From assembly GCA_015478725.1 (NCBI GenBank), contig JADMIG010000013.1:1-64000 (forward strand): 64,000 bases of DNA. The letters are read 5' to 3'. Shown here piece after piece: positions 1-64,000 of the stretch (position 1 is its first letter; every line of letters starts with the position of its first letter). The notes below the pieces were generated by a model, which saw nothing but the letters and a program-made list of their open reading frames with translations, was not told where the DNA came from and made no database searches. A program made the translations under genes and the position numbers. This DNA is from Chloroflexota bacterium. GTDB lineage: Bacteria > Chloroflexota > Limnocylindria > Limnocylindrales > CSP1-4.

Positions 1-152
1 TTGCTGAGGATCGTCTTGACCTGGCCGCCGAGGAAGATGAGGGCGATGATCGCGACGACCGCGATGAGGGCGAGGATCAACGCGTACTCGGCGAGACCCT
101 GGCCGTCCTCATCCCGCTGAAGGGATGCGATGAGTGCATTGAAGAATGTCAT
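1..152 (-). CDS. Flp-type pilin, cut by the window edge
   Basis: This small pilin would be inserted in the membrane, processed by a prepilin peptidase and assembled into a Flp/Tad fibre. The visible 50 residues start MTFFNALIASLQRDEDGQG and continue with the Flp hallmark GLAEYALILALIAVVAIIAL, a processing-site Glu-Tyr pair leading into one hydrophobic helix. The start ATG at 150-152 has AAGGAGG nine bases upstream. The C-terminus lies beyond base 1. It is nearly identical at DNA level to the next pilin (265-435), so the pair is a recent tandem duplication. No tad assembly genes are visible; they may lie to the left. Confidence 0.85.
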   Translation of the reverse strand, partial: MTFFNALIASLQRDEDGQGLAEYALILALIAVVAIIALIFLGGQVKTILS

Positions 153-264
153 GTGGAGGTACCTCCTTTCCTCAAGAATCGGCCGTGTCCCCCCGGACCG
201 TCGAGAGCCGGTCGGACGACCGCCGGGCGCGTGTCCGGCGGTCGTCGTCTCCGCGTGGCCGGCG

Positions 265-435
265 TCAGATCGAGCTGCCGACCGTGCTGAGGATCGTCTT
301 GACCTGGCCGCCGAGGAAGATGAGGGCGATGATCGCGATGACCGCGATGAGGGCGAGGATCAGCGCGTATTCGGCGAGACCCTGGCCCTCCTCGTCCCGC
401 CGAAGCGAGGCGAGGACCGAGTGGATGAGCGCCAT
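265..435 (-). CDS. Flp-type pilin, 56 aa
   Basis: This is a complete Flp-family pilin: a short basic N-terminus (MALIHSVLASLRRDEEG), the QGLAEYALIL processing motif, one transmembrane helix and a short tail ending in TVGSSI. The start at 433-435 is chosen because AGGAGG lies six bases upstream and because the 56-residue size matches the family; an in-frame extension to 525 would add 30 unrelated residues. A TATAGT -10 element lies upstream. It is probably transcribed towards the window edge with its near-copy at 1-152. Confidence 0.9.
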   Translation of the reverse strand: MALIHSVLASLRRDEEGQGLAEYALILALIAVIAIIALIFLGGQVKTILSTVGSSI

Positions 436-487
436 GCATGGCCTCCTGATGATGAGTTCCGCCCCGTGATACCCGAGGTCGGCGGCC

Positions 488-493
488 ACTATA
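488..493 (-). promoter_or_regulatory. -10 element for the Flp pilin pair
   Basis: TATAGT on the minus strand lies about 50 bases before the pilin start at 435, leaving room for a short leader with the AGGAGG site. No convincing -35 element was found at 17 bases, so the start point is inferred. The remainder of 436-566 shows no gene. Confidence 0.5.
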
Positions 494-566
494 CGTGGCG
501 TCCTGCGATGGCCACCACTAGGCATTTCGTACCGTCGGTGCGCGCTCGCACCCGGACCGTCGGCCG

Positions 567-725
567 TCAGTTGGCGCGATCGATCGCCGTTCCGATGGCG
601 GCAAGGACGTCCGCGAGGGTCCTCCCGAAGACTACGAGGATGACGATCGCGACGACGGCCATGAGGCTGAGGATGAGCCCGTACTCCACGATCCCCTGAC
701 CTGCCGCCCTTCGGATGTCGGCCAC
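567..725 (-). CDS. Flp-like pilin, divergent copy, 52 aa
   Basis: A third pilin-like protein with the same plan: ADIRRAAGQGIVEYGLIL processing region, one hydrophobic helix (LSLMAVVAIVILVVFG) and a short charged tail. It is clearly older than the other two copies, with different helix and tail sequence. The GTG start at 723-725 lies eight bases after the stop of the kinase-like gene at 734, so translation is probably coupled to it and the pilin belongs to the kinase/regulator operon. The start is uncertain because no strong ribosome site is visible. Confidence 0.75.
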   Translation of the reverse strand: MADIRRAAGQGIVEYGLILSLMAVVAIVILVVFGRTLADVLAAIGTAIDRAN

Positions 726-733
726 CGTCGCGC

Positions 734-2047
734 TCAGCCGGCGGTAACCGCGGGCGGGGCGGCGACCGGGGCGCGTGGGAGATCGGCGACGATCCGGACC
801 TCCATGCCCTTCGCGCTCAACCCGGCGTGGATACCGAGCGTCTTCGCCCGCTCGGTGATCTCCCGCCACGTCACGGGCGGCATGGGCACCCAGGCCGTCT
901 TCCGGGCGACCTCGGCCGCCGCCAGCGCGCTTGCCAGATCGCGTTCCTCGATCATCGTCCGCAGGATCTCGGGCAGGGGCTCGGAGCGACCCTTGCCACC
1001 CGGATCCCTGCCGTCCGGATCTTTGCCGCGCTTCCCGCGACCACGATCGTCCCGAGCGGCGCCGCCGGAACCTCGGCCTGCCTCCGCCGCGTTCGCGGTC
1101 GTCGCGACATCGCGCTCTGCCGTGACCGTCGCCGTGATGGTGTCGCTCCAGTCGAGGCGGATGACGACCCGCTCCGGCGCGCTCGAGAGGAATCCGGCGA
1201 GCGTCTCATCGAGGAGGCGGAAGAGTCCGGACTCGAGCTCCATCGGCAGGCGGACGTCGAGGCCGAATGACTCGAACTCGACGGGGGTCCGGGCCCGCCG
1301 ACCGCGATCGCGTGCCGCCCCGCGGAGCGTCGCGACGAGCCCGAGGTCGTCGAGGACCATCGGCCTCACGTCGAAGATGAACGTCTTGGTGGCTTCGAGC
1401 GTCTGCTGGACCATCGCGATGAGCTGGCGGACCTCGTCGCGAGCCCGCTCCGGGTCGCGCGTCACCAGCCGATCCACGATCTGGGCCTGGAGGACGATGT
1501 TCGTCAGGCTCTGGGCGGGGCCGTCGTGCATCGCCCGGGAGATCTCCCGCCGGAGATCCTCCTGGACCGCGAGGACCACGCGCGCGACCGCCGGCGAGAG
1601 CGTCGCCCGGTCGTCGCCGTCCGCGGCCGCGGCCTCCATGGCGCCGACCGCATCCGGTCCGACCGCTGCCGACGACGCGGTCTCGCTCGCCGCCTCCAGC
1701 GACTCCACGATCCCGGCGAGCGCCTCACGGTAGCGCCGCAGCACCTTGACCTTGCCCTCGAGGACCTCGACCTGGGTATCCATGAGGGCGGCCCGCTTCG
1801 TCAGCGTGGCCACCTGCGCACCGAGCGCCATGGCCTCCCCGACTCCTTCCGGCGCGTCGGTGGATGCCGTTTCGAGGCGCGTGGCGGCGGCCGCCCGCTT
1901 CGTCTCGTGACGACCGGCCTCCGCCCGGGCCTGCTGGAGGAGGAGATCGATCTCCGCCAGCTCGCGATCGAGGCCGCTCACATCGGCGGCTGCCCGCGCC
2001 CGGAGGTCGTGGAGCGAGGCGGGCGGCGGGTCGTCCGATCCGGTCAT
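734..2047 (-). CDS. DegS-type histidine kinase-like protein lacking a recognisable ATPase domain
   Basis: 437 aa. The N-terminal 120 residues are predicted coiled coil. A HisKA_3 phosphoacceptor helix follows (REISRAMHDGPAQSLTN, His174), closely matching the kinase encoded at 2805-3827. The region where a HATPase domain should lie has ETLAGFLSSA instead of an N box and contains no DxGxG loop; a charged Gly/Arg/Asp-rich insert takes its place. It probably cannot bind ATP. It may act as a phosphotransfer or dimerisation partner for the first kinase and the NarL-type regulator, which ends 14 bases upstream. The last gene of the run is a pilin, so Flp pili or surface attachment are plausible outputs. 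Confidence 0.8.
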   Translation of the reverse strand: MTGSDDPPPASLHDLRARAAADVSGLDRELAEIDLLLQQARAEAGRHETKRAAAATRLETASTDAPEGVGEAMALGAQVATLTKRAALMDTQVEVLEGKVKVLRRYREALAGIVESLEAASETASSAAVGPDAVGAMEAAAADGDDRATLSPAVARVVLAVQEDLRREISRAMHDGPAQSLTNIVLQAQIVDRLVTRDPERARDEVRQLIAMVQQTLEATKTFIFDVRPMVLDDLGLVATLRGAARDRGRRARTPVEFESFGLDVRLPMELESGLFRLLDETLAGFLSSAPERVVIRLDWSDTITATVTAERDVATTANAAEAGRGSGGAARDDRGRGKRGKDPDGRDPGGKGRSEPLPEILRTMIEERDLASALAAAEVARKTAWVPMPPVTWREITERAKTLGIHAGLSAKGMEVRIVADLPRAPVAAPPAVTAG

Positions 2048-2061
2048 GGCGCGCGCCGCGC

Positions 2062-2808
2062 TCAGTCCTCCGGCATCCGGATCCAGCCCTGTCGCATGGC
2101 GTACACGACGGCCTGGGTCCGGTCGTTCACGGACAGCTTGCGGAGGATCGAGCTCATGTGGTTCTTCACCGTCTGCTCGCTGATGCTCAGCGCATAGGCG
2201 ACCTGCTTGTTCGTCATCCCCTGGGCGATGTTGTCGAGGATCTCGACCTCGCGGGGCGAGAGCGGAGCGAAGATCGGGGCGGCCTCCTGGCCGTACACCG
2301 CGAGCTCGCGGAACTCCTTGAGGACGCGCGACGCGACTGCCGGCTTGGCGAACACCTTGTCGTTGATGAGGTACTCGCCCTGGGAGACGCGACGGATGAT
2401 CGTCACCAGGTCGTCCGGCCCGACATCCTTGAGGATGAACGCCGCCGCCCCGGCCTTGATCGCGTCGAACAGCGCGTCCTCGTCCTCGTTCGCCGCGAGG
2501 ACGATGATCGCCGCGCTCGGCAGCTCCCGCTTGATCCGCTGGGTCGTCTCGATCCCGCCGGAGCCCGGGACGGAGTGATCCATGAGGATGATGTCCGGGG
2601 ATGTCTCGATCGCGAGGTCGAAGGCGCGCCGGCTCTCGTCGGCCTCGCCGACGACGTCGAAGTCGAGCTCCTTCTCGAGGATGTTCCGGATGCCGACCCG
2701 GAACAGGGCGTGGTTGTCGACGATGAGGATCTTCGTCCGCTCGTCGATCGTCCGGCGGTCCGGCCCGCCCCGCCGCCGCTCGGGTCCGCTGTAGTCCATG
2801 GCTTTCAC
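2062..2808 (-). CDS. NarL/FixJ-family response regulator
   Basis: 248 aa. After an arginine-rich 25-residue leader, a receiver domain (about 26-145) carries the acidic pocket and phosphoacceptor Asp77 in IILMDHSVPG. A LuxR-type helix-turn-helix fills the C-terminus (LSPREVEILDNIAQGMTNKQ to about residue 240). It acts as a cytoplasmic transcription factor phosphorylated by the kinase next to it. The start ATG overlaps the kinase stop as ATGA (2805-2808), so the two are translated together. Likely targets include the downstream pilin genes, by position only. Confidence 0.93.
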   Translation of the reverse strand: MKAMDYSGPERRRGGPDRRTIDERTKILIVDNHALFRVGIRNILEKELDFDVVGEADESRRAFDLAIETSPDIILMDHSVPGSGGIETTQRIKRELPSAAIIVLAANEDEDALFDAIKAGAAAFILKDVGPDDLVTIIRRVSQGEYLINDKVFAKPAVASRVLKEFRELAVYGQEAAPIFAPLSPREVEILDNIAQGMTNKQVAYALSISEQTVKNHMSSILRKLSVNDRTQAVVYAMRQGWIRMPED

Positions 2809-3827
2809 CTGTTCTCCTCTCCGGTCGGGATGGTCAGTGTCACCGTCGTTCCCTCAGCAGGGCTCGACCGAACGTCGAATCGCGCTCCGATGAGTTCCGC
2901 CCGCTCGCGCATGAACTGGAGCCCGAAGTTCCGGCGCCCCCGCGCCGCCACGGTCCCGACATCGAAGCCCCGACCGTCGTCCCGGACCTCGAGGATCCAG
3001 TCCGGGCCGGCCATCCGGCTCGACACGGTAACCCCGTCGGCGGCAGCGTGCTTGCGGACATTCTGGAGCGCCTCCTGGACGATGCGCAGGGCGACCGTCT
3101 GCTCGGTCTCGGCGAGGTGGTCGGCCGGCGCGCCGAGGGCGGTATCGACCCGCATGCCGGCGACGGCCGCGAGCGTGGCCGCAGCCTCGGCGATCGCCCC
3201 ATCCAGGCCGAGCTGATCGAGAAGCGGCGGGCGCAGGTGGGTGATGAACGTCCGGACCTCGTCGAGCTCGCGCCGGAGCTGGGCACGAAGGATCCCGATC
3301 TCCGTCCGGACGAGCGCCGGATCCTCGTGGAGCACCCGCTCGATGTACTCGACCTGGAAGATCGCGTTCGTCAGCGCCTGGGCGGGGCCGTCGTGGACGT
3401 CCTGGGCCAGCCGGCCGCGCTCGGCCTCCTGCGCCTCGAGGATCCGCATCTGGAGGTCCGTCGGCAGACTCACCGACGCCGGGTCGCTGATGAGCGTGAC
3501 GTCTCCGTGCTCGAGGAAGAGCCATGAGCTCTCGAGGCTCCGCTGGGCGAGATCGAGTCGCGAGAGCTCGCGCTCGTGGACCCCGAGCGCCTCGCCGAGC
3601 TCCGTCACCATGCTCCGATCGGGGCCTGGGGGACTGCCGCCCGGATCGACCTCATCGTGAACGGCATGCCAGCGAGCCAGCTCGCCGTGATAGGCCTCGC
3701 GGTAGCGGTCACGGATCGAGCGGACACTGTTCGCCGCCTGGCTGAGGGCGGCCTTCGCCTCCGCGTGGAGGCTGTCGAAGGGATCCCCGCGGGGATCGGC
3801 GGTGGATCGGGCGGTGGATCGGTCCAT
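2805..3827 (-). CDS. DegS-type cytoplasmic sensor histidine kinase
   Basis: 340 aa. An N-terminal helical, coiled-coil sensor without membrane segments is followed by a HisKA_3 domain (RLAQDVHDGPAQALTN, His145) and a complete HATPase domain: N box EALQNVRKHA, G1 VRDDGRGFD, G2 NFGLQFMRERAE. It autophosphorylates and passes phosphate to the regulator whose start overlaps its stop. The start at 3827 is chosen because a TATACT -10 hexamer lies nine bases upstream and a longer ORF would run into the preceding glycosyltransferase gene. The signal sensed is unknown. Confidence 0.9.
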   Translation of the reverse strand: MDRSTARSTADPRGDPFDSLHAEAKAALSQAANSVRSIRDRYREAYHGELARWHAVHDEVDPGGSPPGPDRSMVTELGEALGVHERELSRLDLAQRSLESSWLFLEHGDVTLISDPASVSLPTDLQMRILEAQEAERGRLAQDVHDGPAQALTNAIFQVEYIERVLHEDPALVRTEIGILRAQLRRELDEVRTFITHLRPPLLDQLGLDGAIAEAAATLAAVAGMRVDTALGAPADHLAETEQTVALRIVQEALQNVRKHAAADGVTVSSRMAGPDWILEVRDDGRGFDVGTVAARGRRNFGLQFMRERAELIGARFDVRSSPAEGTTVTLTIPTGEENR

Positions 3828-3836
3828 CGGCTCCCG

Positions 3837-3842
3837 AGTATA
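3837..3842 (-). promoter_or_regulatory. -10 element of near-leaderless kinase promoter
   Basis: TATACT on the minus strand ends nine bases before the ATG at 3825-3827. It belongs to the recurring TANNNT-then-start pattern of this window. GGGAG in the spacer could also serve as a ribosome site if transcription starts earlier. Confidence 0.5.
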
Positions 3843-3886
3843 GGGACCCCCGAACGGGCGACGTCCGGCCCTTTCGGCCCGCGCGC

Positions 3887-5533
3887 TCACGGGCAGCGTA
3901 TCCGGTACGCCCTGGTCCCGCCGAGTGCCGGAGTCCCCGTGGTGTCGAGTGGCACCGCCCGGAAGCACGTCGCGTCCGGTCCACCCGCCGCAAGGATCGC
4001 GGGCCACGCTCCGCGCGGGTCCGCGCCGAGGATAAGGAGCCGCGCTCCGAATCGGGTCGCCAGCCCGACGACGTCCGCCGGCGACTCGTCCGGGAGCGCG
4101 AGAGCCGGTCGACCCGTCGCCTCCGCGTACCAGATGGGGAAGTCCGTGACCACCGGAGCGTTCAGCTCGGATGCGGTCACCCCGGCCGTCGTGAGTGCCG
4201 GCCCGAGCGCCGCGAACCGCGCCGCGACGTCACGCGCCTGGGCGCCGTAGCTCGCGAGCGAGAGGCTGAAGAGGACGGAGGCGGCGATCGTGAGCGTCGG
4301 CCCGAGCCAGGCGACCGGGTTCGTCCAGCCGCGCCAGCGGCCCACCCGGGCGATGAACGCGTCGAGACCGGCGAGGCAGCCGACGATGAGGAGGGCGTGG
4401 ACCGGCCCCGCCGCGTGGAGGAACGTCCCCCACGTCGTGGAGACCGGGAAGAGGAGCGTGGTTGTCGCGAACGTGAGGCCGGAGAGGACGATGAGTGGTC
4501 GGAGCACTCCCGCGCCGCGGATCATGGGGAGCACGACGAGCGCCCCGAGCCCGACGACACCGACCGGGAAGCTCGGCACGAGGAGCACGTCGAGGAGGTT
4601 GTGGCCGAACCCCTCCACCCGCGAGCCGACGAGGAACCCGAGGCCCTCGCCGAGATACCGGGCCACAGTCGGCGGATGTGCGTAGGCGAAGATGTCGAAC
4701 CCGGTGACGGACAGGGCGTTGGAGACGGCCTGGCCGGGAAAGGGGCTGCCGAAGACCGCCCAGTCGCGGATGAGCCAGGGCACGAGGACGAGGCCGCCGA
4801 CGATCGCCGGGATGGCGATGAGCCGGAACCGGACCACCCCATCGAGCCGTCGCCCGCCGCCATCCACCCCGTCCCTCGCCAGCCATGCGACCGCGACCCA
4901 GGCGAGCCCGAGCCAGACGAACTCGTTCCGGGTGAGCGCCGCGAGGCCGACGAGGACGCCGAGGCCGAGGACCCGCGCATCGCGGACGCGAGCCCCCTGC
5001 GGATCGCGGAGCAGACGAGTCATGAGGAGGCACGCCCCGAGCGCGATGGCCGTGAACGGCGTCGTCGAATCCGGCAGCGCGCTGTGGAGGAGGAGCGGCA
5101 GCGAGACGGCCGCCGTCAGGCCGCTGCCCACGGCGAGGGTCCGTGCGCGGCCGGCGGGCAGCCGCAGCTCCGCCGCAAGATCCGCCGCCAGCCGCCAGGC
5201 GAGGACCGGCACGAGCGATCCCACGAGGACGGTCCCGACCTGGGAGGCATGGAACCCGGTGCCGAGGAGCAGCATCGGGATCGCGGCGAGGAGCGCCGGG
5301 AGCGGCAGCCACACCTCGAAGGCAGGCCGCGGAAAGACGAGCGGCGGCGTCTGATAGCTCCAGATCGCGTCGGACACGAGGCCTCGTCCCTCGACGAGGT
5401 TCCGGGCGACACCGTAGTAGTACGCGGTGTCCTCCGGCGTCGGGAACGGGATCGCGGCGGCGACGATCGCCCGGATGACGAGCGCGACCGCGAACAGCCC
5501 GCCGGCGGTCAGCCACAGCTCGCGACGGGTCAC
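3887..5533 (-). CDS. GT39-like polytopic membrane glycosyltransferase
   Basis: 548 aa with about 10-12 hydrophobic helices and a soluble C-terminal domain. The N-terminal loop has TPEDTAYYYGVARNLVEGRG, the position where GT-C enzymes carry their catalytic acidic residue. Such proteins transfer sugar from a polyprenyl-phosphate donor outside the membrane. The GTG at 5531-5533 overlaps the stop of the preceding gene as GTGA and has GGAG seven bases upstream; an ATG at 5554 is the alternative. It is the second gene of a pair of related transferases. Acceptor and sugar cannot be told from sequence. Confidence 0.8.
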   Translation of the reverse strand: MTRRELWLTAGGLFAVALVIRAIVAAAIPFPTPEDTAYYYGVARNLVEGRGLVSDAIWSYQTPPLVFPRPAFEVWLPLPALLAAIPMLLLGTGFHASQVGTVLVGSLVPVLAWRLAADLAAELRLPAGRARTLAVGSGLTAAVSLPLLLHSALPDSTTPFTAIALGACLLMTRLLRDPQGARVRDARVLGLGVLVGLAALTRNEFVWLGLAWVAVAWLARDGVDGGGRRLDGVVRFRLIAIPAIVGGLVLVPWLIRDWAVFGSPFPGQAVSNALSVTGFDIFAYAHPPTVARYLGEGLGFLVGSRVEGFGHNLLDVLLVPSFPVGVVGLGALVVLPMIRGAGVLRPLIVLSGLTFATTTLLFPVSTTWGTFLHAAGPVHALLIVGCLAGLDAFIARVGRWRGWTNPVAWLGPTLTIAASVLFSLSLASYGAQARDVAARFAALGPALTTAGVTASELNAPVVTDFPIWYAEATGRPALALPDESPADVVGLATRFGARLLILGADPRGAWPAILAAGGPDATCFRAVPLDTTGTPALGGTRAYRIRCP

Positions 5534-7191
5534 GGCGCCGCTCCGCCGCCGCATCGGGTGTCCGCGGTCATCGTGCAGATCGGGTAGAGGGCGAGTGTGG
5601 GTGCCGCGTCGCCAGCGGCGATCTCCTCGGCCGTCGCCGGGATCGTCAGCACCGGGGGGCCGATCCACGACGGGCGCGGTCCGCCCTCGATGATCGGGAC
5701 CATGGCCCGCACGATGGACTGGCGCTCGAGGGCGAGCCAGCGGATGTCGTACGCGCGGGCGACGGTCTCGACGGTCGACAGTGGGTCATCCACGGTCACG
5801 ACGCCCGGATGGCCGGTGAGATATCGGAAGCCGCTCGCGTCGATGGACATGATGCGGTCCGTGGAGGGTGCCCCATGCGCGTCGAGCCACGCGCCGGCGG
5901 CGAGGCGCGGATCGCGGGCCACCGTCCAGGCCGCGTGGACGACTGGCGTGAAGACCACGGCGAGACCGGCCGTGAGGACGATCGCCCCGCCCACGAAGAC
6001 CCGCGACGCTCGCACCGGGTCCCAGGCGCGACGTCGCCGTGCGACCCAGCCCACGAGGACGGCGATCCCCTCGAGGGCGAGGACGTAGCTGTGCGGGGCG
6101 AGCGCGACCGCCGAGTGGATGAACGTGCCGCCCGGGACGTGGATCGCCGACACGATCGCGGAGAACGCGAAGAGGATCGCGGCGTAGACGAAGAACGGAC
6201 CGAAGTCCACCGAGCGCCGCCGCGCCCAGCCCCCGACGAGGAGGAACGGGACGAGGACGACGCCGCAGACCAGCACGGCGAAGATCCCGACGGCCGCCAC
6301 AAAGCCGAGCACGCGGCTCACGACGAGCGGGCCGATGCCCTGACCGAGGAATGCGCCGATCGAGACGTCGGAGATGATGCTGTTCATATCGGACATCGAG
6401 CGGATGAAGAGGATCCGGCCGGACGAGGTGGACGGAGAGAGGCTCCCGAAGAGGGCGAGCTGGCGGGCGTACCACGGACCCATGACCACGAGGAAGCCGG
6501 CCGCCGAGGCGACGATCGCCCACATCGGGATGACCGGGGGCCGATCGCCGCCGGACCGCCAGGAACGCCATCGATCCCAGACCACGGCCAGGCCGAGCGT
6601 CCCCGCGACGAGGACCCCGTCGTTTCGGGCGAGCGTCGCGAGGCCCACGAGGAGGCCGGCGAGGGCGAACGCGCGCGCGTCGCCCTTGAGCGCCCGGGCC
6701 GTGAGGAGGAGCGCTCCGGCGACGAGCGTCTCGTACAGGCCGAAGTTGTCCGGCTGGGCCATGAACGGGGTGAGGAGGCCCGGGATCGCGGCAAGGATCC
6801 CGGCGCCCACCTGGACAGAGGGTCGGGCGCCCGCCTCGCGGGCGATCGCCCAGGTGAGCGGGGCGGCGAGCGCGCCGACGATCGCGAACGGAGCGTCCGC
6901 CGCCCACGCTGCGGCCTGACCGAAGATCGCGATGAATGGCCATTGGACGAAGGACGCGAGCGGCATCCAGTGGGCGTTGCTCGGGATCGGCAGCTGGGGG
7001 TTCGCGGGGAGCCGGCCGCCCACGTCGACGAAGGCCCAGATGACATCGACGTTGAGCCCGTGGCCCGCCGCAAGCTGGCGCGCCACGTCCACGTAATAGA
7101 AGGAATCGGGATAGGCCGGATCGGGGAAGTGGGCGATGGCGATCGCGCGGACGGCGAGGGCTAGCAGGTAGAGACCCGCGGCGATACGCAT
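5530..7191 (-). CDS. GT39-like polytopic membrane glycosyltransferase
   Basis: 553 aa, many transmembrane helices, closely similar in plan to the next gene. The first loop contains DPAYPDSFYYVDVARQLAAG, the expected acidic GT-C loop, followed by a long periplasmic-type segment. The start ATG at 7189-7191 follows a TACTGT hexamer by eight bases, so the message is probably leaderless. The 4-bp overlap with the following gene shows an operon of two. The function, polyprenyl-phosphate-sugar dependent glycosylation, is inferred from the family. Confidence 0.8.
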   Translation of the reverse strand: MRIAAGLYLLALAVRAIAIAHFPDPAYPDSFYYVDVARQLAAGHGLNVDVIWAFVDVGGRLPANPQLPIPSNAHWMPLASFVQWPFIAIFGQAAAWAADAPFAIVGALAAPLTWAIAREAGARPSVQVGAGILAAIPGLLTPFMAQPDNFGLYETLVAGALLLTARALKGDARAFALAGLLVGLATLARNDGVLVAGTLGLAVVWDRWRSWRSGGDRPPVIPMWAIVASAAGFLVVMGPWYARQLALFGSLSPSTSSGRILFIRSMSDMNSIISDVSIGAFLGQGIGPLVVSRVLGFVAAVGIFAVLVCGVVLVPFLLVGGWARRRSVDFGPFFVYAAILFAFSAIVSAIHVPGGTFIHSAVALAPHSYVLALEGIAVLVGWVARRRRAWDPVRASRVFVGGAIVLTAGLAVVFTPVVHAAWTVARDPRLAAGAWLDAHGAPSTDRIMSIDASGFRYLTGHPGVVTVDDPLSTVETVARAYDIRWLALERQSIVRAMVPIIEGGPRPSWIGPPVLTIPATAEEIAAGDAAPTLALYPICTMTADTRCGGGAAP

Positions 7192-7199
7192 CGCGGTGC

Positions 7200-7205
7200 A
7201 CAGTA
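7200..7205 (-). promoter_or_regulatory. -10 element, leaderless GT pair
   Basis: TACTGT on the minus strand ends eight bases before ATG 7189-7191; no ribosome site lies between. Confidence 0.5.
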
Positions 7206-7300
7206 GCACCGGGTCGGGCCGCTTCCGACCGGTACGAATGGGTCATCCGCCAGGCGGACCGATGCCCCGGGGGCCGGACTTCGCCGGCGCTGTCGAACGC

Positions 7301-7306
7301 TACGAT
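7301..7306 (+). promoter_or_regulatory. -10 element, leaderless GT87 gene
   Basis: TACGAT ends six bases before the GTG at 7313. The position excludes a usable ribosome site, pointing to a leaderless message. Confidence 0.5.
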
Positions 7307-7312
7307 GCGACG

Positions 7313-8536
7313 GTGTCCATCTCGCTGGTTCGGCCGTTCCGCGATCCGCGGTTCAGGCGGCTCGTCTGGGTCGCCGTGGGGATCACCGGCTGGGCCGGCC
7401 TCGTCGGGCTGGGCGTCGGACTCTTCGCCGAGCAGCCACCGAAGGCGGGGTTCGATCTCGCGCTCGTCCTCGACGCCGGGCGGCGTGTGGCCGCCGGCAC
7501 GAGCCCGTATCTCGCCGGCGCGGTCAGCGGCGGGACGTCCGCCGAGGATCTCTTCTTCTCGTACCCGCCACCCATCGCTCAGTTCGCGTCGCTCGTCGTG
7601 GGGCTCACGACGCCGTTCGTCCTCCTGCTGTCGGGGCTCGGTGCGTCGCTCGGCCTCGGGATCGTGGCGCGCGGGCTCGCGCACGCGCACGGGGATCGAT
7701 CGGGGCTCGACGTCGTCCTCCCCGTCCTCGCCCTTGCGCCCTTCGTCTATCCGTTCGCCATCGCACTCCTGTTCGGCAACGTGGACGCGTGGTTCCCGTT
7801 CGTCTACGGTGCCGTGCTCGTGGCGACGATCGACGAGTCCGGCCGCTGGCGGACCGGCGCGGGCATCGTCCTCGGGCTGGCAACGCTCGCCAAGCTCTAC
7901 CCGGGTGCGCTCTTCGGCTGGCTCGCGATCCGCGGTCTCCACACGTGGATCGGCGGCCGCTACGCGACCCGGCGCGCATTCCCGACTGAATGGATCACCC
8001 TGATCGCGGCCGTCGCGACGATCGCCCTGGCCGTCGGCGGCAGTCTCCTCGTCGGCGGCAGCGGGCCATGGACCGACTACGTCGGCGTCCTTCGGGCGGG
8101 CGCCTCGGCGCAGCTCGCCGTCGCCCTCAATATCGGTCCCGCGAGCCAGCTCGCCCTGCTCGCCGGCGATCCGTCGCTCGCGGCCCGCCTCGCGCCGGTG
8201 ATCGGCGGGGGCGCTGTCCTTGTCATCTCGTTCGGGGCGTGGTTCGTTCCGCGGACCACCCTCTCCCTCGCGATCGCGACGGCCGCGTCGCTCGTCCTCC
8301 TGCCGATCACGTGGTTCCACTACCCGGTGGCGATCGTCCCGTTCGCGGCCGCCGCCTGGGTCGCGGCCCGCGGGACGCCGTCCGCCCGCCCGATCGGCCT
8401 CGTGCTCATCGCGGCGCTCGTCGGCGCCGGCGGCACGATCCTCGCGCCCGTCGCCCTGTGGATCGCGGTGGCGCTCGTCCTCGCGGGTGTCGCGCTCGCC
8501 CCCACATCCAGCGTACGGCGCCGTCTGGCGAGCTGA
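7313..8536 (+). CDS. GT87-family membrane mannosyltransferase-like protein
   Basis: 407 aa, about ten transmembrane helices. The signatures are the first-loop segment FDLALVLDAGRRVAAGTSPY and YPPPIAQ before the second helix, typical of GT87 (DUF2029) polyprenol-phosphate-mannose dependent transferases. It has LAKLYPGALFGWL in the middle, the conserved Lys-x-Tyr-Pro helix start. GTG 7313 is chosen because a TACGAT -10 element ends six bases upstream; earlier ATGs would sit upstream of the promoter. It is transcribed divergently from the pair at 5530-7191. Confidence 0.8.
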   Translation: MSISLVRPFRDPRFRRLVWVAVGITGWAGLVGLGVGLFAEQPPKAGFDLALVLDAGRRVAAGTSPYLAGAVSGGTSAEDLFFSYPPPIAQFASLVVGLTTPFVLLLSGLGASLGLGIVARGLAHAHGDRSGLDVVLPVLALAPFVYPFAIALLFGNVDAWFPFVYGAVLVATIDESGRWRTGAGIVLGLATLAKLYPGALFGWLAIRGLHTWIGGRYATRRAFPTEWITLIAAVATIALAVGGSLLVGGSGPWTDYVGVLRAGASAQLAVALNIGPASQLALLAGDPSLAARLAPVIGGGAVLVISFGAWFVPRTTLSLAIATAASLVLLPITWFHYPVAIVPFAAAAWVAARGTPSARPIGLVLIAALVGAGGTILAPVALWIAVALVLAGVALAPTSSVRRRLAS

Positions 8537-8589
8537 CGCGCGTCCTCGGCGTCGGACCGCGGCGGCGACCGCGGCCGCGAACTGCCGCC

Positions 8590-9408
8590 TCAGTCAGCCG
8601 GCCGGCCCGCTGGCCGGGTCAAGGATGACGCGGAAGAGGGCGAGCGCCGCCGCAGCATCCACCACCATCCTGGCGCGCGTTCGGCCAGCCAGGGCAGGAC
8701 GGCAAGTGCGATGAGCGAGTAATTGGCGATCGAATAGGAGATCGGGACGCCCTGCATGTTCCGGAGCACGGTGAGGTAGTCGGGGATCAATGGCACCGTC
8801 AGGAGGATCGGGACGATCGCGAGGATCGCCGTAGGGATCGGCCGCCGAAGGCCCACGATCGCGAGCGGAGCGAGCGTCGGCTTCATCGCGAGGAGTCCGA
8901 CTGGCCAACCGAACCGGATCCCGAGCCCGAACACGGCGCAGAGGAAGAGCGAGCTGTTGCCGTTGAGGATCGGGTACTGCAGCGAGTTCGTCATCGAGAG
9001 GACCGCCACGGCCGGCCAGGCCCACCAGACCAGACCGCGAAGCAGATAGCAGAAGACGGCGATGGGGATCGCGTCCCAGAGGATGAAATCGATCGGATGG
9101 GGGAGGACGGCGAAGGGGGCGACGAGGACGAGGAAGTTCGGGGGGTGGATGAAGTCGAGATGTTCAGGCGTGAACGGGCCGGCGAGCTCAAATGGCGCGT
9201 ACGGCGAGCCTGTCGCGAGAAGTCGATCGAACCCCGCCCGGTAGCCGAGCCAGTCGAGGCCGAGCGGGATCGTGTCATGGTTCGCGAACCAGCCGGTGGC
9301 GAACAGCACCGCCTGGATGAGCACGAGCGCGATCGATCCACCGATGACGACTCGCTGGACGATGCGTCGTCGGACGAGTGGGGGATCGGGAGAAGCCGAG
9401 ATTGTCAT
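8590..9408 (-). CDS. GT87-family membrane glycosyltransferase, short form
   Basis: 272 aa with about eight helices. It shows LGLDWLGYRAGFDRLLATGS followed by IHPPNFLVLV, the GT87 first-loop and proline motif, and LAMKPTLAPLA, the conserved Lys-Pro helix. It is about 100 residues shorter than most family members, so it may have lost C-terminal helices or be a minimal version. It faces convergently onto the gene ending at 8536 and is divergent from the GT2 gene at 9498, whose product could supply its lipid-linked sugar. Confidence 0.75.
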   Translation of the reverse strand: MTISASPDPPLVRRRIVQRVVIGGSIALVLIQAVLFATGWFANHDTIPLGLDWLGYRAGFDRLLATGSPYAPFELAGPFTPEHLDFIHPPNFLVLVAPFAVLPHPIDFILWDAIPIAVFCYLLRGLVWWAWPAVAVLSMTNSLQYPILNGNSSLFLCAVFGLGIRFGWPVGLLAMKPTLAPLAIVGLRRPIPTAILAIVPILLTVPLIPDYLTVLRNMQGVPISYSIANYSLIALAVLPWLAERAPGWWWMLRRRSPSSASSLTRPAGRPAD

Positions 9409-9484
9409 GGGACGGGATGGTGCCTCCGCGCGATGACCGTGGCACTGACCCGAGAGTACCCCGTCGCGGTCCGGCGGTGCCATC

Positions 9485-9490
9485 TACACT
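9485..9490 (+). promoter_or_regulatory. -10 element, leaderless GT2 gene
   Basis: TACACT ends seven bases before ATG 9498, consistent with a leaderless transcript. Confidence 0.55.
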
Positions 9491-9497
9491 GCGCCGG

Positions 9498-10316
9498 ATG
9501 GAAGCCCGGTCGCTCACGATCGTCCTGCCGGCGTACCAGGAGGCGACCCGGATCGGTCCGGCGCTCGACGAGCTGTTCGGGTATCTCCATCGGCGCGGCG
9601 AGAACGCTCGTGACGGCGCACCCGGAGCGGCGCGCCTGCCGCCCCTCGTGACGGTCCTCGTCGTGGATGACGGAAGCACGGACGGGACGGCGGGGATCGT
9701 CGCATCGCGCCCGGAGGCCATCGGGGCCGACGCGTCCCTGCCCGAGCTCGCGCTCCTCCGGGTGCCGCACGCAGGCAAGGGCGCGGCCGTGCGGGCGGGG
9801 ATGCTCGCGGTCACCTCGGACCTGGCCGTCTTCGCCGACGCGGACATGGCGACGCCGCCGGACCAGCTGCCCCTCCTCGTCCAGGCGCTCGCAGATCAGG
9901 ATGTGGCGCTCGGCAGCCGGATCCAGCCGGACGGAACGGACATGCGGGGAAGCCAGCCGCTGTACCGCCGACTCCTCGGGCGGGCGTTCCACGCCTTCGC
10001 GTCCGTGTGGGTGGTCGGGGACGTGCAGGACACGCAGTGCGGGTTCAAGGGCTTCACGAGGGAGGCCGCGGACGCGCTGTTCGCAGACCAGCGGATCACG
10101 AGCATCGTCTTCGACGTCGAGCTCATCTACCTCGCCCGGCGGCGCGGACTGCGGATCGCCACCGTCCCGATCCGCTGGGCGGACCGACGCGGATCCCGGA
10201 TGAGGGCGCGACCGGGTCTCGCGCTCCGCGTCGCGTGGGACCTGCTCCGCATCCCGTTCCTCCACCGACGGACGAGCCGGGGTCAGGCGAGGTCCCGGTC
10301 AGAACGCGAGCCATGA
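9498..10316 (+). CDS. GT2 glycosyltransferase, dolichyl/polyprenyl-phosphate sugar synthase type
   Basis: 272 aa soluble GT-A enzyme. Features in order are LTIVLPAYQEATRI at the N-terminus, VVDDGSTDGT nucleotide-binding motif near residue 60, FADADMATPP metal-binding DXD-type motif near 115, and GSRIQPDGT and TQCGFKGF acceptor-loop motifs. This is the ALG5/DPM1-like group, which loads a sugar from a nucleotide onto polyprenyl phosphate at the inner membrane face. Its product would feed the adjacent GT87 transferases; the next gene overlaps it as ATGA. Confidence 0.88.
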   Translation: MEARSLTIVLPAYQEATRIGPALDELFGYLHRRGENARDGAPGAARLPPLVTVLVVDDGSTDGTAGIVASRPEAIGADASLPELALLRVPHAGKGAAVRAGMLAVTSDLAVFADADMATPPDQLPLLVQALADQDVALGSRIQPDGTDMRGSQPLYRRLLGRAFHAFASVWVVGDVQDTQCGFKGFTREAADALFADQRITSIVFDVELIYLARRRGLRIATVPIRWADRRGSRMRARPGLALRVAWDLLRIPFLHRRTSRGQARSRSEREP

Positions 10317-11389
10317 CGGCGGCTCCCCTGGCGAGCGACGCACGGCCCGGGAGGGCGGCGCGGCTCGGCCGGGCGGTGCTCCCGGTCCTCGCGATCCTCA
10401 TCTTCGTGGCCGCCACGGTGGCGATCGCCTGGGCGGCCCGGGACACGCTCGGCTACGACTACCAGGCGTACGTCCGCGCGGCAGAGCGCCTTGTCGCCGG
10501 CCAGGCGCTCTACGACCCGAACGTGAACGTGGCGGGCCCATTCGCGATCTTCCTGTACCCGCCACCGTTCGCCTTGGCGATGGTCCCGTTCTCGTGGCTC
10601 CCCGCAGGCACCGGACCCGCCGTGTGGACTGCCGTCCTCGCCATCGCGTACGTCCTCGGCGTGGCGATCCTCCCGGTGCGGCGGGATGTCCGCTGGGTGA
10701 CCCTCCTCCTCGCCGGGATCTGCTGGCCGTTCCTCTATTCGATCAAGCTCGGCCAGGTCGGTCCGCTCCTGTTCCTCGCCTTCGCGGCCGGCTGGCGATG
10801 GCGCGATCGGCCGGGGATCCTCGGAGCGGCCATCGCGATCGGCGCGCTCATCAAGGTCCAGCCGGCGATCCTCTTCGGCTGGGCGCTCGCGACCGGTCGG
10901 CGGCGGGCGGTCGTCATCGGTGTGGTGATCCTCGTGGGAGCGTCGCTCGTCGCGACGGCGATCGCAGGGTCGGGGGTGTGGTTGGACTACGTCGCGATCC
11001 TCGGCCGGGTGAGCTCGCCCGTGACGACCCCGCACAACTACACGCCCGGCGCGCTCGCGTACGGTGCCGGCGCGAGCCTCGCCGTCGCCACCGCGATCCA
11101 GTGGGGCTGGGTCGCCCTCGCGGTCGCGATCGTGCTCGGGGCCTGGTGGCGGGCGGACGCGGAGACGGGATACGTGACGACGGCGATCGCCAGTCAGGTC
11201 ATCTCGCCGCTCCTCTGGGAGCACTACGCGATGCTGCTGCTCCTCCCGACGGCGCTCCTCCTCGAGCGGCGACAGTGGTGGGCTGTCGCGCTTCCGCTGC
11301 TCCCGTGGCTCGGGCCGCCCGCGTATCCGATCGTCTTCCTGGCCGGCCTCATCGGTCCGATCCTCACCGCGCCGCGGAGGGGCACGTAG
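10313..11389 (+). CDS. GT87-family membrane glycosyltransferase
   Basis: 358 aa, about ten helices. First-loop residues YDYQAYVRAAERLVAGQALY and FLYPPPFALA identify the GT87 family; ALIKVQPAILFGWA carries the conserved Lys-x-Gln-Pro segment. The start ATG overlaps the stop of the GT2 gene by four bases (ATGA), so the donor-making enzyme and the transferase are made together. The transferase presumably uses the polyprenyl-phosphate sugar produced by that partner. Confidence 0.85.
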   Translation: MTAAPLASDARPGRAARLGRAVLPVLAILIFVAATVAIAWAARDTLGYDYQAYVRAAERLVAGQALYDPNVNVAGPFAIFLYPPPFALAMVPFSWLPAGTGPAVWTAVLAIAYVLGVAILPVRRDVRWVTLLLAGICWPFLYSIKLGQVGPLLFLAFAAGWRWRDRPGILGAAIAIGALIKVQPAILFGWALATGRRRAVVIGVVILVGASLVATAIAGSGVWLDYVAILGRVSSPVTTPHNYTPGALAYGAGASLAVATAIQWGWVALAVAIVLGAWWRADAETGYVTTAIASQVISPLLWEHYAMLLLLPTALLLERRQWWAVALPLLPWLGPPAYPIVFLAGLIGPILTAPRRGT

Positions 11390-11623
11390 GGGCTCGCAGG
11401 AGCTTGCCGAGGATCGCTCCCGCGTGGGTTGTGTCACCTACGCGTGGGGTGCGTCGTATACGCGACTCGGGAGCCTGCCGGCGGACCCGGCGCTCGAGTC
11501 CGAGCTCAAACCTGCCCCCAGCAGGCCTCGACCGCCCCGGCGGCCCGACATTGCACGCACTCGGTGCGTCGGTGATACGAAGGGCCTTCGGCTTGGCGCT
11601 GACCCGGCGTTCGCCCACCCCCG

Positions 11624-11629
11624 TAGACT
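11624..11629 (+). promoter_or_regulatory. -10 element ahead of a leaderless mini-ORF
   Basis: TAGACT ends seven bases before GTG 11637. The 234 bases before it (11390-11623) hold no gene or RNA that I recognise. Confidence 0.5.
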
Positions 11630-11636
11630 CTCCCGC

Positions 11637-11684
11637 GTGATATGGATCGATATCGCGGCCATTCGTCGCCCGACAGGCCGATGA
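11637..11684 (+). CDS. Possible leaderless 15-residue upstream ORF
   Basis: GTG at 11637 stands exactly where the TAGACT promoter would start the message. The frame encodes MIWIDIAAIRRPTGR and stops at TGA 11682-11684, overlapping the ATG of the next gene (11681) as ATGA. It could be a real leader whose translation delivers ribosomes to the downstream gene, or simply the 5' end of the message if translation starts at ATG 11642, in frame with the large gene. Moderate to low confidence. Confidence 0.4.
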   Translation: MIWIDIAAIRRPTGR

Positions 11685-12946
11685 CGACGCGCCGGATCAC
11701 GACCGTCGCCGCCGGCCTCGCCCTCGTCGTCGCGTCGTTCGTCATCTACCTCCTCAGCTCCCGCCAGTTCAACGCCGGCCGGGGCGACTTCTTCTATCTC
11801 GCCGATGCGTTCCTCCACGGCCGGACGTGGCTCCCGTTCGCCCTCGGCGAGAACGACGTCATCTACGGCGGGGCCGGACGGTTCTTCGTCCCGTTCGCGC
11901 CGTTCCCGGCGATCGCACTCATGCCGCTCGTCGCGGTCGTGGGCTCGACCACCGCCGATTCGTGGCAGCCGATCGTCAACAGCCTCATCGCCGCGACGGA
12001 TGTCGGCCTCGCGTTCTGGCTCGCGAGCCGGGCGGGCGTCACGCGGGTCGTCGATCGCCTGTGGCTCGCGGTGCTCCTCGGCTTCAGCACGGCGATCTGG
12101 TGGGTCACCACCCGCGGTGGCGTGTGGCACACGGGCCACCTCGTCGCGACGTTCCTCACCTTGTGCGCCCTCATCGAGTTGTTCGGCCGCCGCCGGCCGT
12201 GGCTTCTCGGACTTCTCGGCGGCGCGGCGTTCCTCACCCGCCCGCCGCTCGCGTTCGCGCTGCCCGTCTATGCGCTCCTGCTCTGGGCGCCGGACGACGG
12301 CGACGTTGCGCCGGACGACGGCGAGGTGACGCCGGCGGAGGACGGGGTGAAGCCGCGCGCGAACGTCGCCCCGTGGGATCCGCGGTCCTGGCCGATCCGG
12401 GAGTGGCTCGCGTTCGGCCTCGGCGCGCTCCCGAGCCTCGCCCTCTTCTTCTGGTACAACGACGCGCGGTTCGGCAGCCCGTTCGAGTCCGGCTACGCTC
12501 TCGCGACGCTCCCACCGTTCCTCGAGACGCTCCGCGAGCAGGGGCTCTTCTCCACCTCGCACGTCGGGATGAACATCGACTACCTGTTCCTCCACCTCCC
12601 GACGCAGATCCCGAGGTTCCCGTTCTTCCGACCGGACGGACTCGGGATGTCCATCTTCCTCACGAGTCCCGGGCTGCTCCTCGCCGTCCGGGCACCGTGG
12701 CGGTCGCGCCTGGCGATCGGTCTCGGCCTCGCCGCCCTCCTCGTCCTCATCCCGACGCTCCTCTACTACGGCGGCGGGTGGCTCCAGTACGGCTATCGGT
12801 ATGCCCTCGACTCCATCCCGTTCGTCCTCGCTCTCTGCGCGCTCGCCGTCGCCCGCCACGGGCTCGGCTGGGGATGGCGGGCGGTCATCGGCTTCGGGAT
12901 CCTCGTCAACCTCGGTGGGGTCTACTGGGCATATCACCTGTTGTGA
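11681..12946 (+). CDS. Polytopic membrane glycosyltransferase-like protein
   Basis: 421 aa, about ten hydrophobic helices. The first outside loop has RGDFFYLADAFLHGRTWLP, resembling the acidic loop of GT39/GT83 enzymes; AFLTRPPLAF and FWYNDARFGSPFESGY in later loops are common to this class. A cytoplasmic-type loop near residue 200 has a tandem acidic repeat (PDDGDVA / PDDGEVT). The start at 11681 is coupled to the mini-ORF; ATG 11642 in the same frame would add 13 residues. The exact substrate is unknown. Confidence 0.75.
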   Translation: MTTRRITTVAAGLALVVASFVIYLLSSRQFNAGRGDFFYLADAFLHGRTWLPFALGENDVIYGGAGRFFVPFAPFPAIALMPLVAVVGSTTADSWQPIVNSLIAATDVGLAFWLASRAGVTRVVDRLWLAVLLGFSTAIWWVTTRGGVWHTGHLVATFLTLCALIELFGRRRPWLLGLLGGAAFLTRPPLAFALPVYALLLWAPDDGDVAPDDGEVTPAEDGVKPRANVAPWDPRSWPIREWLAFGLGALPSLALFFWYNDARFGSPFESGYALATLPPFLETLREQGLFSTSHVGMNIDYLFLHLPTQIPRFPFFRPDGLGMSIFLTSPGLLLAVRAPWRSRLAIGLGLAALLVLIPTLLYYGGGWLQYGYRYALDSIPFVLALCALAVARHGLGWGWRAVIGFGILVNLGGVYWAYHLL

Positions 12947-12992
12947 CGGCGGCCCGGAAGTTGCGGCCGCAACCGTAAACTGAAGCCGGTGC

Positions 12993-12998
12993 TATCCT
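12993..12998 (+). promoter_or_regulatory. -10 element, leaderless acetyltransferase gene
   Basis: TATCCT ends seven bases before GTG 13006. Confidence 0.5.
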
Positions 12999-13005
12999 CG
13001 CGGGC

Positions 13006-14262
13006 GTGACCTCCCAGACGCTCGACGCCGAGCCTGCCTGTCCCCCGGCGGCCGCGGCCGCCACCCAGGACCGAACCGGATCTGCCTCGACGGCGATGCC
13101 GACCGACCACCCCCTTGTCGTCCGGCGCGTTGCGTTCGACGACATCCCGAGGGCGACGTGGGACGCGCTCGTGGATCGCACCCCCGCCGCGACCCCGTTC
13201 AGCCGCTGGGCGTTCCATCGAGCGTGGTGGGACGCCTACGGCGCGAACGCCCACGACGAGACGCTGGTCGTCGAGGCTCCCGGCGTTCGCCCGAGCGAGT
13301 CCCGCGCGGACCCCGACGCCCTTCCAGTGGCGATCGTCCCGCTCATGCACCGCCACGAGGTGGAGCCCACGGATGCGGCGACGCATTCGACTCTCCGCCA
13401 CGGCGGCGAGCAGCGGCTCACCGCGGTCCCGCCCACCGCGAAGGCGATCTTCTTCGGGGCGAGCTATCACGCCGACTACGCGACGGTCCTCACCGCGCCC
13501 ACGGATCTCCCCGCCGTCTCCCAAGCGCTCGTCGCCCACCTCGCGGCGACGCCGACCCGGGACGACCTCCATCCGGACCCGTGGGATGTCGTCGACCTGC
13601 GGCGTCTTCGCTGCGGCGACCCCGCGGCGGACGAGCTCACCGCCGCCTTTCGCGCGGCGGCACCCGGCGAGGGCTGGAACGTCATCCTCGAACGCGAGGA
13701 TGTCTGCCCGATCGTGAAGATCGAGCCAGGCCACGACTTCGAGGGCTATCTCGACACGCTCGAGAAGAAGGCCCGCCACGAGATCCGTCGGAAGATCCGC
13801 CGGGCCGAGGCCGCCGGCGATGTCCGCCTCTCCGAATCGGACGACGCCCTCGCCGAACTGGATGCCTTCATCGACCTTCACCAGCGCCGCTGGGGCGCCG
13901 ATGGCCTCTTCCCGCCGACCCCCGGCGGCGACGCCAGCCGGCTCTTCATCCGGCGGCTCTTCGAGGAGTTCGGGCCCGGCGGGGCGATCCGCCTGACATT
14001 CCTCACCGTGAACGGCCGTCGGATCGGCGCGGGGATCCACTTCGACGACGGCGAGTCCATCGGCTACTACAACGCCGGCGTGGACCCGGACGCGCGCGAG
14101 CTCTCGCCCGGCGTCATCCTGCTCGCCCGCCACCTCGCCGCGGCGATCGCCGCCGGCCGTACCCGCTTCGACTTCCTCCGCGGCGACGAGCCCTACAAGT
14201 ACGAGTGGGGCGCGGTGGACGAGCCGATCCAGCGCATCCTCGTCACGCGGACGGCCCGCTGA
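13006..14262 (+). CDS. FemAB/CelD-like GNAT acyltransferase
   Basis: 418 aa soluble protein. The N-terminal half begins after a low-complexity 30-residue stretch with VVRRVAFDDIPRATWDALVD; the C-terminal half has LEKKARHEIRRKIRRAEA, a conserved basic helix, and RLTFLTVNGRRIGAGIHFDD with the GNAT acetyl-CoA fold. This is the peptidoglycan interpeptide/CelD-like group (Acetyltransf_6), often found in exopolysaccharide loci where it acylates sugars or peptides. The leaderless GTG start follows TATCCT. A GT4 transferase begins one base after its stop, so the two form an operon. Confidence 0.8.
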   Translation: MTSQTLDAEPACPPAAAAATQDRTGSASTAMPTDHPLVVRRVAFDDIPRATWDALVDRTPAATPFSRWAFHRAWWDAYGANAHDETLVVEAPGVRPSESRADPDALPVAIVPLMHRHEVEPTDAATHSTLRHGGEQRLTAVPPTAKAIFFGASYHADYATVLTAPTDLPAVSQALVAHLAATPTRDDLHPDPWDVVDLRRLRCGDPAADELTAAFRAAAPGEGWNVILEREDVCPIVKIEPGHDFEGYLDTLEKKARHEIRRKIRRAEAAGDVRLSESDDALAELDAFIDLHQRRWGADGLFPPTPGGDASRLFIRRLFEEFGPGGAIRLTFLTVNGRRIGAGIHFDDGESIGYYNAGVDPDARELSPGVILLARHLAAAIAAGRTRFDFLRGDEPYKYEWGAVDEPIQRILVTRTAR

Positions 14263-14263
14263 G

Positions 14264-15466
14264 ATGAGCGCACCTGCCGGCGACGACCCCTGCCTCGAGC
14301 CGGTGATCCGGTTGCCACTTCCGGACGACCGCCGCATCCGCATCGTCGAGGTCCTCGCGACCGGGACGAACGGCGGCGCCCAGGAACACCTGTACGGCCT
14401 CCTCTCGCGCCTCGATCGCGACCGCTATGACGTGAGCGTCGTCTCGCTCTCCGCCGGGAGCGCGGCCCGGAAGATCGCCCGGCTCGGCATCCCGGTGACG
14501 ATCGTCGACGATCCGGAGGACGGCGCCGCCGTGGCGGACCTCACCGCCCACCTCGGGGAGATCCGTCCCGATGTCGTCCACAACCACATGTTCCGGGCGG
14601 AGGTCCTGGGCACGCGCGCGGCGCTTGCGCTCGAGCGGTCCGTTGGGCTCCGGCCGTATGTCGTTTCGACCGTTCACTCGTCGCGGGTCCGCTCGATCGA
14701 GGATCGGGAGCTCCTGCGGGCGCTGACGCCGTCCATGGACCGCCTCATCGCGGTCTCGCGGGCGATCGTGGCCAAGATCGCGGACGAGCGCTGCTGTGCG
14801 ACCCCCGTGAGCCTCATCTACAACGGCGTCGACCTCGATCGATACGACCATCAGGAGGCGCCCTCCGCGCTGTCCGAGGAGTACGGCCTGGAACCCGGGG
14901 CGCCGGTCGTCGGCGTCGTCGCCCGGCTTGAACCGGAGAAGGGCCACCCGACGCTCCTCGAGGCTTGGCTGTCCATCCTCCGGTCGTGCCCGGACGCCTA
15001 CCTCCTCGTCGTCGGCGAGGGAAGCGGGCGGGAGGCCCTCGAGGCCCAGGCCCGCGAGCTGCGGATCGCCCATCGGGTCGTCTTCACCGGCCGTCGCGAC
15101 GACATCCCGGCGGTCACCGCCGCCCTTGACGTCGCGGTCCTGCCCTCCTATCGCGAGGCGCAGGGACTGACGATCCTCGAGGCGATGGCGCTCTCGCGCC
15201 CGGTCGTCGCGTCCAACGTCGGCGGCATCCCCGAGATGGTGGAGGATGGCGTCACGGGGCTGCTCGTGCCGCCGCGCGATGCCGGTGCGCTCGCGGCGGC
15301 GATCGTCCGCCTCCTCCGCGATCACCCCCTCGCGGACACCCTTGCCCGGGCCGGTCACGACCTGGTCCACGATCGCTTCTGCATCCAGCTCATGGTGAAT
15401 GCGACGGAATCGATCTACGAGGCGGGTGCCGCGGCCGTGCGCTTGAGCGAGGCCGTCGCGGTCTGA
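14264..15466 (+). CDS. GT4-family glycosyltransferase
   Basis: 400 aa GT-B enzyme. The N-terminal domain begins IRIVEVLATGTNGGAQEHLY with the glycine-rich acceptor-binding loop; the C-terminal domain has VVGVVARLEPEKGHPTLLEA and EAQGLTILEAMALSRPVVAS, including the E-x7-E motif that binds the donor nucleotide. It transfers a sugar from a nucleotide donor on the cytoplasmic side. It follows the FemAB-like gene after one base. A role in lipid-linked glycan or exopolysaccharide assembly is inferred. Confidence 0.9.
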   Translation: MSAPAGDDPCLEPVIRLPLPDDRRIRIVEVLATGTNGGAQEHLYGLLSRLDRDRYDVSVVSLSAGSAARKIARLGIPVTIVDDPEDGAAVADLTAHLGEIRPDVVHNHMFRAEVLGTRAALALERSVGLRPYVVSTVHSSRVRSIEDRELLRALTPSMDRLIAVSRAIVAKIADERCCATPVSLIYNGVDLDRYDHQEAPSALSEEYGLEPGAPVVGVVARLEPEKGHPTLLEAWLSILRSCPDAYLLVVGEGSGREALEAQARELRIAHRVVFTGRRDDIPAVTAALDVAVLPSYREAQGLTILEAMALSRPVVASNVGGIPEMVEDGVTGLLVPPRDAGALAAAIVRLLRDHPLADTLARAGHDLVHDRFCIQLMVNATESIYEAGAAAVRLSEAVAV

Positions 15467-15587
15467 CGAGGCCACAGCGTTCGGGTAGGCCCGGTCCACG
15501 CACGCGGGGCGGCGAGGGGTCTCCCGGCTCAGTCAGTTCGGGGCATGAACACGCGGGTGACCGTGCCTGCGGACGGTCCTCCATCCG

Positions 15588-15616
15588 TTGACTGCTACGC
15601 AAAATGCGTAGATTAT
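15588..15616 (+). promoter_or_regulatory. Promoter with embedded palindromic operator
   Basis: TTGACT (15588-15593) and GATTAT (15611-15616) are 17 bases apart. The spacer holds a perfect inverted repeat, CTACGCA-AAA-TGCGTAG (15595-15611). Binding there would block the polymerase, which fits autorepression by the winged-helix protein encoded just downstream. GTG 15624 lies seven bases after the -10 element. Confidence 0.65.
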
Positions 15617-15623
15617 CATGGGT

Positions 15624-16253
15624 GTGAGGCAACTCCTCGACACGCGGACTGCGTCTGTCCTCCTCGTGCTGTCCGAGCGTCCGGAAGGCGCGACGCTGAG
15701 CGAGCTTGCCCATCTCGTCTCCGCCCCTCTCTCGAGCCTCCAACGCAACATCGAGTCTCTGGAGGACGACGGGGTCGTCATCCGCGATCGTCGGTCGCGG
15801 CCGCGCTACCGCCTCGCTGCCGACGCGCCGCGCGACGGCATCGCCCAGGTAGCCGGGTGGAGGCTGCCGCAGGAAGCGGCCGAGAAATTGCGCCAGCAGG
15901 CGGCTGCGATGAGCGCCGCGTCCGACCCGAGCGTCGACTCCACGAGGGCTCTGCGGACCGCGCTCCGAGATCCCGGCCGAGCCAAGGAATTGGAGGACAT
16001 GGCGCGACGGCTGATCTGGTGGCAGCCGGCGAGAGCGACCTTGAAAGAGCCGGCGAGACTCATCGCCCAGGTCATGGCCGTCGGCAGTTGGGAGGACATG
16101 GAGTTCGTTGAGTCGCTCTTCGGTGAAGCGGCGTTTCGCGACGTGCTCGGCAAGGCGTCACCTGGAGTCTTCGGCCCTCGCGCATGGGCCTACTGGCACG
16201 CGCGGCTGGGCTACAAGCGGACGCCACCGCTGCCGAAGCGTGCGGTCGGGTGA
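15624..16253 (+). CDS. Winged-helix DNA-binding protein, possible orphan antitoxin
   Basis: 209 aa. The N-terminal 60 residues form an ArsR/MarR-like winged helix (ATLSELAHLVSAPLSSLQRN, then a wing with DRRSRPRYRL). The C-terminal half is helical and ends in a tryptophan-rich stretch (GPRAWAYWHARLGYKRTPPL), resembling from memory regulators that sit upstream of AbiEii-type nucleotidyltransferase toxins. No such toxin follows: 16254-16413 has no convincing ORF. GTG 15624 is preferred over ATG 15618 because of its distance to the -10 element. It probably represses itself through the palindrome. Confidence 0.55.
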   Translation: MRQLLDTRTASVLLVLSERPEGATLSELAHLVSAPLSSLQRNIESLEDDGVVIRDRRSRPRYRLAADAPRDGIAQVAGWRLPQEAAEKLRQQAAAMSAASDPSVDSTRALRTALRDPGRAKELEDMARRLIWWQPARATLKEPARLIAQVMAVGSWEDMEFVESLFGEAAFRDVLGKASPGVFGPRAWAYWHARLGYKRTPPLPKRAVG

Positions 16254-16413
16254 GCCGTCGACGCCACTACGGCTGCCGCAAATGCCCAGGTCCTTGGTCA
16301 GCGCCATCGGGACACCGGGAACGACACGCAGAAGCGCACGAACGCCGCGGCCGCCGTTCTTCTGGCTGAGTCCCCTCGGCCATCATTCGCCGATCATGCT
16401 CGTCACGGAGCCG

Positions 16414-17451
16414 TCAACGGGCCCACATTTCTGGTTCCGGTGCACGGGTCGGGGATGGTCGGGAGCGCGCAAGAGGCCATATTCCTGGGGCCATCGCCAC
16501 GAGCAGTAGGGTCAGCCAGTCCATGTTCACCACCGGCGAACCCCAGACCATGGTGAAGACCGCGATCGAGAAGGCGACCTCCGGCCCGCGGCGCAGCGCC
16601 CACATCGCCGAGATCCCGACGATGTCGATGGCGAGCGGGACGAAACGCGCAACCTCCGTCGCGACGCCGAGGTCGCGCACGACCCCGGCCAGACTGAATT
16701 GCGATGAACCCACTGAAGCCGTCTGACCGATCACATGCAGGTAGTCGAGATGCGCCTGCAGGCCTGCTCCGATGAGACTGAGCAGAGCGAGCGCGACCGC
16801 CGCAATGACGAACGCGGCAACGGCATGCCAGCGACGCTGGACGAGGAGCCAGATGACGAGGATCGCCGGCGTCAGCTTGAGGACCGCCGCGACCGCCAGC
16901 ACTACACCCGCGCCTCGATCGTGGCCCTCGCGGACGAGGAGCCACACGGCGACAAGTGCGAAGAGGAGCAGCCCGTTCACATTTCCGGTCGGGATCTCGT
17001 AGATGAACGGGACGAGAAAGACGAAAAGTGCAACCGCCATCAGAACCGGCCGCGCCCGGAGCATGAGGCCGATCGTGGAACCGATGCCCACTGCGCAGGC
17101 CGCCCACCAGATGTATAGACCGGCTTCGGCCGGAAGAGCCGCAAGCGGTCTCCAGATCACCGCGATCAGCGGCGGCGACAGGAGCGGGACGGTCCAGTAC
17201 GGGGGTCGGATGTCGATCGGTCGATCGCCGGGCGACAGGGCGTAGAGCGGATGTCCGGCGTTCAAGCGTTCGCCCGCCGCCAGGTAGGTGACGCCATCGG
17301 CGGGACCGTACCCAAGGACGAGGATCGCGTAGAGGATGATCCCGACGAAGAGGCCGATCGAACAGCCGACGAACACCCAGCGCGCCGCCCACGAGCGGTG
17401 TCCGATCAATCGCTCGTCCCGGTGCCCGGCAGGCCGAGTAGAGTCGTTCAC
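16414..17451 (-). CDS. GT87-family membrane glycosyltransferase
   Basis: 345 aa, about ten helices. DGVTYLAAGERLNAGHPLYA and PPYWTVPLLSPPLIAVIWRP are the GT87 first-loop and proline motifs; VLKLTPAILVIWLL is the conserved Lys helix. It is more similar to the pair at 20223-22303 (shared RLNAGH and SPPLIAV/YPPLIGV) than to the GT87 proteins further left, so these three form a subfamily. A TAGCAT -10 hexamer ends six bases before the GTG start. Confidence 0.82.
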   Translation of the reverse strand: MNDSTRPAGHRDERLIGHRSWAARWVFVGCSIGLFVGIILYAILVLGYGPADGVTYLAAGERLNAGHPLYALSPGDRPIDIRPPYWTVPLLSPPLIAVIWRPLAALPAEAGLYIWWAACAVGIGSTIGLMLRARPVLMAVALFVFLVPFIYEIPTGNVNGLLLFALVAVWLLVREGHDRGAGVVLAVAAVLKLTPAILVIWLLVQRRWHAVAAFVIAAVALALLSLIGAGLQAHLDYLHVIGQTASVGSSQFSLAGVVRDLGVATEVARFVPLAIDIVGISAMWALRRGPEVAFSIAVFTMVWGSPVVNMDWLTLLLVAMAPGIWPLARSRPSPTRAPEPEMWAR

Positions 17452-17457
17452 CGCTCG

Positions 17458-17463
17458 ATGCTA
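17458..17463 (-). promoter_or_regulatory. -10 element, leaderless GT87 gene
   Basis: TAGCAT on the minus strand ends six bases before GTG 17449-17451. Confidence 0.5.
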
Positions 17464-17512
17464 CGCCGAGCGTTCATCCACGACGAGCAGTGAGTCGGAC
17501 GCCCGCGGCCGG

Positions 17513-17518
17513 TACCAT
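17513..17518 (+). promoter_or_regulatory. -10 element, leaderless GT2 gene
   Basis: TACCAT ends four bases before GTG 17523 and seven before TTG 17526. The usual spacing in this window favours TTG, but GTG is the commoner codon. Confidence 0.45.
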
Positions 17519-17522
17519 CGGG

Positions 17523-18248
17523 GTGTTGCATACAACCGAGCCGCTCGTCGCCGTCGTCATCCCCGCCCTCAACGAGAAGGGGAAGATCGGCCGTGTCCTC
17601 GACAAGATGCCGCGCGATGGCCGCTTCGAGGCGATCGTCGTGGATGACGGTTCCACGGACGGGACCGGCGACGAAGCGAGAGAGCACGGTGCGGCGCTCG
17701 TCATCCGGCATGAGGTTCGCGGCGGTGTGGGGGCTGCCATCCGGGACGGCTTCCGCGCGGGCATCGGTCGCGAGCGGCCATACCTCGCCCTCCTCTCGGG
17801 CGACGATCAGCACGAACCGGCGGAGCTCGTCGGCGCGCTCGATCGCCTGCTCGCGTCGAACGCGGACTACGTCCAGGGATCGCGCTGGATCCGCGGCGGC
17901 CGGGTGGAGGGCGACAGTGGCGGGCGCGGCTTCGGCACCCGCGTCTACTCGGCCGTCTTCAGCGTCCTCGCCTTCCGGCGGATCACGGACGCCACGAACG
18001 GCTTCCGGATCTTCCGCTCATCGATCCTCGCCGATCCGGCGATCGACATCGGCCAGTCGTGGCTGGACAGCTACGATCTGGAGCCGTACGTCCTGTACAA
18101 GGCCATCCGGCGGGGCTATCGGGTCATCGAATACCCGTGCACCGTCGTCTATCACGCCAAGGAGGGCTACACGCACATGCGCGGTCTGCGCGACTGGTGG
18201 CGGCTGTTCCGCCCGGCGATCCTCCTCCGATTCGGGGTGAAGCGATGA
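17523..18248 (+). CDS. GT2 polyprenyl-phosphate mannose synthase-like glycosyltransferase
   Basis: 241 aa. VAVVIPALNEKGKIGRVLDK opens a GT-A fold; IVVDDGSTDGTGDEA binds the nucleotide and LLSGDDQHEPAE carries the metal-binding acidic pair. DATNGFRIFR and EPYVLYKAIRRGYRVIEYPC are acceptor-side motifs of the DPM1-like group. It likely loads a sugar onto polyprenyl phosphate for the GT87 enzymes nearby. The stop overlaps the epimerase start (ATGATG at 18245), so both are in one operon. Confidence 0.88.
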   Translation: MLHTTEPLVAVVIPALNEKGKIGRVLDKMPRDGRFEAIVVDDGSTDGTGDEAREHGAALVIRHEVRGGVGAAIRDGFRAGIGRERPYLALLSGDDQHEPAELVGALDRLLASNADYVQGSRWIRGGRVEGDSGGRGFGTRVYSAVFSVLAFRRITDATNGFRIFRSSILADPAIDIGQSWLDSYDLEPYVLYKAIRRGYRVIEYPCTVVYHAKEGYTHMRGLRDWWRLFRPAILLRFGVKR

Positions 18249-19240
18249 TGAACCCGGAGCGGTCCTTCGGCGGCCGGCGGATCCTCGTGACAGGCGGCGC
18301 AGGATTCGTCGGTGGCGCGGTCGCCCGCCGTCTCGTCGATGCCGGGGCGAAGGTGACCGTCCTCGACGATCTCTTCACCGGCCAGGCGGAGACGGTCCCG
18401 GCGGCGGCACAGTTCGTCCACGGCTCCGTGACGGACGTCGCGCTCGTCAACGAGCTCGTGGCGGCGAACTCGCTCGTCTTCCATCTCGCCGCCCGGAACA
18501 TCATCGCCAGCACGAAGAACCCCCGGGACGACTTCGAGACGAACATCGGCGGAACGCTCAATGTCCTGCTCGCCGCCCGGGAATCGCGGGTGGAGCGCGT
18601 TGTGTACAGCTCGTCCACCTCCGTCTACGGCAACCCGCGGAGCATCCCCATCAACGAGGACGACCTCATCGTCCCGCTCAGCCCGTATGCCGTCAGCAAG
18701 CTCGGCGGCGAGAGCTACTGCCAGGCGTTCTACGAGAGCTACAGCCTCCCGATGGCCGTCGTCCGCTACTCGAACATCTTCGGGGTGGGTCAGCGGCCGG
18801 ACAATCCGTATTGCGGTGTCGTCAGCAAGTTCCTCACGAACGCCTTCGCCGGCGAGCCGCTCTCCATCCACGGTGACGGGCTCCAGACCCGCGACTTCAC
18901 CTACATCGACGATGCGGTGGAGGCGACCCTTCTCGCCGCCATCCATCCCCGCGCCGAGGGCGAGATCTTCAACGTCGGGACGGGCATCGAGACCTCCATC
19001 GTCGAGCTCGCCCGGATGATCGGCCTCGCGACCGGCCGCGAGGTCACGATCCAGACGATCGACCGCCGCGACATCGACAACATCCGCCGCCGGGTCGTCA
19101 ACATCGAGAAGGCCCGCCGGATGCTCCACTGGGTCCCGCAGATCCGGATGCAGCGGGGTCTCGATCTCACCGCCGAGTGGTTCCAGGCCGCGGGGTTCGC
19201 GGCGAGCACGGACGGGGCGCCCCCTGCGGCCCAGTCGTAG
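18245..19240 (+). CDS. NAD-dependent nucleotide-sugar epimerase/dehydratase
   Basis: 331 aa extended SDR. The NAD loop GGAGFVGG lies near residue 17; the catalytic YAVSK motif, about residue 140, and a preceding SSSTSVYG give the Ser-Tyr-Lys triad. RDFTYIDDAVEATLLA and the C-terminal substrate region are typical of UDP-glucose 4-epimerase relatives. It interconverts activated sugars for the neighbouring transferases. It overlaps the GT2 gene and is followed after 18 bases by a GT87 gene. Confidence 0.9.
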   Translation: MMNPERSFGGRRILVTGGAGFVGGAVARRLVDAGAKVTVLDDLFTGQAETVPAAAQFVHGSVTDVALVNELVAANSLVFHLAARNIIASTKNPRDDFETNIGGTLNVLLAARESRVERVVYSSSTSVYGNPRSIPINEDDLIVPLSPYAVSKLGGESYCQAFYESYSLPMAVVRYSNIFGVGQRPDNPYCGVVSKFLTNAFAGEPLSIHGDGLQTRDFTYIDDAVEATLLAAIHPRAEGEIFNVGTGIETSIVELARMIGLATGREVTIQTIDRRDIDNIRRRVVNIEKARRMLHWVPQIRMQRGLDLTAEWFQAAGFAASTDGAPPAAQS

Positions 19241-19258
19241 AACCGGGTCCGCGCAGCG

Positions 19259-20170
19259 ATGACGGGGCGAGCCGTGCGTGTGGGGCGCCACGTCGCGTCC
19301 CTTGGCCGGTGGACGGAGCCGCTCGATCGCCTGGCCCTGTACGTGTGCGTCGCCCTGGGGATCGGCTCAGGGATTGGCTATGCGACCGGATCCATCGTCG
19401 GTGGAATCGACGCCCACATGGTCTGGGACGCCTCGACCTCGTATCCGACCCATTGGATCGCGAATGCGTACGTCTACCCTCCGCCGCTGGCTCAGATCGT
19501 CGAACTCATCCATCCGATCGGCTACGGGCTCTTCGTGGCGTCACTCATGGTCACGCTGTTCTGCGCGCTCTGGTACTGCGCTCGTAAGTGGTCCCTGCTG
19601 TTCGTCGTCGGATGGCTCATCGCGTGGCGCTTCATCGTGGTCGCGCCGGGCGCGGTGGTCGATGCGGTCCTGCTCGGCAACGTCCAGGTGCTCGTCGCTG
19701 CCGCCCTGGTGGCCGGCTATCGATGGCCGGCGCTGTATTCGTTCGGCATCCTCACGAAGCTCGCTCCGGTCCTCGGCCTCGTGTGGTTTGCCGTACGCCG
19801 CGAGTGGCGCCAGCTGGCGATCGCGGTGACCGTGACGCTCATCGTCGGTCTCGCGTCGTTCCTGGTCGACCCGGGCGCATGGTGGCGATGGTTGGCATTC
19901 GCCGAGACCAACGCGTCCGTCTCCCCGCTTCCTCTCGTACCGGTGCCGTTCGCGATACGCCTCTTGATGAGTCTCGGTCTCATCATCTGGGGCGCTCGCA
20001 CCGATCGATACTGGACGGTTCCGATCGGCGTCGGGTGGTCGCTCCCGGCCCTGTACGACTGGTGGTTCCTCTCGATCTGGATCGGAGCCATCGCCGCGCG
20101 CCAGGTCACCCGGCGCAACGTCGCGCACCAACGCCCAATCGCCATCCACGCGCAGGCGCCCGCGGGCTGA
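19259..20170 (+). CDS. GT87-like membrane glycosyltransferase, short form
   Basis: 303 aa with about eight helices. DAHMVWDASTSYPTHWIANA and VYPPPLAQIVELI are a GT87-style first loop with the proline motif; FGILTKLAPVLGLVWF keeps the conserved Lys-x-x-Pro segment. DNA here is a little less GC-biased at third positions than the genes further left. It is the last gene of the operon starting at 17523 and converges on the gene ending at 20223; the 52 bases between show no clear terminator. Confidence 0.78.
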   Translation: MTGRAVRVGRHVASLGRWTEPLDRLALYVCVALGIGSGIGYATGSIVGGIDAHMVWDASTSYPTHWIANAYVYPPPLAQIVELIHPIGYGLFVASLMVTLFCALWYCARKWSLLFVVGWLIAWRFIVVAPGAVVDAVLLGNVQVLVAAALVAGYRWPALYSFGILTKLAPVLGLVWFAVRREWRQLAIAVTVTLIVGLASFLVDPGAWWRWLAFAETNASVSPLPLVPVPFAIRLLMSLGLIIWGARTDRYWTVPIGVGWSLPALYDWWFLSIWIGAIAARQVTRRNVAHQRPIAIHAQAPAG

Positions 20171-20222
20171 GCGAGCCCTATTGGCGGGTGCCCATCAATG
20201 GGACGGCGATCCGGATGGGGCC

Positions 20223-21182
20223 TCACGTCGACCGCCGGCCCGGCGCGTCGTCCACATGGCCAATGCCGCCCCCATTGTTGCGGCTATTGCTCGGGGTTCG
20301 GACCGAGAGCGCACCGAGCGGTAGCAGCGAGGCGAGCGTCGCCACGCCGACGAATGGGGAGCCAAGGATAGTCAGGATGACTGCCAGCTGAAATGCTCGG
20401 GCGTCGTTCCGATGCAGGAGGAGGATCGCGACAGCTCCGAGCGCCACAGCGGTCCAAGGCGGGATTCCGGTCAAGCCAGAAAGGCTCAGGGGAACGGGGA
20501 CCGCCGGAGTCCGGAGCACGTCGACGTATGCCAAGGCGTTCGCCGCGCCGGCGCCGATGACCGTCACGACGAACAAGCCAGCGGAGGCTGCCATGAACCA
20601 TCCGAGTGCCTGCCATCTCCGGGTCGCCAGAAGCCAGAAGACGAGGGTGGCGGGGATCAGCTTCACTGCGACCATGGTGGCCACGAGCACGCCGACTTCA
20701 GGACGGTCCCTCCAGCGCCACGAGGCTACCATCCCGGCGACCAGCAGGCACCCGACGTTGCCGGATGCGACCGTGATCCCCACGCCGACGCCGGCCAGTG
20801 CCACTACGAGCGGTGACCGTCGAGCAACGTGCGCGGTCGTGGCGAGCATCGCCCCTGCGTTCACGAGCCACCAGATCGCCGCTCCGAATGGCACGAGAAC
20901 GATCGGACGCCACAGAACCGCGATGAGGGGTGGATACAGGAGAGGCGAATACCAAAACGGCGGGTTGATCGTGACGAGTCTGTCGCCAGGACCCAGTGAG
21001 TAGAGTGCATGTCCCGCGTTGAGCCTCTCGGCGGCCGCCTGGTAATTGATCTGGTCGTACCCGAGGAAGAGGCCGCAGGCGAGGATGACCCAGAAGCCGA
21101 TCCACGCGAGAAGCGCGAGCCGCCATGGGAACCGCGGAAGCACTCCTCCCGAGCCGGAGCTTGGTCGCCAGGCCCGCGTCAA
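20223..21182 (-). CDS. GT87-family membrane glycosyltransferase
   Basis: 319 aa, about ten helices. YDQINYQAAAERLNAGHALY and PLLYPPLIAVLWRP are the GT87 signatures; VKLIPATLVFWLL is the Lys helix. TTG at 21180-21182 overlaps the stop of the preceding gene as TTGA and is taken as the start; GTG 21143 is an alternative. A much longer reading frame to 22124 exists but runs across the upstream gene in another frame and is spurious. It is a paralogue of the gene it is coupled to. Confidence 0.8.
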   Translation of the reverse strand: MTRAWRPSSGSGGVLPRFPWRLALLAWIGFWVILACGLFLGYDQINYQAAAERLNAGHALYSLGPGDRLVTINPPFWYSPLLYPPLIAVLWRPIVLVPFGAAIWWLVNAGAMLATTAHVARRSPLVVALAGVGVGITVASGNVGCLLVAGMVASWRWRDRPEVGVLVATMVAVKLIPATLVFWLLATRRWQALGWFMAASAGLFVVTVIGAGAANALAYVDVLRTPAVPVPLSLSGLTGIPPWTAVALGAVAILLLHRNDARAFQLAVILTILGSPFVGVATLASLLPLGALSVRTPSNSRNNGGGIGHVDDAPGRRST

Positions 21183-22303
21183 CGGCGGCCGGGACCGAGC
21201 GGGAGTGGGCGGCTCGAAACCTGAGCAGGTCCGCGCCCCCTCGCTCGCAAGCCCTTCGCACCGCTCACGCGGTCCAGCGCCACGAACGCCGCCAGCAGCA
21301 GCGTGACGTTCGTCAGGTTGAAGATCGGCGAGGCGAAGACGCCCGTTGCGATCGCGACCGCCCAGGCCGCCCGGGGATGATGACGGAGCATCCAAACGGC
21401 GCCAATGCCCACGAGGGAGACGATCGGTGCGACAAGGGGCATGAGGTCGCGTGATGCCCCCAGCGCCGTGAGGACCCCGACGATGCTGCCCTGGATCCCG
21501 CCACCGCGGGCGACCGCGTCGGAGATCCGGAGGTAGTCGAGGTGGGCGGTCAGGCCCGCCCCGAGCATGCCGACGGCGAGGCTCGCGAGCCCAACGACGA
21601 TCGCCGCCTGGGCGGCCCGCCAGCGTCGTTCGACGAGGAGCCACCAGGCGAGGAAGACCGGCGTGAGCTTGAGGACGGTGGTGAGCCCGATGATCGCGCC
21701 GGCGGTCCGACCGCGTCCGCGCTCGAGCGCGAACCACGTGCCGACCACCGCCATCGTGATGAAGGTGCTCACGTTGCCGGACCACGCGGTCTCGACGAGC
21801 GGCACGAGAAGGATGAGCACACCGAGCGAGGTGACGATCCCGCCGCGACGGATGAGCCAGAAGAGGAATCCCATGAAGGAGACGAGTCCGGTCGCCCACC
21901 ACGCGGTGATGACCGGCTCGTATGGCAGGAAGGCCGCGATCGGCCGCCACAGGACCCCGATGAGGGGGGGATAGAGGTACGGCGACGGCAGGCCGAAGAG
22001 CAGGTCGAGCACGTGACGGTCGCCAGGTGCGTACGCGTACAGGGAATGCCCGGCGTTCAGTCGTTCGGCGGCCGCGTAGTAGTTCCCGGTGTCGAGGATC
22101 CAGCTCGCGGGAGGTCCATCCCACGGCCGGGCGTTCACGATGACCCAGCCCAATCCGACGATGAGGGCGATGACCGCCGTGAGCCGGAGCGTTCGTTCCG
22201 CACCGAGCGCGGCGAAGACGCGGATCCCCGGCAGGCGATGCCAGTCGCGGCGCGGCTCGCCATCCCCCGTCGCGCGGTGCTTCGTCGTGCTCGTGGGTGT
22301 CAT
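21179..22303 (-). CDS. GT87-family membrane glycosyltransferase
   Basis: 374 aa. LDTGNYYAAAERLNAGHSLY and SPYLYPPLIGVLWRP are nearly the same motifs as in the next gene, so the pair arose by tandem duplication. VLKLTPVFLAWWLL is the conserved Lys helix. A TAGACT hexamer ends seven bases before the ATG at 22301-22303, so the two-gene message is probably leaderless. The sugar transferred is not deducible. Confidence 0.85.
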   Translation of the reverse strand: MTPTSTTKHRATGDGEPRRDWHRLPGIRVFAALGAERTLRLTAVIALIVGLGWVIVNARPWDGPPASWILDTGNYYAAAERLNAGHSLYAYAPGDRHVLDLLFGLPSPYLYPPLIGVLWRPIAAFLPYEPVITAWWATGLVSFMGFLFWLIRRGGIVTSLGVLILLVPLVETAWSGNVSTFITMAVVGTWFALERGRGRTAGAIIGLTTVLKLTPVFLAWWLLVERRWRAAQAAIVVGLASLAVGMLGAGLTAHLDYLRISDAVARGGGIQGSIVGVLTALGASRDLMPLVAPIVSLVGIGAVWMLRHHPRAAWAVAIATGVFASPIFNLTNVTLLLAAFVALDRVSGAKGLRARGRGPAQVSSRPLPLGPGRR

Positions 22304-22310
22304 CCGTTGC

Positions 22311-22316
22311 AGTCTA
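22311..22316 (-). promoter_or_regulatory. -10 element, leaderless GT87 pair
   Basis: TAGACT on the minus strand ends seven bases before ATG 22303. Confidence 0.55.
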
Positions 22317-22375
22317 CGGACGCCGGACGCCGATTCCCTGCCCCGAGAGTACCGCCCCGCCGCCGGACCCCGCGC

Positions 22376-23464
22376 TCAGACCCGGACGGACGTCCAGTAC
22401 CGCTCGGCGAACGCACCGGAGAGCCCGCCGAGCTCTGCCACCCGCCGGCCGTGCCCGCGGACGGCATCCGCCATCGGCCGGACGCCGCCGAAGAGCCGGT
22501 CGAGCTGGCTCTCATAGAGGCGCACCCCGGTCACCTTGCGCTCGATCTGGTCCGTCGTGTCGGCGTATTCGGCCCACAGGGAGATGCCGGCCGGGATCTC
22601 CGCCCGCGCCTCCGGACCGAGGTCCTCCAGCCGAGTGAAGCCGTTCCACCAGGCGTACGGGAAGTCTTCGTAAAAGGTCACCGTCCCCGCCCATTCAGGG
22701 CCGGGCATGATCCAGCGTCGACCGTCCGCGAGCATGGACATCCCGACGCGCCGGAGGAGCTGGTGGTCCACGTGGTCGCCGATCCCGAGCGGGAAGTACA
22801 CCTTCTGCGGCTCGAGCCGGGTGATCTCATTGCGGAGGGCGGCGATCGGAACGTCGTCGTCCTCGCGGGGCGCGCCGAGGAGCTCGAGGTCGCCCTCGTA
22901 GCCGCGGAAGACGGCATCCGGCAGGTCGAGGAGCACGAGGGATGCCTCCGCGAACAGGGCGTAGCGCTCATCCTCCAGGCGCCGGGTCGCCATGAGCTCA
23001 CCGGCCGCCGCGGCGTCGAGGAGCTCGTCCGTCATGACCGCGCCCTGGTTCGGCTCGTCGTCCATGAGCGGCCGGCCGCCGAGCGCGACGTTGTGGATCT
23101 CCGCCCGGCGATACCACGACGAGCGCTGCCAGAACCGTTTCGCCGCCTGGTCCGCGTCCACCTGGGTCGCATCGAGCCGGTCCGTCGTCGCCTGCCATGG
23201 CGGGAGCGTGGTGTCCGGGTCCGGGTGGGCCGGGAAGTCGCTCCGGATGCTCGACCGATTGAACGCCTCCGTCGCAGGCCAGATCGCCTTTGAGCCGAAG
23301 CCGAGCGCCTCGCGCTGGTACGGCGTCAATGGGCTCGTCGTCCCGTCGCCGGAGAAGACGGTGAGGATCGCGACGTTCTGGCCGAGCTCGCGGAGGCTCG
23401 CGATGAGCCCACCGCAGGAGAGGGCGACGTCGTCCGGGTGGGGCGCGACGAAGACGTGGGTCAT
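22376..23464 (-). CDS. PIG-L family zinc deacetylase
   Basis: 362 aa. The N-terminal VFVAPHPDDVALSCGGLI holds the PHPDD zinc and catalytic motif; GDHVDHQLL near residue 230 supplies the second metal-binding His pair. PIG-L/LmbE enzymes remove acetyl groups from N-acetylglucosamine-containing lipids or thiols such as mycothiol precursors. The start at 23464 is chosen because the PHPDD strand follows at once and a TATACT hexamer (23474-23479) ends nine bases upstream. Context beside glycan genes suggests deacetylation of a glycolipid, without proof. Confidence 0.88.
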   Translation of the reverse strand: MTHVFVAPHPDDVALSCGGLIASLRELGQNVAILTVFSGDGTTSPLTPYQREALGFGSKAIWPATEAFNRSSIRSDFPAHPDPDTTLPPWQATTDRLDATQVDADQAAKRFWQRSSWYRRAEIHNVALGGRPLMDDEPNQGAVMTDELLDAAAAGELMATRRLEDERYALFAEASLVLLDLPDAVFRGYEGDLELLGAPREDDDVPIAALRNEITRLEPQKVYFPLGIGDHVDHQLLRRVGMSMLADGRRWIMPGPEWAGTVTFYEDFPYAWWNGFTRLEDLGPEARAEIPAGISLWAEYADTTDQIERKVTGVRLYESQLDRLFGGVRPMADAVRGHGRRVAELGGLSGAFAERYWTSVRV

Positions 23465-23560
23465 GGCCGGCCGAGTATACCGACGCGTCGGCTGCGCGTG
23501 ACGGGGCGATGGCTCGCGGTCGAATTGACCCCGCGTCGCCGTGGTATAACTCCAGGTGAG

Positions 23561-23588
23561 CCAAGTCCAGTTGGGCCAAGTGGAGTTG
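23561..23588 (+). repeat. Direct-repeat operator before the ATPase gene
   Basis: Two 13-base units, CCAAGTCCAGTTG and CCAAGTGGAGTTG, are separated by GG (15-base period) and end six bases before the ATG at 23595. They overlap the expected ribosome-binding region just after a TATAAC -10-like element (23545-23550). They look like a protein-binding site on DNA or RNA. Confidence 0.5.
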
Positions 23589-23594
23589 ACATAG

Positions 23595-25073
23595 ATGGCA
23601 CAGCCGGCGCCCGCCCGCCCGCCGCTACTGTTCGACCGGGAGAGCGAGTGGTCGGATCTCACGGGGTTCTTCGCCGGCCCGGACGACACGCCGCGCCTGG
23701 GACTCGTCTATGGCCGGCGTCGTCAGGGCAAGAGCTTCATGCTCGAGAACCTGACGGCCGCGACCGGCGGGTTCTACCACCAGGCGCTCGAGGAAGCGCG
23801 TCGTCCGGCCCTTGAGCGCATCGCGGCCGCGGCGGCAGCCTTCGCCGGTGCCCCCGCATGGGCGGGCGGTCGCTTCGACGACTGGGCCGCAGCATTTCGG
23901 GCGCTCGCCGACCTCGCGGGCGGGCGGCCGATGGTGATTGACGAGTTCCCCTACCTCCTTCGCGAGTCGCCGGAACTCCCGTCGGTCATCCAGGCTGCCT
24001 ACGACGGCGCGCGGTCGGGGCGGCATCCGGCCTTCCGTCTCGTCCTCTGTGGATCCGCGCTCTCGGTGATGACCGGCCTTCTCACGGGGCAGCAGGCGCT
24101 GCGCGGTCGCGCCGTCCTCGACCTGGCCGTCGACAGCTTCGACTTCCGGCAGTCACGGAGCTACTGGGGCATCTCCGACCTGGAGGTGGCGCTGCTCGTC
24201 CACGCGGTCATCGGCGGTCCGCCGGGCTACCGCGATCTCCTCGATGGGGCCGTTCCGTCGTCGATCGCGGAGTTCGGGGAATGGCTTGCGGCGGGCGTGC
24301 TCAACCCATCGCATGCGCTGTTCCGGGAGGCCGAATACCTTCTGACGGAGGACCCGACTCTCGTCGATCGAGCGCTCTACCGGTCGATCATCGCGACGAT
24401 CGCGGAGGGTGCTTCGACGCGTCGGGGCGTCGCCAGCCGGCTCGCGAAGCCCGACAGCGCTCTCGACTACCCGCTGAACCAGCTCGAGCGCGGTCAGTTC
24501 ATCGTCCGGGATCAGGACCTCCTTCGACCGAATCGCCCGCTCCTGCGCGTCGCCGACCCCCTTCTTCGGTTCCACTTCGCCGTGCTGCGGCCGGAACTCG
24601 CCCGGCTCGAGGCTCGACTGACGAACGATGCATGGGCCGCGTCGGAAGCCCGCTTCGCATCACAGGTGCTCGGGCCCCATTTCGAGGCGCTCGCGAGGGC
24701 GTGGACGAGGCGTTACGCGTCCACCCGGACGCTCGGTGGGCGCGCGCGTCGGGTGGGGTTCGTGCAGGTGAACGACTCACTGGCAAAGCAGGCGTTCGAG
24801 ATCGACGTGGTCGCGGACGCCGACACACGCGTGAGCGGGAAGCCGATGCTCCTCGCGATCGGCGAGGCCAAGGGCGGCGACGCCGTGCGGGCAATGGGCG
24901 ATCTCGCCAGGCTCGGGCGTGCCAGGAGCCTCCTGGCCGGTCGGGCCGATGTGAGCCAGGCCCGGCTCCTTCTCTTCGGGCGATCTGGCTTCGCTCCCGA
25001 TGTCATCGAGACGGCGCGGGGGCGCCGGGACGTCGAACTCATCGACCTCCAGCGACTCTACGAGGGCGATTGA
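23595..25073 (+). CDS. DUF234-type ATPase with C-terminal nuclease-like domain
   Basis: 492 aa. A STAND/AAA-type NTPase (ATPase_2-like) starts with RESEWSDLTGF and a phosphate-binding loop GRRRQGKSF near residue 42; MVIDEFPYLL is Walker B. A winged-helix middle section (ASTRRGVASRLAKPDSALDY) precedes the C-terminal DUF234 domain, with EIDVVADADT and IGEAKGG resembling the D...ExK pattern of PD-(D/E)XK nucleases. These proteins are abundant in archaea and patchy in bacteria; their role is unknown, with defence or mobile-element links suspected. The gene stands alone. Confidence 0.8.
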   Translation: MAQPAPARPPLLFDRESEWSDLTGFFAGPDDTPRLGLVYGRRRQGKSFMLENLTAATGGFYHQALEEARRPALERIAAAAAAFAGAPAWAGGRFDDWAAAFRALADLAGGRPMVIDEFPYLLRESPELPSVIQAAYDGARSGRHPAFRLVLCGSALSVMTGLLTGQQALRGRAVLDLAVDSFDFRQSRSYWGISDLEVALLVHAVIGGPPGYRDLLDGAVPSSIAEFGEWLAAGVLNPSHALFREAEYLLTEDPTLVDRALYRSIIATIAEGASTRRGVASRLAKPDSALDYPLNQLERGQFIVRDQDLLRPNRPLLRVADPLLRFHFAVLRPELARLEARLTNDAWAASEARFASQVLGPHFEALARAWTRRYASTRTLGGRARRVGFVQVNDSLAKQAFEIDVVADADTRVSGKPMLLAIGEAKGGDAVRAMGDLARLGRARSLLAGRADVSQARLLLFGRSGFAPDVIETARGRRDVELIDLQRLYEGD

Positions 25074-25110
25074 TCGCGCCGCCGCGATCTTCCGCCCGGC
25101 CCGGCGCGCC

Positions 25111-25698
25111 TCAGGACGGAGACGGCGAGGCGGAGGGCGTTTTCGACGGAGCCGCCGAGGGCGTGGCCGACGGGGCCGCCGACGGGGCGGTCGAGGGTGC
25201 CGCGGACGGGCCGAGGGTGGCCGTCGGGCTCGGGAACTTGAACGACGGGTTCGGCGTGGGCACCGGCGTCTCGCCCGGGGTCGCGCTCGGGACGGTGGAC
25301 GGTCCCGTGCTGCTCGACGCGGACGGAACGGCGGATGCCGACGGGGCGGGAGTCGGCAGGGCCTTCGTGATGAGGCCGTGCGGTCCGCCGAGGACGCCGT
25401 ACGCGAAGATCGCGACGAACGTCGCGACGACGCCGACGACGAAGAGCTTCGACGCCCGATCCTGCACGTGGACGGCCCGCTCCGAAACGGTGGGCCCGGT
25501 GGGCGCAGCACCGGCGGCGGTGACGGGCTGTCGCGCGGTGCCTGGGACCGGGGTCTGCTCGACCGCGGTCTGCTCGGCCTCGGCGGCCTCGGGTTCCGCG
25601 GCGTCGGTCTGCTCGGCCTCGGTCTGCTCGGCCTCGGGCTCGGTCGTCGTCGGGTCGAGCGGCGCCGTGGACGGCGCGTCGTGCTCGCGGTCGGTCAT
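25111..25698 (-). CDS. Single-pass membrane protein with low-complexity tails
   Basis: 195 aa. The N-terminal 75 residues are rich in Glu, Ala and Thr; one membrane helix (KLFVVGVVATFVAIFAYGVL) lies near residue 90; the C-terminal 80 residues are Pro/Ser/Ala/Thr repeats of wall-spanning type. The topology would put the PSA-rich tail outside. No catalytic motif is visible and I do not recognise a family. It stands alone between the ATPase and the MFS fusion. Confidence 0.7.
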   Translation of the reverse strand: MTDREHDAPSTAPLDPTTTEPEAEQTEAEQTDAAEPEAAEAEQTAVEQTPVPGTARQPVTAAGAAPTGPTVSERAVHVQDRASKLFVVGVVATFVAIFAYGVLGGPHGLITKALPTPAPSASAVPSASSSTGPSTVPSATPGETPVPTPNPSFKFPSPTATLGPSAAPSTAPSAAPSATPSAAPSKTPSASPSPS

Positions 25699-25770
25699 GT
25701 GGTCGACATCGCTCCTCTGGGATCGCGGACGAGGGTCGCGGGCCCTCCGCGCGGCCGCCAGTGTACCGAA

Positions 25771-27903
25771 TCAGGCGTCGCGCACCGCCGGCACGAGCAA
25801 ACCGGCGAGCCCGGCGAGCATCGTCGTCAACCCGAAGACCCCGAGGACGGGGGCCGGACCGAACTGCAGGGCGAGGATCCCGGCCACCGCCATGGCGATC
25901 GTCTGCGAGCCGAAGACGAGCGAAAACCGGAAACCCACGACTCGACCGATGAGGTCCGGCGGCGTCCGCTCCTGGAACAGCGTCTGGCTCGGGATGATGA
26001 AGATCATGTTCGCGACGCCCTGGCCCACCATGAGGCCGATCGCGATCGGCAGCTGCCCCGCGATCGCGAGGGCCGCGATCGAGATTCCCCAGGCCGTGTA
26101 GCCCACGATCACCATCCTACCCTTCGCGAGACGTGCCCCGATGAGCCCCACCGCGAAACCACCAATGAGGTTGCCGACGCCGATCGCCGTCTCGAGGAAG
26201 GCGTAGGCGGCCGTCGCCTCGATCGGACCGCGCTGGATCGCCTCCGCGGCGTAGACCGGGGTGATCGCGAGGAGAACCCCGAGCGTGAACTGGCCGGCCG
26301 CTCCCTGGAGCGTGTTCGCGAGAAGGACCGTCTCGTTGCGGAGGAAGCTCCAGCCTTCACGGAACTCGGCGAAGAACCCCGCCTTCGGTGCCGCGGCGAG
26401 ATCCGTCCCGCCCGTGCTCCGACGCATCGCCGGCACGGCCATCGTCGCGATGAGAAGCGCCGAGGCGACGTACGTCCCGGCATCGATCCAGAACGCGAGC
26501 GGGAGCGCCGATCCGAGGAACGCGACGAAGAGTCCGGCGAGCGGGTAGCCAACGATGTCCGCCATCGTGTCGCCGAGCCACGTCGCCGAGTTCGCCGTGA
26601 GGAGCTCGTCCTGCTGCACGATGCGGGGGATGATCGCCGTCCGTGCCGGTCGGAAGAAGAGCGACACGGACGTCACGAGGAAGACGAGCGGGTAGGCGAG
26701 CCAGACGTTCGTCACCGCGGCGATCGGGATGAGCAGGACGATCGAGCCGCGGAGCAGATCGCTGACGACCATGATCTCCTGGTGGTCCCAGCGGTCCACG
26801 AATGTACCCGCGATCGGCCCGAGGATCAGGTTCGGCAGCGAGGCGGAGAGGAACACGAGCGCAACCGCGAGTGGCGAGTCCGTGGCTCGAAAGACGAGGA
26901 ACGCAAGGGCGATCTGGTGGACCCGGTCTCCGAACAGGCTGATGAGCTGACCCACCCAGAGCGCCGAGAACGAGCCGTTGAGGGCGAGCCGGATGTACGG
27001 GTGCCGGGGGCGGCGGACGGCGATGCCGGGAGCGGCGATCCAGGGACCGGTCACCGCGGCGGCGGCGGCGGTGGTGGCGGTGGCGGCGCGAGGCGTGGCG
27101 GTCCGTGCCGGCCGTCGTTCCGCGCCGGGCAGTAGGGCGAGCGCCGGCGAGGAAAGACCGGCCCCCGCGCTTCCGAAGACGAGCGGGCGTTCGAGCATCG
27201 ACGCCTCGGCGAGGCCGGCGGCGAGTCCCGTCTCGGCGCGGATGCCCTGACCTCGGATCGCCGCGTCCACCGTCCGCGGGATGCGGGCCGTCCCGGCGAG
27301 ACCGGTGAGCGGACCGGGCGCCCTGGCCGGTGCGCCGCCCAGATCGTCGAGCGACGAACGCATGACACTAGCGAACGCGAAGAACGCGAGCCCACCGGCC
27401 AGGAACAGGTCGCCGACGGAGGCGACGTTCTGGATGATCGGGAGTGGGATCGGGATGACGTCCCCGAGGGGACCGCCATGGAGGAGGAACGACGCGTCGA
27501 GCGGGGTGGACAGGATCGCGTGGAACCCCGACTGCACGTCGGCCACCGTGAAGCCGGCGGCGGCGAGGCTCGGCGCCCAGACGGGCATGTAGCCGTTGTT
27601 GAGGATGATCGGGACGAGGTTCATCCCGATGCCGACGAACGCGATGACGAAACCCGGCTCGCGCCGGTTCGCCCAGCAGCCGAGGAGGAGGAGGCCGAAC
27701 GCGAGGGTGAAGAGCGGCAGCCGGAACGTCGCGAACGCTCCGATGCTCGCGTGGAGCCCCGCCTCCGTCCCGAATCGCACGATCGCGCCGAGGACGAGGA
27801 CCGCGAGCCAGCGAAGCCGTCGAGTGTTGGCGACGAGGTCGCCCAGGTTGCCGCCGAGCAGGAACCCGGCGAGGAGGCCGAGGGCGACGCTCCCGAGCAG
27901 CAC
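25771..27903 (-). CDS. Fusion of a DUF5317-like membrane domain to an MFS transporter
   Basis: 710 aa. Residues 1-185 form a five-helix domain with GIGMNLVPIILNNGYMPVWA and GDVIPIPLP, matching DUF5317 as I know it. An Ala/Pro/Gly-rich linker of about 120 residues follows. Residues 310-710 are a 12-helix major facilitator (FSALWVGQLISLFGDRVHQI, then LPNLILGPIAGTFVDRWDHQ), of the MFS_3 exporter type. The GTG start lies three bases after the HD-GYP stop, so it is in that operon. Fusion of the two is unusual; a c-di-GMP-linked export or signal-transport role is only a guess. Confidence 0.8.
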   Translation of the reverse strand: MLLGSVALGLLAGFLLGGNLGDLVANTRRLRWLAVLVLGAIVRFGTEAGLHASIGAFATFRLPLFTLAFGLLLLGCWANRREPGFVIAFVGIGMNLVPIILNNGYMPVWAPSLAAAGFTVADVQSGFHAILSTPLDASFLLHGGPLGDVIPIPLPIIQNVASVGDLFLAGGLAFFAFASVMRSSLDDLGGAPARAPGPLTGLAGTARIPRTVDAAIRGQGIRAETGLAAGLAEASMLERPLVFGSAGAGLSSPALALLPGAERRPARTATPRAATATTAAAAAVTGPWIAAPGIAVRRPRHPYIRLALNGSFSALWVGQLISLFGDRVHQIALAFLVFRATDSPLAVALVFLSASLPNLILGPIAGTFVDRWDHQEIMVVSDLLRGSIVLLIPIAAVTNVWLAYPLVFLVTSVSLFFRPARTAIIPRIVQQDELLTANSATWLGDTMADIVGYPLAGLFVAFLGSALPLAFWIDAGTYVASALLIATMAVPAMRRSTGGTDLAAAPKAGFFAEFREGWSFLRNETVLLANTLQGAAGQFTLGVLLAITPVYAAEAIQRGPIEATAAYAFLETAIGVGNLIGGFAVGLIGARLAKGRMVIVGYTAWGISIAALAIAGQLPIAIGLMVGQGVANMIFIIPSQTLFQERTPPDLIGRVVGFRFSLVFGSQTIAMAVAGILALQFGPAPVLGVFGLTTMLAGLAGLLVPAVRDA

Positions 27904-27906
27904 CCG

Positions 27907-29319
27907 CTAGTTGATGTCGGAGACTCGGCCCGCCGAGTGTGGGGCGCTCGCGTCCGGTCGAGCCGACGCCTGCGCCATGCGACCGGCCGCCTGGGCGAGG
28001 AGCGGGATCGGCCGCGGCTCGACCGTCCGACCCGGATCGACGATGCCATCGACCCATGGCGTGCGGACGAACGCATCCACGACGACCGGATCGAACTGCA
28101 CCCCGGCGAACCGCCGCAGCTCCGAGAGCGCCTGCTCTGCCGTCAGCGGGGTCATGCGATACGGGCGCTTGGCCGTCATCGCCTCGAACGCATCCGCGAC
28201 GTGGAGCACCCGTGCCAGCTTCGGGATCTCGTCGCCGATGAGGCGGTCCGGATAGCCCGAGCCGTTGTACCACTCGTGGTGGTGCCGGATGATCGGCAAC
28301 TCCGGCGCCAGGCGCAGGACGGGCGAGATGATCTGCGCCCCGAGCTCCGGGTGGGCGTTCATCTTCATCCGCTCATCGCGCGTGAGCTTCTCCTGCTTGA
28401 GGAGGATCTCGTCACGCACCCCGATCTTGCCGATGTCGTGGAGGAGGCCGCCCCACTCGAGTGCCTCCATCTCCGCCTCGTTGCATTTCATCGTCCGTCC
28501 GATGTCGGTCGCGATGAGCATCACCCGCTGGGAATGGTTCGCCGTGAATGGATCGCGCTTGTCCACGGCATTGGCCAGGCTCTGGATGGTCTGCGTGAAC
28601 ATCTCCCGCATCTCCACGAACCGGTGATAGGCGACGCGCGTGGTGTACAAGGGGAGCGCGAATAGGAGGGTGGCCCACCACACGACGAGGTAAACCTGCG
28701 CCATGAGCCACGCCAGCGGGGCGAGGGCCAGAGCGCTGAGTGTGATTCCTCGGAAGTCGCCGATGAAGATGTCACGTGGACTCTTGCCCGTGCGCAAGGC
28801 AACCAATGAGGAGGCAAGCGTGACATTTCCGACAAAGTAGACGCCGGCGCCCACGAGCATGCTCACGAAGTCGAGACCGAGATCGTGGGAGCCACCGAGA
28901 ATAGCCACACGGACAATCCCGCCGAGAATCGCGGGCAGGACAATTCCGGCGTGGTTCGCCAAGGTTCCGTACCAGGGTATCTGCCCGCGGAGTTCGCGCA
29001 TCTCCGTAGTGCCAATCGCGGCAACCCACCCGGCCACGACTGGTCCACCAAGAACCATCGCCCCCAAGATCGGGGCGGTCGACACACCGAGCTGGGTGCC
29101 CTGAGGCAATTGGACGGGCGATGCCGACGCCAAAATCGTCATCACGGCCCAGAAACCGATACCAGTGATCAGCTCAGTTGTCGAAGGCGGGAGGCCGTCA
29201 GGCGATCCGATCCTGAGAGCGACCCCAGCGCCGACAGGGAAAATCAGAGTCGTGGCTACCAGCGCCCCCGCGCTAATGACCACGACTCCGACAAGATAGA
29301 ACTTCAGCGACTTAGACAC
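27907..29319 (-). CDS. Membrane HD-GYP phosphodiesterase-type sensor
   Basis: 470 aa. Six or seven transmembrane helices occupy residues 5-225 and form an uncharacterised sensor. The HD-GYP domain follows: HD at 294-295 (LLHDIGKIG), HHHEWYNGSGYPD at 346-358, giving the GYP signature that marks c-di-GMP or c-GAMP phosphodiesterases. The GTG start has GAGGAG close upstream. It is preceded by three tiny ORFs on the same strand and followed by the DUF5317-MFS gene. The sensor might detect a peptide or lipid, which is inference. Confidence 0.88.
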   Translation of the reverse strand: MSKSLKFYLVGVVVISAGALVATTLIFPVGAGVALRIGSPDGLPPSTTELITGIGFWAVMTILASASPVQLPQGTQLGVSTAPILGAMVLGGPVVAGWVAAIGTTEMRELRGQIPWYGTLANHAGIVLPAILGGIVRVAILGGSHDLGLDFVSMLVGAGVYFVGNVTLASSLVALRTGKSPRDIFIGDFRGITLSALALAPLAWLMAQVYLVVWWATLLFALPLYTTRVAYHRFVEMREMFTQTIQSLANAVDKRDPFTANHSQRVMLIATDIGRTMKCNEAEMEALEWGGLLHDIGKIGVRDEILLKQEKLTRDERMKMNAHPELGAQIISPVLRLAPELPIIRHHHEWYNGSGYPDRLIGDEIPKLARVLHVADAFEAMTAKRPYRMTPLTAEQALSELRRFAGVQFDPVVVDAFVRTPWVDGIVDPGRTVEPRPIPLLAQAAGRMAQASARPDASAPHSAGRVSDIN

Positions 29320-29389
29320 CGGCTCCTCGAAACTGATTGCGCACAGACTTTACGCCCTGCGAACCAGAATCTGGAATGGTCCTCTAGTC

Positions 29390-29479
29390 CTAGAAGCCCT
29401 TGAGTGACGCTCCGCCAGCAATCGCCGTAAGGGCGATCGCTCCGAGCGTCGCTGTCAGCCTAACGATGAAGGCTTTCAT
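29390..29479 (-). CDS. 29-residue hydrophobic peptide ending SLKGF
   Basis: The ATG at 29477-29479 has AGAGGG about ten bases upstream. The peptide starts MKAFIVRL, has a hydrophobic helix (TATLGAIALTAIA), then GGASLKGF and a stop. It looks like a signal peptide followed by a tiny tail, the layout of a secreted peptide precursor. It shares the C-terminal Lys-Gly-aromatic ending with the decapeptide ORF just upstream. It lies 70 bases before the HD-GYP gene on the same strand. Coding status rests on start, ribosome site and composition alone. Confidence 0.5.
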   Translation of the reverse strand: MKAFIVRLTATLGAIALTAIAGGASLKGF

Positions 29480-29498
29480 CGACGCATGCCCTCTTTGG

Positions 29499-29531
29499 TT
29501 ACCAGCCCTTGGCTGCAGACTCTGCGTTCAC
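29499..29531 (-). CDS. Possible decapeptide ORF MNAESAAKGW
   Basis: GTG at 29529-29531 has a perfect AGGAGG (29539-29544) seven bases upstream, one of the best ribosome sites in the window. The frame stops after ten codons, ending KGW. It lies 19 bases before the 29-residue ORF. It could be a leader peptide controlling the next gene, or a small signal. It is very short, so confidence is low. Confidence 0.4.
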   Translation of the reverse strand: MNAESAAKGW

Positions 29532-29572
29532 GCTCGTTCCTCCTCGCGGCCTCCGTGCCATAGCGACACGAA

Positions 29573-29601
29573 AACCGACCTGACTTGTGGGTCGGTCGGT
29601 T
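29573..29601 (-). terminator. Hairpin between leader ORF and peptide ORFs
   Basis: On the minus strand AACCGACC pairs perfectly with GGTCGGTT across a 13-base loop, and the second arm runs into TTTT. It lies three bases after the stop of the 22-codon leader ORF. It may be a weak terminator or an attenuator that responds to leader translation. Confidence 0.45.
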
Positions 29602-29604
29602 GCA

Positions 29605-29673
29605 CTACTCGCTCCGCTCCACCCTAAGTGCCCATTTCAGGTGGTGCATCGGCGCGTCCGAGCGTCTTGACAT
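29605..29673 (-). CDS. Possible 22-residue leader peptide
   Basis: ATG 29671-29673 follows AGGAGGG by two bases, and a six-pair hairpin with a TGAA loop sits just upstream. The peptide starts MSRRSDAPMHHLKW and is rich in Arg, His and Glu. It is the first ORF after the promoter and ends right before the hairpin at 29573-29601, the geometry of translational attenuation. The tight start spacing lowers confidence. Confidence 0.35.
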   Translation of the reverse strand: MSRRSDAPMHHLKWALRVERSE

Positions 29674-29708
29674 TCCCTCCTAGTACTTCAGTACCAGGAA
29701 GTGGCCGG

Positions 29709-29738
29709 ACTATAGGGACCCTGAACTGCCCCGGTCAA
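29709..29738 (-). promoter_or_regulatory. Promoter of the small-peptide/HD-GYP operon
   Basis: TTGACC (29733-29738) and TATAGT (29709-29714) are 18 bases apart on the minus strand, the best sigma70-type promoter in this stretch. Transcription would start near 29702 and give a leader of about 220 bases before the 29-residue ORF. The 29739-29776 stretch up to the regulator stop holds nothing else. Confidence 0.6.
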
Positions 29739-29776
29739 TACGTCAGGTTACCTATCCACACCTAGGTGAGAGGAAT

Positions 29777-32700
29777 TCACGCGCCATCCTCTTCGTTGAA
29801 TGAGACGTAGTGAGAGTGCTGCTCGGAGGCCGCCGCGTGGGATCCCGCGGTCCGATAGATCCTCAGCAGGACGCCTTCGATCGGCTCGGCGTCCGGATCC
29901 ACGGCAAGGGCTCGCCTGGCGATGACAGCAGCCCGATCGAAGTGGCCAGCTTCTGTATCGGCTCGAATCGCTTGCTCTACCACGTCGAGATAGGCCGCGT
30001 GGAGCGTCTGTCGAAATGGTGCTGACCAATCCTCGTATTCAAAGTCCATCGCAAACTGATCGACGTACGCGAGGCTCAACCGATCGACGACTTCTGGGCT
30101 CAGGCCCGACCGTGCTTCCTCGATGAGAGCGAGGCACGCCGCACTCTGGCTGGTCACGAGGGTCCGATCTAGCCGAACGATCTCACCGTCGTGGTACACG
30201 TAGTTGGGTGACTCGTCTTCCTTGTAACGGGGATCAAAGACGCGGCGGAGGAAGTAGACGGTCTGATTGAGTGAGTTCACTGCGATGGAGGGATCGAGAC
30301 TAGGCCAAAGAGCCTCGAGGACCTGGTCGCGAGTCGACGCGAAGCCGGACTTGGTCAGCAGAAAGCAGACCAGGGAGAGAACCTTTCGACGAACGCTCGG
30401 GCTGTCAATCTCCCGGTCGTGGACGCGTATCACCACGCGCCCGAGATCGCTTATCCGTGCCTGCGGTGCGAGCCGTTGGGCGAGGCCTCGACCCAAGGAC
30501 GATCCGCCACGGTGGGCTTTGGAGTATCGCCGCAGGGGCCGGACGTCGCGGGCATCCCCAACGACATCCAACAGCGCGGCAGCGCCGCGAGCCGCCGGCT
30601 CCTCAGTCTCCAAAGCCCGACGGAGTGCCGGTCGCCACCGCTCGGGTCGAAATGCTGCTTCTGATTGAACGCGCTCTGCAGCGAGGACCGACAAGTCGTC
30701 AAGTCGCCTGACGACCGCCTCAGCACAGATGGAGAGGTACGCAGATTCACCCGGTCGCAGGCGCTCGACCCAACCATTCAGCGCTGCTGGATCGAACTCG
30801 AAACACGCCGACAGGATCTCGGCGCACTTGAGCCAATGGATGGCATGCTGTGCTTGGAGTATCTGTCGCCCCGAGACCAAATGAGTTGAAGGATCTCGGC
30901 CGGCCTTGGCTTCCAGGCGCGCGAGCGCGAGATGCCAGCGCCCCACGTAGGCTGAGATGCCACGTCGACGTGCCGGATCGACGTTCAGCAGAGCCGCAGT
31001 CGTCCACGCCACCTCCTCCGGCGAATCCGCTATCACGGCCCAAACGAGGTGTGCGTAGTCGTCTTCCTGTGAAGCGCCCTTCGGGAGCCTTTCGATCTCC
31101 TGAAGCAATGCGCGCGCGTGGACCGGACTTCCGTACAGGGCTTCGAGTTCGGCGCACTCGATCGCGACCATCCGTTGATCCGGACCCCCCGAGGAGATGG
31201 CAGTCTGGAGTTCCGCCATACCCTCCTCCGTTCGGCCGAGGTGATGCAAGGCCCACGCGCGCACGGCGTGGACTGATGGGATCTCCGACCCCGAGGATGT
31301 ACTGGCGAGCAGCCTCAGAGCGTGGTCGGCATGCTCGAGCGCCTCCTCCGCAGAACCTCGAGCCTGCAGGTTGCAGGCGAGGTTCAGATGAGAGATGCCT
31401 TCGTAGTGAGCATGGCCGCGGCGATGTTGTTCGACGAGCGCCCTCTCGAGTAGGCCGGCGGACGTGACGAGGCTGCCATCGACCGATTCCGCGCTTACGA
31501 CAAGGATGCCATTCGCGATGTCATCGAGTTCCGGAGCAGGCGTCAGCCGCAAGAGGTCTGAAGCGTGCAGCACTGCTGACTCAATTTCCCCAAGCGAATA
31601 CAGAACGCTCGAGAGGTTCGCGAGGGCGAAGTGCGAGATCGGGTTGCCGAGGTCGGGCGGGAAGGCGTCGACAGCGGATTCGGCACGAGCGAGGGCGCGA
31701 TCGAAGTCGCCGTTGTAGAGGTCGCGGCGTGAGAGGAAGAGGCCGAAGGTCGGATCGGCGCCGAGTTCAGGGTAACGATCCACGTACGACTCGGCCAGGG
31801 CGAAGCCGCCGCCGCCCATGATGTCGCCGATCGCCGCGACGAGGACTCGATGGAGGTCCTCGAGATCGCCGGCCGCGGCGAAATGGTGCGCCGCGAGCTT
31901 CCAGTCGCTGCGCTCGCCGTGGCGCGCGACACTCCGGTGGAGCGCTGCGATGCCCTCCGCTCCGATCTCGCGACGAAGGCGCTCCTCGAGGAATTCCCGG
32001 ACCAGCGGGTGATAGCGCGCCGGGAGGGAATCTTCAGCCCGGGGAAGCAGCCCGACGCGAGCCGCCTCGTCGATCGCCGTCGAGGCGATCTCCGGGACGA
32101 CGCTTGCCGCATGCGCCGCGGTCGGGATGGCAAGGTCCGTCAGGATCGCTGTCCGCATGAGGAACGACTGCATCGCCGGGTCCAGGTCGCCCACGATCTC
32201 CTCGGCGAGATAGTCGTGCAGCGAGCCACGGGCTCCGCTCAGGGCCCGGATGAACGCGCGGGTCTCCGCCATCGATCGTTCCCGGAGTGCCGCCTGGACG
32301 AGCCGGAGGGAGGCGGCCCATCCCTGTGTCCGGGCGTCGAGGTCAGAGAGGACATCGGCGTCGAGCGGTCGCCCATACGTCTCGCGGAACAGGCGCTCGG
32401 TCTCGGCCGGCTCGAATCGGAGATCCTCCCGGGTCAGCTCGACGACCTCCCCCAGCGTGCGCAACCGGGCGGTCGGCAGGCTCGGCTGATGCCGGCTGGC
32501 GATGACGACGGCGAGTCGCTCCGGCGCGCGCGTCACGATCTCGCGGACGATCGCCTGGATGTCCGCGACCGATTCGACGGCGTGGTAATCGTCGAGGATG
32601 AGCGCCGACCCGTGGTCCGCGAGCCGGGCCAGCTCGCGGATGAACGTGGCCACGATCGTCATCATCGGTGCGCCGCCCGTCCCAAGCTCGCCGAGGAGGG

Positions 32701-33196
32701 ACCACGTGGACGGCGCGAATCCGGGATCCGTGACGCGACCCGCGGCAACGAGGTGGTTGAGGAAGGTCACCCAGTCGCGATCCGTCTCGTCGAGCCGGTA
32801 CCAGAGCGTCCGGATCCGGGTGCGGCGAGAGAAGTCTGCGAGGAGCGTCGTCTTGCCATAACCCGCCTCCGCCGTGACGAGGACGAGCCGATGGTGGATC
32901 TTCGCGTCGAGCCAATCGAGGAGCCGGTCGCGGGTCAGGGTCTCGTCCCGCAGGGCCGGGCTCCGAACCTTGGACAGGTCGATGGGGAAGCTGTTCACGT
33001 CGCTGTTCCCCGGGACGTGGATCGGCGCCGCGCTCGCCGGACGACCCGGACCGACCGCGATCGGTGGGCGTGCCGTGGCCCTGGGCTGGACTGCGGCGGT
33101 CGCGGGGTCGGGCGCGGCGAACGATACGGACCGGCCGACGCGGCTGTCAACGCTGGAGACCACGGGGCGACGATCTCGGAGCACCATGCGGCGCAT
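29777..33196 (-). CDS. Giant STAND ATPase-TPR-BTAD transcription regulator
   Basis: 1139 aa. A MalT-like NTPase module starts near residue 75 (LSKVRSPALRDETLTRDRLL), with Walker A EAGYGKTTLL at 110-119 and ALILDDYHAV as Walker B. A winged-helix arm follows, then several hundred residues of TPR-type helices. The C-terminus carries an OmpR-like winged helix and a BTAD domain (FLLTKSGFASTRDQVLEALW, then VDQFAMDFEYEDWSAPFRQT), replacing the LuxR helix-turn-helix of true MalT. Such regulators bind a ligand or peptide through TPRs and activate nearby genes. The small-peptide/HD-GYP operon directly downstream is the natural candidate target. The first 60 residues are low complexity and the true start may be internal. 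Confidence 0.85.
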   Translation of the reverse strand: MRRMVLRDRRPVVSSVDSRVGRSVSFAAPDPATAAVQPRATARPPIAVGPGRPASAAPIHVPGNSDVNSFPIDLSKVRSPALRDETLTRDRLLDWLDAKIHHRLVLVTAEAGYGKTTLLADFSRRTRIRTLWYRLDETDRDWVTFLNHLVAAGRVTDPGFAPSTWSLLGELGTGGAPMMTIVATFIRELARLADHGSALILDDYHAVESVADIQAIVREIVTRAPERLAVVIASRHQPSLPTARLRTLGEVVELTREDLRFEPAETERLFRETYGRPLDADVLSDLDARTQGWAASLRLVQAALRERSMAETRAFIRALSGARGSLHDYLAEEIVGDLDPAMQSFLMRTAILTDLAIPTAAHAASVVPEIASTAIDEAARVGLLPRAEDSLPARYHPLVREFLEERLRREIGAEGIAALHRSVARHGERSDWKLAAHHFAAAGDLEDLHRVLVAAIGDIMGGGGFALAESYVDRYPELGADPTFGLFLSRRDLYNGDFDRALARAESAVDAFPPDLGNPISHFALANLSSVLYSLGEIESAVLHASDLLRLTPAPELDDIANGILVVSAESVDGSLVTSAGLLERALVEQHRRGHAHYEGISHLNLACNLQARGSAEEALEHADHALRLLASTSSGSEIPSVHAVRAWALHHLGRTEEGMAELQTAISSGGPDQRMVAIECAELEALYGSPVHARALLQEIERLPKGASQEDDYAHLVWAVIADSPEEVAWTTAALLNVDPARRRGISAYVGRWHLALARLEAKAGRDPSTHLVSGRQILQAQHAIHWLKCAEILSACFEFDPAALNGWVERLRPGESAYLSICAEAVVRRLDDLSVLAAERVQSEAAFRPERWRPALRRALETEEPAARGAAALLDVVGDARDVRPLRRYSKAHRGGSSLGRGLAQRLAPQARISDLGRVVIRVHDREIDSPSVRRKVLSLVCFLLTKSGFASTRDQVLEALWPSLDPSIAVNSLNQTVYFLRRVFDPRYKEDESPNYVYHDGEIVRLDRTLVTSQSAACLALIEEARSGLSPEVVDRLSLAYVDQFAMDFEYEDWSAPFRQTLHAAYLDVVEQAIRADTEAGHFDRAAVIARRALAVDPDAEPIEGVLLRIYRTAGSHAAASEQHSHYVSFNEEDGA

Positions 33197-33274
33197 CGTG
33201 GCGCCGCATGCTCACCTGCCGATTAGCTGCGCGCCATCGGGCTCGGAGGTCACTCGGGCGGCTCGCGGACCGGT

Positions 33275-33478
33275 TCAGCCCTCGTATTCGAAGCCGATCT
33301 TCAGCTCGACCCGGTACTCGACGATCTCGCCGTCCTCGACGATCGCGGTGGACTTCACGACCTCCACCGTCCTGATGTTGCGGACGGTCCGCGAGGCGGT
33401 CGCGACGGCCTGGCGCGCTGCGTCGCTCCACGAACGTGGGCTGGTCCCGACCATCTCCCGGATGATGATGATGCCCAC
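33275..33478 (-). CDS. Dodecin, flavin-binding storage protein
   Basis: 67 aa, the normal dodecin length. The SWSDAARQAVATASRTVRNI helix contains the conserved Trp that stacks on flavin, followed by VEVVKSTAIVEDG and EYRVELKIGFEYEG, the last two strands. Twelve copies form a hollow shell that buffers flavins. The GTG start has AGGAGG eight bases upstream. The next gene upstream is a zinc-ribbon protein 25 bases away, possibly co-transcribed. Confidence 0.92.
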   Translation of the reverse strand: MGIIIIREMVGTSPRSWSDAARQAVATASRTVRNIRTVEVVKSTAIVEDGEIVEYRVELKIGFEYEG

Positions 33479-33503
33479 CGTGGAATCCTCCTTGGCCGCC
33501 CGA

Positions 33504-33815
33504 TCAGGCCGGAGTGGGGCTCGCCGCCACCCCCGCGGCGGCCCGCACCTTGTCGAAGCACGAGCTGCAGTAGACCGGACGGTCGTTGCGCGGTGCGAAG
33601 GGCACTGTCGCCTGGCCGCCGCACTCGCCGCAGATCGCAGTGTGATACTCGCGGGGCCCGGTCGTCATCCGGGCCTGTTTGGCGGCGGCCCGGCAGCCCG
33701 CGCAGCGCTGTGGGTCGTTCTGGAGACTCTTGCTCGCGAAGAACGCCTGCTCCCCCGCTGAAAAGACGAACTCCTCGCCGCAGTCACGACAGGTCAATAC
33801 GCGATCCTGATACAC
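33504..33815 (-). CDS. Small double zinc-ribbon protein
   Basis: 103 aa. Two zinc sites are visible: LTCRDCGEEFVFSAGEQAFF with CAGCR, and CGECGGQATVPF with YCSSC. The first half resembles the probable zinc-binding domain of CxxC proteins, the second a CxxCxxCC-type ribbon. GTG 33815 is chosen because the first ribbon begins directly after it and GGAGG lies ten bases upstream. Such proteins are small nucleic-acid or protein binding factors; no specific function is known. Confidence 0.75.
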   Translation of the reverse strand: MYQDRVLTCRDCGEEFVFSAGEQAFFASKSLQNDPQRCAGCRAAAKQARMTTGPREYHTAICGECGGQATVPFAPRNDRPVYCSSCFDKVRAAAGVAASPTPA

Positions 33816-34006
33816 CCTCTCGCCGACCTCCAACGCGCTGGACGCGGACGTCGATCGTCGGGCCCCTTCTCGACGACCGATCGAACATGGAGCGGAGGAT
33901 ACGCGCACCGTCAAGCGCATGGGAGGCCGGATTCTCGGCGATCTCCGGAGCGGATCGTGCGGAAATCGCAGATCGCGGCAGCTGGCGGGCACGGTACCGG
34001 GTCGAG

Positions 34007-35356
34007 TCAACCCGCCTCGGCGTATCGCTCTCCGGCGTAGCTGACGAATCGTGTCTGTCGCTTCTTGAACCAGAGGTCGACTTCGCCCGTCGGCCCGTTG
34101 CGGTGCTTCGCGAGCTTGAGCTTCACGACCTCGCCATCCTGTGCGGCATCGTCCGAACCGCGCTCCTTGTCCCGCCAGAGGAACAGGACGAGGTCCGCGT
34201 CCTGTTCGATGGCGCCCGATTCGCGGAGGTCCGAGAGTCGCGGCTCCTTGCTCTCGCGCATCTCCGGCTGGCGCGACAGCTGGGAGAGGGCCATGACCGG
34301 GACCGAGAGTTCGCGCGCCAGGGCCTTGAGGCCGCGCGAGATCTCCGATACCTCCTGGACGCGGTTCGCGTCGCGGCTCGTCGTGGACGCCTGCATGAGC
34401 TGGAGGTAGTCGACGATCACGAGGTCGAGTCCGGACTCCGCCTGGAGGCGGCGGGCCTTGGTCCGGAGTTCCATCGTCGAGATGCTCGGCGTGTCGTCGA
34501 TGTACATCGGCGCCTCCGAGAGTGCGTTCATCGCCGGCGCTATCCGGGCAAAGTCCAACTCTTCGAGGAATCCGCTCCGGAGGCGCTGCGAGTCGATGTT
34601 CGCGACGCTCGAGAGGAGGCGAAGGACGAGCTGCTCCTTGCTCATCTCGAGACTGAAGACGCCGACACTCTTCTTGTCGCGCACGGCGGCATGCTCGGCG
34701 ACGTTGAGGGCGAAGCTCGTCTTGCCGACGGACGGTCGCGCCGCCACGATGACCAGGTCGCTCTTCTGGAGACCGGTCGTCAGCGCGTCGAGGTCGTTGA
34801 AGCCGGTCCTGATCCCGCTGATCTCGCCGCGATGGGCGTGGAGGTAATCGAGGCGGTCGTAGGCGTCGTGGAGGAGCCGATCGAGCCGGCTGAACCCGAC
34901 CGTGATCCGGCGCTGGCTGACGGTGAAGAGCTCACTCTCCGCCCGATCGATCGCCTCCTGGATCTCCGCGGGATCCTCGTATCCGATGCCGGCGATGCGC
35001 CCCGCGGCGCCGATGAGGTTCCGGAGGATCGCCTTGCGCTCGACGATCCGGGCGTACGGCACGGCGTGGACGGCAGTGGGAGTCTGGTTCGCCAGGCTCG
35101 AGAGGTACGTCCGGCCGCCGATGGACTCGAGCGAGCCCTGTCGCTCGAGCGTCTCGGAGACCGTGACGATGTCGATCGGCTCGCGCCGTTCGTAGAGGTC
35201 GAGGGCCGCCGCAAAGATCGATCCGTTGGCCGGTCGATAGAAGTCCTCCGCGCGGAGGAAGTCCGCGACCTCGATGATCGCGTCTCGATCGATGAGAAGC
35301 GCACCGAGCGTCGATTGCTCGGCTTCGATGCTCTGCGGTGGGAGGCGGTCGATCAC
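34007..35356 (-). CDS. dnaB: Replicative DNA helicase DnaB
   Basis: 449 aa. The N-terminal domain (PQSIEAEQSTLGALLID) that binds primase is followed by the RecA-like helicase core: Walker A ARPSVGKTSF, Walker B LDLVIVDYLQLM, and the RESGAIEQDADLVLFLWR arginine-finger region. Length is normal. It unwinds DNA at the replication fork as a hexamer. The GTG start has GGAG seven bases upstream. Its common partner rplI is present about 1.6 kb away on the opposite strand, separated by lexA and a DUF1232 gene. The 170 bases between dnaB and lexA hold no gene. Confidence 0.97.
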   Translation of the reverse strand: MIDRLPPQSIEAEQSTLGALLIDRDAIIEVADFLRAEDFYRPANGSIFAAALDLYERREPIDIVTVSETLERQGSLESIGGRTYLSSLANQTPTAVHAVPYARIVERKAILRNLIGAAGRIAGIGYEDPAEIQEAIDRAESELFTVSQRRITVGFSRLDRLLHDAYDRLDYLHAHRGEISGIRTGFNDLDALTTGLQKSDLVIVAARPSVGKTSFALNVAEHAAVRDKKSVGVFSLEMSKEQLVLRLLSSVANIDSQRLRSGFLEELDFARIAPAMNALSEAPMYIDDTPSISTMELRTKARRLQAESGLDLVIVDYLQLMQASTTSRDANRVQEVSEISRGLKALARELSVPVMALSQLSRQPEMRESKEPRLSDLRESGAIEQDADLVLFLWRDKERGSDDAAQDGEVVKLKLAKHRNGPTGEVDLWFKKRQTRFVSYAGERYAEAG

Positions 35357-35526
35357 GTGGCGGCTCCATGCGGCGAGGCTCGACCATCCTGCCGACCGGC
35401 AGCCTGCGCGGCCAGTGGCTTATCGACGAAGGTTCTCCACGAAAGCGCGATCGCCGGGCACCCGCTGTGGACGAGGCGTGGACGGAGGCGGTCTGTCGGG
35501 ACCGGACCACGACCACATCCCGCTCG

Positions 35527-36177
35527 TCAGTCCAGGCGGCGGATCACCCCGATGAGCTTGCCCTGGATCCGCACGTCGTCGTAGATCTGGTCCGGGTAGG
35601 CCGGATTCGCCGGCTTGAGGCGGACCTTGTCCTTCTCGCGGAAGAAGCGCTTCAGGGTGACGGCGTTCTCCTCCACCTGGGCGACGACGATGTCACCGTT
35701 GCGGGCGGTGGACTGCGGGCGGATGAGGACGAAGTCCCCGTCCGCGATGTGGGCCTCGATCATCGAGTCGCCGCGGACCTTGAGGACATAGGCGTCTCCG
35801 CTCGGCGCGAGGATCTCGGGCACGGCCATGGTCTCGGAAACATCCTGATACGCCTCGATCGGCCCGCCGGCGGCGACCTCGCCGATGATCGGGAGCACGC
35901 GCGACGCGGCGGCTTCCGCCTGGGGGACGAGCTCCGCGGCGAGCCCGAGGCGGATCGCGGCCGTGGGCGTGAGGCGGATCGCACGAGACTGCGCTGCGCC
36001 GCGCTCCAGGTAACCGTCACGCTCGAGGATCTGGAGGTGATGGTGGACGGCGGACGTGGACGCCAGGCCGACCGCGCGCGCGATCTCGCGGACGGACGGC
36101 GGGTAACCCCGCGCGCGCAGCGTCGCCGCGATGTAGTCGAGGATCTTGATCTTGCGCTCGGCGTCGTGCCTGGTCAC
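35527..36177 (-). CDS. lexA: LexA repressor of the SOS response
   Basis: 216 aa. The winged-helix domain covers residues 1-70 (GYPPSVREIARAVGLASTSA). The Ala103-Gly104 cleavage site lies in VAAGGPI; the self-cleavage dyad is Ser138 (GDSMIEAH) and Lys176 (NAVTLKRF). RecA-stimulated cleavage relieves repression after DNA damage. GTG 36177 is chosen since AAGGAGG lies five bases upstream and the family normally starts here; the frame remains open for a further 180 codons that are not LexA. A LexA box lies in its own promoter. Confidence 0.97.
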   Translation of the reverse strand: MTRHDAERKIKILDYIAATLRARGYPPSVREIARAVGLASTSAVHHHLQILERDGYLERGAAQSRAIRLTPTAAIRLGLAAELVPQAEAAASRVLPIIGEVAAGGPIEAYQDVSETMAVPEILAPSGDAYVLKVRGDSMIEAHIADGDFVLIRPQSTARNGDIVVAQVEENAVTLKRFFREKDKVRLKPANPAYPDQIYDDVRIQGKLIGVIRRLD

Positions 36178-36197
36178 GGGCGCCTCCTTTCCCTGGA

Positions 36198-36225
36198 AGC
36201 ATACAGAACGGGTGTTCGATGTCAA
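36198..36225 (-). promoter_or_regulatory. lexA promoter with embedded SOS box
   Basis: On the minus strand TTGACA (36220-36225) and TATGCT (36198-36203) are 16 bases apart. The spacer contains GAAC-ACCC-GTTC (36206-36217), the LexA box of Gram-positive type. LexA binding here would autorepress. Confidence 0.85.
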
Positions 36226-36378
36226 GTGCGGGCTCCGCGTGGAGCGGTCCGGCACGCCTGGCGGGTCAGTCGCCGGCTCGCCGCGCGCGACGACTCCGCG
36301 GTAGACTGCGCTGTCCCGCGACGAGACAGGCTCGGTGGGTGTCCATGGCCACGCGGGCAAGAGGGCGACGACGACACG

Positions 36379-36942
36379 ATGGCGCGCTCGCGCACGAACG
36401 ATCACGCTGCAGCGACCAAGGTCAGCGCAGCGAAGACGTCCCGCAACGGACGACGCGACCCGGGCCGGACCGGGTCGATCCGACGTCTGCTCGGCTACGC
36501 GGCGTTCCTGCCGCTCGCGAGTCGGGCGCCCTCGTACGTCCGTCTCATCGTCGCGCTCATCCAGGATGTCCGGACGCCCCTCGCCCGCAAGGCGGTCCTC
36601 GCCGGAGCCGCCGGGTACCTGCTCCTCGGGCGCGACCTGATTCCCGACGACATCCCGGTCCTCGGCGGGATCGACGACCTGGTCGTCGTGATCCTTGCCG
36701 TCGATGTCTTCCTCGATGGCGTGCCGAGCGATCTGCTCCACGAGAAGCTCGACGAGCTCGGCATCGAGCGGGACGCCTTCGATCGCGATGTTGCCCAGAT
36801 CCGCCGCCTCACGCCCAAGTCCGTGCGGCGGACGCTCCGTCGTGTCCCGCAGGCCGCCTCGGCTGCCGGCCGCGCCATCTCAGCCACCGACATCGGGCCG
36901 CGCCTGCGGTCCTGGATCTCCAGGGAGGGTTCCCCAGCGTGA
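36379..36942 (+). CDS. DUF1232 (YkvA-like) membrane protein
   Basis: 187 aa. After a basic 45-residue leader, the DUF1232 core is visible: PLARKAVLAGAAGYLLLGRD followed by LIPDDIPVLGGIDDLVV, with the hallmark Asp-rich DLIPD...GxxDD pattern between two membrane-associated helices. The function is unknown. The stop overlaps the GTG start of rplI (GTGA at 36939-36942), so the two are translationally coupled. Confidence 0.85.
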   Translation: MARSRTNDHAAATKVSAAKTSRNGRRDPGRTGSIRRLLGYAAFLPLASRAPSYVRLIVALIQDVRTPLARKAVLAGAAGYLLLGRDLIPDDIPVLGGIDDLVVVILAVDVFLDGVPSDLLHEKLDELGIERDAFDRDVAQIRRLTPKSVRRTLRRVPQAASAAGRAISATDIGPRLRSWISREGSPA

Positions 36943-37385
36943 AGATCATCCTCACGAGCGACGTCGCCAAGCTCGGCAAGAGCGGTGAGCTCAAGTCGGT
37001 CGCCGACGGCTTCGCCGTGAACTTCCTCATCCCGCAGAATCTCGCCGTGCCCGCCGCGGGTGGTGCCTACCGTGCCTGGCAGCACGACATCGCGAGCCGC
37101 GAGGACAAGCGTCGCCGCGAGCGGGAGGAGGCGGAGATCTACGCCACCCGCATCGCGAGCACGACCCTCACGATGGGCGTAAAGGTCGGTGAGGGCGGCA
37201 AGCTCTACGGTTCCATCACGACCAAGGACATCGCCGACGCGCTCGCCCGCCGCGGCATCGAGGTGGACCGCCACAAGGTGGACCTCGACGAGCCGCTCAA
37301 GTCACTCGGCACGTACAAGGTCGCGGTCAAGGTCTTCGCCGGCATGACGCCGGAGGTCACGATCGTGGTCGAACCGAAGGGCTGA
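36939..37385 (+). CDS. rplI: Ribosomal protein bL9
   Basis: 148 aa, the normal length. The N-terminal domain VKIILTSDVAKLGKSGELKS and VADGFAVNFLIP binds 23S rRNA; a long connecting helix (SREDKRRREREEAEIY) joins it to the C-terminal domain with GKLYGSITTKDIADAL. GTG 36939 is preceded by AGGGAGGG. Genes usually found beside it (rpsF, ssb, rpsR) are absent; dnaB is near but on the other strand. Confidence 0.96.
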   Translation: MKIILTSDVAKLGKSGELKSVADGFAVNFLIPQNLAVPAAGGAYRAWQHDIASREDKRRREREEAEIYATRIASTTLTMGVKVGEGGKLYGSITTKDIADALARRGIEVDRHKVDLDEPLKSLGTYKVAVKVFAGMTPEVTIVVEPKG

Positions 37386-37410
37386 GCACCGGCCTCACGG
37401 CGATCAGACG

Positions 37411-38574
37411 GTGTCCGCCGGCCCCGCGGTCGGAACGGCGCCGATCGTCGACCTGGGCGCCGGGTCGGAAGCGTGGCGTCACCGCCGCCGCGCAGAGGAG
37501 TGGGCGGACGCCATCCTGCCCACGATCGCGATCCACATCGGCACGATCGCGGCAGGGTTCCTGCTCGTCATGTTCTTCCGACCGGAGATCCTGACCCAGG
37601 ATCCGTTCGGCATCTGGGCCCATTGGGACGCCCCGCATTTCTTCGAGATTGCGCGGTACTGGTACGGGCCACCCGCGGATCCTGCACGTATCGTGCTGTT
37701 CCCGCTGTTCCCGGCTCTCATCGCGTTGGGCAGTCTTCTCACCAGCCCGCTCGCGGCGGCGATGCTCGTCTCATTCGCGGGCACCGTGTTCGCCGCGGTG
37801 GGCGTGTACCACCTGGCCCGCGACGACCATGGCCGGCGGACGGCACGGGCCTCCGTCATCGCCCTCAACCTCTTTCCGACCGCATTCGCGTTCGTGGCGC
37901 CATATTCGGAGGCGCCGTTCCTTGCCTTCGTCGTCTGGTCGCTCGTTCGAGCCCGTGAGGACGACTGGCGCGGGGCCGGGGTGTTCGCCTTGCTGGCCTC
38001 GCTCACCCGCCTCCAGGGCGCCTTCCTGATCCCCGCCCTCGGCGTCGAGTACCTCGTCAGGCACCGTTCGTTGGGACGAGACCTTGGCTGGCTGGCTCTG
38101 CCGTTCCTTGGCCCGCTGCTGTACCTCGGGATCAATGTGACGACCTTCGGCGACCCGTTCAGGTTCGTCGAGATCCAGCGGACGGTCTTCCACGTCCAGA
38201 ACGTCTGGCCGTGGGACGCCCTGCGGGCCCTCGTCGCGGGCGTCATGCGCCCAGGCTGGAACGAGTCGTGGCTCACCGTCTACGTCGCGCCGCTGGCGGC
38301 GGAAGTCCTTCTTGCGGTCGTGGTCATCTGGACACTGCGGTCCGTTCGACGCCGTCCGGCTGATGCAACGTATGCCCTCATCACGCTCGTCTCGCTCGCC
38401 ACCCTGAGCTGGCCGATCAGCCTGCCGCGCTACGTGCTCGGCGTCCCCGCCCTGTTCATCTTCGTGGGGCGCGGGATCGCCCGACCGAACCTTGGGCCGC
38501 TCGTCATCGCCGTCCTGACGTTGCTGCTCACGGTCTGCCTCACCCTGTTCGTCATCGGCCACTGGGCGTTCTGA
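37411..38574 (+). CDS. PIG-V-like polytopic mannosyltransferase
   Basis: 387 aa, about ten helices. WAHWDAPHFFEIARYWYG (Asp73 after Trp72) is the WD-x-x-(H/W) first-loop motif of the PIG-V/GT76 family, and LFPLFPALIALGSLL follows it as in that family; NLFPTAFAFVAPYSEAPFLA and ASLTRLQGAFLIP are further family segments. It transfers mannose from a polyprenyl-phosphate donor. The GTG start lies 25 bases after rplI without a clear promoter. dinB begins eight bases after its stop. Confidence 0.82.
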   Translation: MSAGPAVGTAPIVDLGAGSEAWRHRRRAEEWADAILPTIAIHIGTIAAGFLLVMFFRPEILTQDPFGIWAHWDAPHFFEIARYWYGPPADPARIVLFPLFPALIALGSLLTSPLAAAMLVSFAGTVFAAVGVYHLARDDHGRRTARASVIALNLFPTAFAFVAPYSEAPFLAFVVWSLVRAREDDWRGAGVFALLASLTRLQGAFLIPALGVEYLVRHRSLGRDLGWLALPFLGPLLYLGINVTTFGDPFRFVEIQRTVFHVQNVWPWDALRALVAGVMRPGWNESWLTVYVAPLAAEVLLAVVVIWTLRSVRRRPADATYALITLVSLATLSWPISLPRYVLGVPALFIFVGRGIARPNLGPLVIAVLTLLLTVCLTLFVIGHWAF

Positions 38575-38582
38575 GGCGCGGC

Positions 38583-39863
38583 ATGACCACCCGGACGATC
38601 CTCCACGTCGACCTCGACGCCTTCTTCGCGGCGGTCGAACAGCGCGACCGGCCGGGACTCCGTGGGCGGCCGGTCATCGTCGGCGGTGGCGGGCCGACCG
38701 ATCGTGGCGTCGTTTCGGCGGCGAGTTACGAGGCTCGGGCGTTCGGTGTCCACTCGGCGATGCCGCTGCGGACGGCCGGCGCGCTCTGTCCCCAGGGCGT
38801 CTTCCTTCCGGTGGACGGCGTCAAGTACCAGGCGGTGAGTCGCGAGGTGATGGCGATCCTCCGGCGCTTCACCCCGCTGGTCGAACCGATCTCCATCGAC
38901 GAGGCGTTCCTCGACGTCACGGCATCGCGGTCCCTGTTCGGCGACGGGCCGACGATCGGCGGGCTCATCCGGGTGGCGATCAGCGACGAGATCCACCTCA
39001 CGGCGTCCGTGGGCGTCGCGACGACGAAGCTCGTCGCCAAGGTCGCCTCCGATCTCCGCAAGCCGGACGCGCTCGTCGTGGTGCCCCCCGGCGAGGAGGC
39101 CGTGTTCCTCGCACCGCTGCCGATCGCCCGGCTGTGGGGCGTCGGAGCCCGGACGGCGGAGGCGCTCCGGGAGCTCGGCGTGAGCACGATCGGCGACCTC
39201 GCGGCGCTCGATCCGGCGCTCGTGGAGCGACGGTTCGGAAGGAACGGCATCGCGCTCTCCGAGCGGGCCCGGGGCGTCGATCCGGATCCGGTCGGCCAGG
39301 GCGACGCGGCGAAGTCGATCGGCCACGAGCACACCTTCGATGTCGACACGAGCGACCGGGAGGTCATCGAGCGGACGCTCCTCGCCATGGCCGAGGGCGT
39401 CTCCGGTCGCCTGCGGTCCGCGGGAGTCCGGGCCGGCACGGTGACGGTGAAGATCCGCGACTCGTCGTTCCGCACCGTGACCCGCCAGCGAACGCTCGTC
39501 GAGCCGACGGATCTCACCGAGCCCATCTGGCGCGCCGCGCTCGAGCTCGCCCGGCCGGAGGTCCGCGGCATCCGCGTCCGGCTCATCGGCGTGACGGCCT
39601 CGAATCTCGGTGAGCGGGAGCAGATCGCGCTGTTCGAGGGGGCCGACGAGCGGCGACGAAGCGTTGTCGAGGCCTCCGACGCGATCCGTCGACGGTATGG
39701 CGAGCGGACCATCACCCGGGCCCGCTTGCTCGGCACGGGATTGCCGGCGCCCTTCGAACGCGATCCGTTGACGGCCCCCGAGCGACGGCAGGGTGGACGG
39801 GTCCCTGGGCCGGAAGCTCGCCATGGGCTTCCGCCCGACCCGGACGCCGAGCGGCGGCCATAG
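38583..39863 (+). CDS. dinB: DNA polymerase IV, Y family
   Basis: 426 aa. Catalytic acidic residues lie in HVDLDAFFAAVEQ near residue 10 and SIDEAFLDV near 103; PVIVGGGGPTDRGVVSAASY is the fingers region, LWGVGARTAEALRELGVSTI the helix-hairpin-helix, and the little-finger domain follows. REQIALF near residue 350 is a beta-clamp binding peptide. The last 50 residues are disordered. It copies past DNA lesions. It is probably read from the PIG-V-like gene upstream; no LexA box is seen directly before it. Confidence 0.95.
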   Translation: MTTRTILHVDLDAFFAAVEQRDRPGLRGRPVIVGGGGPTDRGVVSAASYEARAFGVHSAMPLRTAGALCPQGVFLPVDGVKYQAVSREVMAILRRFTPLVEPISIDEAFLDVTASRSLFGDGPTIGGLIRVAISDEIHLTASVGVATTKLVAKVASDLRKPDALVVVPPGEEAVFLAPLPIARLWGVGARTAEALRELGVSTIGDLAALDPALVERRFGRNGIALSERARGVDPDPVGQGDAAKSIGHEHTFDVDTSDREVIERTLLAMAEGVSGRLRSAGVRAGTVTVKIRDSSFRTVTRQRTLVEPTDLTEPIWRAALELARPEVRGIRVRLIGVTASNLGEREQIALFEGADERRRSVVEASDAIRRRYGERTITRARLLGTGLPAPFERDPLTAPERRQGGRVPGPEARHGLPPDPDAERRP

Positions 39864-39944
39864 CGTCCGCGAGAGTGCCTCCGCCGGTTTCTCGCGGTGT
39901 GTCACACAGATGGCACGATGCGGCCGGATGGTCCACCTGACCGC

Positions 39945-39997
39945 TTGACAGAGAACAGGCGTTCGATCTACAGTCCGCAACAACCGAACATCCGTTC
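39945..39997 (+). promoter_or_regulatory. Promoter with two LexA boxes
   Basis: TTGACA (39945-39950) and TACAGT (39969-39974) are 18 bases apart. GAAC-AGGC-GTTC (39953-39964) lies in the spacer and GAAC-ATCC-GTTC (39986-39997) just after the start point. Two boxes of the same type as at lexA predict tight SOS control of the gene at 40067. Confidence 0.85.
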
Positions 39998-40066
39998 TGT
40001 CATGGACGAGCCCGTGCCCAGGTCGTCCAGCGGATCGCCGACGAACCGCTGAAAGGGAATCGAGAG

Positions 40067-40336
40067 ATGGCGATGATCCGAGTCGAACCCGTTCCAGTCC
40101 GCGTCCGGACCGACTGGTTCGATGGACGTCCGCGGGAGATCACGTGGGGCTCGGAACGGCTTCCGGTGACCTCGCTCGCCGCCGTCCGTCACGAGACCTC
40201 CGCGTATTCCGCGGCGGTCGGGCCACGGACGATCTTCGAGGTCGAGACGCCGCGAGCCCGCCTCGCGCTGACGTACGTCCATCGGAGCCGCCGATGGACG
40301 ATCGACGGGCTCGACGAGGCGCGTCCAGCCGCCTGA
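40067..40336 (+). CDS. Small SOS-controlled protein, DUF6504-like
   Basis: 89 aa. It is mostly beta strand: VEPVPVRVRTDWFDGRPREI at the start and RSRRWTIDGLDEA at the end, a pattern like DUF6504 proteins found beside Y-family polymerases. I assign the family only tentatively. Two LexA boxes in its promoter and its place after dinB point to a role in damage tolerance, perhaps as a polymerase accessory factor. The start ATG has GAGAG directly before it and AAGG about ten bases upstream. Confidence 0.7.
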   Translation: MAMIRVEPVPVRVRTDWFDGRPREITWGSERLPVTSLAAVRHETSAYSAAVGPRTIFEVETPRARLALTYVHRSRRWTIDGLDEARPAA

Positions 40337-40478
40337 CGCGAGGCTCCGCTCCACGACGACGCCCGACGTTCGACCGTCGGGCCATCCCGGCCGGCGGCTC
40401 CTCCCCATCCGGCCGGACAGGGCGAGCTCGGGGTGGGTGCGCCGGTACCGCGCTCATCCCGAGCGACCGCCCCGCGGC

Positions 40479-40484
40479 TACAAT
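40479..40484 (+). promoter_or_regulatory. -10 element, leaderless fchA operon
   Basis: TACAAT ends seven bases before GTG 40492. Between 40337 and 40478 no gene is seen. Confidence 0.55.
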
Positions 40485-40491
40485 CGGCGAT

Positions 40492-41172
40492 GTGCCACCC
40501 GAGGCTGCGGCCGTTCCATTCCGCAAGATGACCGTCGAGGATTTCATCGGTCAGCTCGCATCGGAGGAGCCGGTCCCGGGGGGAGGAAGTGCGTCGGCGG
40601 TCGCCGCGAGTCTCGGCGCCGCACTCGTCACGATGGTCGCGACCCTGTCCTCGGACCGGCCTCGGTACGCCGATCACGCCGCGACCCATGCTCGGTCCGT
40701 CGCGACCGGCCGCCGTCTTGCCAGCCGGTTCCTCGAGCTCGCGGACGACGATGCCGCGGCGTATGGGTCCTTTGCGATCGCGATGAAGATGCCGCGCGAG
40801 ACGGAAGACGACCGGGCCCGGCGATCGGCGAGACTCCGAGCCGCGGCGCTCACGGCCACCCAGGTTCCATTCGCCTGTGTCGAGGCGTGCCGCGATCTCG
40901 TGGCCGCGACCGAGGAGCTCGCCGGCCGGAGCAACGTCAACGCGGCGAGTGACCTGGCGGTCGCGTCGCTGCTCGGCGAGGCCGCGGCGCGTGGCGCTGC
41001 GGCCAATGTCCGGATCAACCTCCCGGCTCTCGGCGACCCCGCGCGCGCGGCGGAGATCGAGAGTCGCGTCGACGCGCTCCTCGTCCAGGTCACCTCGCTC
41101 GCCGAGAGGACTCGCTCGGTCGTCGCCTCCGGCGAGGCGCGCGACCCGCTGCCGGCCGATCTCGAGCAGTGA
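40492..41172 (+). CDS. fchA: Methenyltetrahydrofolate cyclohydrolase / cyclodeaminase family protein
   Basis: 226 aa, all-helical FTCD-C family. MTVEDFIGQLASEEPVPGGG followed by SASAVAASLGAALVTMV is the family signature, with the PGGGS loop at 29-33. It either opens methenyl-THF (FchA) or removes ammonia from formimino-THF. The operon with folD and fhs supports the cyclohydrolase role. That role matters because FolD next door has lost its cyclohydrolase lysine. The GTG start follows a TACAAT element by seven bases, so the operon is probably leaderless. Confidence 0.85.
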   Translation: MPPEAAAVPFRKMTVEDFIGQLASEEPVPGGGSASAVAASLGAALVTMVATLSSDRPRYADHAATHARSVATGRRLASRFLELADDDAAAYGSFAIAMKMPRETEDDRARRSARLRAAALTATQVPFACVEACRDLVAATEELAGRSNVNAASDLAVASLLGEAAARGAAANVRINLPALGDPARAAEIESRVDALLVQVTSLAERTRSVVASGEARDPLPADLEQ

Positions 41173-42062
41173 CGGTCGCAGCGCCAAGGCGACGGGGACC
41201 CACGCACGCCCGGATGCTCCTCGGCGCCCCGATCGCAGCGGAGATCACGACGGGCGTCAAGGCGGACGTCGCGACGTTCCGGAGGCGGCACGGGTATGCG
41301 CCGACGCTCGCGGTCGTCCTCGTCGGCCGGGACGCGCCGTCGGCCGTCTACCTTCGGCAGATCCTTCGCACGTGCCGGGGCGTCGGGATCGCCGGTCGGC
41401 TCGTCGAGGTGCCGGGCCGAGCGTCTGCAGCGCAGCTTCGGAACGCCATCGCTGACCTCAACGAGGATCCACTCGTCGCCGGGATCATCGTCCAGATGCC
41501 GCTGCCGAAGCGGATCCCCCTCGTCACGGTGACGGAGACGCTCGATCCGGCGAAGGACATCGACGGCATCCACCCCCTCAACGCGGGGCGGCTCACCCTC
41601 GGCAACGACGGCTTTCTGCCGACCACGGCGCAGGCCGCGGTCGAGATCCTCAAGCGTTCGGGTGTCCAGATCCGCGGCAGGCGGGTCGTGGTCGTCGGCC
41701 GATCGAATGTCGTCGGCAAGCCGGCGGCGCTCCTGTTTCTTCGAGAGGATGCGACCGTCACGGTCTGCCACCGCCGGACGGAGGACCTCGCGGCTCACGT
41801 CCGCGCGGCGGACATCGTCGTCGTGGCTGCCGGCGTCCCGGCGCTCATCACCGGTCAGATGCTCAAGCGAGGTGCGGTCGTGGTGGATGTGGGGATCAAT
41901 CTCGTCGGCGAGCGCCTCGTCGGGGACGTCGACGAGGAGTCCGTGGCAGCGGTCGCCTCCGCCCTGACGCCGGTCCCCGGGGGCATCGGCCCGGTGACGA
42001 ACGCCCTCCTCATGACCCACGTCCTTCGCGCCGCCGAGCAGCAGGCTCGAAGGCTCGCATGA
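41169..42062 (+). CDS. folD: Methylene-THF dehydrogenase, FolD with altered cyclohydrolase site
   Basis: 297 aa. LAVVLVGRDAPSAVYLRQIL, IIVQMPLPKRI (Gln109), PAKDIDGIHPLN and VVGRSNVVGKPAA (NADP loop) identify FolD. The key catalytic lysine, four residues after Tyr61 in the Y-x-x-x-K motif, is Ile65 here; PCTP is replaced by PTTA. The dehydrogenase site looks intact but cyclohydrolase activity should be weak or absent. It overlaps fchA by four bases (GTGA) and fhs by four, so the three products are made together and FchA likely supplies the missing step. Confidence 0.9.
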   Translation: MTVAAPRRRGPTHARMLLGAPIAAEITTGVKADVATFRRRHGYAPTLAVVLVGRDAPSAVYLRQILRTCRGVGIAGRLVEVPGRASAAQLRNAIADLNEDPLVAGIIVQMPLPKRIPLVTVTETLDPAKDIDGIHPLNAGRLTLGNDGFLPTTAQAAVEILKRSGVQIRGRRVVVVGRSNVVGKPAALLFLREDATVTVCHRRTEDLAAHVRAADIVVVAAGVPALITGQMLKRGAVVVDVGINLVGERLVGDVDEESVAAVASALTPVPGGIGPVTNALLMTHVLRAAEQQARRLA

Positions 42063-43762
42063 GCTTCCCGTCCGACCTCGAGATCGCCCGAGCTGTCCGC
42101 CCGCGCCCGATCGCGGCGGTGGCGGCCGACCTCGGCATCCGCGACGATGAGCTCGAGCTCTATGGCCCGTCCAAGGCGAAGGTCACGCTTGGGGCGATCC
42201 AACGCCTCGAAGCCGAGCGCCCCCGCGGCCGCTACGTCGTGGTGACGGCGATCACGCCGACGCCTCTCGGTGAGGGCAAGTCGACGACGACGGTCGGTCT
42301 GGCGCAGGGGCTCAACGCGATCGGCCATCGGGCGTCGGTGAACATCCGGCAGCCGTCCCTCGGTCCGGTCTTCGGGATCAAGGGCGGCGCCGCTGGTGGC
42401 GGCTACAGCCAGGTGATCCCGATGGAGGATTTCAACCTGCATCTCACCGGCGACGTTCATGCGATCGGGGCGGCGCACAACCTCGCCGGGGCCTTCCTCG
42501 ACAACAGCCTCCACCACCGGAACCCGCTCGGGATCGACCCGCACGGGATCCTCTGGCCGAGGGTCCTCGACATCAGCGATCGCGCGCTTCGCCACGTCGT
42601 CATCGGCCTCGGCGGTCGCGAGGATGGCGTCCCCCGCGAGACGGAGTTCGTCATCACCGTGGGTTCGGAGGTCATGGCGGTCCTCGCCCTGGCCAGCGAT
42701 CTCCACGACCTCCGCGCCCGGCTCGGCCGGATCGTGCTGGCGACGACGGCGGACGGGAAGGCGGTGACCGCGGAGGACCTCGGCGTCGCCGGAGCGATGA
42801 CGGTGCTCCTCCGCGACGCGATCAAGCCGAACCTTCTCCAGACGCTCGAGGGTGGGCCGGCGTTCGTCCATTGCGGGCCGTTCGCCAACATCGCCCACGG
42901 CAACAACTCGATCATCGCCGACCGCCTCGCTCTCGTGACGAACGACATCGTCTGCACCGAAGCGGGGTTCGGGGCGGACATGGGTGCCGAGAAGTTCTTC
43001 GACATCAAGTGCCGGGCGTCGGGGCTCGTGCCGAACGCGGCGGTCGTCGTCGCCACCGTGCGGGCGCTGAAGATGCACGGGGGGGTCGGGAAGATCGTCG
43101 CCGGCAAGCCGCTCGACCCGGCTCTCCTCGAGGAGAACGTGGCAGCCGTCAGGGCCGGTGCTGCGAACCTCGCCAAACAGATCGAGAACGTCCGGCTCTT
43201 CGGTATCCCCGCGGTGGTCGCGATCAATGCGTTCCCGACGGATACGCCGGCGGAGGTGGACGCGATCCGCGAGGTCGCGCTCGCGGCGGGTGCCCGCGAC
43301 GCAGTCGTCGCGACGCACTTCGTGGACGGTGGGAAGGGCGCCACGGCACTCGCCGAGGCGGTCTGGGCGGCGACCTCGGAGCCCGCCGAGTTCCGGCTTC
43401 TCTACCCGGACGAGATGCCGCTTGCCGAGAAGATCGCGACGATCGCGACACGGATCTACGGAGCCGACGGGGTGGAGTTCCTTCCCGCGGCCCGCAGGTC
43501 GCTCATGCAATACGAGGATCTCGGCTATGGCCAGCTGCCGATCTGCATGGCGAAGACGCAGTACTCGTTGAGTCACGACGCCGCCCTCAAGGGGCGCCCG
43601 AGCGGCTTCACCGTCCCCATCCGCGAGATCCGGCTCTCCGCCGGGGCCGGCTTCGTCACCGCCATCTGCGGCGAGATGCGGACGATGCCTGGCCTGCCCT
43701 CGCGGCCGGGCGGAGAGAAGATCGACATCGACGCGGACGGCGAGGTTGTCGGCCTTTTCTGA
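42059..43762 (+). CDS. fhs: Formate-tetrahydrofolate ligase
   Basis: 567 aa, the usual length. The ATP loop TPLGEGKSTT lies at 69-78; GPVFGIKGGAAGGGYSQVIP and FANIAHGNNSIIAD are strongly conserved family segments. It joins formate to THF at the cost of ATP, giving 10-formyl-THF. With FchA and FolD it completes a route between formate and methylene-THF, usable for serine, purine and thymidylate supply or for formate oxidation. The start ATG overlaps the folD stop. Confidence 0.96.
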   Translation: MSFPSDLEIARAVRPRPIAAVAADLGIRDDELELYGPSKAKVTLGAIQRLEAERPRGRYVVVTAITPTPLGEGKSTTTVGLAQGLNAIGHRASVNIRQPSLGPVFGIKGGAAGGGYSQVIPMEDFNLHLTGDVHAIGAAHNLAGAFLDNSLHHRNPLGIDPHGILWPRVLDISDRALRHVVIGLGGREDGVPRETEFVITVGSEVMAVLALASDLHDLRARLGRIVLATTADGKAVTAEDLGVAGAMTVLLRDAIKPNLLQTLEGGPAFVHCGPFANIAHGNNSIIADRLALVTNDIVCTEAGFGADMGAEKFFDIKCRASGLVPNAAVVVATVRALKMHGGVGKIVAGKPLDPALLEENVAAVRAGAANLAKQIENVRLFGIPAVVAINAFPTDTPAEVDAIREVALAAGARDAVVATHFVDGGKGATALAEAVWAATSEPAEFRLLYPDEMPLAEKIATIATRIYGADGVEFLPAARRSLMQYEDLGYGQLPICMAKTQYSLSHDAALKGRPSGFTVPIREIRLSAGAGFVTAICGEMRTMPGLPSRPGGEKIDIDADGEVVGLF

Positions 43763-43799
43763 GTGACGCCGCCCTTGTGCGCTCAGCCCGTCGTTGCGC

Positions 43800-43949
43800 T
43801 CAGCCCGTCGCGACGGCGAGGCAGATCCAGACGGCGAGGCCGAGCGCGACCCCGAGGAGCCCCGCGCCCCAGGCGGCCCAGTCGGGCGGCCCGAGCGCCA
43901 CGTCGTGGCCGTGATCGTCGTGAGCGGCGGGTGGTCTGGGGTCGATCAT
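43800..43949 (-). CDS. Possible 49-residue single-pass membrane protein
   Basis: MIDPRPPAAHDDHGHDVALG leads into one clear helix (WAAWGAGLLGVALGLAVWIC). It fits the gap between fhs and the phosphatase gene and is antisense to neither. There is no close ribosome site, only GGAGG about 13 bases upstream. The function is unknown. Confidence 0.4.
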   Translation of the reverse strand: MIDPRPPAAHDDHGHDVALGPPDWAAWGAGLLGVALGLAVWICLAVATG

Positions 43950-43978
43950 CCAGTCGGCGGTGCCTCCGGCGGGCATCC

Positions 43979-43984
43979 TACACT
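43979..43984 (+). promoter_or_regulatory. -10 element, leaderless phosphatase gene
   Basis: TACACT ends eight bases before ATG 43993. Confidence 0.5.
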
Positions 43985-43992
43985 GTGCCGCG

Positions 43993-44673
43993 ATGCTGAC
44001 TCTCGTCCTGACGCGGCACGGCCTGACTCCACGGTCCGTGCCCGAGCAGCATCTCGGCCAGCGCATCGACGTGGAGCTCTCGGACGCCGGTCGCGCCCAG
44101 GCCCAGGCGCTCGCCATCCGGCTCGCAGCGACTCGCTTCGAGCGGATCGTCTCGAGCCCCCTCCTCCGTGCTCGCCAGACGGCTGAGATCATCGTCGCCG
44201 GGCTCGCGGATCCGGCACCGGTGACGACCGATCCCCGTCTCCTCGAGATGGACTACGGCGAATGGGAGGGCCACACGTACGATGAGATCGAGGCGACGGA
44301 CCGGCTGCGTCGGCATGCCTGGGAGGCCGATCCCGCATCGTTCCGCTGTCCCGGGGGCGAGTCCGGCGGCGATGTCGCGGCTCGGGCCCGGAGCTTCCTC
44401 GACGACCTCCTCGTCGCACACCCGGACAGCCATGAGCCGGACGATCCCGGCGCGCTCGCGGTCCTGGCGGTCGGCCACAGCAGCTTCAACCGGATCCTCG
44501 TCTGCGTCGCCCTCGATCTGCCGGTCCGCGAGTTCCGGCTCCGCTTCCTCCAGAGCCAGGTGAACCTCACGGTCCTCCGGTTCGAGCACGGCATCGGCCC
44601 GTCCGATGCCCGTCTCGTCCTCCTCAATGACGTTGCCCACGTCCGTCCGGCCACGGCGACGCCATGGGAGTGA
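43993..44673 (+). CDS. Histidine phosphatase superfamily protein
   Basis: 226 aa. LVLTRHGLTPRS gives the catalytic RHG; SSPLLRARQTAEII, LLEMDYGEWEGHTYDEIEA and AVGHSSFNRILVC supply the second Arg, the proton donor Glu and the second His. This is the phosphoglycerate-mutase-like phosphatase group, acting on small phosphate esters. The start is fixed by the TACACT element eight bases upstream. An MFS gene follows ten bases after the stop, possibly co-transcribed. The substrate is unknown. Confidence 0.88.
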   Translation: MLTLVLTRHGLTPRSVPEQHLGQRIDVELSDAGRAQAQALAIRLAATRFERIVSSPLLRARQTAEIIVAGLADPAPVTTDPRLLEMDYGEWEGHTYDEIEATDRLRRHAWEADPASFRCPGGESGGDVAARARSFLDDLLVAHPDSHEPDDPGALAVLAVGHSSFNRILVCVALDLPVREFRLRFLQSQVNLTVLRFEHGIGPSDARLVLLNDVAHVRPATATPWE

Positions 44674-44683
44674 ACCGTCGACC

Positions 44684-45913
44684 GTGCCGGAACTGACACG
44701 CGACGGCCGGGCGCTGTTCGTCGCCCGGACGCTCCGGATGTTCGCCTACGGATCGGTGGCGGTCGTCCTTGTCCTCTATCTCGCCGCGGTCGGCCTGTCC
44801 GATCCGCAGATCGGGGTGGTGCTCAGCCTCACCCTCGCCGGCGACACGCTCGTCAGCCTGTGGCTCACGACGAATGCCGATCGGCTCGGTCGGCGGCGCG
44901 TGCTCATCGCCGGCGCGCTGCTCATGGCGGCCGCGGGAGCCGTCTTCGTCGTGACGCGCGATCCGCTGCTCCTTCTTCTCGCCGCGACGATCGGGGTGAT
45001 CTCGCCATCCGGCAACGAGGTGGGGCCGTTCCTCGCCGTTGAGCAGGCGGCCCTGACGATCTCCATCCCCGGCGCGTCGCGGACCCATGTCTTCGCCTGG
45101 TACAACCTCGTCGGCTCCGTGGCCGCGGCGGTCGGCGCGCTATCCGGGGGGCTCATCGCCCAGGCGCTCCAGGCGGCCGGGACGACGCCCATCGACAGCT
45201 ATCGGGCGGTCCTCGTCGTCTACGCGGTGGTCGGACTCCTCCTTGCCCTCGGCTTCGGTCGCCTCACACCGGCCGTGGAGTTCGATCGGAGCGGGGTGCC
45301 GGCGAGCGTCCGAGCGCGGTTCGGACTGCATCGGTCGCGGTCGATCGTCCTCCGACTGTCGGCCCTCTTCGGCCTGGACGCGTTCGCCGGCGGCCTCGTC
45401 ACGCAGAGTCTCGTCGCGTACTGGTTCCACCTCCGATGGCAGGTCGATCCGGCCGTCCTCGGGGCGATCTTCTTCGGGACGAACATCCTCGCGGCCATCT
45501 CGGCGCTCTCGGCGTCGCGCCTTGCCGCCCGGTTCGGCCTCATCCGGACGATGGTGTTCACCCACCTGCCGAGCAACATCCTGCTCATCCTCATCCCGAT
45601 CATGCCGAGTCTGCCCCTCGCGATCCTCCTCCTCCTCATCCGGGCGAGCATCAGCCAGATGGACGTGCCGACCCGGCAGAGCTACACGATGGCGATCGTC
45701 GAGCCGGACGAACGATCTGCCGCCGCCGGCGTGACGGGCATCGCGCGGACGACTGGAGCGGCCGTCTCGCCGCTCATCGCGGCTCCACTCGTGGGCGCCG
45801 CCGCGCTCGCGGCGATCCCGTTCTACCTGTCCGGTGCGCTGAAGATCGTCTACGACATCGCGCTGTACCGGCGCTTCCGCGGCATGCCTCCGCCGGAGGA
45901 GATCTTCGAGTAG
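44684..45913 (+). CDS. Major facilitator superfamily transporter
   Basis: 409 aa, 12 predicted helices. GLSDPQIGVVLSLTLAGDTL and WLTTNADRLGRRRVL form the conserved loop between helices 2 and 3; a second copy lies in the C-half (ASRLAARFGLIRTMVF). RASISQMDVPTRQSYTMAIV is seen in a subgroup annotated as drug or sugar exporters. The GTG start is chosen at the first hydrophobic-domain leader (PELTRDGRALFVARTLRMF). The substrate cannot be deduced. Confidence 0.82.
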   Translation: MPELTRDGRALFVARTLRMFAYGSVAVVLVLYLAAVGLSDPQIGVVLSLTLAGDTLVSLWLTTNADRLGRRRVLIAGALLMAAAGAVFVVTRDPLLLLLAATIGVISPSGNEVGPFLAVEQAALTISIPGASRTHVFAWYNLVGSVAAAVGALSGGLIAQALQAAGTTPIDSYRAVLVVYAVVGLLLALGFGRLTPAVEFDRSGVPASVRARFGLHRSRSIVLRLSALFGLDAFAGGLVTQSLVAYWFHLRWQVDPAVLGAIFFGTNILAAISALSASRLAARFGLIRTMVFTHLPSNILLILIPIMPSLPLAILLLLIRASISQMDVPTRQSYTMAIVEPDERSAAAGVTGIARTTGAAVSPLIAAPLVGAAALAAIPFYLSGALKIVYDIALYRRFRGMPPPEEIFE

Positions 45914-45943
45914 CCGGGAGGCGGTGCGAGAACCGGGAGGCGG

Positions 45944-46600
45944 TCAGCTCGCGCGGCGCCAGCCAGGGCGGCCGAGCCGCCACCAGACGAAGACCGCGAC
46001 GAGCGCCACGACCACCACGAGCATCAGGGTGTCGAACGGCTGCAGCGTGTGGCGGATGTCCTGCCAGTGGGCGCCGAGCTGGGTGCCGGCGAAGACGAGA
46101 GCGACCGACCAGAGGAATGCGCCGGCGGCCGAGAAGGCGATGAACGTGGCGAGCGGCATGCGAGCGACGCCGGCCGGGAAGCTGATGAAGGTCCGCACGA
46201 CCGGGAGGAGTCGGCTGACGAATGCCGTCGCCGCGCCATGTCGGGCGAAGAATCGCTCGGTGGCGGCGAGCTCGTCCTCGCGGATGAGGAGGAAGCGGCC
46301 CCACCGGGCGAGGAGCGGTCGGCCCCCGTACGCGCCGATCGCGTACCCGATGAGCGACCCGATCGTGTTGCCGATGGTCGCCACGATGACGACGATCCAG
46401 AAGGACCACGGGCCGTGGGTCAGCGGTTCGATCTGCGTCGGGTCGGAGACGAGGAACCCGGCGTAGGGGAGGATGAGCTCGGACGGGAGCGGGATCATGG
46501 CCGACTCGATCGCCATGGCCACGGCGACGCCGACGTACCCGACGGCACCGTACAGGCTGTTGAGGAACGGGATGACGATCGTGTCGATGAAACCGAGCAT
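45944..46600 (-). CDS. DedA-family membrane protein
   Basis: 218 aa. ESAMIPLPSELILPYAGFLV near residue 35 and RLLPVVRTFISFPAGVARMP near residue 130 are the conserved re-entrant loops of DedA proteins. The family flips or transports phospholipids such as undecaprenyl phosphate. Recycling of lipid carrier would suit a genome rich in polyprenyl-phosphate-sugar transferases. A TATGCT hexamer ends six bases before the ATG, so the message is probably leaderless; it diverges from hutH. Confidence 0.93.
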   Translation of the reverse strand: MLGFIDTIVIPFLNSLYGAVGYVGVAVAMAIESAMIPLPSELILPYAGFLVSDPTQIEPLTHGPWSFWIVVIVATIGNTIGSLIGYAIGAYGGRPLLARWGRFLLIREDELAATERFFARHGAATAFVSRLLPVVRTFISFPAGVARMPLATFIAFSAAGAFLWSVALVFAGTQLGAHWQDIRHTLQPFDTLMLVVVVALVAVFVWWRLGRPGWRRAS

Positions 46601-46606
46601 CGGGGG

Positions 46607-46612
46607 AGCATA
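46607..46612 (-). promoter_or_regulatory. -10 element, leaderless dedA
   Basis: TATGCT on the minus strand ends six bases before ATG 46600. It shares the 86-base intergenic region with the hutH promoter. Confidence 0.55.
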
Positions 46613-46673
46613 GCCGAGGGGACGCCCGGAACGCTCGCGACTCGACCGGCTGCGCCGAGCCGAGGCGGGCGGC

Positions 46674-46679
46674 TATGCT
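46674..46679 (+). promoter_or_regulatory. -10 element, leaderless hutH
   Basis: TATGCT ends seven bases before GTG 46687. Confidence 0.55.
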
Positions 46680-46686
46680 CCGGGGC

Positions 46687-48351
46687 GTGACTGAACAGAA
46701 CGGCGAGACCCCGAGCGCCGTCATCCTCACCGGCGCCGACCTCACGATCGCCGACGTGGAGGCGGTCGCTCGACGGGGGAGGAGGGCGGTCCTCGACCCG
46801 GACGCCAGGGCCCGCATGGCGGAGGCGCGTGGGGTCATCGAGCGGCTGGTGGCGGAGGGCGCCGTGGTGTACGGCGTGACGACCGGCTTCGGTGACCTGG
46901 CGACCACGTTCATCCCCCGCGAGGACGTCGGACGACTCCAGCAGAACCTCCTCATGAGCCACGCGGCCGGCGTGGGTGCGCCGTTCCCGCGCGAGATCGT
47001 CCGGGCGATGCTCCTCCTCCGGGCGAACACGCTCGCCCTCGGCCACTCGGGGTGCCGGCCGGACCTCGTGGATCGGCTGCTGTCGTTCCTCGAGGCGGGG
47101 ATCCACCCCGTCGTGCCCGAACAGGGGAGCCTGGGAGCGTCCGGCGACCTCGCACCGCTGGCCCACCTTGCCCTCCCGCTCATCGGCCGTGGCGAGGTGG
47201 AGTTCGGCGGCCGGCGCATGGCGGCGCTCCTCGCGCTCCGCGAGGCCGGGCTCGAGCCGCTCGTCCTCGAGGCGAAAGAGGGTCTCGCGCTCCTCAACGG
47301 GACCCAGATGATGAGCGCGCTCGGAGCGCTCCTCCTGGCCGACGCGGATCGGCTCACCCGGACCGCAAGCGTGGCGGCCGCGATGTCCGTCGAGGCACTT
47401 CTCGGGACCGATGTCGCATTCTCCGCCGCGTACCAGCTCGCTCGTCCGCACCCGGGCCAGATCGCCGTGGCCGCGGAGCTGCGGCACCTCCTCCGCGATT
47501 CGAGCCTCCAGACCGGCCACCACGGCGACGCCCACAAGGTCCAGGACCCGTACTCGCTTCGCTGCGTGCCGCAGGTCCACGGTGCGGTCCGCGACATGCT
47601 CGACCACCTCCGCCGGGTGCTCGACATCGAGCTCAACTCGGCGACGGACAATCCGCTCGTCTTTGCGGGCGGCGGCGCGGCGGACCCGACGGCGATCGCG
47701 ACAGGCGGCGGCCTCGTCATCAGCGGCGGCAACTTTCACGGTGAGCCGGTCGCCCTCGCCCTCGACGCGGCGAAGCTCGCTGTTGCCGAGCTCGGATCGA
47801 TCTCGGAGCGGCGGACGGCACTCCTCGTGGACGCGCGACTCAACGGGGGTCTGCCGCCGTTCCTCGCCGCGGATCCGGGCACGAACAGCGGCCTCATGAT
47901 CCTGCAGTACACGGCCGCCGCTCTCGCCTCCGAGAACAAGGTCCTCGTGCATCCCGCCTCGGCCGACTCGATCCCGACGAGCGCGAACCAGGAGGACCAC
48001 GTCTCGATGGGCTCGATCGCCGCACGGCACGCCCGGGCCGTCCTCGAGCACGTCGAGCGGATCGTCGCGATCGAGCTCATATGCGCCACCCAGGCGCTCG
48101 ACTTCCGCCTCGATCAGCTCCCGGATGCTCGACCGGGAGCCGGGGTCGCCGAAGCCCACCGGATCATCCGGGCGGCGATCCCGCGGCTCGAGGTGGATCG
48201 AGAGCCGGGCCCGGACCTCGCCGCAGCCTTCGCACTCGTCCATGACGGCACGCTCTCCCACCTCGCGGGTCCAGCGGACCTCGCCGTACCCGCCGGCCTG
48301 ACCGTTGCTGCTGGCCCCGGGCCCCGCCCGGACGTGCGGTCCCGGTCCTGA
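46687..48351 (+). CDS. hutH: Histidine ammonia-lyase
   Basis: 554 aa, about 40 longer than usual. Ala151-Ser152-Gly153 in GSLGASGDLAPLAHLAL forms the MIO cofactor by autocyclisation. SHAAGVGAPF (Ser-His pair selecting histidine), YSLRCVPQVHG, GGNFHGEPVA and NQEDHVSMG are all canonical for HutH. It converts histidine to urocanate and ammonia. The GTG start follows TATGCT by seven bases. In the ancestral layout it led a hutH-GNAT-hutU operon, now interrupted in hutU. A second, divergent lyase lies in the island. Confidence 0.96.
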   Translation: MTEQNGETPSAVILTGADLTIADVEAVARRGRRAVLDPDARARMAEARGVIERLVAEGAVVYGVTTGFGDLATTFIPREDVGRLQQNLLMSHAAGVGAPFPREIVRAMLLLRANTLALGHSGCRPDLVDRLLSFLEAGIHPVVPEQGSLGASGDLAPLAHLALPLIGRGEVEFGGRRMAALLALREAGLEPLVLEAKEGLALLNGTQMMSALGALLLADADRLTRTASVAAAMSVEALLGTDVAFSAAYQLARPHPGQIAVAAELRHLLRDSSLQTGHHGDAHKVQDPYSLRCVPQVHGAVRDMLDHLRRVLDIELNSATDNPLVFAGGGAADPTAIATGGGLVISGGNFHGEPVALALDAAKLAVAELGSISERRTALLVDARLNGGLPPFLAADPGTNSGLMILQYTAAALASENKVLVHPASADSIPTSANQEDHVSMGSIAARHARAVLEHVERIVAIELICATQALDFRLDQLPDARPGAGVAEAHRIIRAAIPRLEVDREPGPDLAAAFALVHDGTLSHLAGPADLAVPAGLTVAAGPGPRPDVRSRS

Positions 48352-48365
48352 GGCAGACGGTCGCG

Positions 48366-49139
48366 ATGGCGGTCCGGATCGTGGACGTCGAGGACGAGGT
48401 GTCGTTCTCCGTCCTGCCACCGTGCGCCGACCCGGCCTTCGACCATCGGACCTGCGACTACTGGGAGGACGCGGACCGAGGCTCCAAACGGGCGCGGGTC
48501 TCCCCGGCCGCCCAGGCGACATCGGCGGCAGCAGCCGCCCTGCGTCCCCGGCCGAACCCCTTCGGCGAGGGTCCCTCGCTCAACCCTTCGCTCAACCCGT
48601 TCGCGCCCGCGGTCCAGCGCGCCCCGACATCCAATCCGTTCGCCGCGCCCGGCGACGCCGATCCGCTCGTCGACAATCCGTTCGCCCCGCGGCGCGCGCC
48701 AGCCCGCGGACCCGCTCCGGTCGCCCCTCGAAAACTCGCCCTCCTCGGGCGCGGCGCCGCGGTCTTCGGGAGCTACGCCAAGGTCCTCCTCGTGGACGAC
48801 GTCCCGCTCGCGTATGCGCAATTCGGGCCGTTGTCCGCGTATCCGCGAGCGGCTCGCGTTCGGGAGCTGTATCGGCAGCTGCCGGATGCGCCACCCCCGG
48901 CCGTCATCACCTGCGTCGCGAGCACGGCCGACGGTCGTCATGCCGGTCACGCCCGGCGACTGGTGGACGCGGTCTGCGCGGATCTCGCCGGGCGCGGGTT
49001 CGCCGCCGTGGAGGCGTATCCGGAGATCGGCGCGCGGCCCGAGGCGACGAGCGCGGCGACCACGGCGTTCTGGCTCGGCGTCGGGTTCACCCTCGCGGTC
49101 GACGACCCGCACTTCCCGGTGGTGCGCCGCGAACTCTGA
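48366..49139 (+). CDS. GNAT-like acetyltransferase with NPF-repeat insert
   Basis: 257 aa. The N-terminal RIVDVEDEVSFSVLPPCADP is followed by a Pro/Ala-rich insert (about residues 45-120) with the tripeptide NPF five times (NPFGEG, NPFAPA, NPFAAP, NPFAPR and a partial LNPS). The C-terminal part has ASTADGRHAGHARRLVDAVC, the acetyl-CoA loop, and AATTAFWLGVGFTLAVDDPH. It sits 14 bases after hutH and before the broken hutU, so a link to histidine metabolism is likely, but its substrate is unknown. Confidence 0.72.
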   Translation: MAVRIVDVEDEVSFSVLPPCADPAFDHRTCDYWEDADRGSKRARVSPAAQATSAAAAALRPRPNPFGEGPSLNPSLNPFAPAVQRAPTSNPFAAPGDADPLVDNPFAPRRAPARGPAPVAPRKLALLGRGAAVFGSYAKVLLVDDVPLAYAQFGPLSAYPRAARVRELYRQLPDAPPPAVITCVASTADGRHAGHARRLVDAVCADLAGRGFAAVEAYPEIGARPEATSAATTAFWLGVGFTLAVDDPHFPVVRREL

Positions 49140-49247
49140 GCGGACTCCGACGGATCGCGGGAGTGCTACCGTCACGCCACGAGCGGCGGAGGGCGCGCCT
49201 GACGGAGGACTCCGGTGGCATTGACCCAGGCCTCGGGAGGGACGCGG

Positions 49248-49343
49248 ATGACAGCGACGGTCGGCGGCTCGGATCGGGGCACGGCGCTCCCGGGCGCCCG
49301 GCCCGTCCGCGCTCCGCGCGGCTCCGAGCTGACGTGCCGCGGC
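49248..49343 (+). pseudogene. hutU: Stranded 5' end of hutU (32 codons)
   Basis: ATG 49248 has GGAGG seven bases upstream. The frame begins MTATVGGSDRG and continues [18 protein letters not shown] up to TCRG, the N-terminus of urocanase, then leaves the family abruptly at base 49344, where antisense LhgO sequence begins. Translation would go on for about 190 meaningless residues to 49922. The downstream body of hutU resumes at 63702 after an exact copy of the last 69 bases. This fragment cannot make active enzyme. Confidence 0.92.
49275..49343 (+). repeat. 69-bp direct repeat, left copy
   Basis: Bases 49275-49343 are identical to 63633-63701. The shared stretch lies inside hutU codons 10-32. 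Bases just outside differ on both sides (T/G before, G/T after). The copies flank the island exactly. Confidence 0.98.
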
Positions 49344-49409
49344 GCCCCAATGTTCGTCGAACCCGCGGAGGGGCGACCGTCACCGAATCCGACGAAGTGC
49401 TTGGGCGAC

Positions 49410-50636
49410 CTACGGACGCGCGCGAGTGAGCTCGAATCGTTCGATGGCTCGCTCGGCGAGTTCCCGGCCGATCGCGAGCGACGCCGTGGCTGCGGGAGAT
49501 GGGGCATTCCGAACGTGAAGGACGTGGCGGTTGCCGCCGAACCGGAAGTCATCGACGAGCGTCCCGTCCGGATCGAGCGCCTGGGCGCGGACGCCGGAAG
49601 GCCCAAAGACCAGCTGGTCCGCTCGGAGCTCCGGAACGTAACGGAGGAGTGCCCCGAGGAACGCGGCTTTCGACCAGTCGCGCCACAACTCGACGGCTCC
49701 CATCCGCCAGAAGCGGGCCGCCAGGCGCAGGAACCCGCGATCGGTGAGTGTATCGACCAGGTCGCGCAGGTTCACGTCGGTCCGCCGGTAGCCGGTGCGA
49801 GCGAATGCCAGCACTGCGTTCGGCCCGGCCCAGACCTCACCGTCGATGCGCCGGGTGAAATGGACTCCGAGGAACGGGAAGCGTGGGTCGGCGACGGGGT
49901 AGATGAGGCCGCGGACGAGTGACCTAGCGTCAGCGGTGAGCGTGTAATAGTCGCCGCGGAACGGGACGATGCGATCACGCCCGGAGTCGCCGGTGAGCTT
50001 CGCCACCCGGTCGGCCCACAGCCCCGCACAGGCGATGACGTTGTGAGCGATGAGCGGACCGCGGCTCGTCTGAAGAACCCGATCCCTTCCGTGATCTGCG
50101 ACTCCCGTGACCCGGCGGGAGGTTTCGATCGTGCCGCCGGCCGATTGAATCTCGCGGGCGAGGGCCGCGACGACCAGCCGGAAATCGGTGATCCCGGTCG
50201 TGGGGCTCCAGAGGGCCCGGAGGCCGGCCGCGTGCGGCTCGATCTCTCGGATGCGCTCCGGGCCGATCTCCTCCAGCCGGGGCACGCCATTCGCGGTCGC
50301 CCGTCGCCGGAGTTCCTCCAGGCGAGGCAACTCGTCCAGCGTCAGCGCCACGACGAGCTTGCCGCACCGTTCGAATGGAATTGCGTGCCCCTCCAAGAAC
50401 GCCTCGAGTTCTGCCTTGCCCTCGCGGCACAGGCGTGCCTTCTGCGAGCCAGGGGCGTAGTAGAGGCCGGCGTGGAGGACGCCACTGTTGTGGCCCGATT
50501 GGTGGGCCCCCAGCTTCCCCTCCTGCTCGAGCACCACCATGCGCAGGTCCGGCCGCCGGCGCTGCAGTTGGACGGCCGTCGCCAGCCCGACGATCCCGCC
50601 GCCTATGATCGCCAGGTCGAAGCGGTCGCCGGTCAC
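49410..50636 (-). CDS. LhgO-like FAD-dependent 2-hydroxyacid oxidase
   Basis: 408 aa. The FAD loop GGGIVG lies at 12-17 and GHNSGVLHAGLYY at 48-60, the signature of L-2-hydroxyglutarate oxidase (LhgO). RGDYYTLTADARSLVRGLIY and the C-terminal FGPSGVRAQALD segment also match. Family members oxidise 2-hydroxy acids or related amines with FAD, passing electrons to oxygen or quinone. It is the last gene of the island operon; the GTG start lies 15 bases after the FMN oxidase stop. In this setting it may oxidise a hydroxy-acid intermediate rather than hydroxyglutarate. Confidence 0.85.
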   Translation of the reverse strand: MTGDRFDLAIIGGGIVGLATAVQLQRRRPDLRMVVLEQEGKLGAHQSGHNSGVLHAGLYYAPGSQKARLCREGKAELEAFLEGHAIPFERCGKLVVALTLDELPRLEELRRRATANGVPRLEEIGPERIREIEPHAAGLRALWSPTTGITDFRLVVAALAREIQSAGGTIETSRRVTGVADHGRDRVLQTSRGPLIAHNVIACAGLWADRVAKLTGDSGRDRIVPFRGDYYTLTADARSLVRGLIYPVADPRFPFLGVHFTRRIDGEVWAGPNAVLAFARTGYRRTDVNLRDLVDTLTDRGFLRLAARFWRMGAVELWRDWSKAAFLGALLRYVPELRADQLVFGPSGVRAQALDPDGTLVDDFRFGGNRHVLHVRNAPSPAATASLAIGRELAERAIERFELTRARP

Positions 50637-50651
50637 GCCGATACCGCGCGG

Positions 50652-51806
50652 TCAGGCCCCGGCCGCTGCGGAGGCCGCGCGGACGAGCAGCCCCGGCGAC
50701 AGGGATGCCGACCGCGGCACGCCTGCCAGCGCCAGGGCCAGGTCGTATTCCTTCACCAGCATGTCGAGGGCGAGCCCGACGCCTCGCTCGCCACCCCACG
50801 CGAGGGCCCACAGGATGGGACGACCAACCATCACCGCGCGAGCCCCCAGGGCGAGCGCCATCAGGATGTCGGTGCCGCGCCGGATGCCGCCGTCGAGGAT
50901 GACGGGGACGCGCCCGACGACCGCGTCGAGGACGCCCGGCAGGGCGTCGAGCGCGGCGATCGAGCTGTCGAGCTGGCGGCCGCCATGGTTCGAGACGCCG
51001 ACTGCGGCCGCACCGTGGTCGATCGCGGCGCGTGCGTCCACGGGATGCAGGATCCCCTTCACGATGACCGGCAGGCGCGTGTTGGCCGTCGTCCAGTCGA
51101 GATCCTCCAGGGTGTTCGCGGGCTTGATGTCGTCGTCGCCGTAGATATCGTCGCCCTTCGCATGGTCGCGCTTCGTTCCGCTACGGTGGATGTTGGCGTA
51201 CCCCACGCCCGGGGGGAGATGGAACTGGGTCCGCAGGTCCCGCTCCCGCCGACCGAGGATGGGAGCGTCGACCGTCAGGATGATCGCCTCGTAACCGGCT
51301 GCGGCCGCCCGGTCGAGCAGCTCGCGGTTGCGTCCAGGATCGCGCAGGAGATACAGCTGGAACCACGTGGGCGCGCTGGCCGCGCCCACGTCTTCGATCG
51401 TGGCGCTGGCGACCGTGGACAGGCTCATCGTGATCCCGCGAGCCGCGCAGGCGCGGGCGACGGCCACCTCCCCGTCGGGATGGGCCATCCGCTGGAGCGC
51501 CATCGGCGCCACCATGATCGGGGCGGGCCAGCGTCGGCCGAGCATCTCCACCGACGGGTCGCGTGTCTCGATGTCCACCAAGACGCGCGGAACGATGCGC
51601 CAGCGGCGGAACGCGTCCAGGTTGTCCGCCAGAGTCACTTCGTCGGCCGCCGCGCCGCCGAAGTACGCGGCGACCCCGGGATCGAGCTCGGCGAGGGCCA
51701 ACGCCTCGAACTCGGCGAGGTTGAGGGGCCCGGGCCCTCCCTCCACGGGCGCGATGCCGAGGTCCACCGGAGACCGGCCGACGGCCGGGCCGGGCCGGTC
51801 GGTCAC
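50652..51806 (-). CDS. FMN-dependent alpha-hydroxy acid oxidase
   Basis: 384 aa TIM barrel of the glycolate oxidase/lactate oxidase family. Key residues are visible: Tyr48 in AAYFGGAAADEVTL, Lys250 in PVIVKGIL, the catalytic His274 and Arg277 in VSNHGGRQLD, and FMN-phosphate residues in ILDGGIRRGTDILMAL. It oxidises a 2-hydroxy acid to the 2-oxo acid. GTGA overlap with the HisD-like gene shows tight coupling. A 2-hydroxy acid produced by that partner, or imidazole-lactate, are conceivable substrates. Confidence 0.9.
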   Translation of the reverse strand: MTDRPGPAVGRSPVDLGIAPVEGGPGPLNLAEFEALALAELDPGVAAYFGGAAADEVTLADNLDAFRRWRIVPRVLVDIETRDPSVEMLGRRWPAPIMVAPMALQRMAHPDGEVAVARACAARGITMSLSTVASATIEDVGAASAPTWFQLYLLRDPGRNRELLDRAAAAGYEAIILTVDAPILGRRERDLRTQFHLPPGVGYANIHRSGTKRDHAKGDDIYGDDDIKPANTLEDLDWTTANTRLPVIVKGILHPVDARAAIDHGAAAVGVSNHGGRQLDSSIAALDALPGVLDAVVGRVPVILDGGIRRGTDILMALALGARAVMVGRPILWALAWGGERGVGLALDMLVKEYDLALALAGVPRSASLSPGLLVRAASAAAGA

Positions 51807-53125
51807 CCCAGGCCCCGGATGCGCAGCGCTGCTGCGTGGGCGGGGAATCCCTCGTGGTCGGCGAGCGCGAGCGTCGCCGCCGCGAGCGACGCCAGTCCGG
51901 CGGCGGTGAGCCTGGCGATGGACGTGGTCGTCATGAAGGTCCGCGACGTGACGCCGCCGTTGATCCGGGCGAAGCCGCCGGTCGGCAGCGTCGCCGGCAC
52001 ACCGATCGTGAAGTTCGCGGCGCTCACCGGCGAATCCTGGCCGAGCAGCACCTCTCCCGCGTAGGTCAGTCGCGCGAGGGTCGCTTCCGGGTCTCTCGTC
52101 GCGATCTGAAGATGCTCCGGCGCGTAGATCCCGGCGAACTCGACCGCCTCGTCCATGGAGTCGAAGAGGAACGCACCACCCAGCACCGAGAGGGCCGATC
52201 GCGCGTACGACGCGCGGGGCTCAGGCAGGCGGGCGAGTTGGCCGGCGATCTCGTTGTCGACCGCCTCGACGACCGAGAGAGAGTCGGTGACAAGCAGCGC
52301 GGCCGAATCGGCGCCGTGTTCAGCCTCATTGAGCAGGTCGGCGGCGAGGCGGACGGGGTCGATCGACTCGTCGGCGATGATGAGGGACTCCGACGGCCCG
52401 CAGAGCATGTTCGTGGCGACCCCGTGGATCTGAGCCAGGACCTGGGCGGCCGTGACAGCCGGGCTGCCCGGCCCGACGATCTTCGTGACGCGTGGGATCG
52501 TGGCCGTGCCGAGCGCGACCGCGGCAACGCCGGCCGGCCCGTTCGCCCGCAGGACCCGCCGAATCCCGAGCTCCTTCGCGGTCGCGAGGACGCCAAGGTC
52601 GACCCTGTCCGTACCGGGCATCGGCGGCACGACGACCGTGATCTCTGGCACCCCAGCCACGACCGCCGGAGTGCCGATCATCACCAGGACTGACGGGTAC
52701 GAACCCTTGCCGCAGGGCACGAAGAGCCCGGCGCTGGGGATGGGCAGCATCCGCTCGCCCACCTCGACGCCGGGGCGGATCTCGCGGCGCCAGTCGGGGC
52801 TGGCCGCCAGCTGCGCCTCGTTGAACGAACGAACCGACGCAATCGCGAAGCGGATCGCATCGAGGAGTGGCGGCGAGAGCGCCGCGTGCGCCGCGTCGAT
52901 ATCGGCTTGGTCGACCAGCAGCGCATTCGGGTCGACCCGCACGCCGTCGAAGCGCTCGGTCGCGTCGGCCACGGCGGCGTCGCCGCGAGCTGCCACGTCG
53001 GCGTAGATCCGGCCGATGGATTCAAGCAGCTTGGGATCCAGGATCTGGCTCGTCGCGCGCTCGAGGATCCGGTTCCGCTCCGCGGCGTCGAGTTCCGCCC
53101 AACGGCGCAGGGTGAGCACCCTCAT
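51803..53125 (-). CDS. Histidinol dehydrogenase-like enzyme with altered zinc site
   Basis: 440 aa, full HisD length. GKGSYPSVLVMIGTPAVVAG and GPSESLIIADE are HisD family segments. Glu337-His338 in APEHLQ, the catalytic acid-base pair, is kept, and His430 near the C-terminus is kept. Two zinc ligands of true HisD are changed: Gln to Glu267 (NEAEHG) and Asp to Asn371 (SAANFTIG). This pattern recalls HisD relatives that oxidise other alcohols, such as sulfopropanediol dehydrogenase HpsN. It likely performs a two-step NAD oxidation of an alcohol to an acid. It overlaps its neighbours on both sides by four bases. Confidence 0.88.
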   Translation of the reverse strand: MRVLTLRRWAELDAAERNRILERATSQILDPKLLESIGRIYADVAARGDAAVADATERFDGVRVDPNALLVDQADIDAAHAALSPPLLDAIRFAIASVRSFNEAQLAASPDWRREIRPGVEVGERMLPIPSAGLFVPCGKGSYPSVLVMIGTPAVVAGVPEITVVVPPMPGTDRVDLGVLATAKELGIRRVLRANGPAGVAAVALGTATIPRVTKIVGPGSPAVTAAQVLAQIHGVATNMLCGPSESLIIADESIDPVRLAADLLNEAEHGADSAALLVTDSLSVVEAVDNEIAGQLARLPEPRASYARSALSVLGGAFLFDSMDEAVEFAGIYAPEHLQIATRDPEATLARLTYAGEVLLGQDSPVSAANFTIGVPATLPTGGFARINGGVTSRTFMTTTSIARLTAAGLASLAAATLALADHEGFPAHAAALRIRGLG

Positions 53126-53919
53126 GCAGTCCTCCCGCCATCGACGACGATGGCTGATCCGGTGACGTAGGACGCTTCATCGGAGACGAGAAATGCGATG
53201 ACTGCCGCGATCTCGTCGGGGTCCGCGACTCGCCCCAACGGTATCCCCCTGGTGATCGTGGCCATCGTGGCCGGGTCAGCCAGGTACCCCGCGGTCATCG
53301 GGGTACGAACATACCCCGGGCACACCGCGTTGACGCGGATCCGGCGGTCGGCGAGGTCGCGGGCCATCGAACGGGCGAGCAGCACGGCGCCACCCTTCGA
53401 GGCGTTGTAGTCGGCGAAGCCGACCTCGGCTACGAGGCCGTTCACGGACGCGACCAGAACTATCGCTCCGCCACCGCCATCGGCCGCCATCCGCCGACCC
53501 CCGGCCTGCGCGGCGACGAACAGGCCACGCACGTTGATGTCGAGCACGTGCATGAAGGCAGACGGGTCGAGGTCCAGGACGTCGCGGCCCTCGCCGTCGA
53601 TGCCGGCCGCCGCAACGAGCACGTCGAGTCGCGATCCGAACCGGGCGGCCTCGGCGACAGCGGCTGCCATCGCCTCAGCGTCGGTGACGTCCGCAGCCCT
53701 GCCCGTGACTGTGACGCCGGGAACGGCTGCGCGAATCTCGTCGAGAGCGCCGTCGAGGCGGTGCCGGTCGCGGCCGACCACGAAGACGCTCGCACCTTCC
53801 CTGGCCAATCGCGTGGCGGCAGCCAAGCCGATTCCGCTGGTGCCGCCGGTGACCAAGGCCGTCCGGCCGGTCATCCGCCGCATGATCAAGGAGCCCTGAT
53901 TCGGGGCCGGTTCCGTCAC
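53122..53919 (-). CDS. Short-chain dehydrogenase/reductase
   Basis: 265 aa. TGGTSGIG near 24-31 binds NAD(P), NVRG gives the structural Asn, and Ser158, Tyr171 (YNASK) and Lys175 form the catalytic set. VCPGYVRTPMTAGY and the C-terminal YVTGSAIVVDGG are typical of the classical group. It oxidises a secondary alcohol or reduces a ketone. Starts and stops overlap both neighbours (GTGA with the lyase, ATGA with the HisD-like gene), so the product is made in step with them. Confidence 0.9.
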   Translation of the reverse strand: MTEPAPNQGSLIMRRMTGRTALVTGGTSGIGLAAATRLAREGASVFVVGRDRHRLDGALDEIRAAVPGVTVTGRAADVTDAEAMAAAVAEAARFGSRLDVLVAAAGIDGEGRDVLDLDPSAFMHVLDINVRGLFVAAQAGGRRMAADGGGGAIVLVASVNGLVAEVGFADYNASKGGAVLLARSMARDLADRRIRVNAVCPGYVRTPMTAGYLADPATMATITRGIPLGRVADPDEIAAVIAFLVSDEASYVTGSAIVVDGGRTA

Positions 53920-55439
53920 GCGAGCGGCCCCACCGCCGCCTCGACGTCACGCAGGATCTCACCGGAGCGGACGAGCTCCGCGATCGCCGTGTGGTCGACA
54001 TGCAGCGGGCGGTCTTCGTCAAGATGAGCAACCTGGCGGCGGATGGCCCAGCGGGCGGCCTCGACACCGGCGCCGAACGTGAAGTTCCGGAAGTCGAGGG
54101 CCTGCGCGGCAGCCATCATCTCGATCCCGATGACGCCGTAGGCGTTGGCGAGGATTTGGCCGGTCTTGATCGCGGTATTCATGCCCATCGAGACGAAGTC
54201 CTCCTGGTCCGCAGCGGCCGGGATCGAGAGGATCGAGGCGGGCGCGGAGAGGATGCGCTGCTCGGTGATGAGCGTGTCGGCCGTGTACTGGCTGAGCATC
54301 ATCCCCGAGAACATCCCGGCACCCTTGGTCAGGAATGCGGGCAGCCCCATGCTGAGGGCCGGGTTCGTGAGCCGGTTGAGCCGGCGCTCGGAGAGGACGC
54401 AGACCATCGTCACGGCCGCGCCCACCATGTCCATGGGCAGGCTGACCGGTGTCCCTTGGAAGTTCGCGCCGGTGAGCGTGAGCCGTTCCTCGGGCAGGAA
54501 GATCGGGTTGTCGCCGACGCCGTTGAGCTCGATCTCCACTTGGCGGCAGGCAAAGGCGACGACATCGTGGGCGGCGCCGATCACCTGCGGCGACGAACGC
54601 ATCGAGTACGCGTCCTGGACCTTCGTCTTCACCTTGTCGGTCACCAGGTCGCTGCCGGCGATGCAGGCCATGATCGAACGAGCGCTCCGGATCGCGCCCG
54701 GGAAGCCGCGCAGCTCGTGGAGGCGCGGGTCATAGGGCTTGAGGTTGGCGAGCAGTGCTTCCAGCGTCATCGCAGCGGCGATCTCAGCCTGGCGCAGGAG
54801 CCGGTCGATGTCGTACAGCTCGATCGCGCTCATCGCGGTGAGCAGGTTCGAGCCGTTGATCGTGGCCAAGCCGTCGCGCGCCGCGAGGCCCGGGATCGGG
54901 ATCCCCGCCCGTTCCATCGCCACGCGTCCGGGCAGCCGCTCGCCCCGGTGGTAGGCCTCGCCCTCGCCCATGAGCAGAAGCGCCACCTGGGCCATCGGAG
55001 CAAGGTCGCCGGACGCACCGACGGAGCCCTTCTGGCAGACGACCGGGGTGACGTCGCGGTTGAGCATATCGAGGAGCGTCAGCGGGATCTCCAGACGAGG
55101 GCCGGAATTGCCGTGAGCATGGACGTTGACCCTGCCGGCGATCGCGGCCCGGACGGACTCGATCGAGGCGGGCTCGCCGATCCCTGCGGCGTGGTTGTAA
55201 ATGAGATAGCGCTGGAACTGCTCGACCTGTTGGTCCGTCAGGACCACCTCGGAGAACTCGCCGATCCCAGTGTTCACCCCGTACATGGTCTCGTGCGCGG
55301 CGAGCTTCTCCTCGAGCATCGTCCGGCAGGCGCGAATCCGTTTGATTGCCGCCGGATCGAGCGTCGCCGGTTCCCCGTCGCGGGCGATCCGGACGAGCTT
55401 CTCGATTGTGAGCGAGGAGCCATCAAGGACGATGGACAT
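53916..55439 (-). CDS. Second histidine ammonia-lyase homologue (MIO enzyme)
   Basis: 507 aa, normal HAL length. Ala142-Ser143-Gly144 (GSVGASGDLAPMAQ) forms the MIO group; Tyr53 is in MYGVNTGIGEF; DQEDFVSMG keeps the glutamate of HutH. The substrate-selecting pair is Asn82-His83 (IYNHAAGIG) where HutH has Ser-His, and GNFHG is replaced by ANFQG. It should remove ammonia from histidine or a close analogue. ATG 55439 is chosen over an upstream frame that would run into the regulatory region. It is the first gene of its part of the operon and faces the IclR gene. Confidence 0.88.
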   Translation of the reverse strand: MSIVLDGSSLTIEKLVRIARDGEPATLDPAAIKRIRACRTMLEEKLAAHETMYGVNTGIGEFSEVVLTDQQVEQFQRYLIYNHAAGIGEPASIESVRAAIAGRVNVHAHGNSGPRLEIPLTLLDMLNRDVTPVVCQKGSVGASGDLAPMAQVALLLMGEGEAYHRGERLPGRVAMERAGIPIPGLAARDGLATINGSNLLTAMSAIELYDIDRLLRQAEIAAAMTLEALLANLKPYDPRLHELRGFPGAIRSARSIMACIAGSDLVTDKVKTKVQDAYSMRSSPQVIGAAHDVVAFACRQVEIELNGVGDNPIFLPEERLTLTGANFQGTPVSLPMDMVGAAVTMVCVLSERRLNRLTNPALSMGLPAFLTKGAGMFSGMMLSQYTADTLITEQRILSAPASILSIPAAADQEDFVSMGMNTAIKTGQILANAYGVIGIEMMAAAQALDFRNFTFGAGVEAARWAIRRQVAHLDEDRPLHVDHTAIAELVRSGEILRDVEAAVGPLA

Positions 55440-55618
55440 CGGCAGCTTCCCTGGTGCGTCGGGCCGGGTTTTGGACGACACTGCTTGGGCACCGCCGGTG
55501 CGTGCGCGGCAGGTTCTCCGAACTGTCCAAGATGCTGGACTCAGCGGCATTCATGCGAGCAGCCTACGACGCCCTTCCGTACAAGAACAAGGGCGACGTG
55601 CCGAACTTCCGTCTAGTA

Positions 55619-55652
55619 TTGAAGACAGAGGCCATATCCGCCGGTTCTTCAA
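55619..55652. promoter_or_regulatory. Candidate IclR operator
   Basis: TTGAAGA (55619-55625) and TCTTCAA (55646-55652) form a perfect inverted repeat with a 20-base spacer, two helical turns between centres, in the divergent region between the lyase and the IclR gene. The wide spacing would suit a regulator with two DNA-binding domains per chain. Confidence 0.5.
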
Positions 55653-55673
55653 AACGCGCCTGCTGGAGGCGAT

Positions 55674-56639
55674 ATGGTGGACAGACAAACGCCCGTGCTC
55701 GGCGCCTCGAGGTCGGCCGACCGCGCACTGCGAGTCCTCGATCTCCTGGAACGCCGCAGCTACGGGCTGCCCACCATGGTCGTCGCGCGCGAGTGCGACA
55801 TACCGAAGTCGAGCGCTCACCAACTCCTGAACACGATGCGCGACCGTGGCTTCGTGAAATACGATCACACGGGGCGGACGTGGGCCGTCGGCGATCGGGC
55901 CCGTGAGATCGGCGCCGAGGTCCCGACGATCCCGACGGCTCTCCAGATCCTCGAGTCATTCGACCGGCAGGTCGTACGCCAGACCGCAGCATCGGTGGCC
56001 CAGAGCACCGGCCTGGATCTGGAACGGGTGCAGCGCACCCTCTCGGTCCTGGAAGCCGAAGGCCTTGTCGCGGTGGCCCCGGGGGGGCTCTACTCGCTGG
56101 GACTTCGTACAGTTCGGCTCGCCGCGCGGATCGAGCCGATCGAGCTTCTCCGGACGATCGCACTCCCCCTGCTCAGCGAACTCCGCGATCTAACTGGAGA
56201 AACGGCGAACCTCCTCGTCCAGGACGGGACCCAGTCCGTCTTCCTCGACCAGGTAGAGAGCCCTCGAGCGCTACGCCACAGCGGCTGGGCCGGACGGACG
56301 GTACCTCTCATCGGAACGGCAGGTGGAGCAGCTCTGTCCGGTCTTGGTGGGGCGCAAGTCGCGGCGGACGCGGTGGAGGCCGGGATCACCGCCGTTGCCT
56401 GTCGGATCTCGTGGTCGGGCCACCCGCCCGCTGCCGTTAGCATCACGGCCCCATCGTTCCGGTTGGTTGGGTCGGACCTCAAGGTAGCGATGCACCACGT
56501 TGAGGTGACGGCGGCGCGGATCGGGGCCGAGCTGACTGCGCAGCTGGCGAGTTCCCGATCGCGCGCGGCTGTGGTCGGATCCGCGCCGGAGCCGACCGGG
56601 ACCGGCGAGATGCATCGTTCGACGGACAATCGCCGATGA
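55674..56639 (+). CDS. IclR-type regulator with two winged-helix domains
   Basis: 321 aa, about 60 longer than usual. Residues 10-80 form an IclR winged helix (ADRALRVLDLLERRSYGLPT and SSAHQLLNTMRDRGFVKYD). A second one follows at 84-150 (IPTALQILESFDRQVVRQTA and VQRTLSVLEAEGLVAV). The ligand-binding domain starts near 155, with PLLSELRDLTGETANLLVQD, but is short at its C-end. It is the only plus-strand gene of the island and diverges from the lyase gene, the usual place for a local regulator. GGAGG lies four bases before the ATG. Confidence 0.88.
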   Translation: MVDRQTPVLGASRSADRALRVLDLLERRSYGLPTMVVARECDIPKSSAHQLLNTMRDRGFVKYDHTGRTWAVGDRAREIGAEVPTIPTALQILESFDRQVVRQTAASVAQSTGLDLERVQRTLSVLEAEGLVAVAPGGLYSLGLRTVRLAARIEPIELLRTIALPLLSELRDLTGETANLLVQDGTQSVFLDQVESPRALRHSGWAGRTVPLIGTAGGAALSGLGGAQVAADAVEAGITAVACRISWSGHPPAAVSITAPSFRLVGSDLKVAMHHVEVTAARIGAELTAQLASSRSRAAVVGSAPEPTGTGEMHRSTDNRR

Positions 56640-56667
56640 CAGTTCTGGTCAACGACGTTTCCGGCAA

Positions 56668-57663
56668 TCAGGCCCAGGGTGCCACCGCAAGCTTGAGGTG
56701 CTCTTGGTGTCCATCGGCGGCCGCGGCGACCAGCGCCGGAAGCTCCTCCAGACCAACAGTGCGGTCCACGACGGGCGCGAAGCGGCCCGTCTGGATGCGG
56801 AGCAACTCCAGCGTCTCGGGCATCTCGTCGGCGAAGACGTGAGCGCCGGTGATGACGATCTCGCGTGCGATGATCACGTTCGTGTCGAGTTCCTCTGGGT
56901 AGTGGTGGAGCGCGATGGCGGCGACGGTTCCGCCCGGCCGCACCATGAGGGCGGCCGTTGAGATCGACCCGCCGGAACCCGCGCAGTCGAAGCAGGCGTC
57001 GAACCCATCAGCGCCGGCAGGCAAGGCGCCCGGGGCGACGACCGACCGACCGGTGATCCTGCGCGCGACCTGCGCCCGCCCGCGATTCGGCTCCACAAGC
57101 AGGACCTCAATCGCCTCAGGGATTACGAGGGCCTGGAGCACGCCGATTGGACCGGCGCCGAGGATGGCAACGCGCGCAACGTCACGCGCGACAGCGCGCA
57201 GGCGGGACCAAGCGTGCAGCGCCACCGCGGTTGGTTCGGCGAGGACGGCCACCTCGAACGGCAGACCGTCTGGAATCGTCCAGACGTGATCGCCGGGCAC
57301 GACCACCGATTGGGCGAACCCACCGTCGCAGACCTCGCCCAGGAAACCGAGCTGTGGGCAGCGCTGGAGTTGTCCCTCGAGGCATCGGGCGCAGATGTGG
57401 CATGGGACCCGCGAGTCCAGCACGACCCGGCGCGAGGCAAGGTACTCGCAGCCCTCCCCGACCTTCTCGACGACTCCCGCCACTTCGTGACCTGGCACCA
57501 CGGGGAAGCGGGTCACGAACTCGCCCGTCCTCCAGACGTGCACGTCCGACCCGCACAGGCCGGCCCGGGCAACGCGCACCCGTACCTCGCCGAAGCCTGG
57601 ATTCGGGTCCGGCAGCTCGCGCACGCGGAGGTCCCGAGGTCCGGCGAGGACGGCTCCGATCAT
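56668..57663 (-). CDS. Zinc-dependent medium-chain dehydrogenase
   Basis: 331 aa. The catalytic zinc residues are Cys37 (GLCGSD), His59-Glu60 (PGHE) and Glu142 (LAEPTAVA); the structural zinc cysteines are 88, 91, 94 and 102. GAGPIGVLQ is the NAD loop. Closest by feel are sorbitol, threonine and galactitol dehydrogenases, which oxidise a secondary alcohol of a polyol. In an island with dehydratase and aminotransferase relatives it could oxidise a side-chain hydroxyl. Its ATG lies 31 bases after the HisC-like stop. Confidence 0.88.
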   Translation of the reverse strand: MIGAVLAGPRDLRVRELPDPNPGFGEVRVRVARAGLCGSDVHVWRTGEFVTRFPVVPGHEVAGVVEKVGEGCEYLASRRVVLDSRVPCHICARCLEGQLQRCPQLGFLGEVCDGGFAQSVVVPGDHVWTIPDGLPFEVAVLAEPTAVALHAWSRLRAVARDVARVAILGAGPIGVLQALVIPEAIEVLLVEPNRGRAQVARRITGRSVVAPGALPAGADGFDACFDCAGSGGSISTAALMVRPGGTVAAIALHHYPEELDTNVIIAREIVITGAHVFADEMPETLELLRIQTGRFAPVVDRTVGLEELPALVAAAADGHQEHLKLAVAPWA

Positions 57664-57694
57664 CGTCGGTGTCGGTCCATCGTTCGCCGCACCC

Positions 57695-58762
57695 TCATCG
57701 TGCCCGAACGGTCCGCTCGATAACCCCGACGACCCGCCGCATGTCGTCCGGCCGCCCCAGGCTCACCCGTGCCCATCCGGGCACGCCGAGGGTCGCGCCC
57801 GGCCGAACAGTGATGCCCTCCGCGAGGAGCGCCACCGGCCAGCTGTCGCGATCCTCGACTAGGAGGAAGTTCGCCTGCGACGGCACGTAGCCGAGCTCGA
57901 CACGGTCACACGCGTCGACGAGGACCGACATCGCGACTGCCGTCTCACGAACCGTCATCTCGACGTGGGCCGCGTCTTCCAGCGCGGCAGCCGCTGCGGC
58001 CAGCGATATCGCGGTGACATTGAATGGTGGGCGGATCCGCTCAACCGGCTCCAGCACGGCCGCTGAGGCGATCGCGTACCCGACGCGGAGGCCAGCCAAG
58101 CCGTAGGCTTTTGAGAAGGTTCGGGTGACGACGAGGCTCGGGTGCCGGTCGAGAAGGTCGACGGCGGTCAGGCGGATCGCCGGGTCCATGAACTCGTAGT
58201 AAGCCTCGTCGACGACGACCATGCAGTCGGACGGAACGCGCTCGACGAAGGCTCGCAGGTCGTCCGGCCGGACGGCGGTCCCGGTCGGGTTGTGCGGGTT
58301 CGCCACGAAGACGCAGCCCTGCGCCACGGCCGCCGCCGCCATCGCCTCCAGGTCGTGTGTATGGTCGCGGAGTGGCACGAGCACGATCTCGGCACCCATC
58401 GATCGCGCCGCGACCGCATGGATGCCGTATGGCGGCGCGGCCATCACGGCGCGTCGCCCGGGCTCCAGGTATGCCCGGGTCAGCAGGTAGAAGGTTTCGT
58501 CGCTGCCGGTGCCGAGCAGGATCTGGTCTGGCGCGACGCCGTGTCGCTCGGCGAGCCGCGCTCGCAGCAAACTCGACCCCCCGTCGGGGTAGCGCTCGGC
58601 GCTTTCGAGCGCAGTTCGAGCCGCCTCGACGGCCCGCGGCGAAGGACCAAACGGGTTCTCGTTCGAGGCGAGCTTGAGGGCGCGATCCGCGGACGCAGCT
58701 GGCGCGGCGCCCGGCACATACGGGACGATCGCGTCGAGGGCGGCGCGTGGCTTGATCGGCAC
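57695..58762 (-). CDS. HisC-like PLP aminotransferase
   Basis: 355 aa, the length of histidinol-phosphate aminotransferase. LKLASNENPFGPSPRAVEA opens the fold; ANPHNPTGT, VVDEAYYEF (Asp185) and the Schiff-base Lys218 in RTFSKAYGLAGLRVGY are all present. GTG 58762 is chosen because AGGGG lies ten bases upstream and the HisC consensus starts here; an ATG at 58852 would overlap the HisB-like gene. It should transfer an amino group between an imidazole-acetol-like ketone or aromatic keto acid and glutamate. Confidence 0.88.
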   Translation of the reverse strand: MPIKPRAALDAIVPYVPGAAPAASADRALKLASNENPFGPSPRAVEAARTALESAERYPDGGSSLLRARLAERHGVAPDQILLGTGSDETFYLLTRAYLEPGRRAVMAAPPYGIHAVAARSMGAEIVLVPLRDHTHDLEAMAAAAVAQGCVFVANPHNPTGTAVRPDDLRAFVERVPSDCMVVVDEAYYEFMDPAIRLTAVDLLDRHPSLVVTRTFSKAYGLAGLRVGYAIASAAVLEPVERIRPPFNVTAISLAAAAAALEDAAHVEMTVRETAVAMSVLVDACDRVELGYVPSQANFLLVEDRDSWPVALLAEGITVRPGATLGVPGWARVSLGRPDDMRRVVGVIERTVRAR

Positions 58763-58806
58763 CTGTTGAGTCCCCTGGAACGTCGAGAGCAGGATGGGTC
58801 GCCTGA

Positions 58807-59451
58807 TCAGTCGAGGGTCCCCTTGACTCCGACGGTCAGACCGGCTCGCCATGGAAGAGGCGCGAAACAGCCGCGGAGTGCGACCGCGAACGCCCGTGCA
58901 GCGGCCTCCCAGGAGTGGTGCGGATCACGGCCTTCGATAACCCGCAACCGGAGCGTGCAGCGAGCTCCCTGGGCGAACCCCTCATAGAACGCGACCATGT
59001 CGGCGCCGGTCGTGTCCTCGACCTGCTCCACGCGTGAGCCCTCCGCCTTGCGGTCGATGAAGTGCATCGACCGACCCTCGAACGAGAGCGCACAGAACGC
59101 AAGCGCCTCGTCCATCGCCATCCATGCCCCAGAAGCTCCTTCGACCCCGTCGTCGATGGCGCGCGTGATCAGGGCGCCGATCCCGAGCCCGAGCGCCATC
59201 CCGATGTCCTCGCAGACGACGTGCCGCAGGGCGAACGTCTTCGCCGCGAAGCGGACGTTCAGGTTGAGCCCGCCATGCCAGGCGATCATCTCCAGCATAT
59301 GGTTGAAGAAGGCGATCCCGGTGTCCAGCGACGGCTCCTGGCGCGGCCCGAGCCCCACGTCCAGGCGGACGTCCGCCTCACGGGTTGTCCGCGCCACGAC
59401 CGCGTGGCCGTCCCTGATCTCGACCTGCATTCCACGGTAGCTCTCGGGCAT
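58807..59451 (-). CDS. HisB-like (imidazoleglycerol-phosphate dehydratase family) protein with changed active site
   Basis: 214 aa, the size of stand-alone IGPD. Family marks: RTTREADV, DTGIAFFNHMLEMIAWHG, ED after the first metal motif, MDEALA, HHSWEAA near 178-184 and VKGTLD at the end. Metal ligands His51, His77, Glu81, His178, His179 and Glu182 remain, but the second His of the first HHxxE is Val78 and the His in TLH is Arg168. Phosphate contacts also fail: the Arg before MDE is Ala and PSxKG is VGVKG. It is likely a dehydratase or isomerase on an unphosphorylated or different substrate. GGAGGG precedes the ATG. Confidence 0.85.
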   Translation of the reverse strand: MPESYRGMQVEIRDGHAVVARTTREADVRLDVGLGPRQEPSLDTGIAFFNHMLEMIAWHGGLNLNVRFAAKTFALRHVVCEDIGMALGLGIGALITRAIDDGVEGASGAWMAMDEALAFCALSFEGRSMHFIDRKAEGSRVEQVEDTTGADMVAFYEGFAQGARCTLRLRVIEGRDPHHSWEAAARAFAVALRGCFAPLPWRAGLTVGVKGTLD

Positions 59452-59466
59452 GGGACCCTCCAGAAG

Positions 59467-60539
59467 TCAGGGGCTGACGAAAACGGGCATCCCGCTGATA
59501 GCACGCCGCGGGTTGTCCACGAGGAGCCGGTCGACCTCGGCGGCCGACAGGCCCGCCGTCCGCAGTCCAGGCGCAACTCCGGTCAGCAGGTGGTCGTAGC
59601 CCCGACCGCCGAACGCGTGGAGCTGGGTCTTCGTGCAGACGTCCTGGGCGAGGAGGAGGCGATCGGACCAGCCTTCCTCGTGGGCCGCGACGACGGCGGC
59701 GGTCCGCGAGGTGTCGGACGGCATGCCGCGGTCGCCGTAGGCGTCCTCGTCGCCCCAGATGTCGATGCCGACGAAGGCTCCGCGAGCGGCGAGCGAACGC
59801 GCATAGGCCACGTCTGCCAGTGACGGGTCGAGATGACAGAGGACGACTCGATCGAGGTCGACGCCGGCGTGCTCGCATCGGTCCAGGACATCGTGGCCGG
59901 CCCGGCCCCACGGGTCGAGATGAACGAATAGCGTCCGCCCGGTCTCGCGCTGGGCGGCGCACGCACCGCTGAGGACGCGTGCCTCGGCAGGGTCGATCGG
60001 GTTCGAGGTGCCGATCTCGCCAATGACGCCGGCCCGGATTCCGTCGGGACCAGCCAAGAGGTCCAGGAGGATCTCGTCTCGGAACGCCTCGGGTGGCGGT
60101 CGTGGAGCTCCCGCGGATGAGCGGCCGCGATGTAGTGGCCGCAGCCCATGACGACAAGCACTCCGGTTGCTTCGCTAACGGTCCGCAGCCGGGTCGGCGA
60201 CCGCCCGATGTCGTCGAGAGTCAGGTCGACGAGCGTTCGCCCTCCGGCGGCCCGAAACCGCCCGACCTCCTCAATCGCGACCGAGAGGTCGTCGAGGATA
60301 AGGTTGTCCCGAACGGCGAACGGATTGGCCCGCACGGTCGCCTCCGTCGACGCGTCCACCCGGCTCGCGGCGGGCGCGCGGCCGTCGTCGTCCGTCGGCG
60401 GATCAAACCAGCACTCGATGTTGATGAAGATATGCTCGTGCGGACTCGTCGGTCCGAGCGCGCTGGCTGCCACGGGCCCCGTGACGGTCCAAACCATCCC
60501 GGGCATGTCGCTCACTGAAATGCGGCTGGGGGTATTCAC
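59467..60539 (-). pseudogene. Phosphotriesterase-family hydrolase with a frameshift
   Basis: The N-terminal part (GTG 60539, overlapping the ATPase stop) has the metal motif SPHEHIFIN (His34, His36) and reads to MGCGHYIAAAHPRELHD. The rest of the family sequence continues in another frame from PPPEAFRDEILLDLL, with GEIGTSN, FVHLDPWG, LCHLDPSLAD and LLAQDVC metal residues. One base is missing near 60099-60102. Without it a 357-residue hydrolase (lactonase or phosphodiester/ amide hydrolase) would be made. It is either a young pseudogene or a sequencing error; otherwise the reading is clean. Confidence 0.85.
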
Positions 60540-61357
60540 CCGATCCCCGCGGCGACGCCAGGTTCTGCCCGGAGCGACTCTTCGCGGATGGACGCAAGGA
60601 TTCGGCCCCGGAGCGCGGCGAAGGCCGGCGTCTCCTGGATCTCGAAATGGCGCGGCCGGGGGAGGTCGATCGAAAGCTCTTCCTTCAGTCTCCCCGGTCG
60701 GTTGGACATGATGACCACGCGGTCCGAGATGAAGACCGCTTCGTCGACGTCGTGGGTGACGAACATCACGGTGAGGCGATGGGACTCCCAGACGCGCGTC
60801 AGAAGCTCCTGCATGAGAAGCCGTGTCTGGGCATCAAGGGCGCCAAATGGCTCGTCCATCAGCAGGATCCTCGGCCGGTAACAGAGCGCGCGGGCGATCG
60901 CCACGCGCTGCTTCATTCCGCCGGAAAGCTGGCGCGGATACGCGTCAGCAAACCCGCCGAGACCCACCACGTCGAGGTGTTGGCCGGCCGCCTTCCGCCG
61001 CTCGCTCGCGGTCATCCGCTCACCCCGGAGCGCAAATTCAACATTGGCACGGGCGGTCATCCAGGGAAAGAGCGTGTATGTCTGGAAGACGACGCCACGG
61101 TCGCGTCCGGGCCCACCGATCGGCTTGCCGTCGACGAGAACGACGCCCTTGGTCGGTTCGATCAGGCCCGCCACGATCGAAAGAAGTGTGGACTTGCCGC
61201 AGCCCGACGTTCCGGCGATCGAGACGAACTCGTTCTCGGCCAGTCGCAGCGAGATCGGTCCCAGCGCGGCGACTGGTCGCGGGCCCTCGAAGATCTTCTC
61301 GAGGTCGCGAATCTCGAGCCGTGGAACGTCTCCCTCGCGGACCGCGCCAATCGTCAT
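60536..61357 (-). CDS. ABC importer ATPase, SsuB/TauB type
   Basis: 273 aa. Walker A GTSGCGKST at 49-57, Q loop in VFQTYTLFPWMTARANVEF, signature LSGGMKQR near 144, Walker B ILLMDEPFGALD near 164 and the switch His in FVTHDVDEAV. The PFGALD and LFPW features place it with nitrate/sulfonate/taurine importers. ATG 61357 overlaps the permease stop as ATGA, and its stop overlaps the hydrolase start. It energises uptake with the next two gene products. Confidence 0.93.
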   Translation of the reverse strand: MTIGAVREGDVPRLEIRDLEKIFEGPRPVAALGPISLRLAENEFVSIAGTSGCGKSTLLSIVAGLIEPTKGVVLVDGKPIGGPGRDRGVVFQTYTLFPWMTARANVEFALRGERMTASERRKAAGQHLDVVGLGGFADAYPRQLSGGMKQRVAIARALCYRPRILLMDEPFGALDAQTRLLMQELLTRVWESHRLTVMFVTHDVDEAVFISDRVVIMSNRPGRLKEELSIDLPRPRHFEIQETPAFAALRGRILASIREESLRAEPGVAAGIG

Positions 61358-62196
61358 CGGTCCGCCCACCGGAAGAACAGCCGACCCAGTGCCTTCATGG
61401 TCTGGTCCGTGACCAGCCCCAGGATTCCCAGCACGATGAGGTAGCCGATGATGATGTCCGTTTCGAAGTAGCGAGGCGCGAGGTTTATCCGGTAACCGAG
61501 CCCCGAGGTGGCTGCCACGAGCTCGGCGAGAACCACCCACGTCCAGGCCCATCCGAGCGAGATCCGCAAGGTGTCCCAGATTCCCGGTGCCGCCGACGGG
61601 GCCACGATTCGGGCCAGGATTGCGCCGTCGCGCATCCCCAGGGTCCGCCCGATGTTGACAAGGTCAAGGGGGACGCGCTTGACGTTGTCCATTATCAGGA
61701 GGACTTCTTGGAAGAACGTTCCGATGAACACGATGGCGAACTTCTGGGTATCGTCGATGCCGATCCAGACGATGGTCAGCGGGACGAAACCGACGACCGG
61801 CATATAGCGCACGAAGTCGATGAAGGGCTCGATGAGGGCTTCCGCGAACCGGTACGTCCCGATGAGGATGCCCATCGGGACAGCAATGACGGTCGCGAGG
61901 ACGAAGCCCACGATGATCCGCCAGACGGACACCGAGATGTCGGACCAGAGCGTGCCGTCGGCGGCGAGCCTGCCGAGCCGATCGAGGACCTCGATCGGGC
62001 CCGGCAGGAACAACACCGGAGCAAGGTTCAATGCCCGAATCAGGAGCCACACCGCGATCAATGCGGCGAATGCGAGCACAGCTGTCCCCACGTAGCCGCG
62101 AACGGTGATCGTGCCGCCAATCGCGAATGCGGGGTGCCGCCGGCGCCCGGCTGATGCCGGGTCGACGCCGGAACGGGAATCGGCGGGTCCGCTCAC
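61354..62196 (-). CDS. ABC importer permease, SsuC/TauC type
   Basis: 280 aa, six helices (BPD_transp_1). The N-terminal 30 residues are cytoplasmic; LFLPGPIEVLDRLGRLAADG is a family mark and TLGMRDGAILARIVAPSAAP the EAA-like loop that docks the ATPase. It forms the channel for the substrate delivered by the lipoprotein encoded upstream. It overlaps the ATPase gene by four bases and follows the binding protein after 25 bases. Confidence 0.93.
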   Translation of the reverse strand: MSGPADSRSGVDPASAGRRRHPAFAIGGTITVRGYVGTAVLAFAALIAVWLLIRALNLAPVLFLPGPIEVLDRLGRLAADGTLWSDISVSVWRIIVGFVLATVIAVPMGILIGTYRFAEALIEPFIDFVRYMPVVGFVPLTIVWIGIDDTQKFAIVFIGTFFQEVLLIMDNVKRVPLDLVNIGRTLGMRDGAILARIVAPSAAPGIWDTLRISLGWAWTWVVLAELVAATSGLGYRINLAPRYFETDIIIGYLIVLGILGLVTDQTMKALGRLFFRWADR

Positions 62197-62221
62197 CGGT
62201 GAATCCCGGGCGCGGTGACCG

Positions 62222-63316
62222 TCAAGGGGCGACGGCGAGAATGAAGCTCGTGTTCATGACCTTCGTTTCGTCGACTGGCTTGGTGATGATTCCCGCGTCG
62301 GTGGCGATCTTCTTCACCTCGGTCAGCGTCTTGAGGTAGGCGCCGCCGGTCATGAGCTGCTTCGCCTCGTCCAGGCTGTAGATCTGTACGCCTTCGAAGG
62401 CGGTCTTGAGGTCACCGGGGTTAGCGCCAACGGCCTTCTCGATGATCGCCTGACCGTCGGTCGGGTTCGTGCGAAGATAGGCGACGGAGTCGCCCCAGGT
62501 CTTGAGGAGGGCGTCCACCTGGCCCGGATGGCTTGCGAGGTAGTCGTTCCGGACCACGAACACGTCCCCGATGAGACCGGGCTCCTGGGCCGCCTTATAG
62601 ATCAGCTTGAAGCTGCTGTCCTGCTGGAGCGCGGTCGTGAGGTAGGGCTCATACGTGACGGCGACGTCCACCTTCTTGGTAATGGCGAGGATCCCCGCCT
62701 GGGCTGCTGGCGTCGGCACCTTGACGATGTCATTGATCGTCATCCCGTTCTGGGATAGGGCGTACCGCAGCAGGATGTCCGACGTCGTGCCTTCTTCGTA
62801 GGCGACCTTCTTGCCCTTCATATCGGCGATCGAGTTGATGCCTGGGCCGGCGAGAATCGCGTCGGCGGCATTGGACTGGTCGAGGAGGAGAACGATCGTG
62901 ATGGGAGTCCCTTGGGAGATCAGACGCAACGCGGTGTGAGTCGCGATGTTGGCACCGTCGAGCTGCCCCGAGACGAGAGCTGCGTTGATTTGGTCGTCCG
63001 TGTCGAAGCTCGTCACCTTCGCCGTCAGGCCATTCTGCGCGAACAGGCCCTTGCTCATGGCGATCCACCAGGGGCCGTAACCAAGCCACGGTTCGGTGCC
63101 CATCCGAAAGGTGCCGGCTTCGGGGCTCGGGAGTGCGGACGAGACGGCCGACGGCGCCGAAGACGCGCTCGACGCGGCCGCTGGCGAAACCGTCCCCGGG
63201 GCCGTGCTCGGACTCGGCGATACCGCGCCTGAGCACGCAGCGATGAGTAGCGCGAGGCCCGCGGTGAGTGAGACGACGACCCTAGGGCGCTGGTTCCGAA
63301 CCTGAGCGACGGCCAT
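62222..63316 (-). CDS. NMT1/THI5-like substrate-binding lipoprotein
   Basis: 364 aa. A signal peptide ends at the lipobox LLIAAC (Cys near residue 28), followed by a Ser/Pro/Ala linker of about 40 residues. The binding domain begins GTFRMGTEPWLGYGPWWIAM, a GYGPWWIA feature of the nitrate/sulfonate/pyrimidine-precursor group, and has DGANIATHTALRLISQGTPI lining the pocket. GGAGGAGG lies five bases before ATG 63316. It captures an unknown small molecule outside the cell for the permease and ATPase. It is the first gene of the island operon. Confidence 0.9.
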   Translation of the reverse strand: MAVAQVRNQRPRVVVSLTAGLALLIAACSGAVSPSPSTAPGTVSPAAASSASSAPSAVSSALPSPEAGTFRMGTEPWLGYGPWWIAMSKGLFAQNGLTAKVTSFDTDDQINAALVSGQLDGANIATHTALRLISQGTPITIVLLLDQSNAADAILAGPGINSIADMKGKKVAYEEGTTSDILLRYALSQNGMTINDIVKVPTPAAQAGILAITKKVDVAVTYEPYLTTALQQDSSFKLIYKAAQEPGLIGDVFVVRNDYLASHPGQVDALLKTWGDSVAYLRTNPTDGQAIIEKAVGANPGDLKTAFEGVQIYSLDEAKQLMTGGAYLKTLTEVKKIATDAGIITKPVDETKVMNTSFILAVAP

Positions 63317-63374
63317 GGTGACCTCCTCCACGATCTGTCTCGCAAGCGAAACGCGGCTGGCGGTGACGTTGGAG

Positions 63375-63403
63375 ACACTACGGGGACGGGCACGTCTTCA
63401 CAA
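63375..63403 (-). promoter_or_regulatory. Candidate promoter of the island operon
   Basis: TTGTGA (63398-63403) and TAGTGT (63375-63380) are 17 bases apart on the minus strand, about 60 bases before the lipoprotein start. The palindrome at 63411-63428 lies directly upstream of the -35 element, a place for an activator. Confidence 0.45.
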
Positions 63404-63410
63404 CAGTGAG

Positions 63411-63428
63411 CAGGACATATGTGTCCTG
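63411..63428. promoter_or_regulatory. Palindromic operator between importer operon and hutU
   Basis: CAGGACA-TATG-TGTCCTG is a perfect inverted repeat (7-base arms). It lies in the 295-base region between the divergent importer gene and the restarted hutU, so one protein could control both. A second, imperfect inverted repeat surrounds CCACTAGTG near 63485-63505. The rest of 63317-63611 shows no gene. Confidence 0.6.
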
Positions 63429-63611
63429 AATATCAGACCCTGCAGGCTCTAGGCCGCGCTGCCAGCTTGCCGCCACGCACAATCGCCACTAGTGTGGTTG
63501 TGTCGCCTAAGGGCACCTGTCCTGCCGGTGGGACTCGGAATCCTGGCGGCAGCATCCTCGTCTCACATCGGCTCGACTCTGGGATACCCATCTGTACGGA
63601 GGCGCGCAGGC

Positions 63612-64000
63612 GTGACAGCTCAAAGAACGCTGCGGGGCACGGCGCTCCCGGGCGCCCGGCCCGTCCGCGCTCCGCGCGGCTCCGAGCTGACGTGCCGCGG
63701 CTGGCAGCAGGAGGCCGCGCTGCGGATGCTCATGAACAACCTCGACCCGGAGGTGGCCGAGGATCCCGACGCGCTCGTCGTCTACGGCGGCACGGGGCGG
63801 GCCGCTCGAAGCTGGGAGGCGTTCGACGCGATCGTCCGGGAGCTCCGCTCGCTCGCCGACGACGAGACCCTCCTCGTCCAGAGCGGCAAACCGGTCGGTG
63901 TCTTCCGGACGAACGAATGGGCGCCCCGGGTCCTCATCGCGAACTCGAACCTCGTCGGCCGATGGGCGACTTGGGAGACGTTCCGCGAGCTCGAGCGGGC
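63612..64000 (+). CDS. hutU: Urocanate hydratase, restarted copy, cut by window edge
   Basis: GTG 63612 has GGAGG (63598-63602) nine bases upstream. The eight codons MTAQRTLR come from the island side, then the 69-bp repeat gives [18 protein letters not shown], and from 63702 genuine urocanase follows: [71 protein letters not shown]. Urocanase turns urocanate into imidazolonepropionate using tightly bound NAD. The changed N-terminus is outside the conserved core, so the enzyme is probably active. Its transcription now starts from the island side. The C-terminus is beyond 64000. Confidence 0.93.
63633..63701 (+). repeat. 69-bp direct repeat, right copy
   Basis: Identical to 49275-49343. In this copy the repeat is part of the open hutU frame, preceded by a new start. 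Confidence 0.98.

Follow-up and report, generated by a model that had tools for sequence, protein, structure and literature searches.

Gene Content of the Locus

The window, i.e., the whole 64,000-nucleotide stretch of Chloroflexota contig JADMIG010000013.1 analyzed here, contains a minus-strand set of genes running from position 63331 to 49410, in which an ORF and family profile check recovered, in place, every gene that a first-pass annotation had named. The set begins with an importer, whose SsuA/NMT1-type lipoprotein, the binding protein (62222..63331, minus), narrowly misses the TIGR01728 cut-off (152.7 vs. 163.5 bits) and whose SsuC/TauC/SaoP-like ABC permease (61354..62196, minus), under the curated cut-offs, is conserved along with it. 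The ORF of the ABC ATPase (60536..61552, minus) overlaps the permease as listed and matches its family from residue 77-100; its true start probably lies near 61360. The following PTE-family hydrolase (59467..60539, minus) is frameshifted: PF02126 and NF007373 give matches in its two pieces (59583-60539 and 59467-60057), tblastn yields two segments in different frames and several relatives, unlike the window, carry it as one ORF. This split over two frames corrects the first-pass annotation.

Next to it are HisB2 (58807..59451, minus), an IGPD homologue changed at its metal and phosphate sites (PF00475, 4e-30; tree, residue signature and fold), HisC2 (57695..58852, minus), a HisC-family aminotransferase above the TIGR01141 cut-off (307.5 bits), and MDR, a Zn alcohol dehydrogenase (56668..57663, minus; PF08240, PF00107). 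An IclR-type regulator (55674..56639, plus) has two helix-turn-helix regions, matching PF09339 at 14-64 and a TrmB-type profile at 103-137, and a short IclR_C match (profile positions 9-72 of 174). Beyond it lie HAL2, a second histidine-ammonia-lyase-type enzyme (53916..55550, minus; TIGR01225, 493.2 bits), an SDR dehydrogenase (53122..53919, minus; PF13561), HisD2, a homologue of histidinol dehydrogenase whose Zn ligands are changed (51803..53125, minus; TIGR00069, tree and signature), an FMN-dependent 2-hydroxyacid oxidase/dehydrogenase (50652..51806, minus; PF01070, 3.4e-123) and an LhgO-type FAD oxidase (49410..50636, minus; NF008726, 510.9 bits, cut-off 299).

In what follows, G000 is the window genome, and relatives are coded G (genomes) and L (loci). 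The proposed operon of HisB-, HisC- and HisD-like enzymes, HAL, importer, four oxidoreductases, hydrolase and IclR regulator is more than a chance grouping, since six further Chloroflexota MAGs and five from actinobacteria have related neighborhoods. Binding-protein homologues 47-79% identical stand beside HisB2 in relatives, two proteobacterial plasmid operons hold others (53-55% identical), and the SDR is found at 9 of the 12 cluster loci. A T-box or other Rfam-type control upstream was considered and set aside: nine actinobacterial HisB2 loci gave no Rfam family at gathering score (L042 and L043 lay outside the scan), and ten further loci gave rRNAs only.

The Surrounding hut Genes

The operon sits inside a complete hut locus, with hutH (46675..48351, plus; TIGR01225, 663.8 bits) on one side. 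A 5′ fragment of hutU (49248..49343, plus; putative start codon) ends in the left copy (49275..49343) of a perfect 69-bp direct repeat, whose right copy (63633..63701) is 100% identical. The interruption of hutU noted earlier needs a correction: the gene is split by the repeat, but a full-length urocanase without stops (TIGR01228 positions 2-545, 967.6 bits, cut-off 375) continues from the right copy past the window end, so that hutU is probably not lost and still functional.

The repeat may be an insertion mark or an assembly fault. That the operon was merely joined into hutU at this repeat during assembly, depriving the hut link in the window of meaning, is very improbable: the perfect repeat flanks the insert at both ends and the MAG is in 151 contigs, but the operon of G191 (Chloroflexota) adjoins the same PGM-UptA-GNAT genes and the hut linkage was found independently in actinobacteria. 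There, hutH/hutU/hutI/hutF adjoin HisB2-HisD2 in five loci, in agreement with the suggested connection to histidine degradation, and, among the HAL and hutU proteins tested from these loci, three pass their curated cut-offs. Moreover, hutU is present in 11/12 genomes with the full cluster vs. 0/8 with a bare HisB2-HisD2 pair. An ergothioneine/thiourocanate route was rejected for the loci tested (L041, L046 and L051), whose hutU proteins score far above the thiourocanate models, themselves below their own cut-offs.

HAL2 fails the TIGR01225 cut-off (493.2 vs. 539.15 bits), a threshold passed by hutH of the window and by the HALs at L041, L046 and L051. The positions compared, which we take to be the MIO triad and the histidine-binding sites, are nevertheless conserved in HAL2, with 11/11 listed sites identical in 12/12 sequences, and its orthologue in G191 adjoins hutU. 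Of note, G000 already carries hutH besides HAL2.

Active-Site Changes in HisB2 and HisD2

HisB2 and HisD2 each form a clade separate from the canonical enzymes, with split supports of 100/100, as had been anticipated of genes lying outside the biosynthetic clades (the HisB tree and residue table were built without L039, frameshifted, and L040, cut by a contig end; the HisD tree without HisD2 rows absent or shorter than 330 residues). HisB2 retains the IGPD fold (against 2ae8_B, Foldseek 2.6e-16; Z 25.4, rmsd 1.4, 172 aligned), its best score against the NCBIfam HisB equivalog being 107.5 bits, under the cut-off of 231. In the column table, all 18 HisB2 sequences keep E21, H47, H73, E77, R121, H169/H170, E173 and K201 and show H74V, R99 to G/S, K177R and S199G, the last four positions being kept as H74, R99, K177 and S199 in 55/55 canonical HisBs. 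Q51 is not conserved across canonical HisB in the same table.

The phosphate site (R99, K177, R121, S199, K201) is thus incomplete, with R99 and S199 gone and K177 replaced by Arg, and this dismantling, seen in 18/18 sequences, speaks for the earlier suggestion of an unphosphorylated substrate. HisB2 may still bind phosphate, as R121, K201 and the Arg at K177 remain. The metal-ligand set is likewise incomplete in 18/18: H74, presumably a Mn1 ligand, is Val, and the second metal-ligand position (H145; H/E/D in canonical enzymes) is Ala in 17 and Gln in one. In canonical HisB, three His and one Glu coordinate each Mn; Mn2 ligands of HisB are described in PMC4509728. Because H74 and this second position are lost, HisB2 may not perform IGPD-type chemistry on an imidazole.

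HisD2 satisfies its family model (TIGR00069, 372.6 bits, cut-off 243.8) with changed Zn ligands (Q259E in 17/17, D360N in 16/16 aligned), both Zn-binding His being kept where aligned; H367A is found in 16/16 aligned. Catalytic E326/H327 and the imidazole-holding E414, roles given in parts of PMC5585171 and PMC11382572, are also kept where aligned. The retention of this Glu and of the HAL active-site residues fits the idea that the substrate is an imidazole compound.

A diol without an imidazole ring, e.g., a sulfonate, handled as in DHPS degradation by an HpsN-like HisD2, HpsO/HpsP-like SDR and MDR and the SsuA-type importer, appears improbable. These enzyme types do match the hps operon as portrayed in sections of PMC11131964 and PMC11382572, and TIGR01728, the binding-protein family, is named for sulfonates. 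However, the HpsN motif GRY(A/S)H (described in PMC11382572) is absent from the HisD2 rows, which have GK(G/A)SY or GK(G/A)SF, and a DHPS/sulfonate system was rejected as the main reading on this ground; true HisDs also outscore DHPS dehydrogenases against HisD2, no sulfolactate lyase was seen in the operon, and both the hut linkage and the sole-copy status for histidine synthesis described below argue against it.

Distribution and Possible Roles of the Pair

The window genome has a canonical hisF-H-B-C-D-G-A set on contig C1, as the catabolic proposal had supposed, and the window genes were therefore rejected as its ordinary biosynthetic copies. Canonical copies coexist with HisB2/HisD2 in G000, G177, G178 and G179; among Chloroflexota carriers, G000, G190, G192 and G194 have a canonical HisB and G193 a canonical HisD (HisD, HisA/F, HisG and HisC searches each covered 17 genomes, without G190, G192 and G194). 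Elsewhere the situation is different. HisB2 and HisD2 are the sole HisB/HisD homologues in 10/10 small-genome actinobacterial MAGs, a count resting on genomes whose completeness is not stated, and in 8 of them hisG/H/A/F persist, intact and under purifying selection, while hisB/hisD are missing; of the 8, only G182 has hutU. The system is thus not only catabolic, contrary to what had been proposed. Most of the small-genome MAGs belong to a single clade, so replacement there may be one event. G191 has a his operon without hisB, hisC and hisD, with only HisB2, HisC2 and HisD2 left. In G180, an IMPase-type gene, recognized by sequence reading rather than by family search, is found in the vicinity of HisB2-HisD2 and the his operon. 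HisB2 matched plasmids at no more than the level of canonical HisB (best 36.5% identity) and viral contigs once, at 33%. The HisB2-HisD2 module is rare in the phylum of G179, since of 396 genomes drawn evenly from it only G179 itself has HisB2.

HisB2 and HisD2 could be simply diverged enzymes of the ordinary phosphorylated route, acting on IGP and histidinol in a cluster devoted mainly to histidine supply or salvage and placed near hut for regulation. Their sole-copy status in 10 genomes, 8 with hisG/A/F, and the IMPase-type gene of G180 are in line with this explanation, which is made unlikely by the loss of R99 and S199 in 18/18 HisB2, by the coexisting canonical copies in four genomes and by the presence of importer and HAL/hutU in the same clusters.

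Somewhat unlikely as well is the order put forward by the first-pass annotation, an unphosphorylated copy of biosynthesis leading from imidazole-glycerol to imidazole-acetol (HisB2), histidinol (HisC2), histidine (HisD2) and urocanate (HAL2). HisC2 does exceed the HisC cut-off and is placed between HisB2 and the remaining genes in the window, L030, L031 and L041, and G191 lost hisB, hisC and hisD together while keeping all three paralogues. Yet HisC2 occurs at only 5/12 cluster loci and beside none of the 8 bare pairs, so HisB>HisC>HisD is not a conserved core; no HisC exceeds the curated cut-off in any of the 10 small-genome MAGs, and the Zn ligands of HisD2 differ from those holding the histidinol amine. 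Since the pair adjoins without HisC, consecutive steps for HisB2 and HisD2 are favored.

We therefore favor, tentatively and with confidence just short of even, a two-enzyme HisB2-HisD2 module turning imidazole-glycerol, probably without phosphate, towards histidine, catabolic in the window and biosynthetic elsewhere. In the window, the SsuA-type ABC system would bring in imidazole-glycerol, with MDR and SDR, as polyol-type dehydrogenases, handling its stereoisomers. HisD2 would oxidize the terminal CH2OH to the carboxylate, giving imidazole-glycerate, a dihydroxy acid that HisB2 would dehydrate to imidazolepyruvate. Transamination by HisC2 or by a general aminotransferase encoded elsewhere would then yield histidine, from which HAL2 would make urocanate, the surrounding hut genes completing the degradation. 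In bare-pair genomes, where importer, HAL and hutU are lacking, HisB2-HisD2 would complete histidine synthesis from the HisF/HisH product after loss of hisB/hisD. Gene content, hut linkage, separate clades, active-site changes and sole-copy status are read directly from sequence; the substrate, the loss of phosphate, the order of the two steps and the roles of SDR, MDR, PTE and oxidases are what we infer. Against this module, PTE and HAL2 have no explained role, and imidazole-glycerol is not, to our knowledge, an abundant nutrient. In favor of the module, E. coli converts supplied imidazolepyruvate into histidine (PMC6096522).

Histidine biosynthesis is generally treated as one invariant route, and an open-access literature search found no paper describing a HisB2-HisD2 route to histidine. 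It is possible, albeit rather doubtful, that bacterial histidine biosynthesis has a second ending, in which IGP is dephosphorylated, HisD2 forms imidazole-glycerate, HisB2 imidazolepyruvate and a transaminase histidine; this would be the sole route in one group of small-genome actinobacteria and in some Chloroflexota lacking hisB/C/D, the same enzymes with importer and hut genes serving imidazole-polyol use, e.g., in the window organism. If true, a HisB/HisD sister pair, on its own in genomes where the usual enzymes are missing, would add a new ending to the pathway, apparent histidine auxotrophy calls in MAGs would be explained, and an overlooked imidazole nutrient, feeding the Hut pathway via its own importer, would be revealed.

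Comparison with Known Systems

Operons resembling that of the window, and counting in favor of the module, are found in proteobacteria. In four sampled ones, from S. meliloti pSymA (hisC3-hisD2) and its kin on Rhizobium, Klebsiella and Pacificitalea plasmids, a HisD showing the E/N/A signature of HisD2 lies next to an FMN hydroxyacid oxidase; SDR, MDR and an ABC importer are further features shared with the window. They have no HisB2, in the place of which stands a ~430 aa protein with at best weak APH similarity; a HisC-type gene is present in two of the four, and the importer is PotD-type in two of four. In a S. meliloti tolC mutant, hisC3, hisD2 and the transporter fall with hutUGH, as stated in a section of PMC2912261; no publication on the function of this operon was found in the open-access literature search.

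DHPS catabolism (HpsN, HpsO, HpsP) shares with the window set a HisD-fold 4-electron diol dehydrogenase, partner dehydrogenases and a dedicated transporter, whereas the window set is without HpsN sulfonate motif or sulfonate lyase and has HisB2 and HAL/hut genes. With the HisB/HisC/HisD steps of histidine biosynthesis it has in common homologous enzymes, the IGPD fold, catalytic residues and an apparent histidine-making role; it differs by separate HisB2 and HisD2 clades, the dismantling in HisB2 of the phosphate site and of part of the metal site, the new Zn ligands of HisD2, the importer and hut linkage, and the absence of HisC at most loci. Finally, the Hut pathway (HutH, HutU, HutI, HutF/FTCD) surrounds the operon in the window and adjoins HisB2-HisD2 in relatives; while Hut starts at histidine, the window set would add upstream steps from another compound.

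The operon and its paralogues

The operon put forward in the first-pass annotation was found at about 49410-63331, with all the named gene types in place. Its minus-strand genes encode an SsuA/NMT1-type ABC importer, a PTE-family hydrolase (PTE, split over two frames), homologues of HisB (IGPD), HisC and HisD (HisB2, HisC2 and HisD2), a Zn alcohol dehydrogenase (MDR), a second histidine-ammonia-lyase-type enzyme (HAL2), an SDR dehydrogenase (SDR), an FMN 2-hydroxyacid oxidase and an LhgO-type oxidase. An IclR-type gene lies in the operon region on the plus strand (55674-56639), and its product carries an additional helix-turn-helix region at the N terminus, while its match to IclR_C is truncated. 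The operon is flanked by hutH (46675-48351) and a GNAT-like gene, with the main part of hutU on the other side; farther along the contig are an MFS gene, a formiminotransferase and hutI (the last two functions read from sequence). A perfect 69-bp repeat occurs on both sides of the operon. At the left copy a short piece of hutU comes to its end; from the right copy a full-length urocanase runs on, so that hutU has been duplicated at its start and probably not destroyed. In the related genomes G190 and G192, which have no operon at this place, hutU comes after the GNAT-like gene. In G191 the operon adjoins the PGM, UptA and GNAT-like genes that it also has beside it in the window, hutU being on a separate contig next to a HAL2 orthologue. 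The window also holds a Cyclic di-GMP-II riboswitch aptamer (29585-29668, minus strand, 64.2 bits).

Absence of biosynthetic his genes elsewhere would have spoken against a catabolic role, and the canonical hisF, hisH, hisB, hisC, hisD, hisG and hisA are grouped on contig C1 of the same genome (435847-442393). As proposed, HisB2 (18 rows) and HisD2 (17 rows) fall outside the biosynthetic clades, each parted by a 100/100 branch from canonical HisB (55 rows) and HisD (6 rows). The predicted HisB2 model (mean pLDDT 88.7) adopts the IGPD fold, with Z 25.4 and rmsd 1.4 over 172 residues.

Active sites

Numbered after Arabidopsis IGPD2, all 18 HisB2 sequences show H74V, R99 to Gly/Ser, K177R and S199G, have Ala or Gln at position 145, and retain E21, H47, H73, E77, D108, R121, H169, H170, E173 and K201. 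All 55 canonical HisBs have H74, R99, K177 and S199, with H (21), E (32) or D (2) at position 145. HisB2 has lost metal ligands, including the Mn1 ligand H74, and could carry out a different chemistry. In HisD2, by E. coli numbering, Gln259 is Glu (17/17), and Asp360 is Asn and His367 Ala (16/16 aligned), with His262, Glu326, His327, Glu414 and His419 retained where aligned; in all six canonical HisDs the three changed positions hold Gln, Asp and His. With residue roles taken from PMC4509728 (IGPD) and from PMC5585171 and PMC11382572 (HisD), HisD2 has kept the imidazole-binding Glu and changed the part of the Zn shell beside the substrate amine. HAL2 retains 11 of 11 listed HAL active-site residues and scores below the HutH cut-off (493.2 vs 539.15). 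A third aromatic-ammonia-lyase-type match (PF00221), in two adjoining pieces at 120097-121404 of contig C5 of the window's genome, is perhaps a broken gene.

Distribution and neighbourhoods

Seven of the 177 genomes in the window's class carry HisB2, with an E-value gap from 1e-72 to 1e-25 before the next match, as does one of 396 genomes drawn across the phylum of G179, the carrier being G179 itself. A scan of genome contigs located it at 19 loci (6 Chloroflexota and 13 others, mostly actinobacterial by title). Related neighbourhoods recur: with the window, there are 12 cluster-type loci, where HisB2-HisD2 has the importer and/or HAL, and 8 bare pairs. The former include the importer at 11, SDR at 9, PTE at 9, HAL at 8, HisC2 at 5, MDR at 4 and FMN oxidase at 4, all lower bounds because several contigs stop within the cluster. 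Actinobacterial clusters border hut genes: HisB2-HisD2-hutH-hutU-hutI-amidohydrolase-hutF at L046; hutH-hutU, with a hutF-like ORF farther along, at L041; hutH and hutU at L051; and hutH, hutF- and hutI-like ORFs and hutU directly after HisD2 at L043. The L042 contig has, of the hut genes, hutH only. Loci L045 and L053 (genomes G181 and G189) are titled Bifidobacterium breve and share the order of Solirubrobacterales-titled MAGs; the titles look wrong.

Genomes lacking canonical HisB and HisD

In 10 of 10 actinobacterial MAGs of 1.2-2.1 Mb (G180-G189, several with lake titles), HisB2 and HisD2 are the only IGPD- and HisD-family matches, in a sample of fragmentary MAGs whose bare-pair genomes are mostly one clade. 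No HisC exceeded the curated cut-off in them (best 187.9 bits vs 276.55). Eight carry hisG, hisA and hisF, in a contiguous hisG-hisH-hisA-hisF with neither hisB nor hisD between; the order in their relative G177 is hisZ-hisG-hisD-hisB-hisH-hisA-hisF. G181 has none of hisG, hisA and hisF, and G187 has hisF and hisA at a contig edge. Where present, hisG, hisH, hisA, hisF and hisIE are open reading frames, except that the G187 hisF match runs across a stop in its end region. Their median dN/dS is 0.06-0.14, a crude value because dS is near 1.5; it is 0.026 for hisB2 and 0.073 for hisD2. Within one set of seven genomes (L048, L049 and kin), dS is 0.6-0.75 for hisB2/hisD2 vs about 1.5 for hisG/H/A/F, as if the pair had been shared more recently.

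In the order to which G184 belongs (232 genomes), a HisB of canonical strength (E at or below 3e-51) occurs in 198; 10 have HisB2 alone, 2 an intermediate match (G384, G249), 6 weak matches only and 16 none; canonical HisB is absent from 10 of 12 HisB2 carriers vs 22 of 218 non-carriers (kinship ignored). Among Chloroflexota carriers, it is absent from G191, G193 and G195 and present in G000 (the window's genome), G190, G192 and G194. The his operon of G191 and G195 is hisF-hisH-hisG-hisA without hisB, hisC or hisD; HisC2 is the sole strong HisC of G191, and G193 retains canonical HisD. Two differing canonical hisB-hisC fragments in the G194 MAG (contigs C251 and C126; L226, L227) are perhaps contamination.

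Two proposed uses of one module

HutU occurs in 11 of 12 cluster-type genomes (missing in G194) vs 0 of 8 bare-pair genomes, and HAL likewise in 11 (missing in G195) vs 0; G182 and G187 have sole-copy HisB2/HisD2 that is also hut-linked. The simplest common denominator of both genome types is a histidine-making module, which would supply histidine for growth where hut is lacking and, with importer and hut, would form the top of a degradation pathway. Our search of open-access papers found no description of a HisB2-HisD2 route.

HisB2 and HisD2 are adjacent or nearly so at almost every locus and HisC2 is frequently absent, so the first two may catalyze consecutive steps. The rival in which HisB2 converts imidazole-glycerol to imidazole-acetol, HisC2 forms histidinol and HisD2 histidine, thereby placing HisC2 between them, seems to us rather improbable. 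The ordinary phosphorylated route we hold a little more doubtful still. The HisD relative HpsN, as described in PMC11382572 and PMC11131964, oxidizes a diol with a hydroxyl at histidinol's amine position, and it too has two partner dehydrogenases, HpsO and HpsP. Moreover, the HisDs of four proteobacterial plasmid operons (Klebsiella, Pacificitalea, Rhizobium and Sinorhizobium, sampled from 380 matching records) have a Glu/Asn/Ala signature identical to that of HisD2; together these favour a diol for HisD2. We therefore tentatively prefer, at somewhat less than an even chance, an oxidation-first order: HisD2 would oxidize the diol to imidazole-glycerate, which HisB2 would dehydrate to imidazolepyruvate, its retained R121 and K201 and its Arg177 being possible carboxylate ligands. 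Transamination of imidazolepyruvate to histidine is reported for E. coli in PMC6096522.

Comparison with proteobacterial operons

In a Sinorhizobium meliloti tolC mutant, PMC2912261 reports hisC3 (-11.4), hisD2 (-10.6) and adjacent transporter genes down, alongside hutU, hutG and hutH, and sets hut in contrast to histidine-biosynthesis genes; these locus names were assigned to our Sinorhizobium region by gene order because its record carries no annotation. The sampled proteobacterial operons share FMN hydroxyacid oxidase, SDR, MDR and importer with the window but have no HisB2, in whose place, by the catabolic HisD, stands a protein of about 430 aa (L217, 11148-12437; L215, 10163-11458; L216, 10323-11627; L218, 18551-19939), which has a weak, sub-cut-off APH match in one of the four loci only and may phosphorylate the imported compound.
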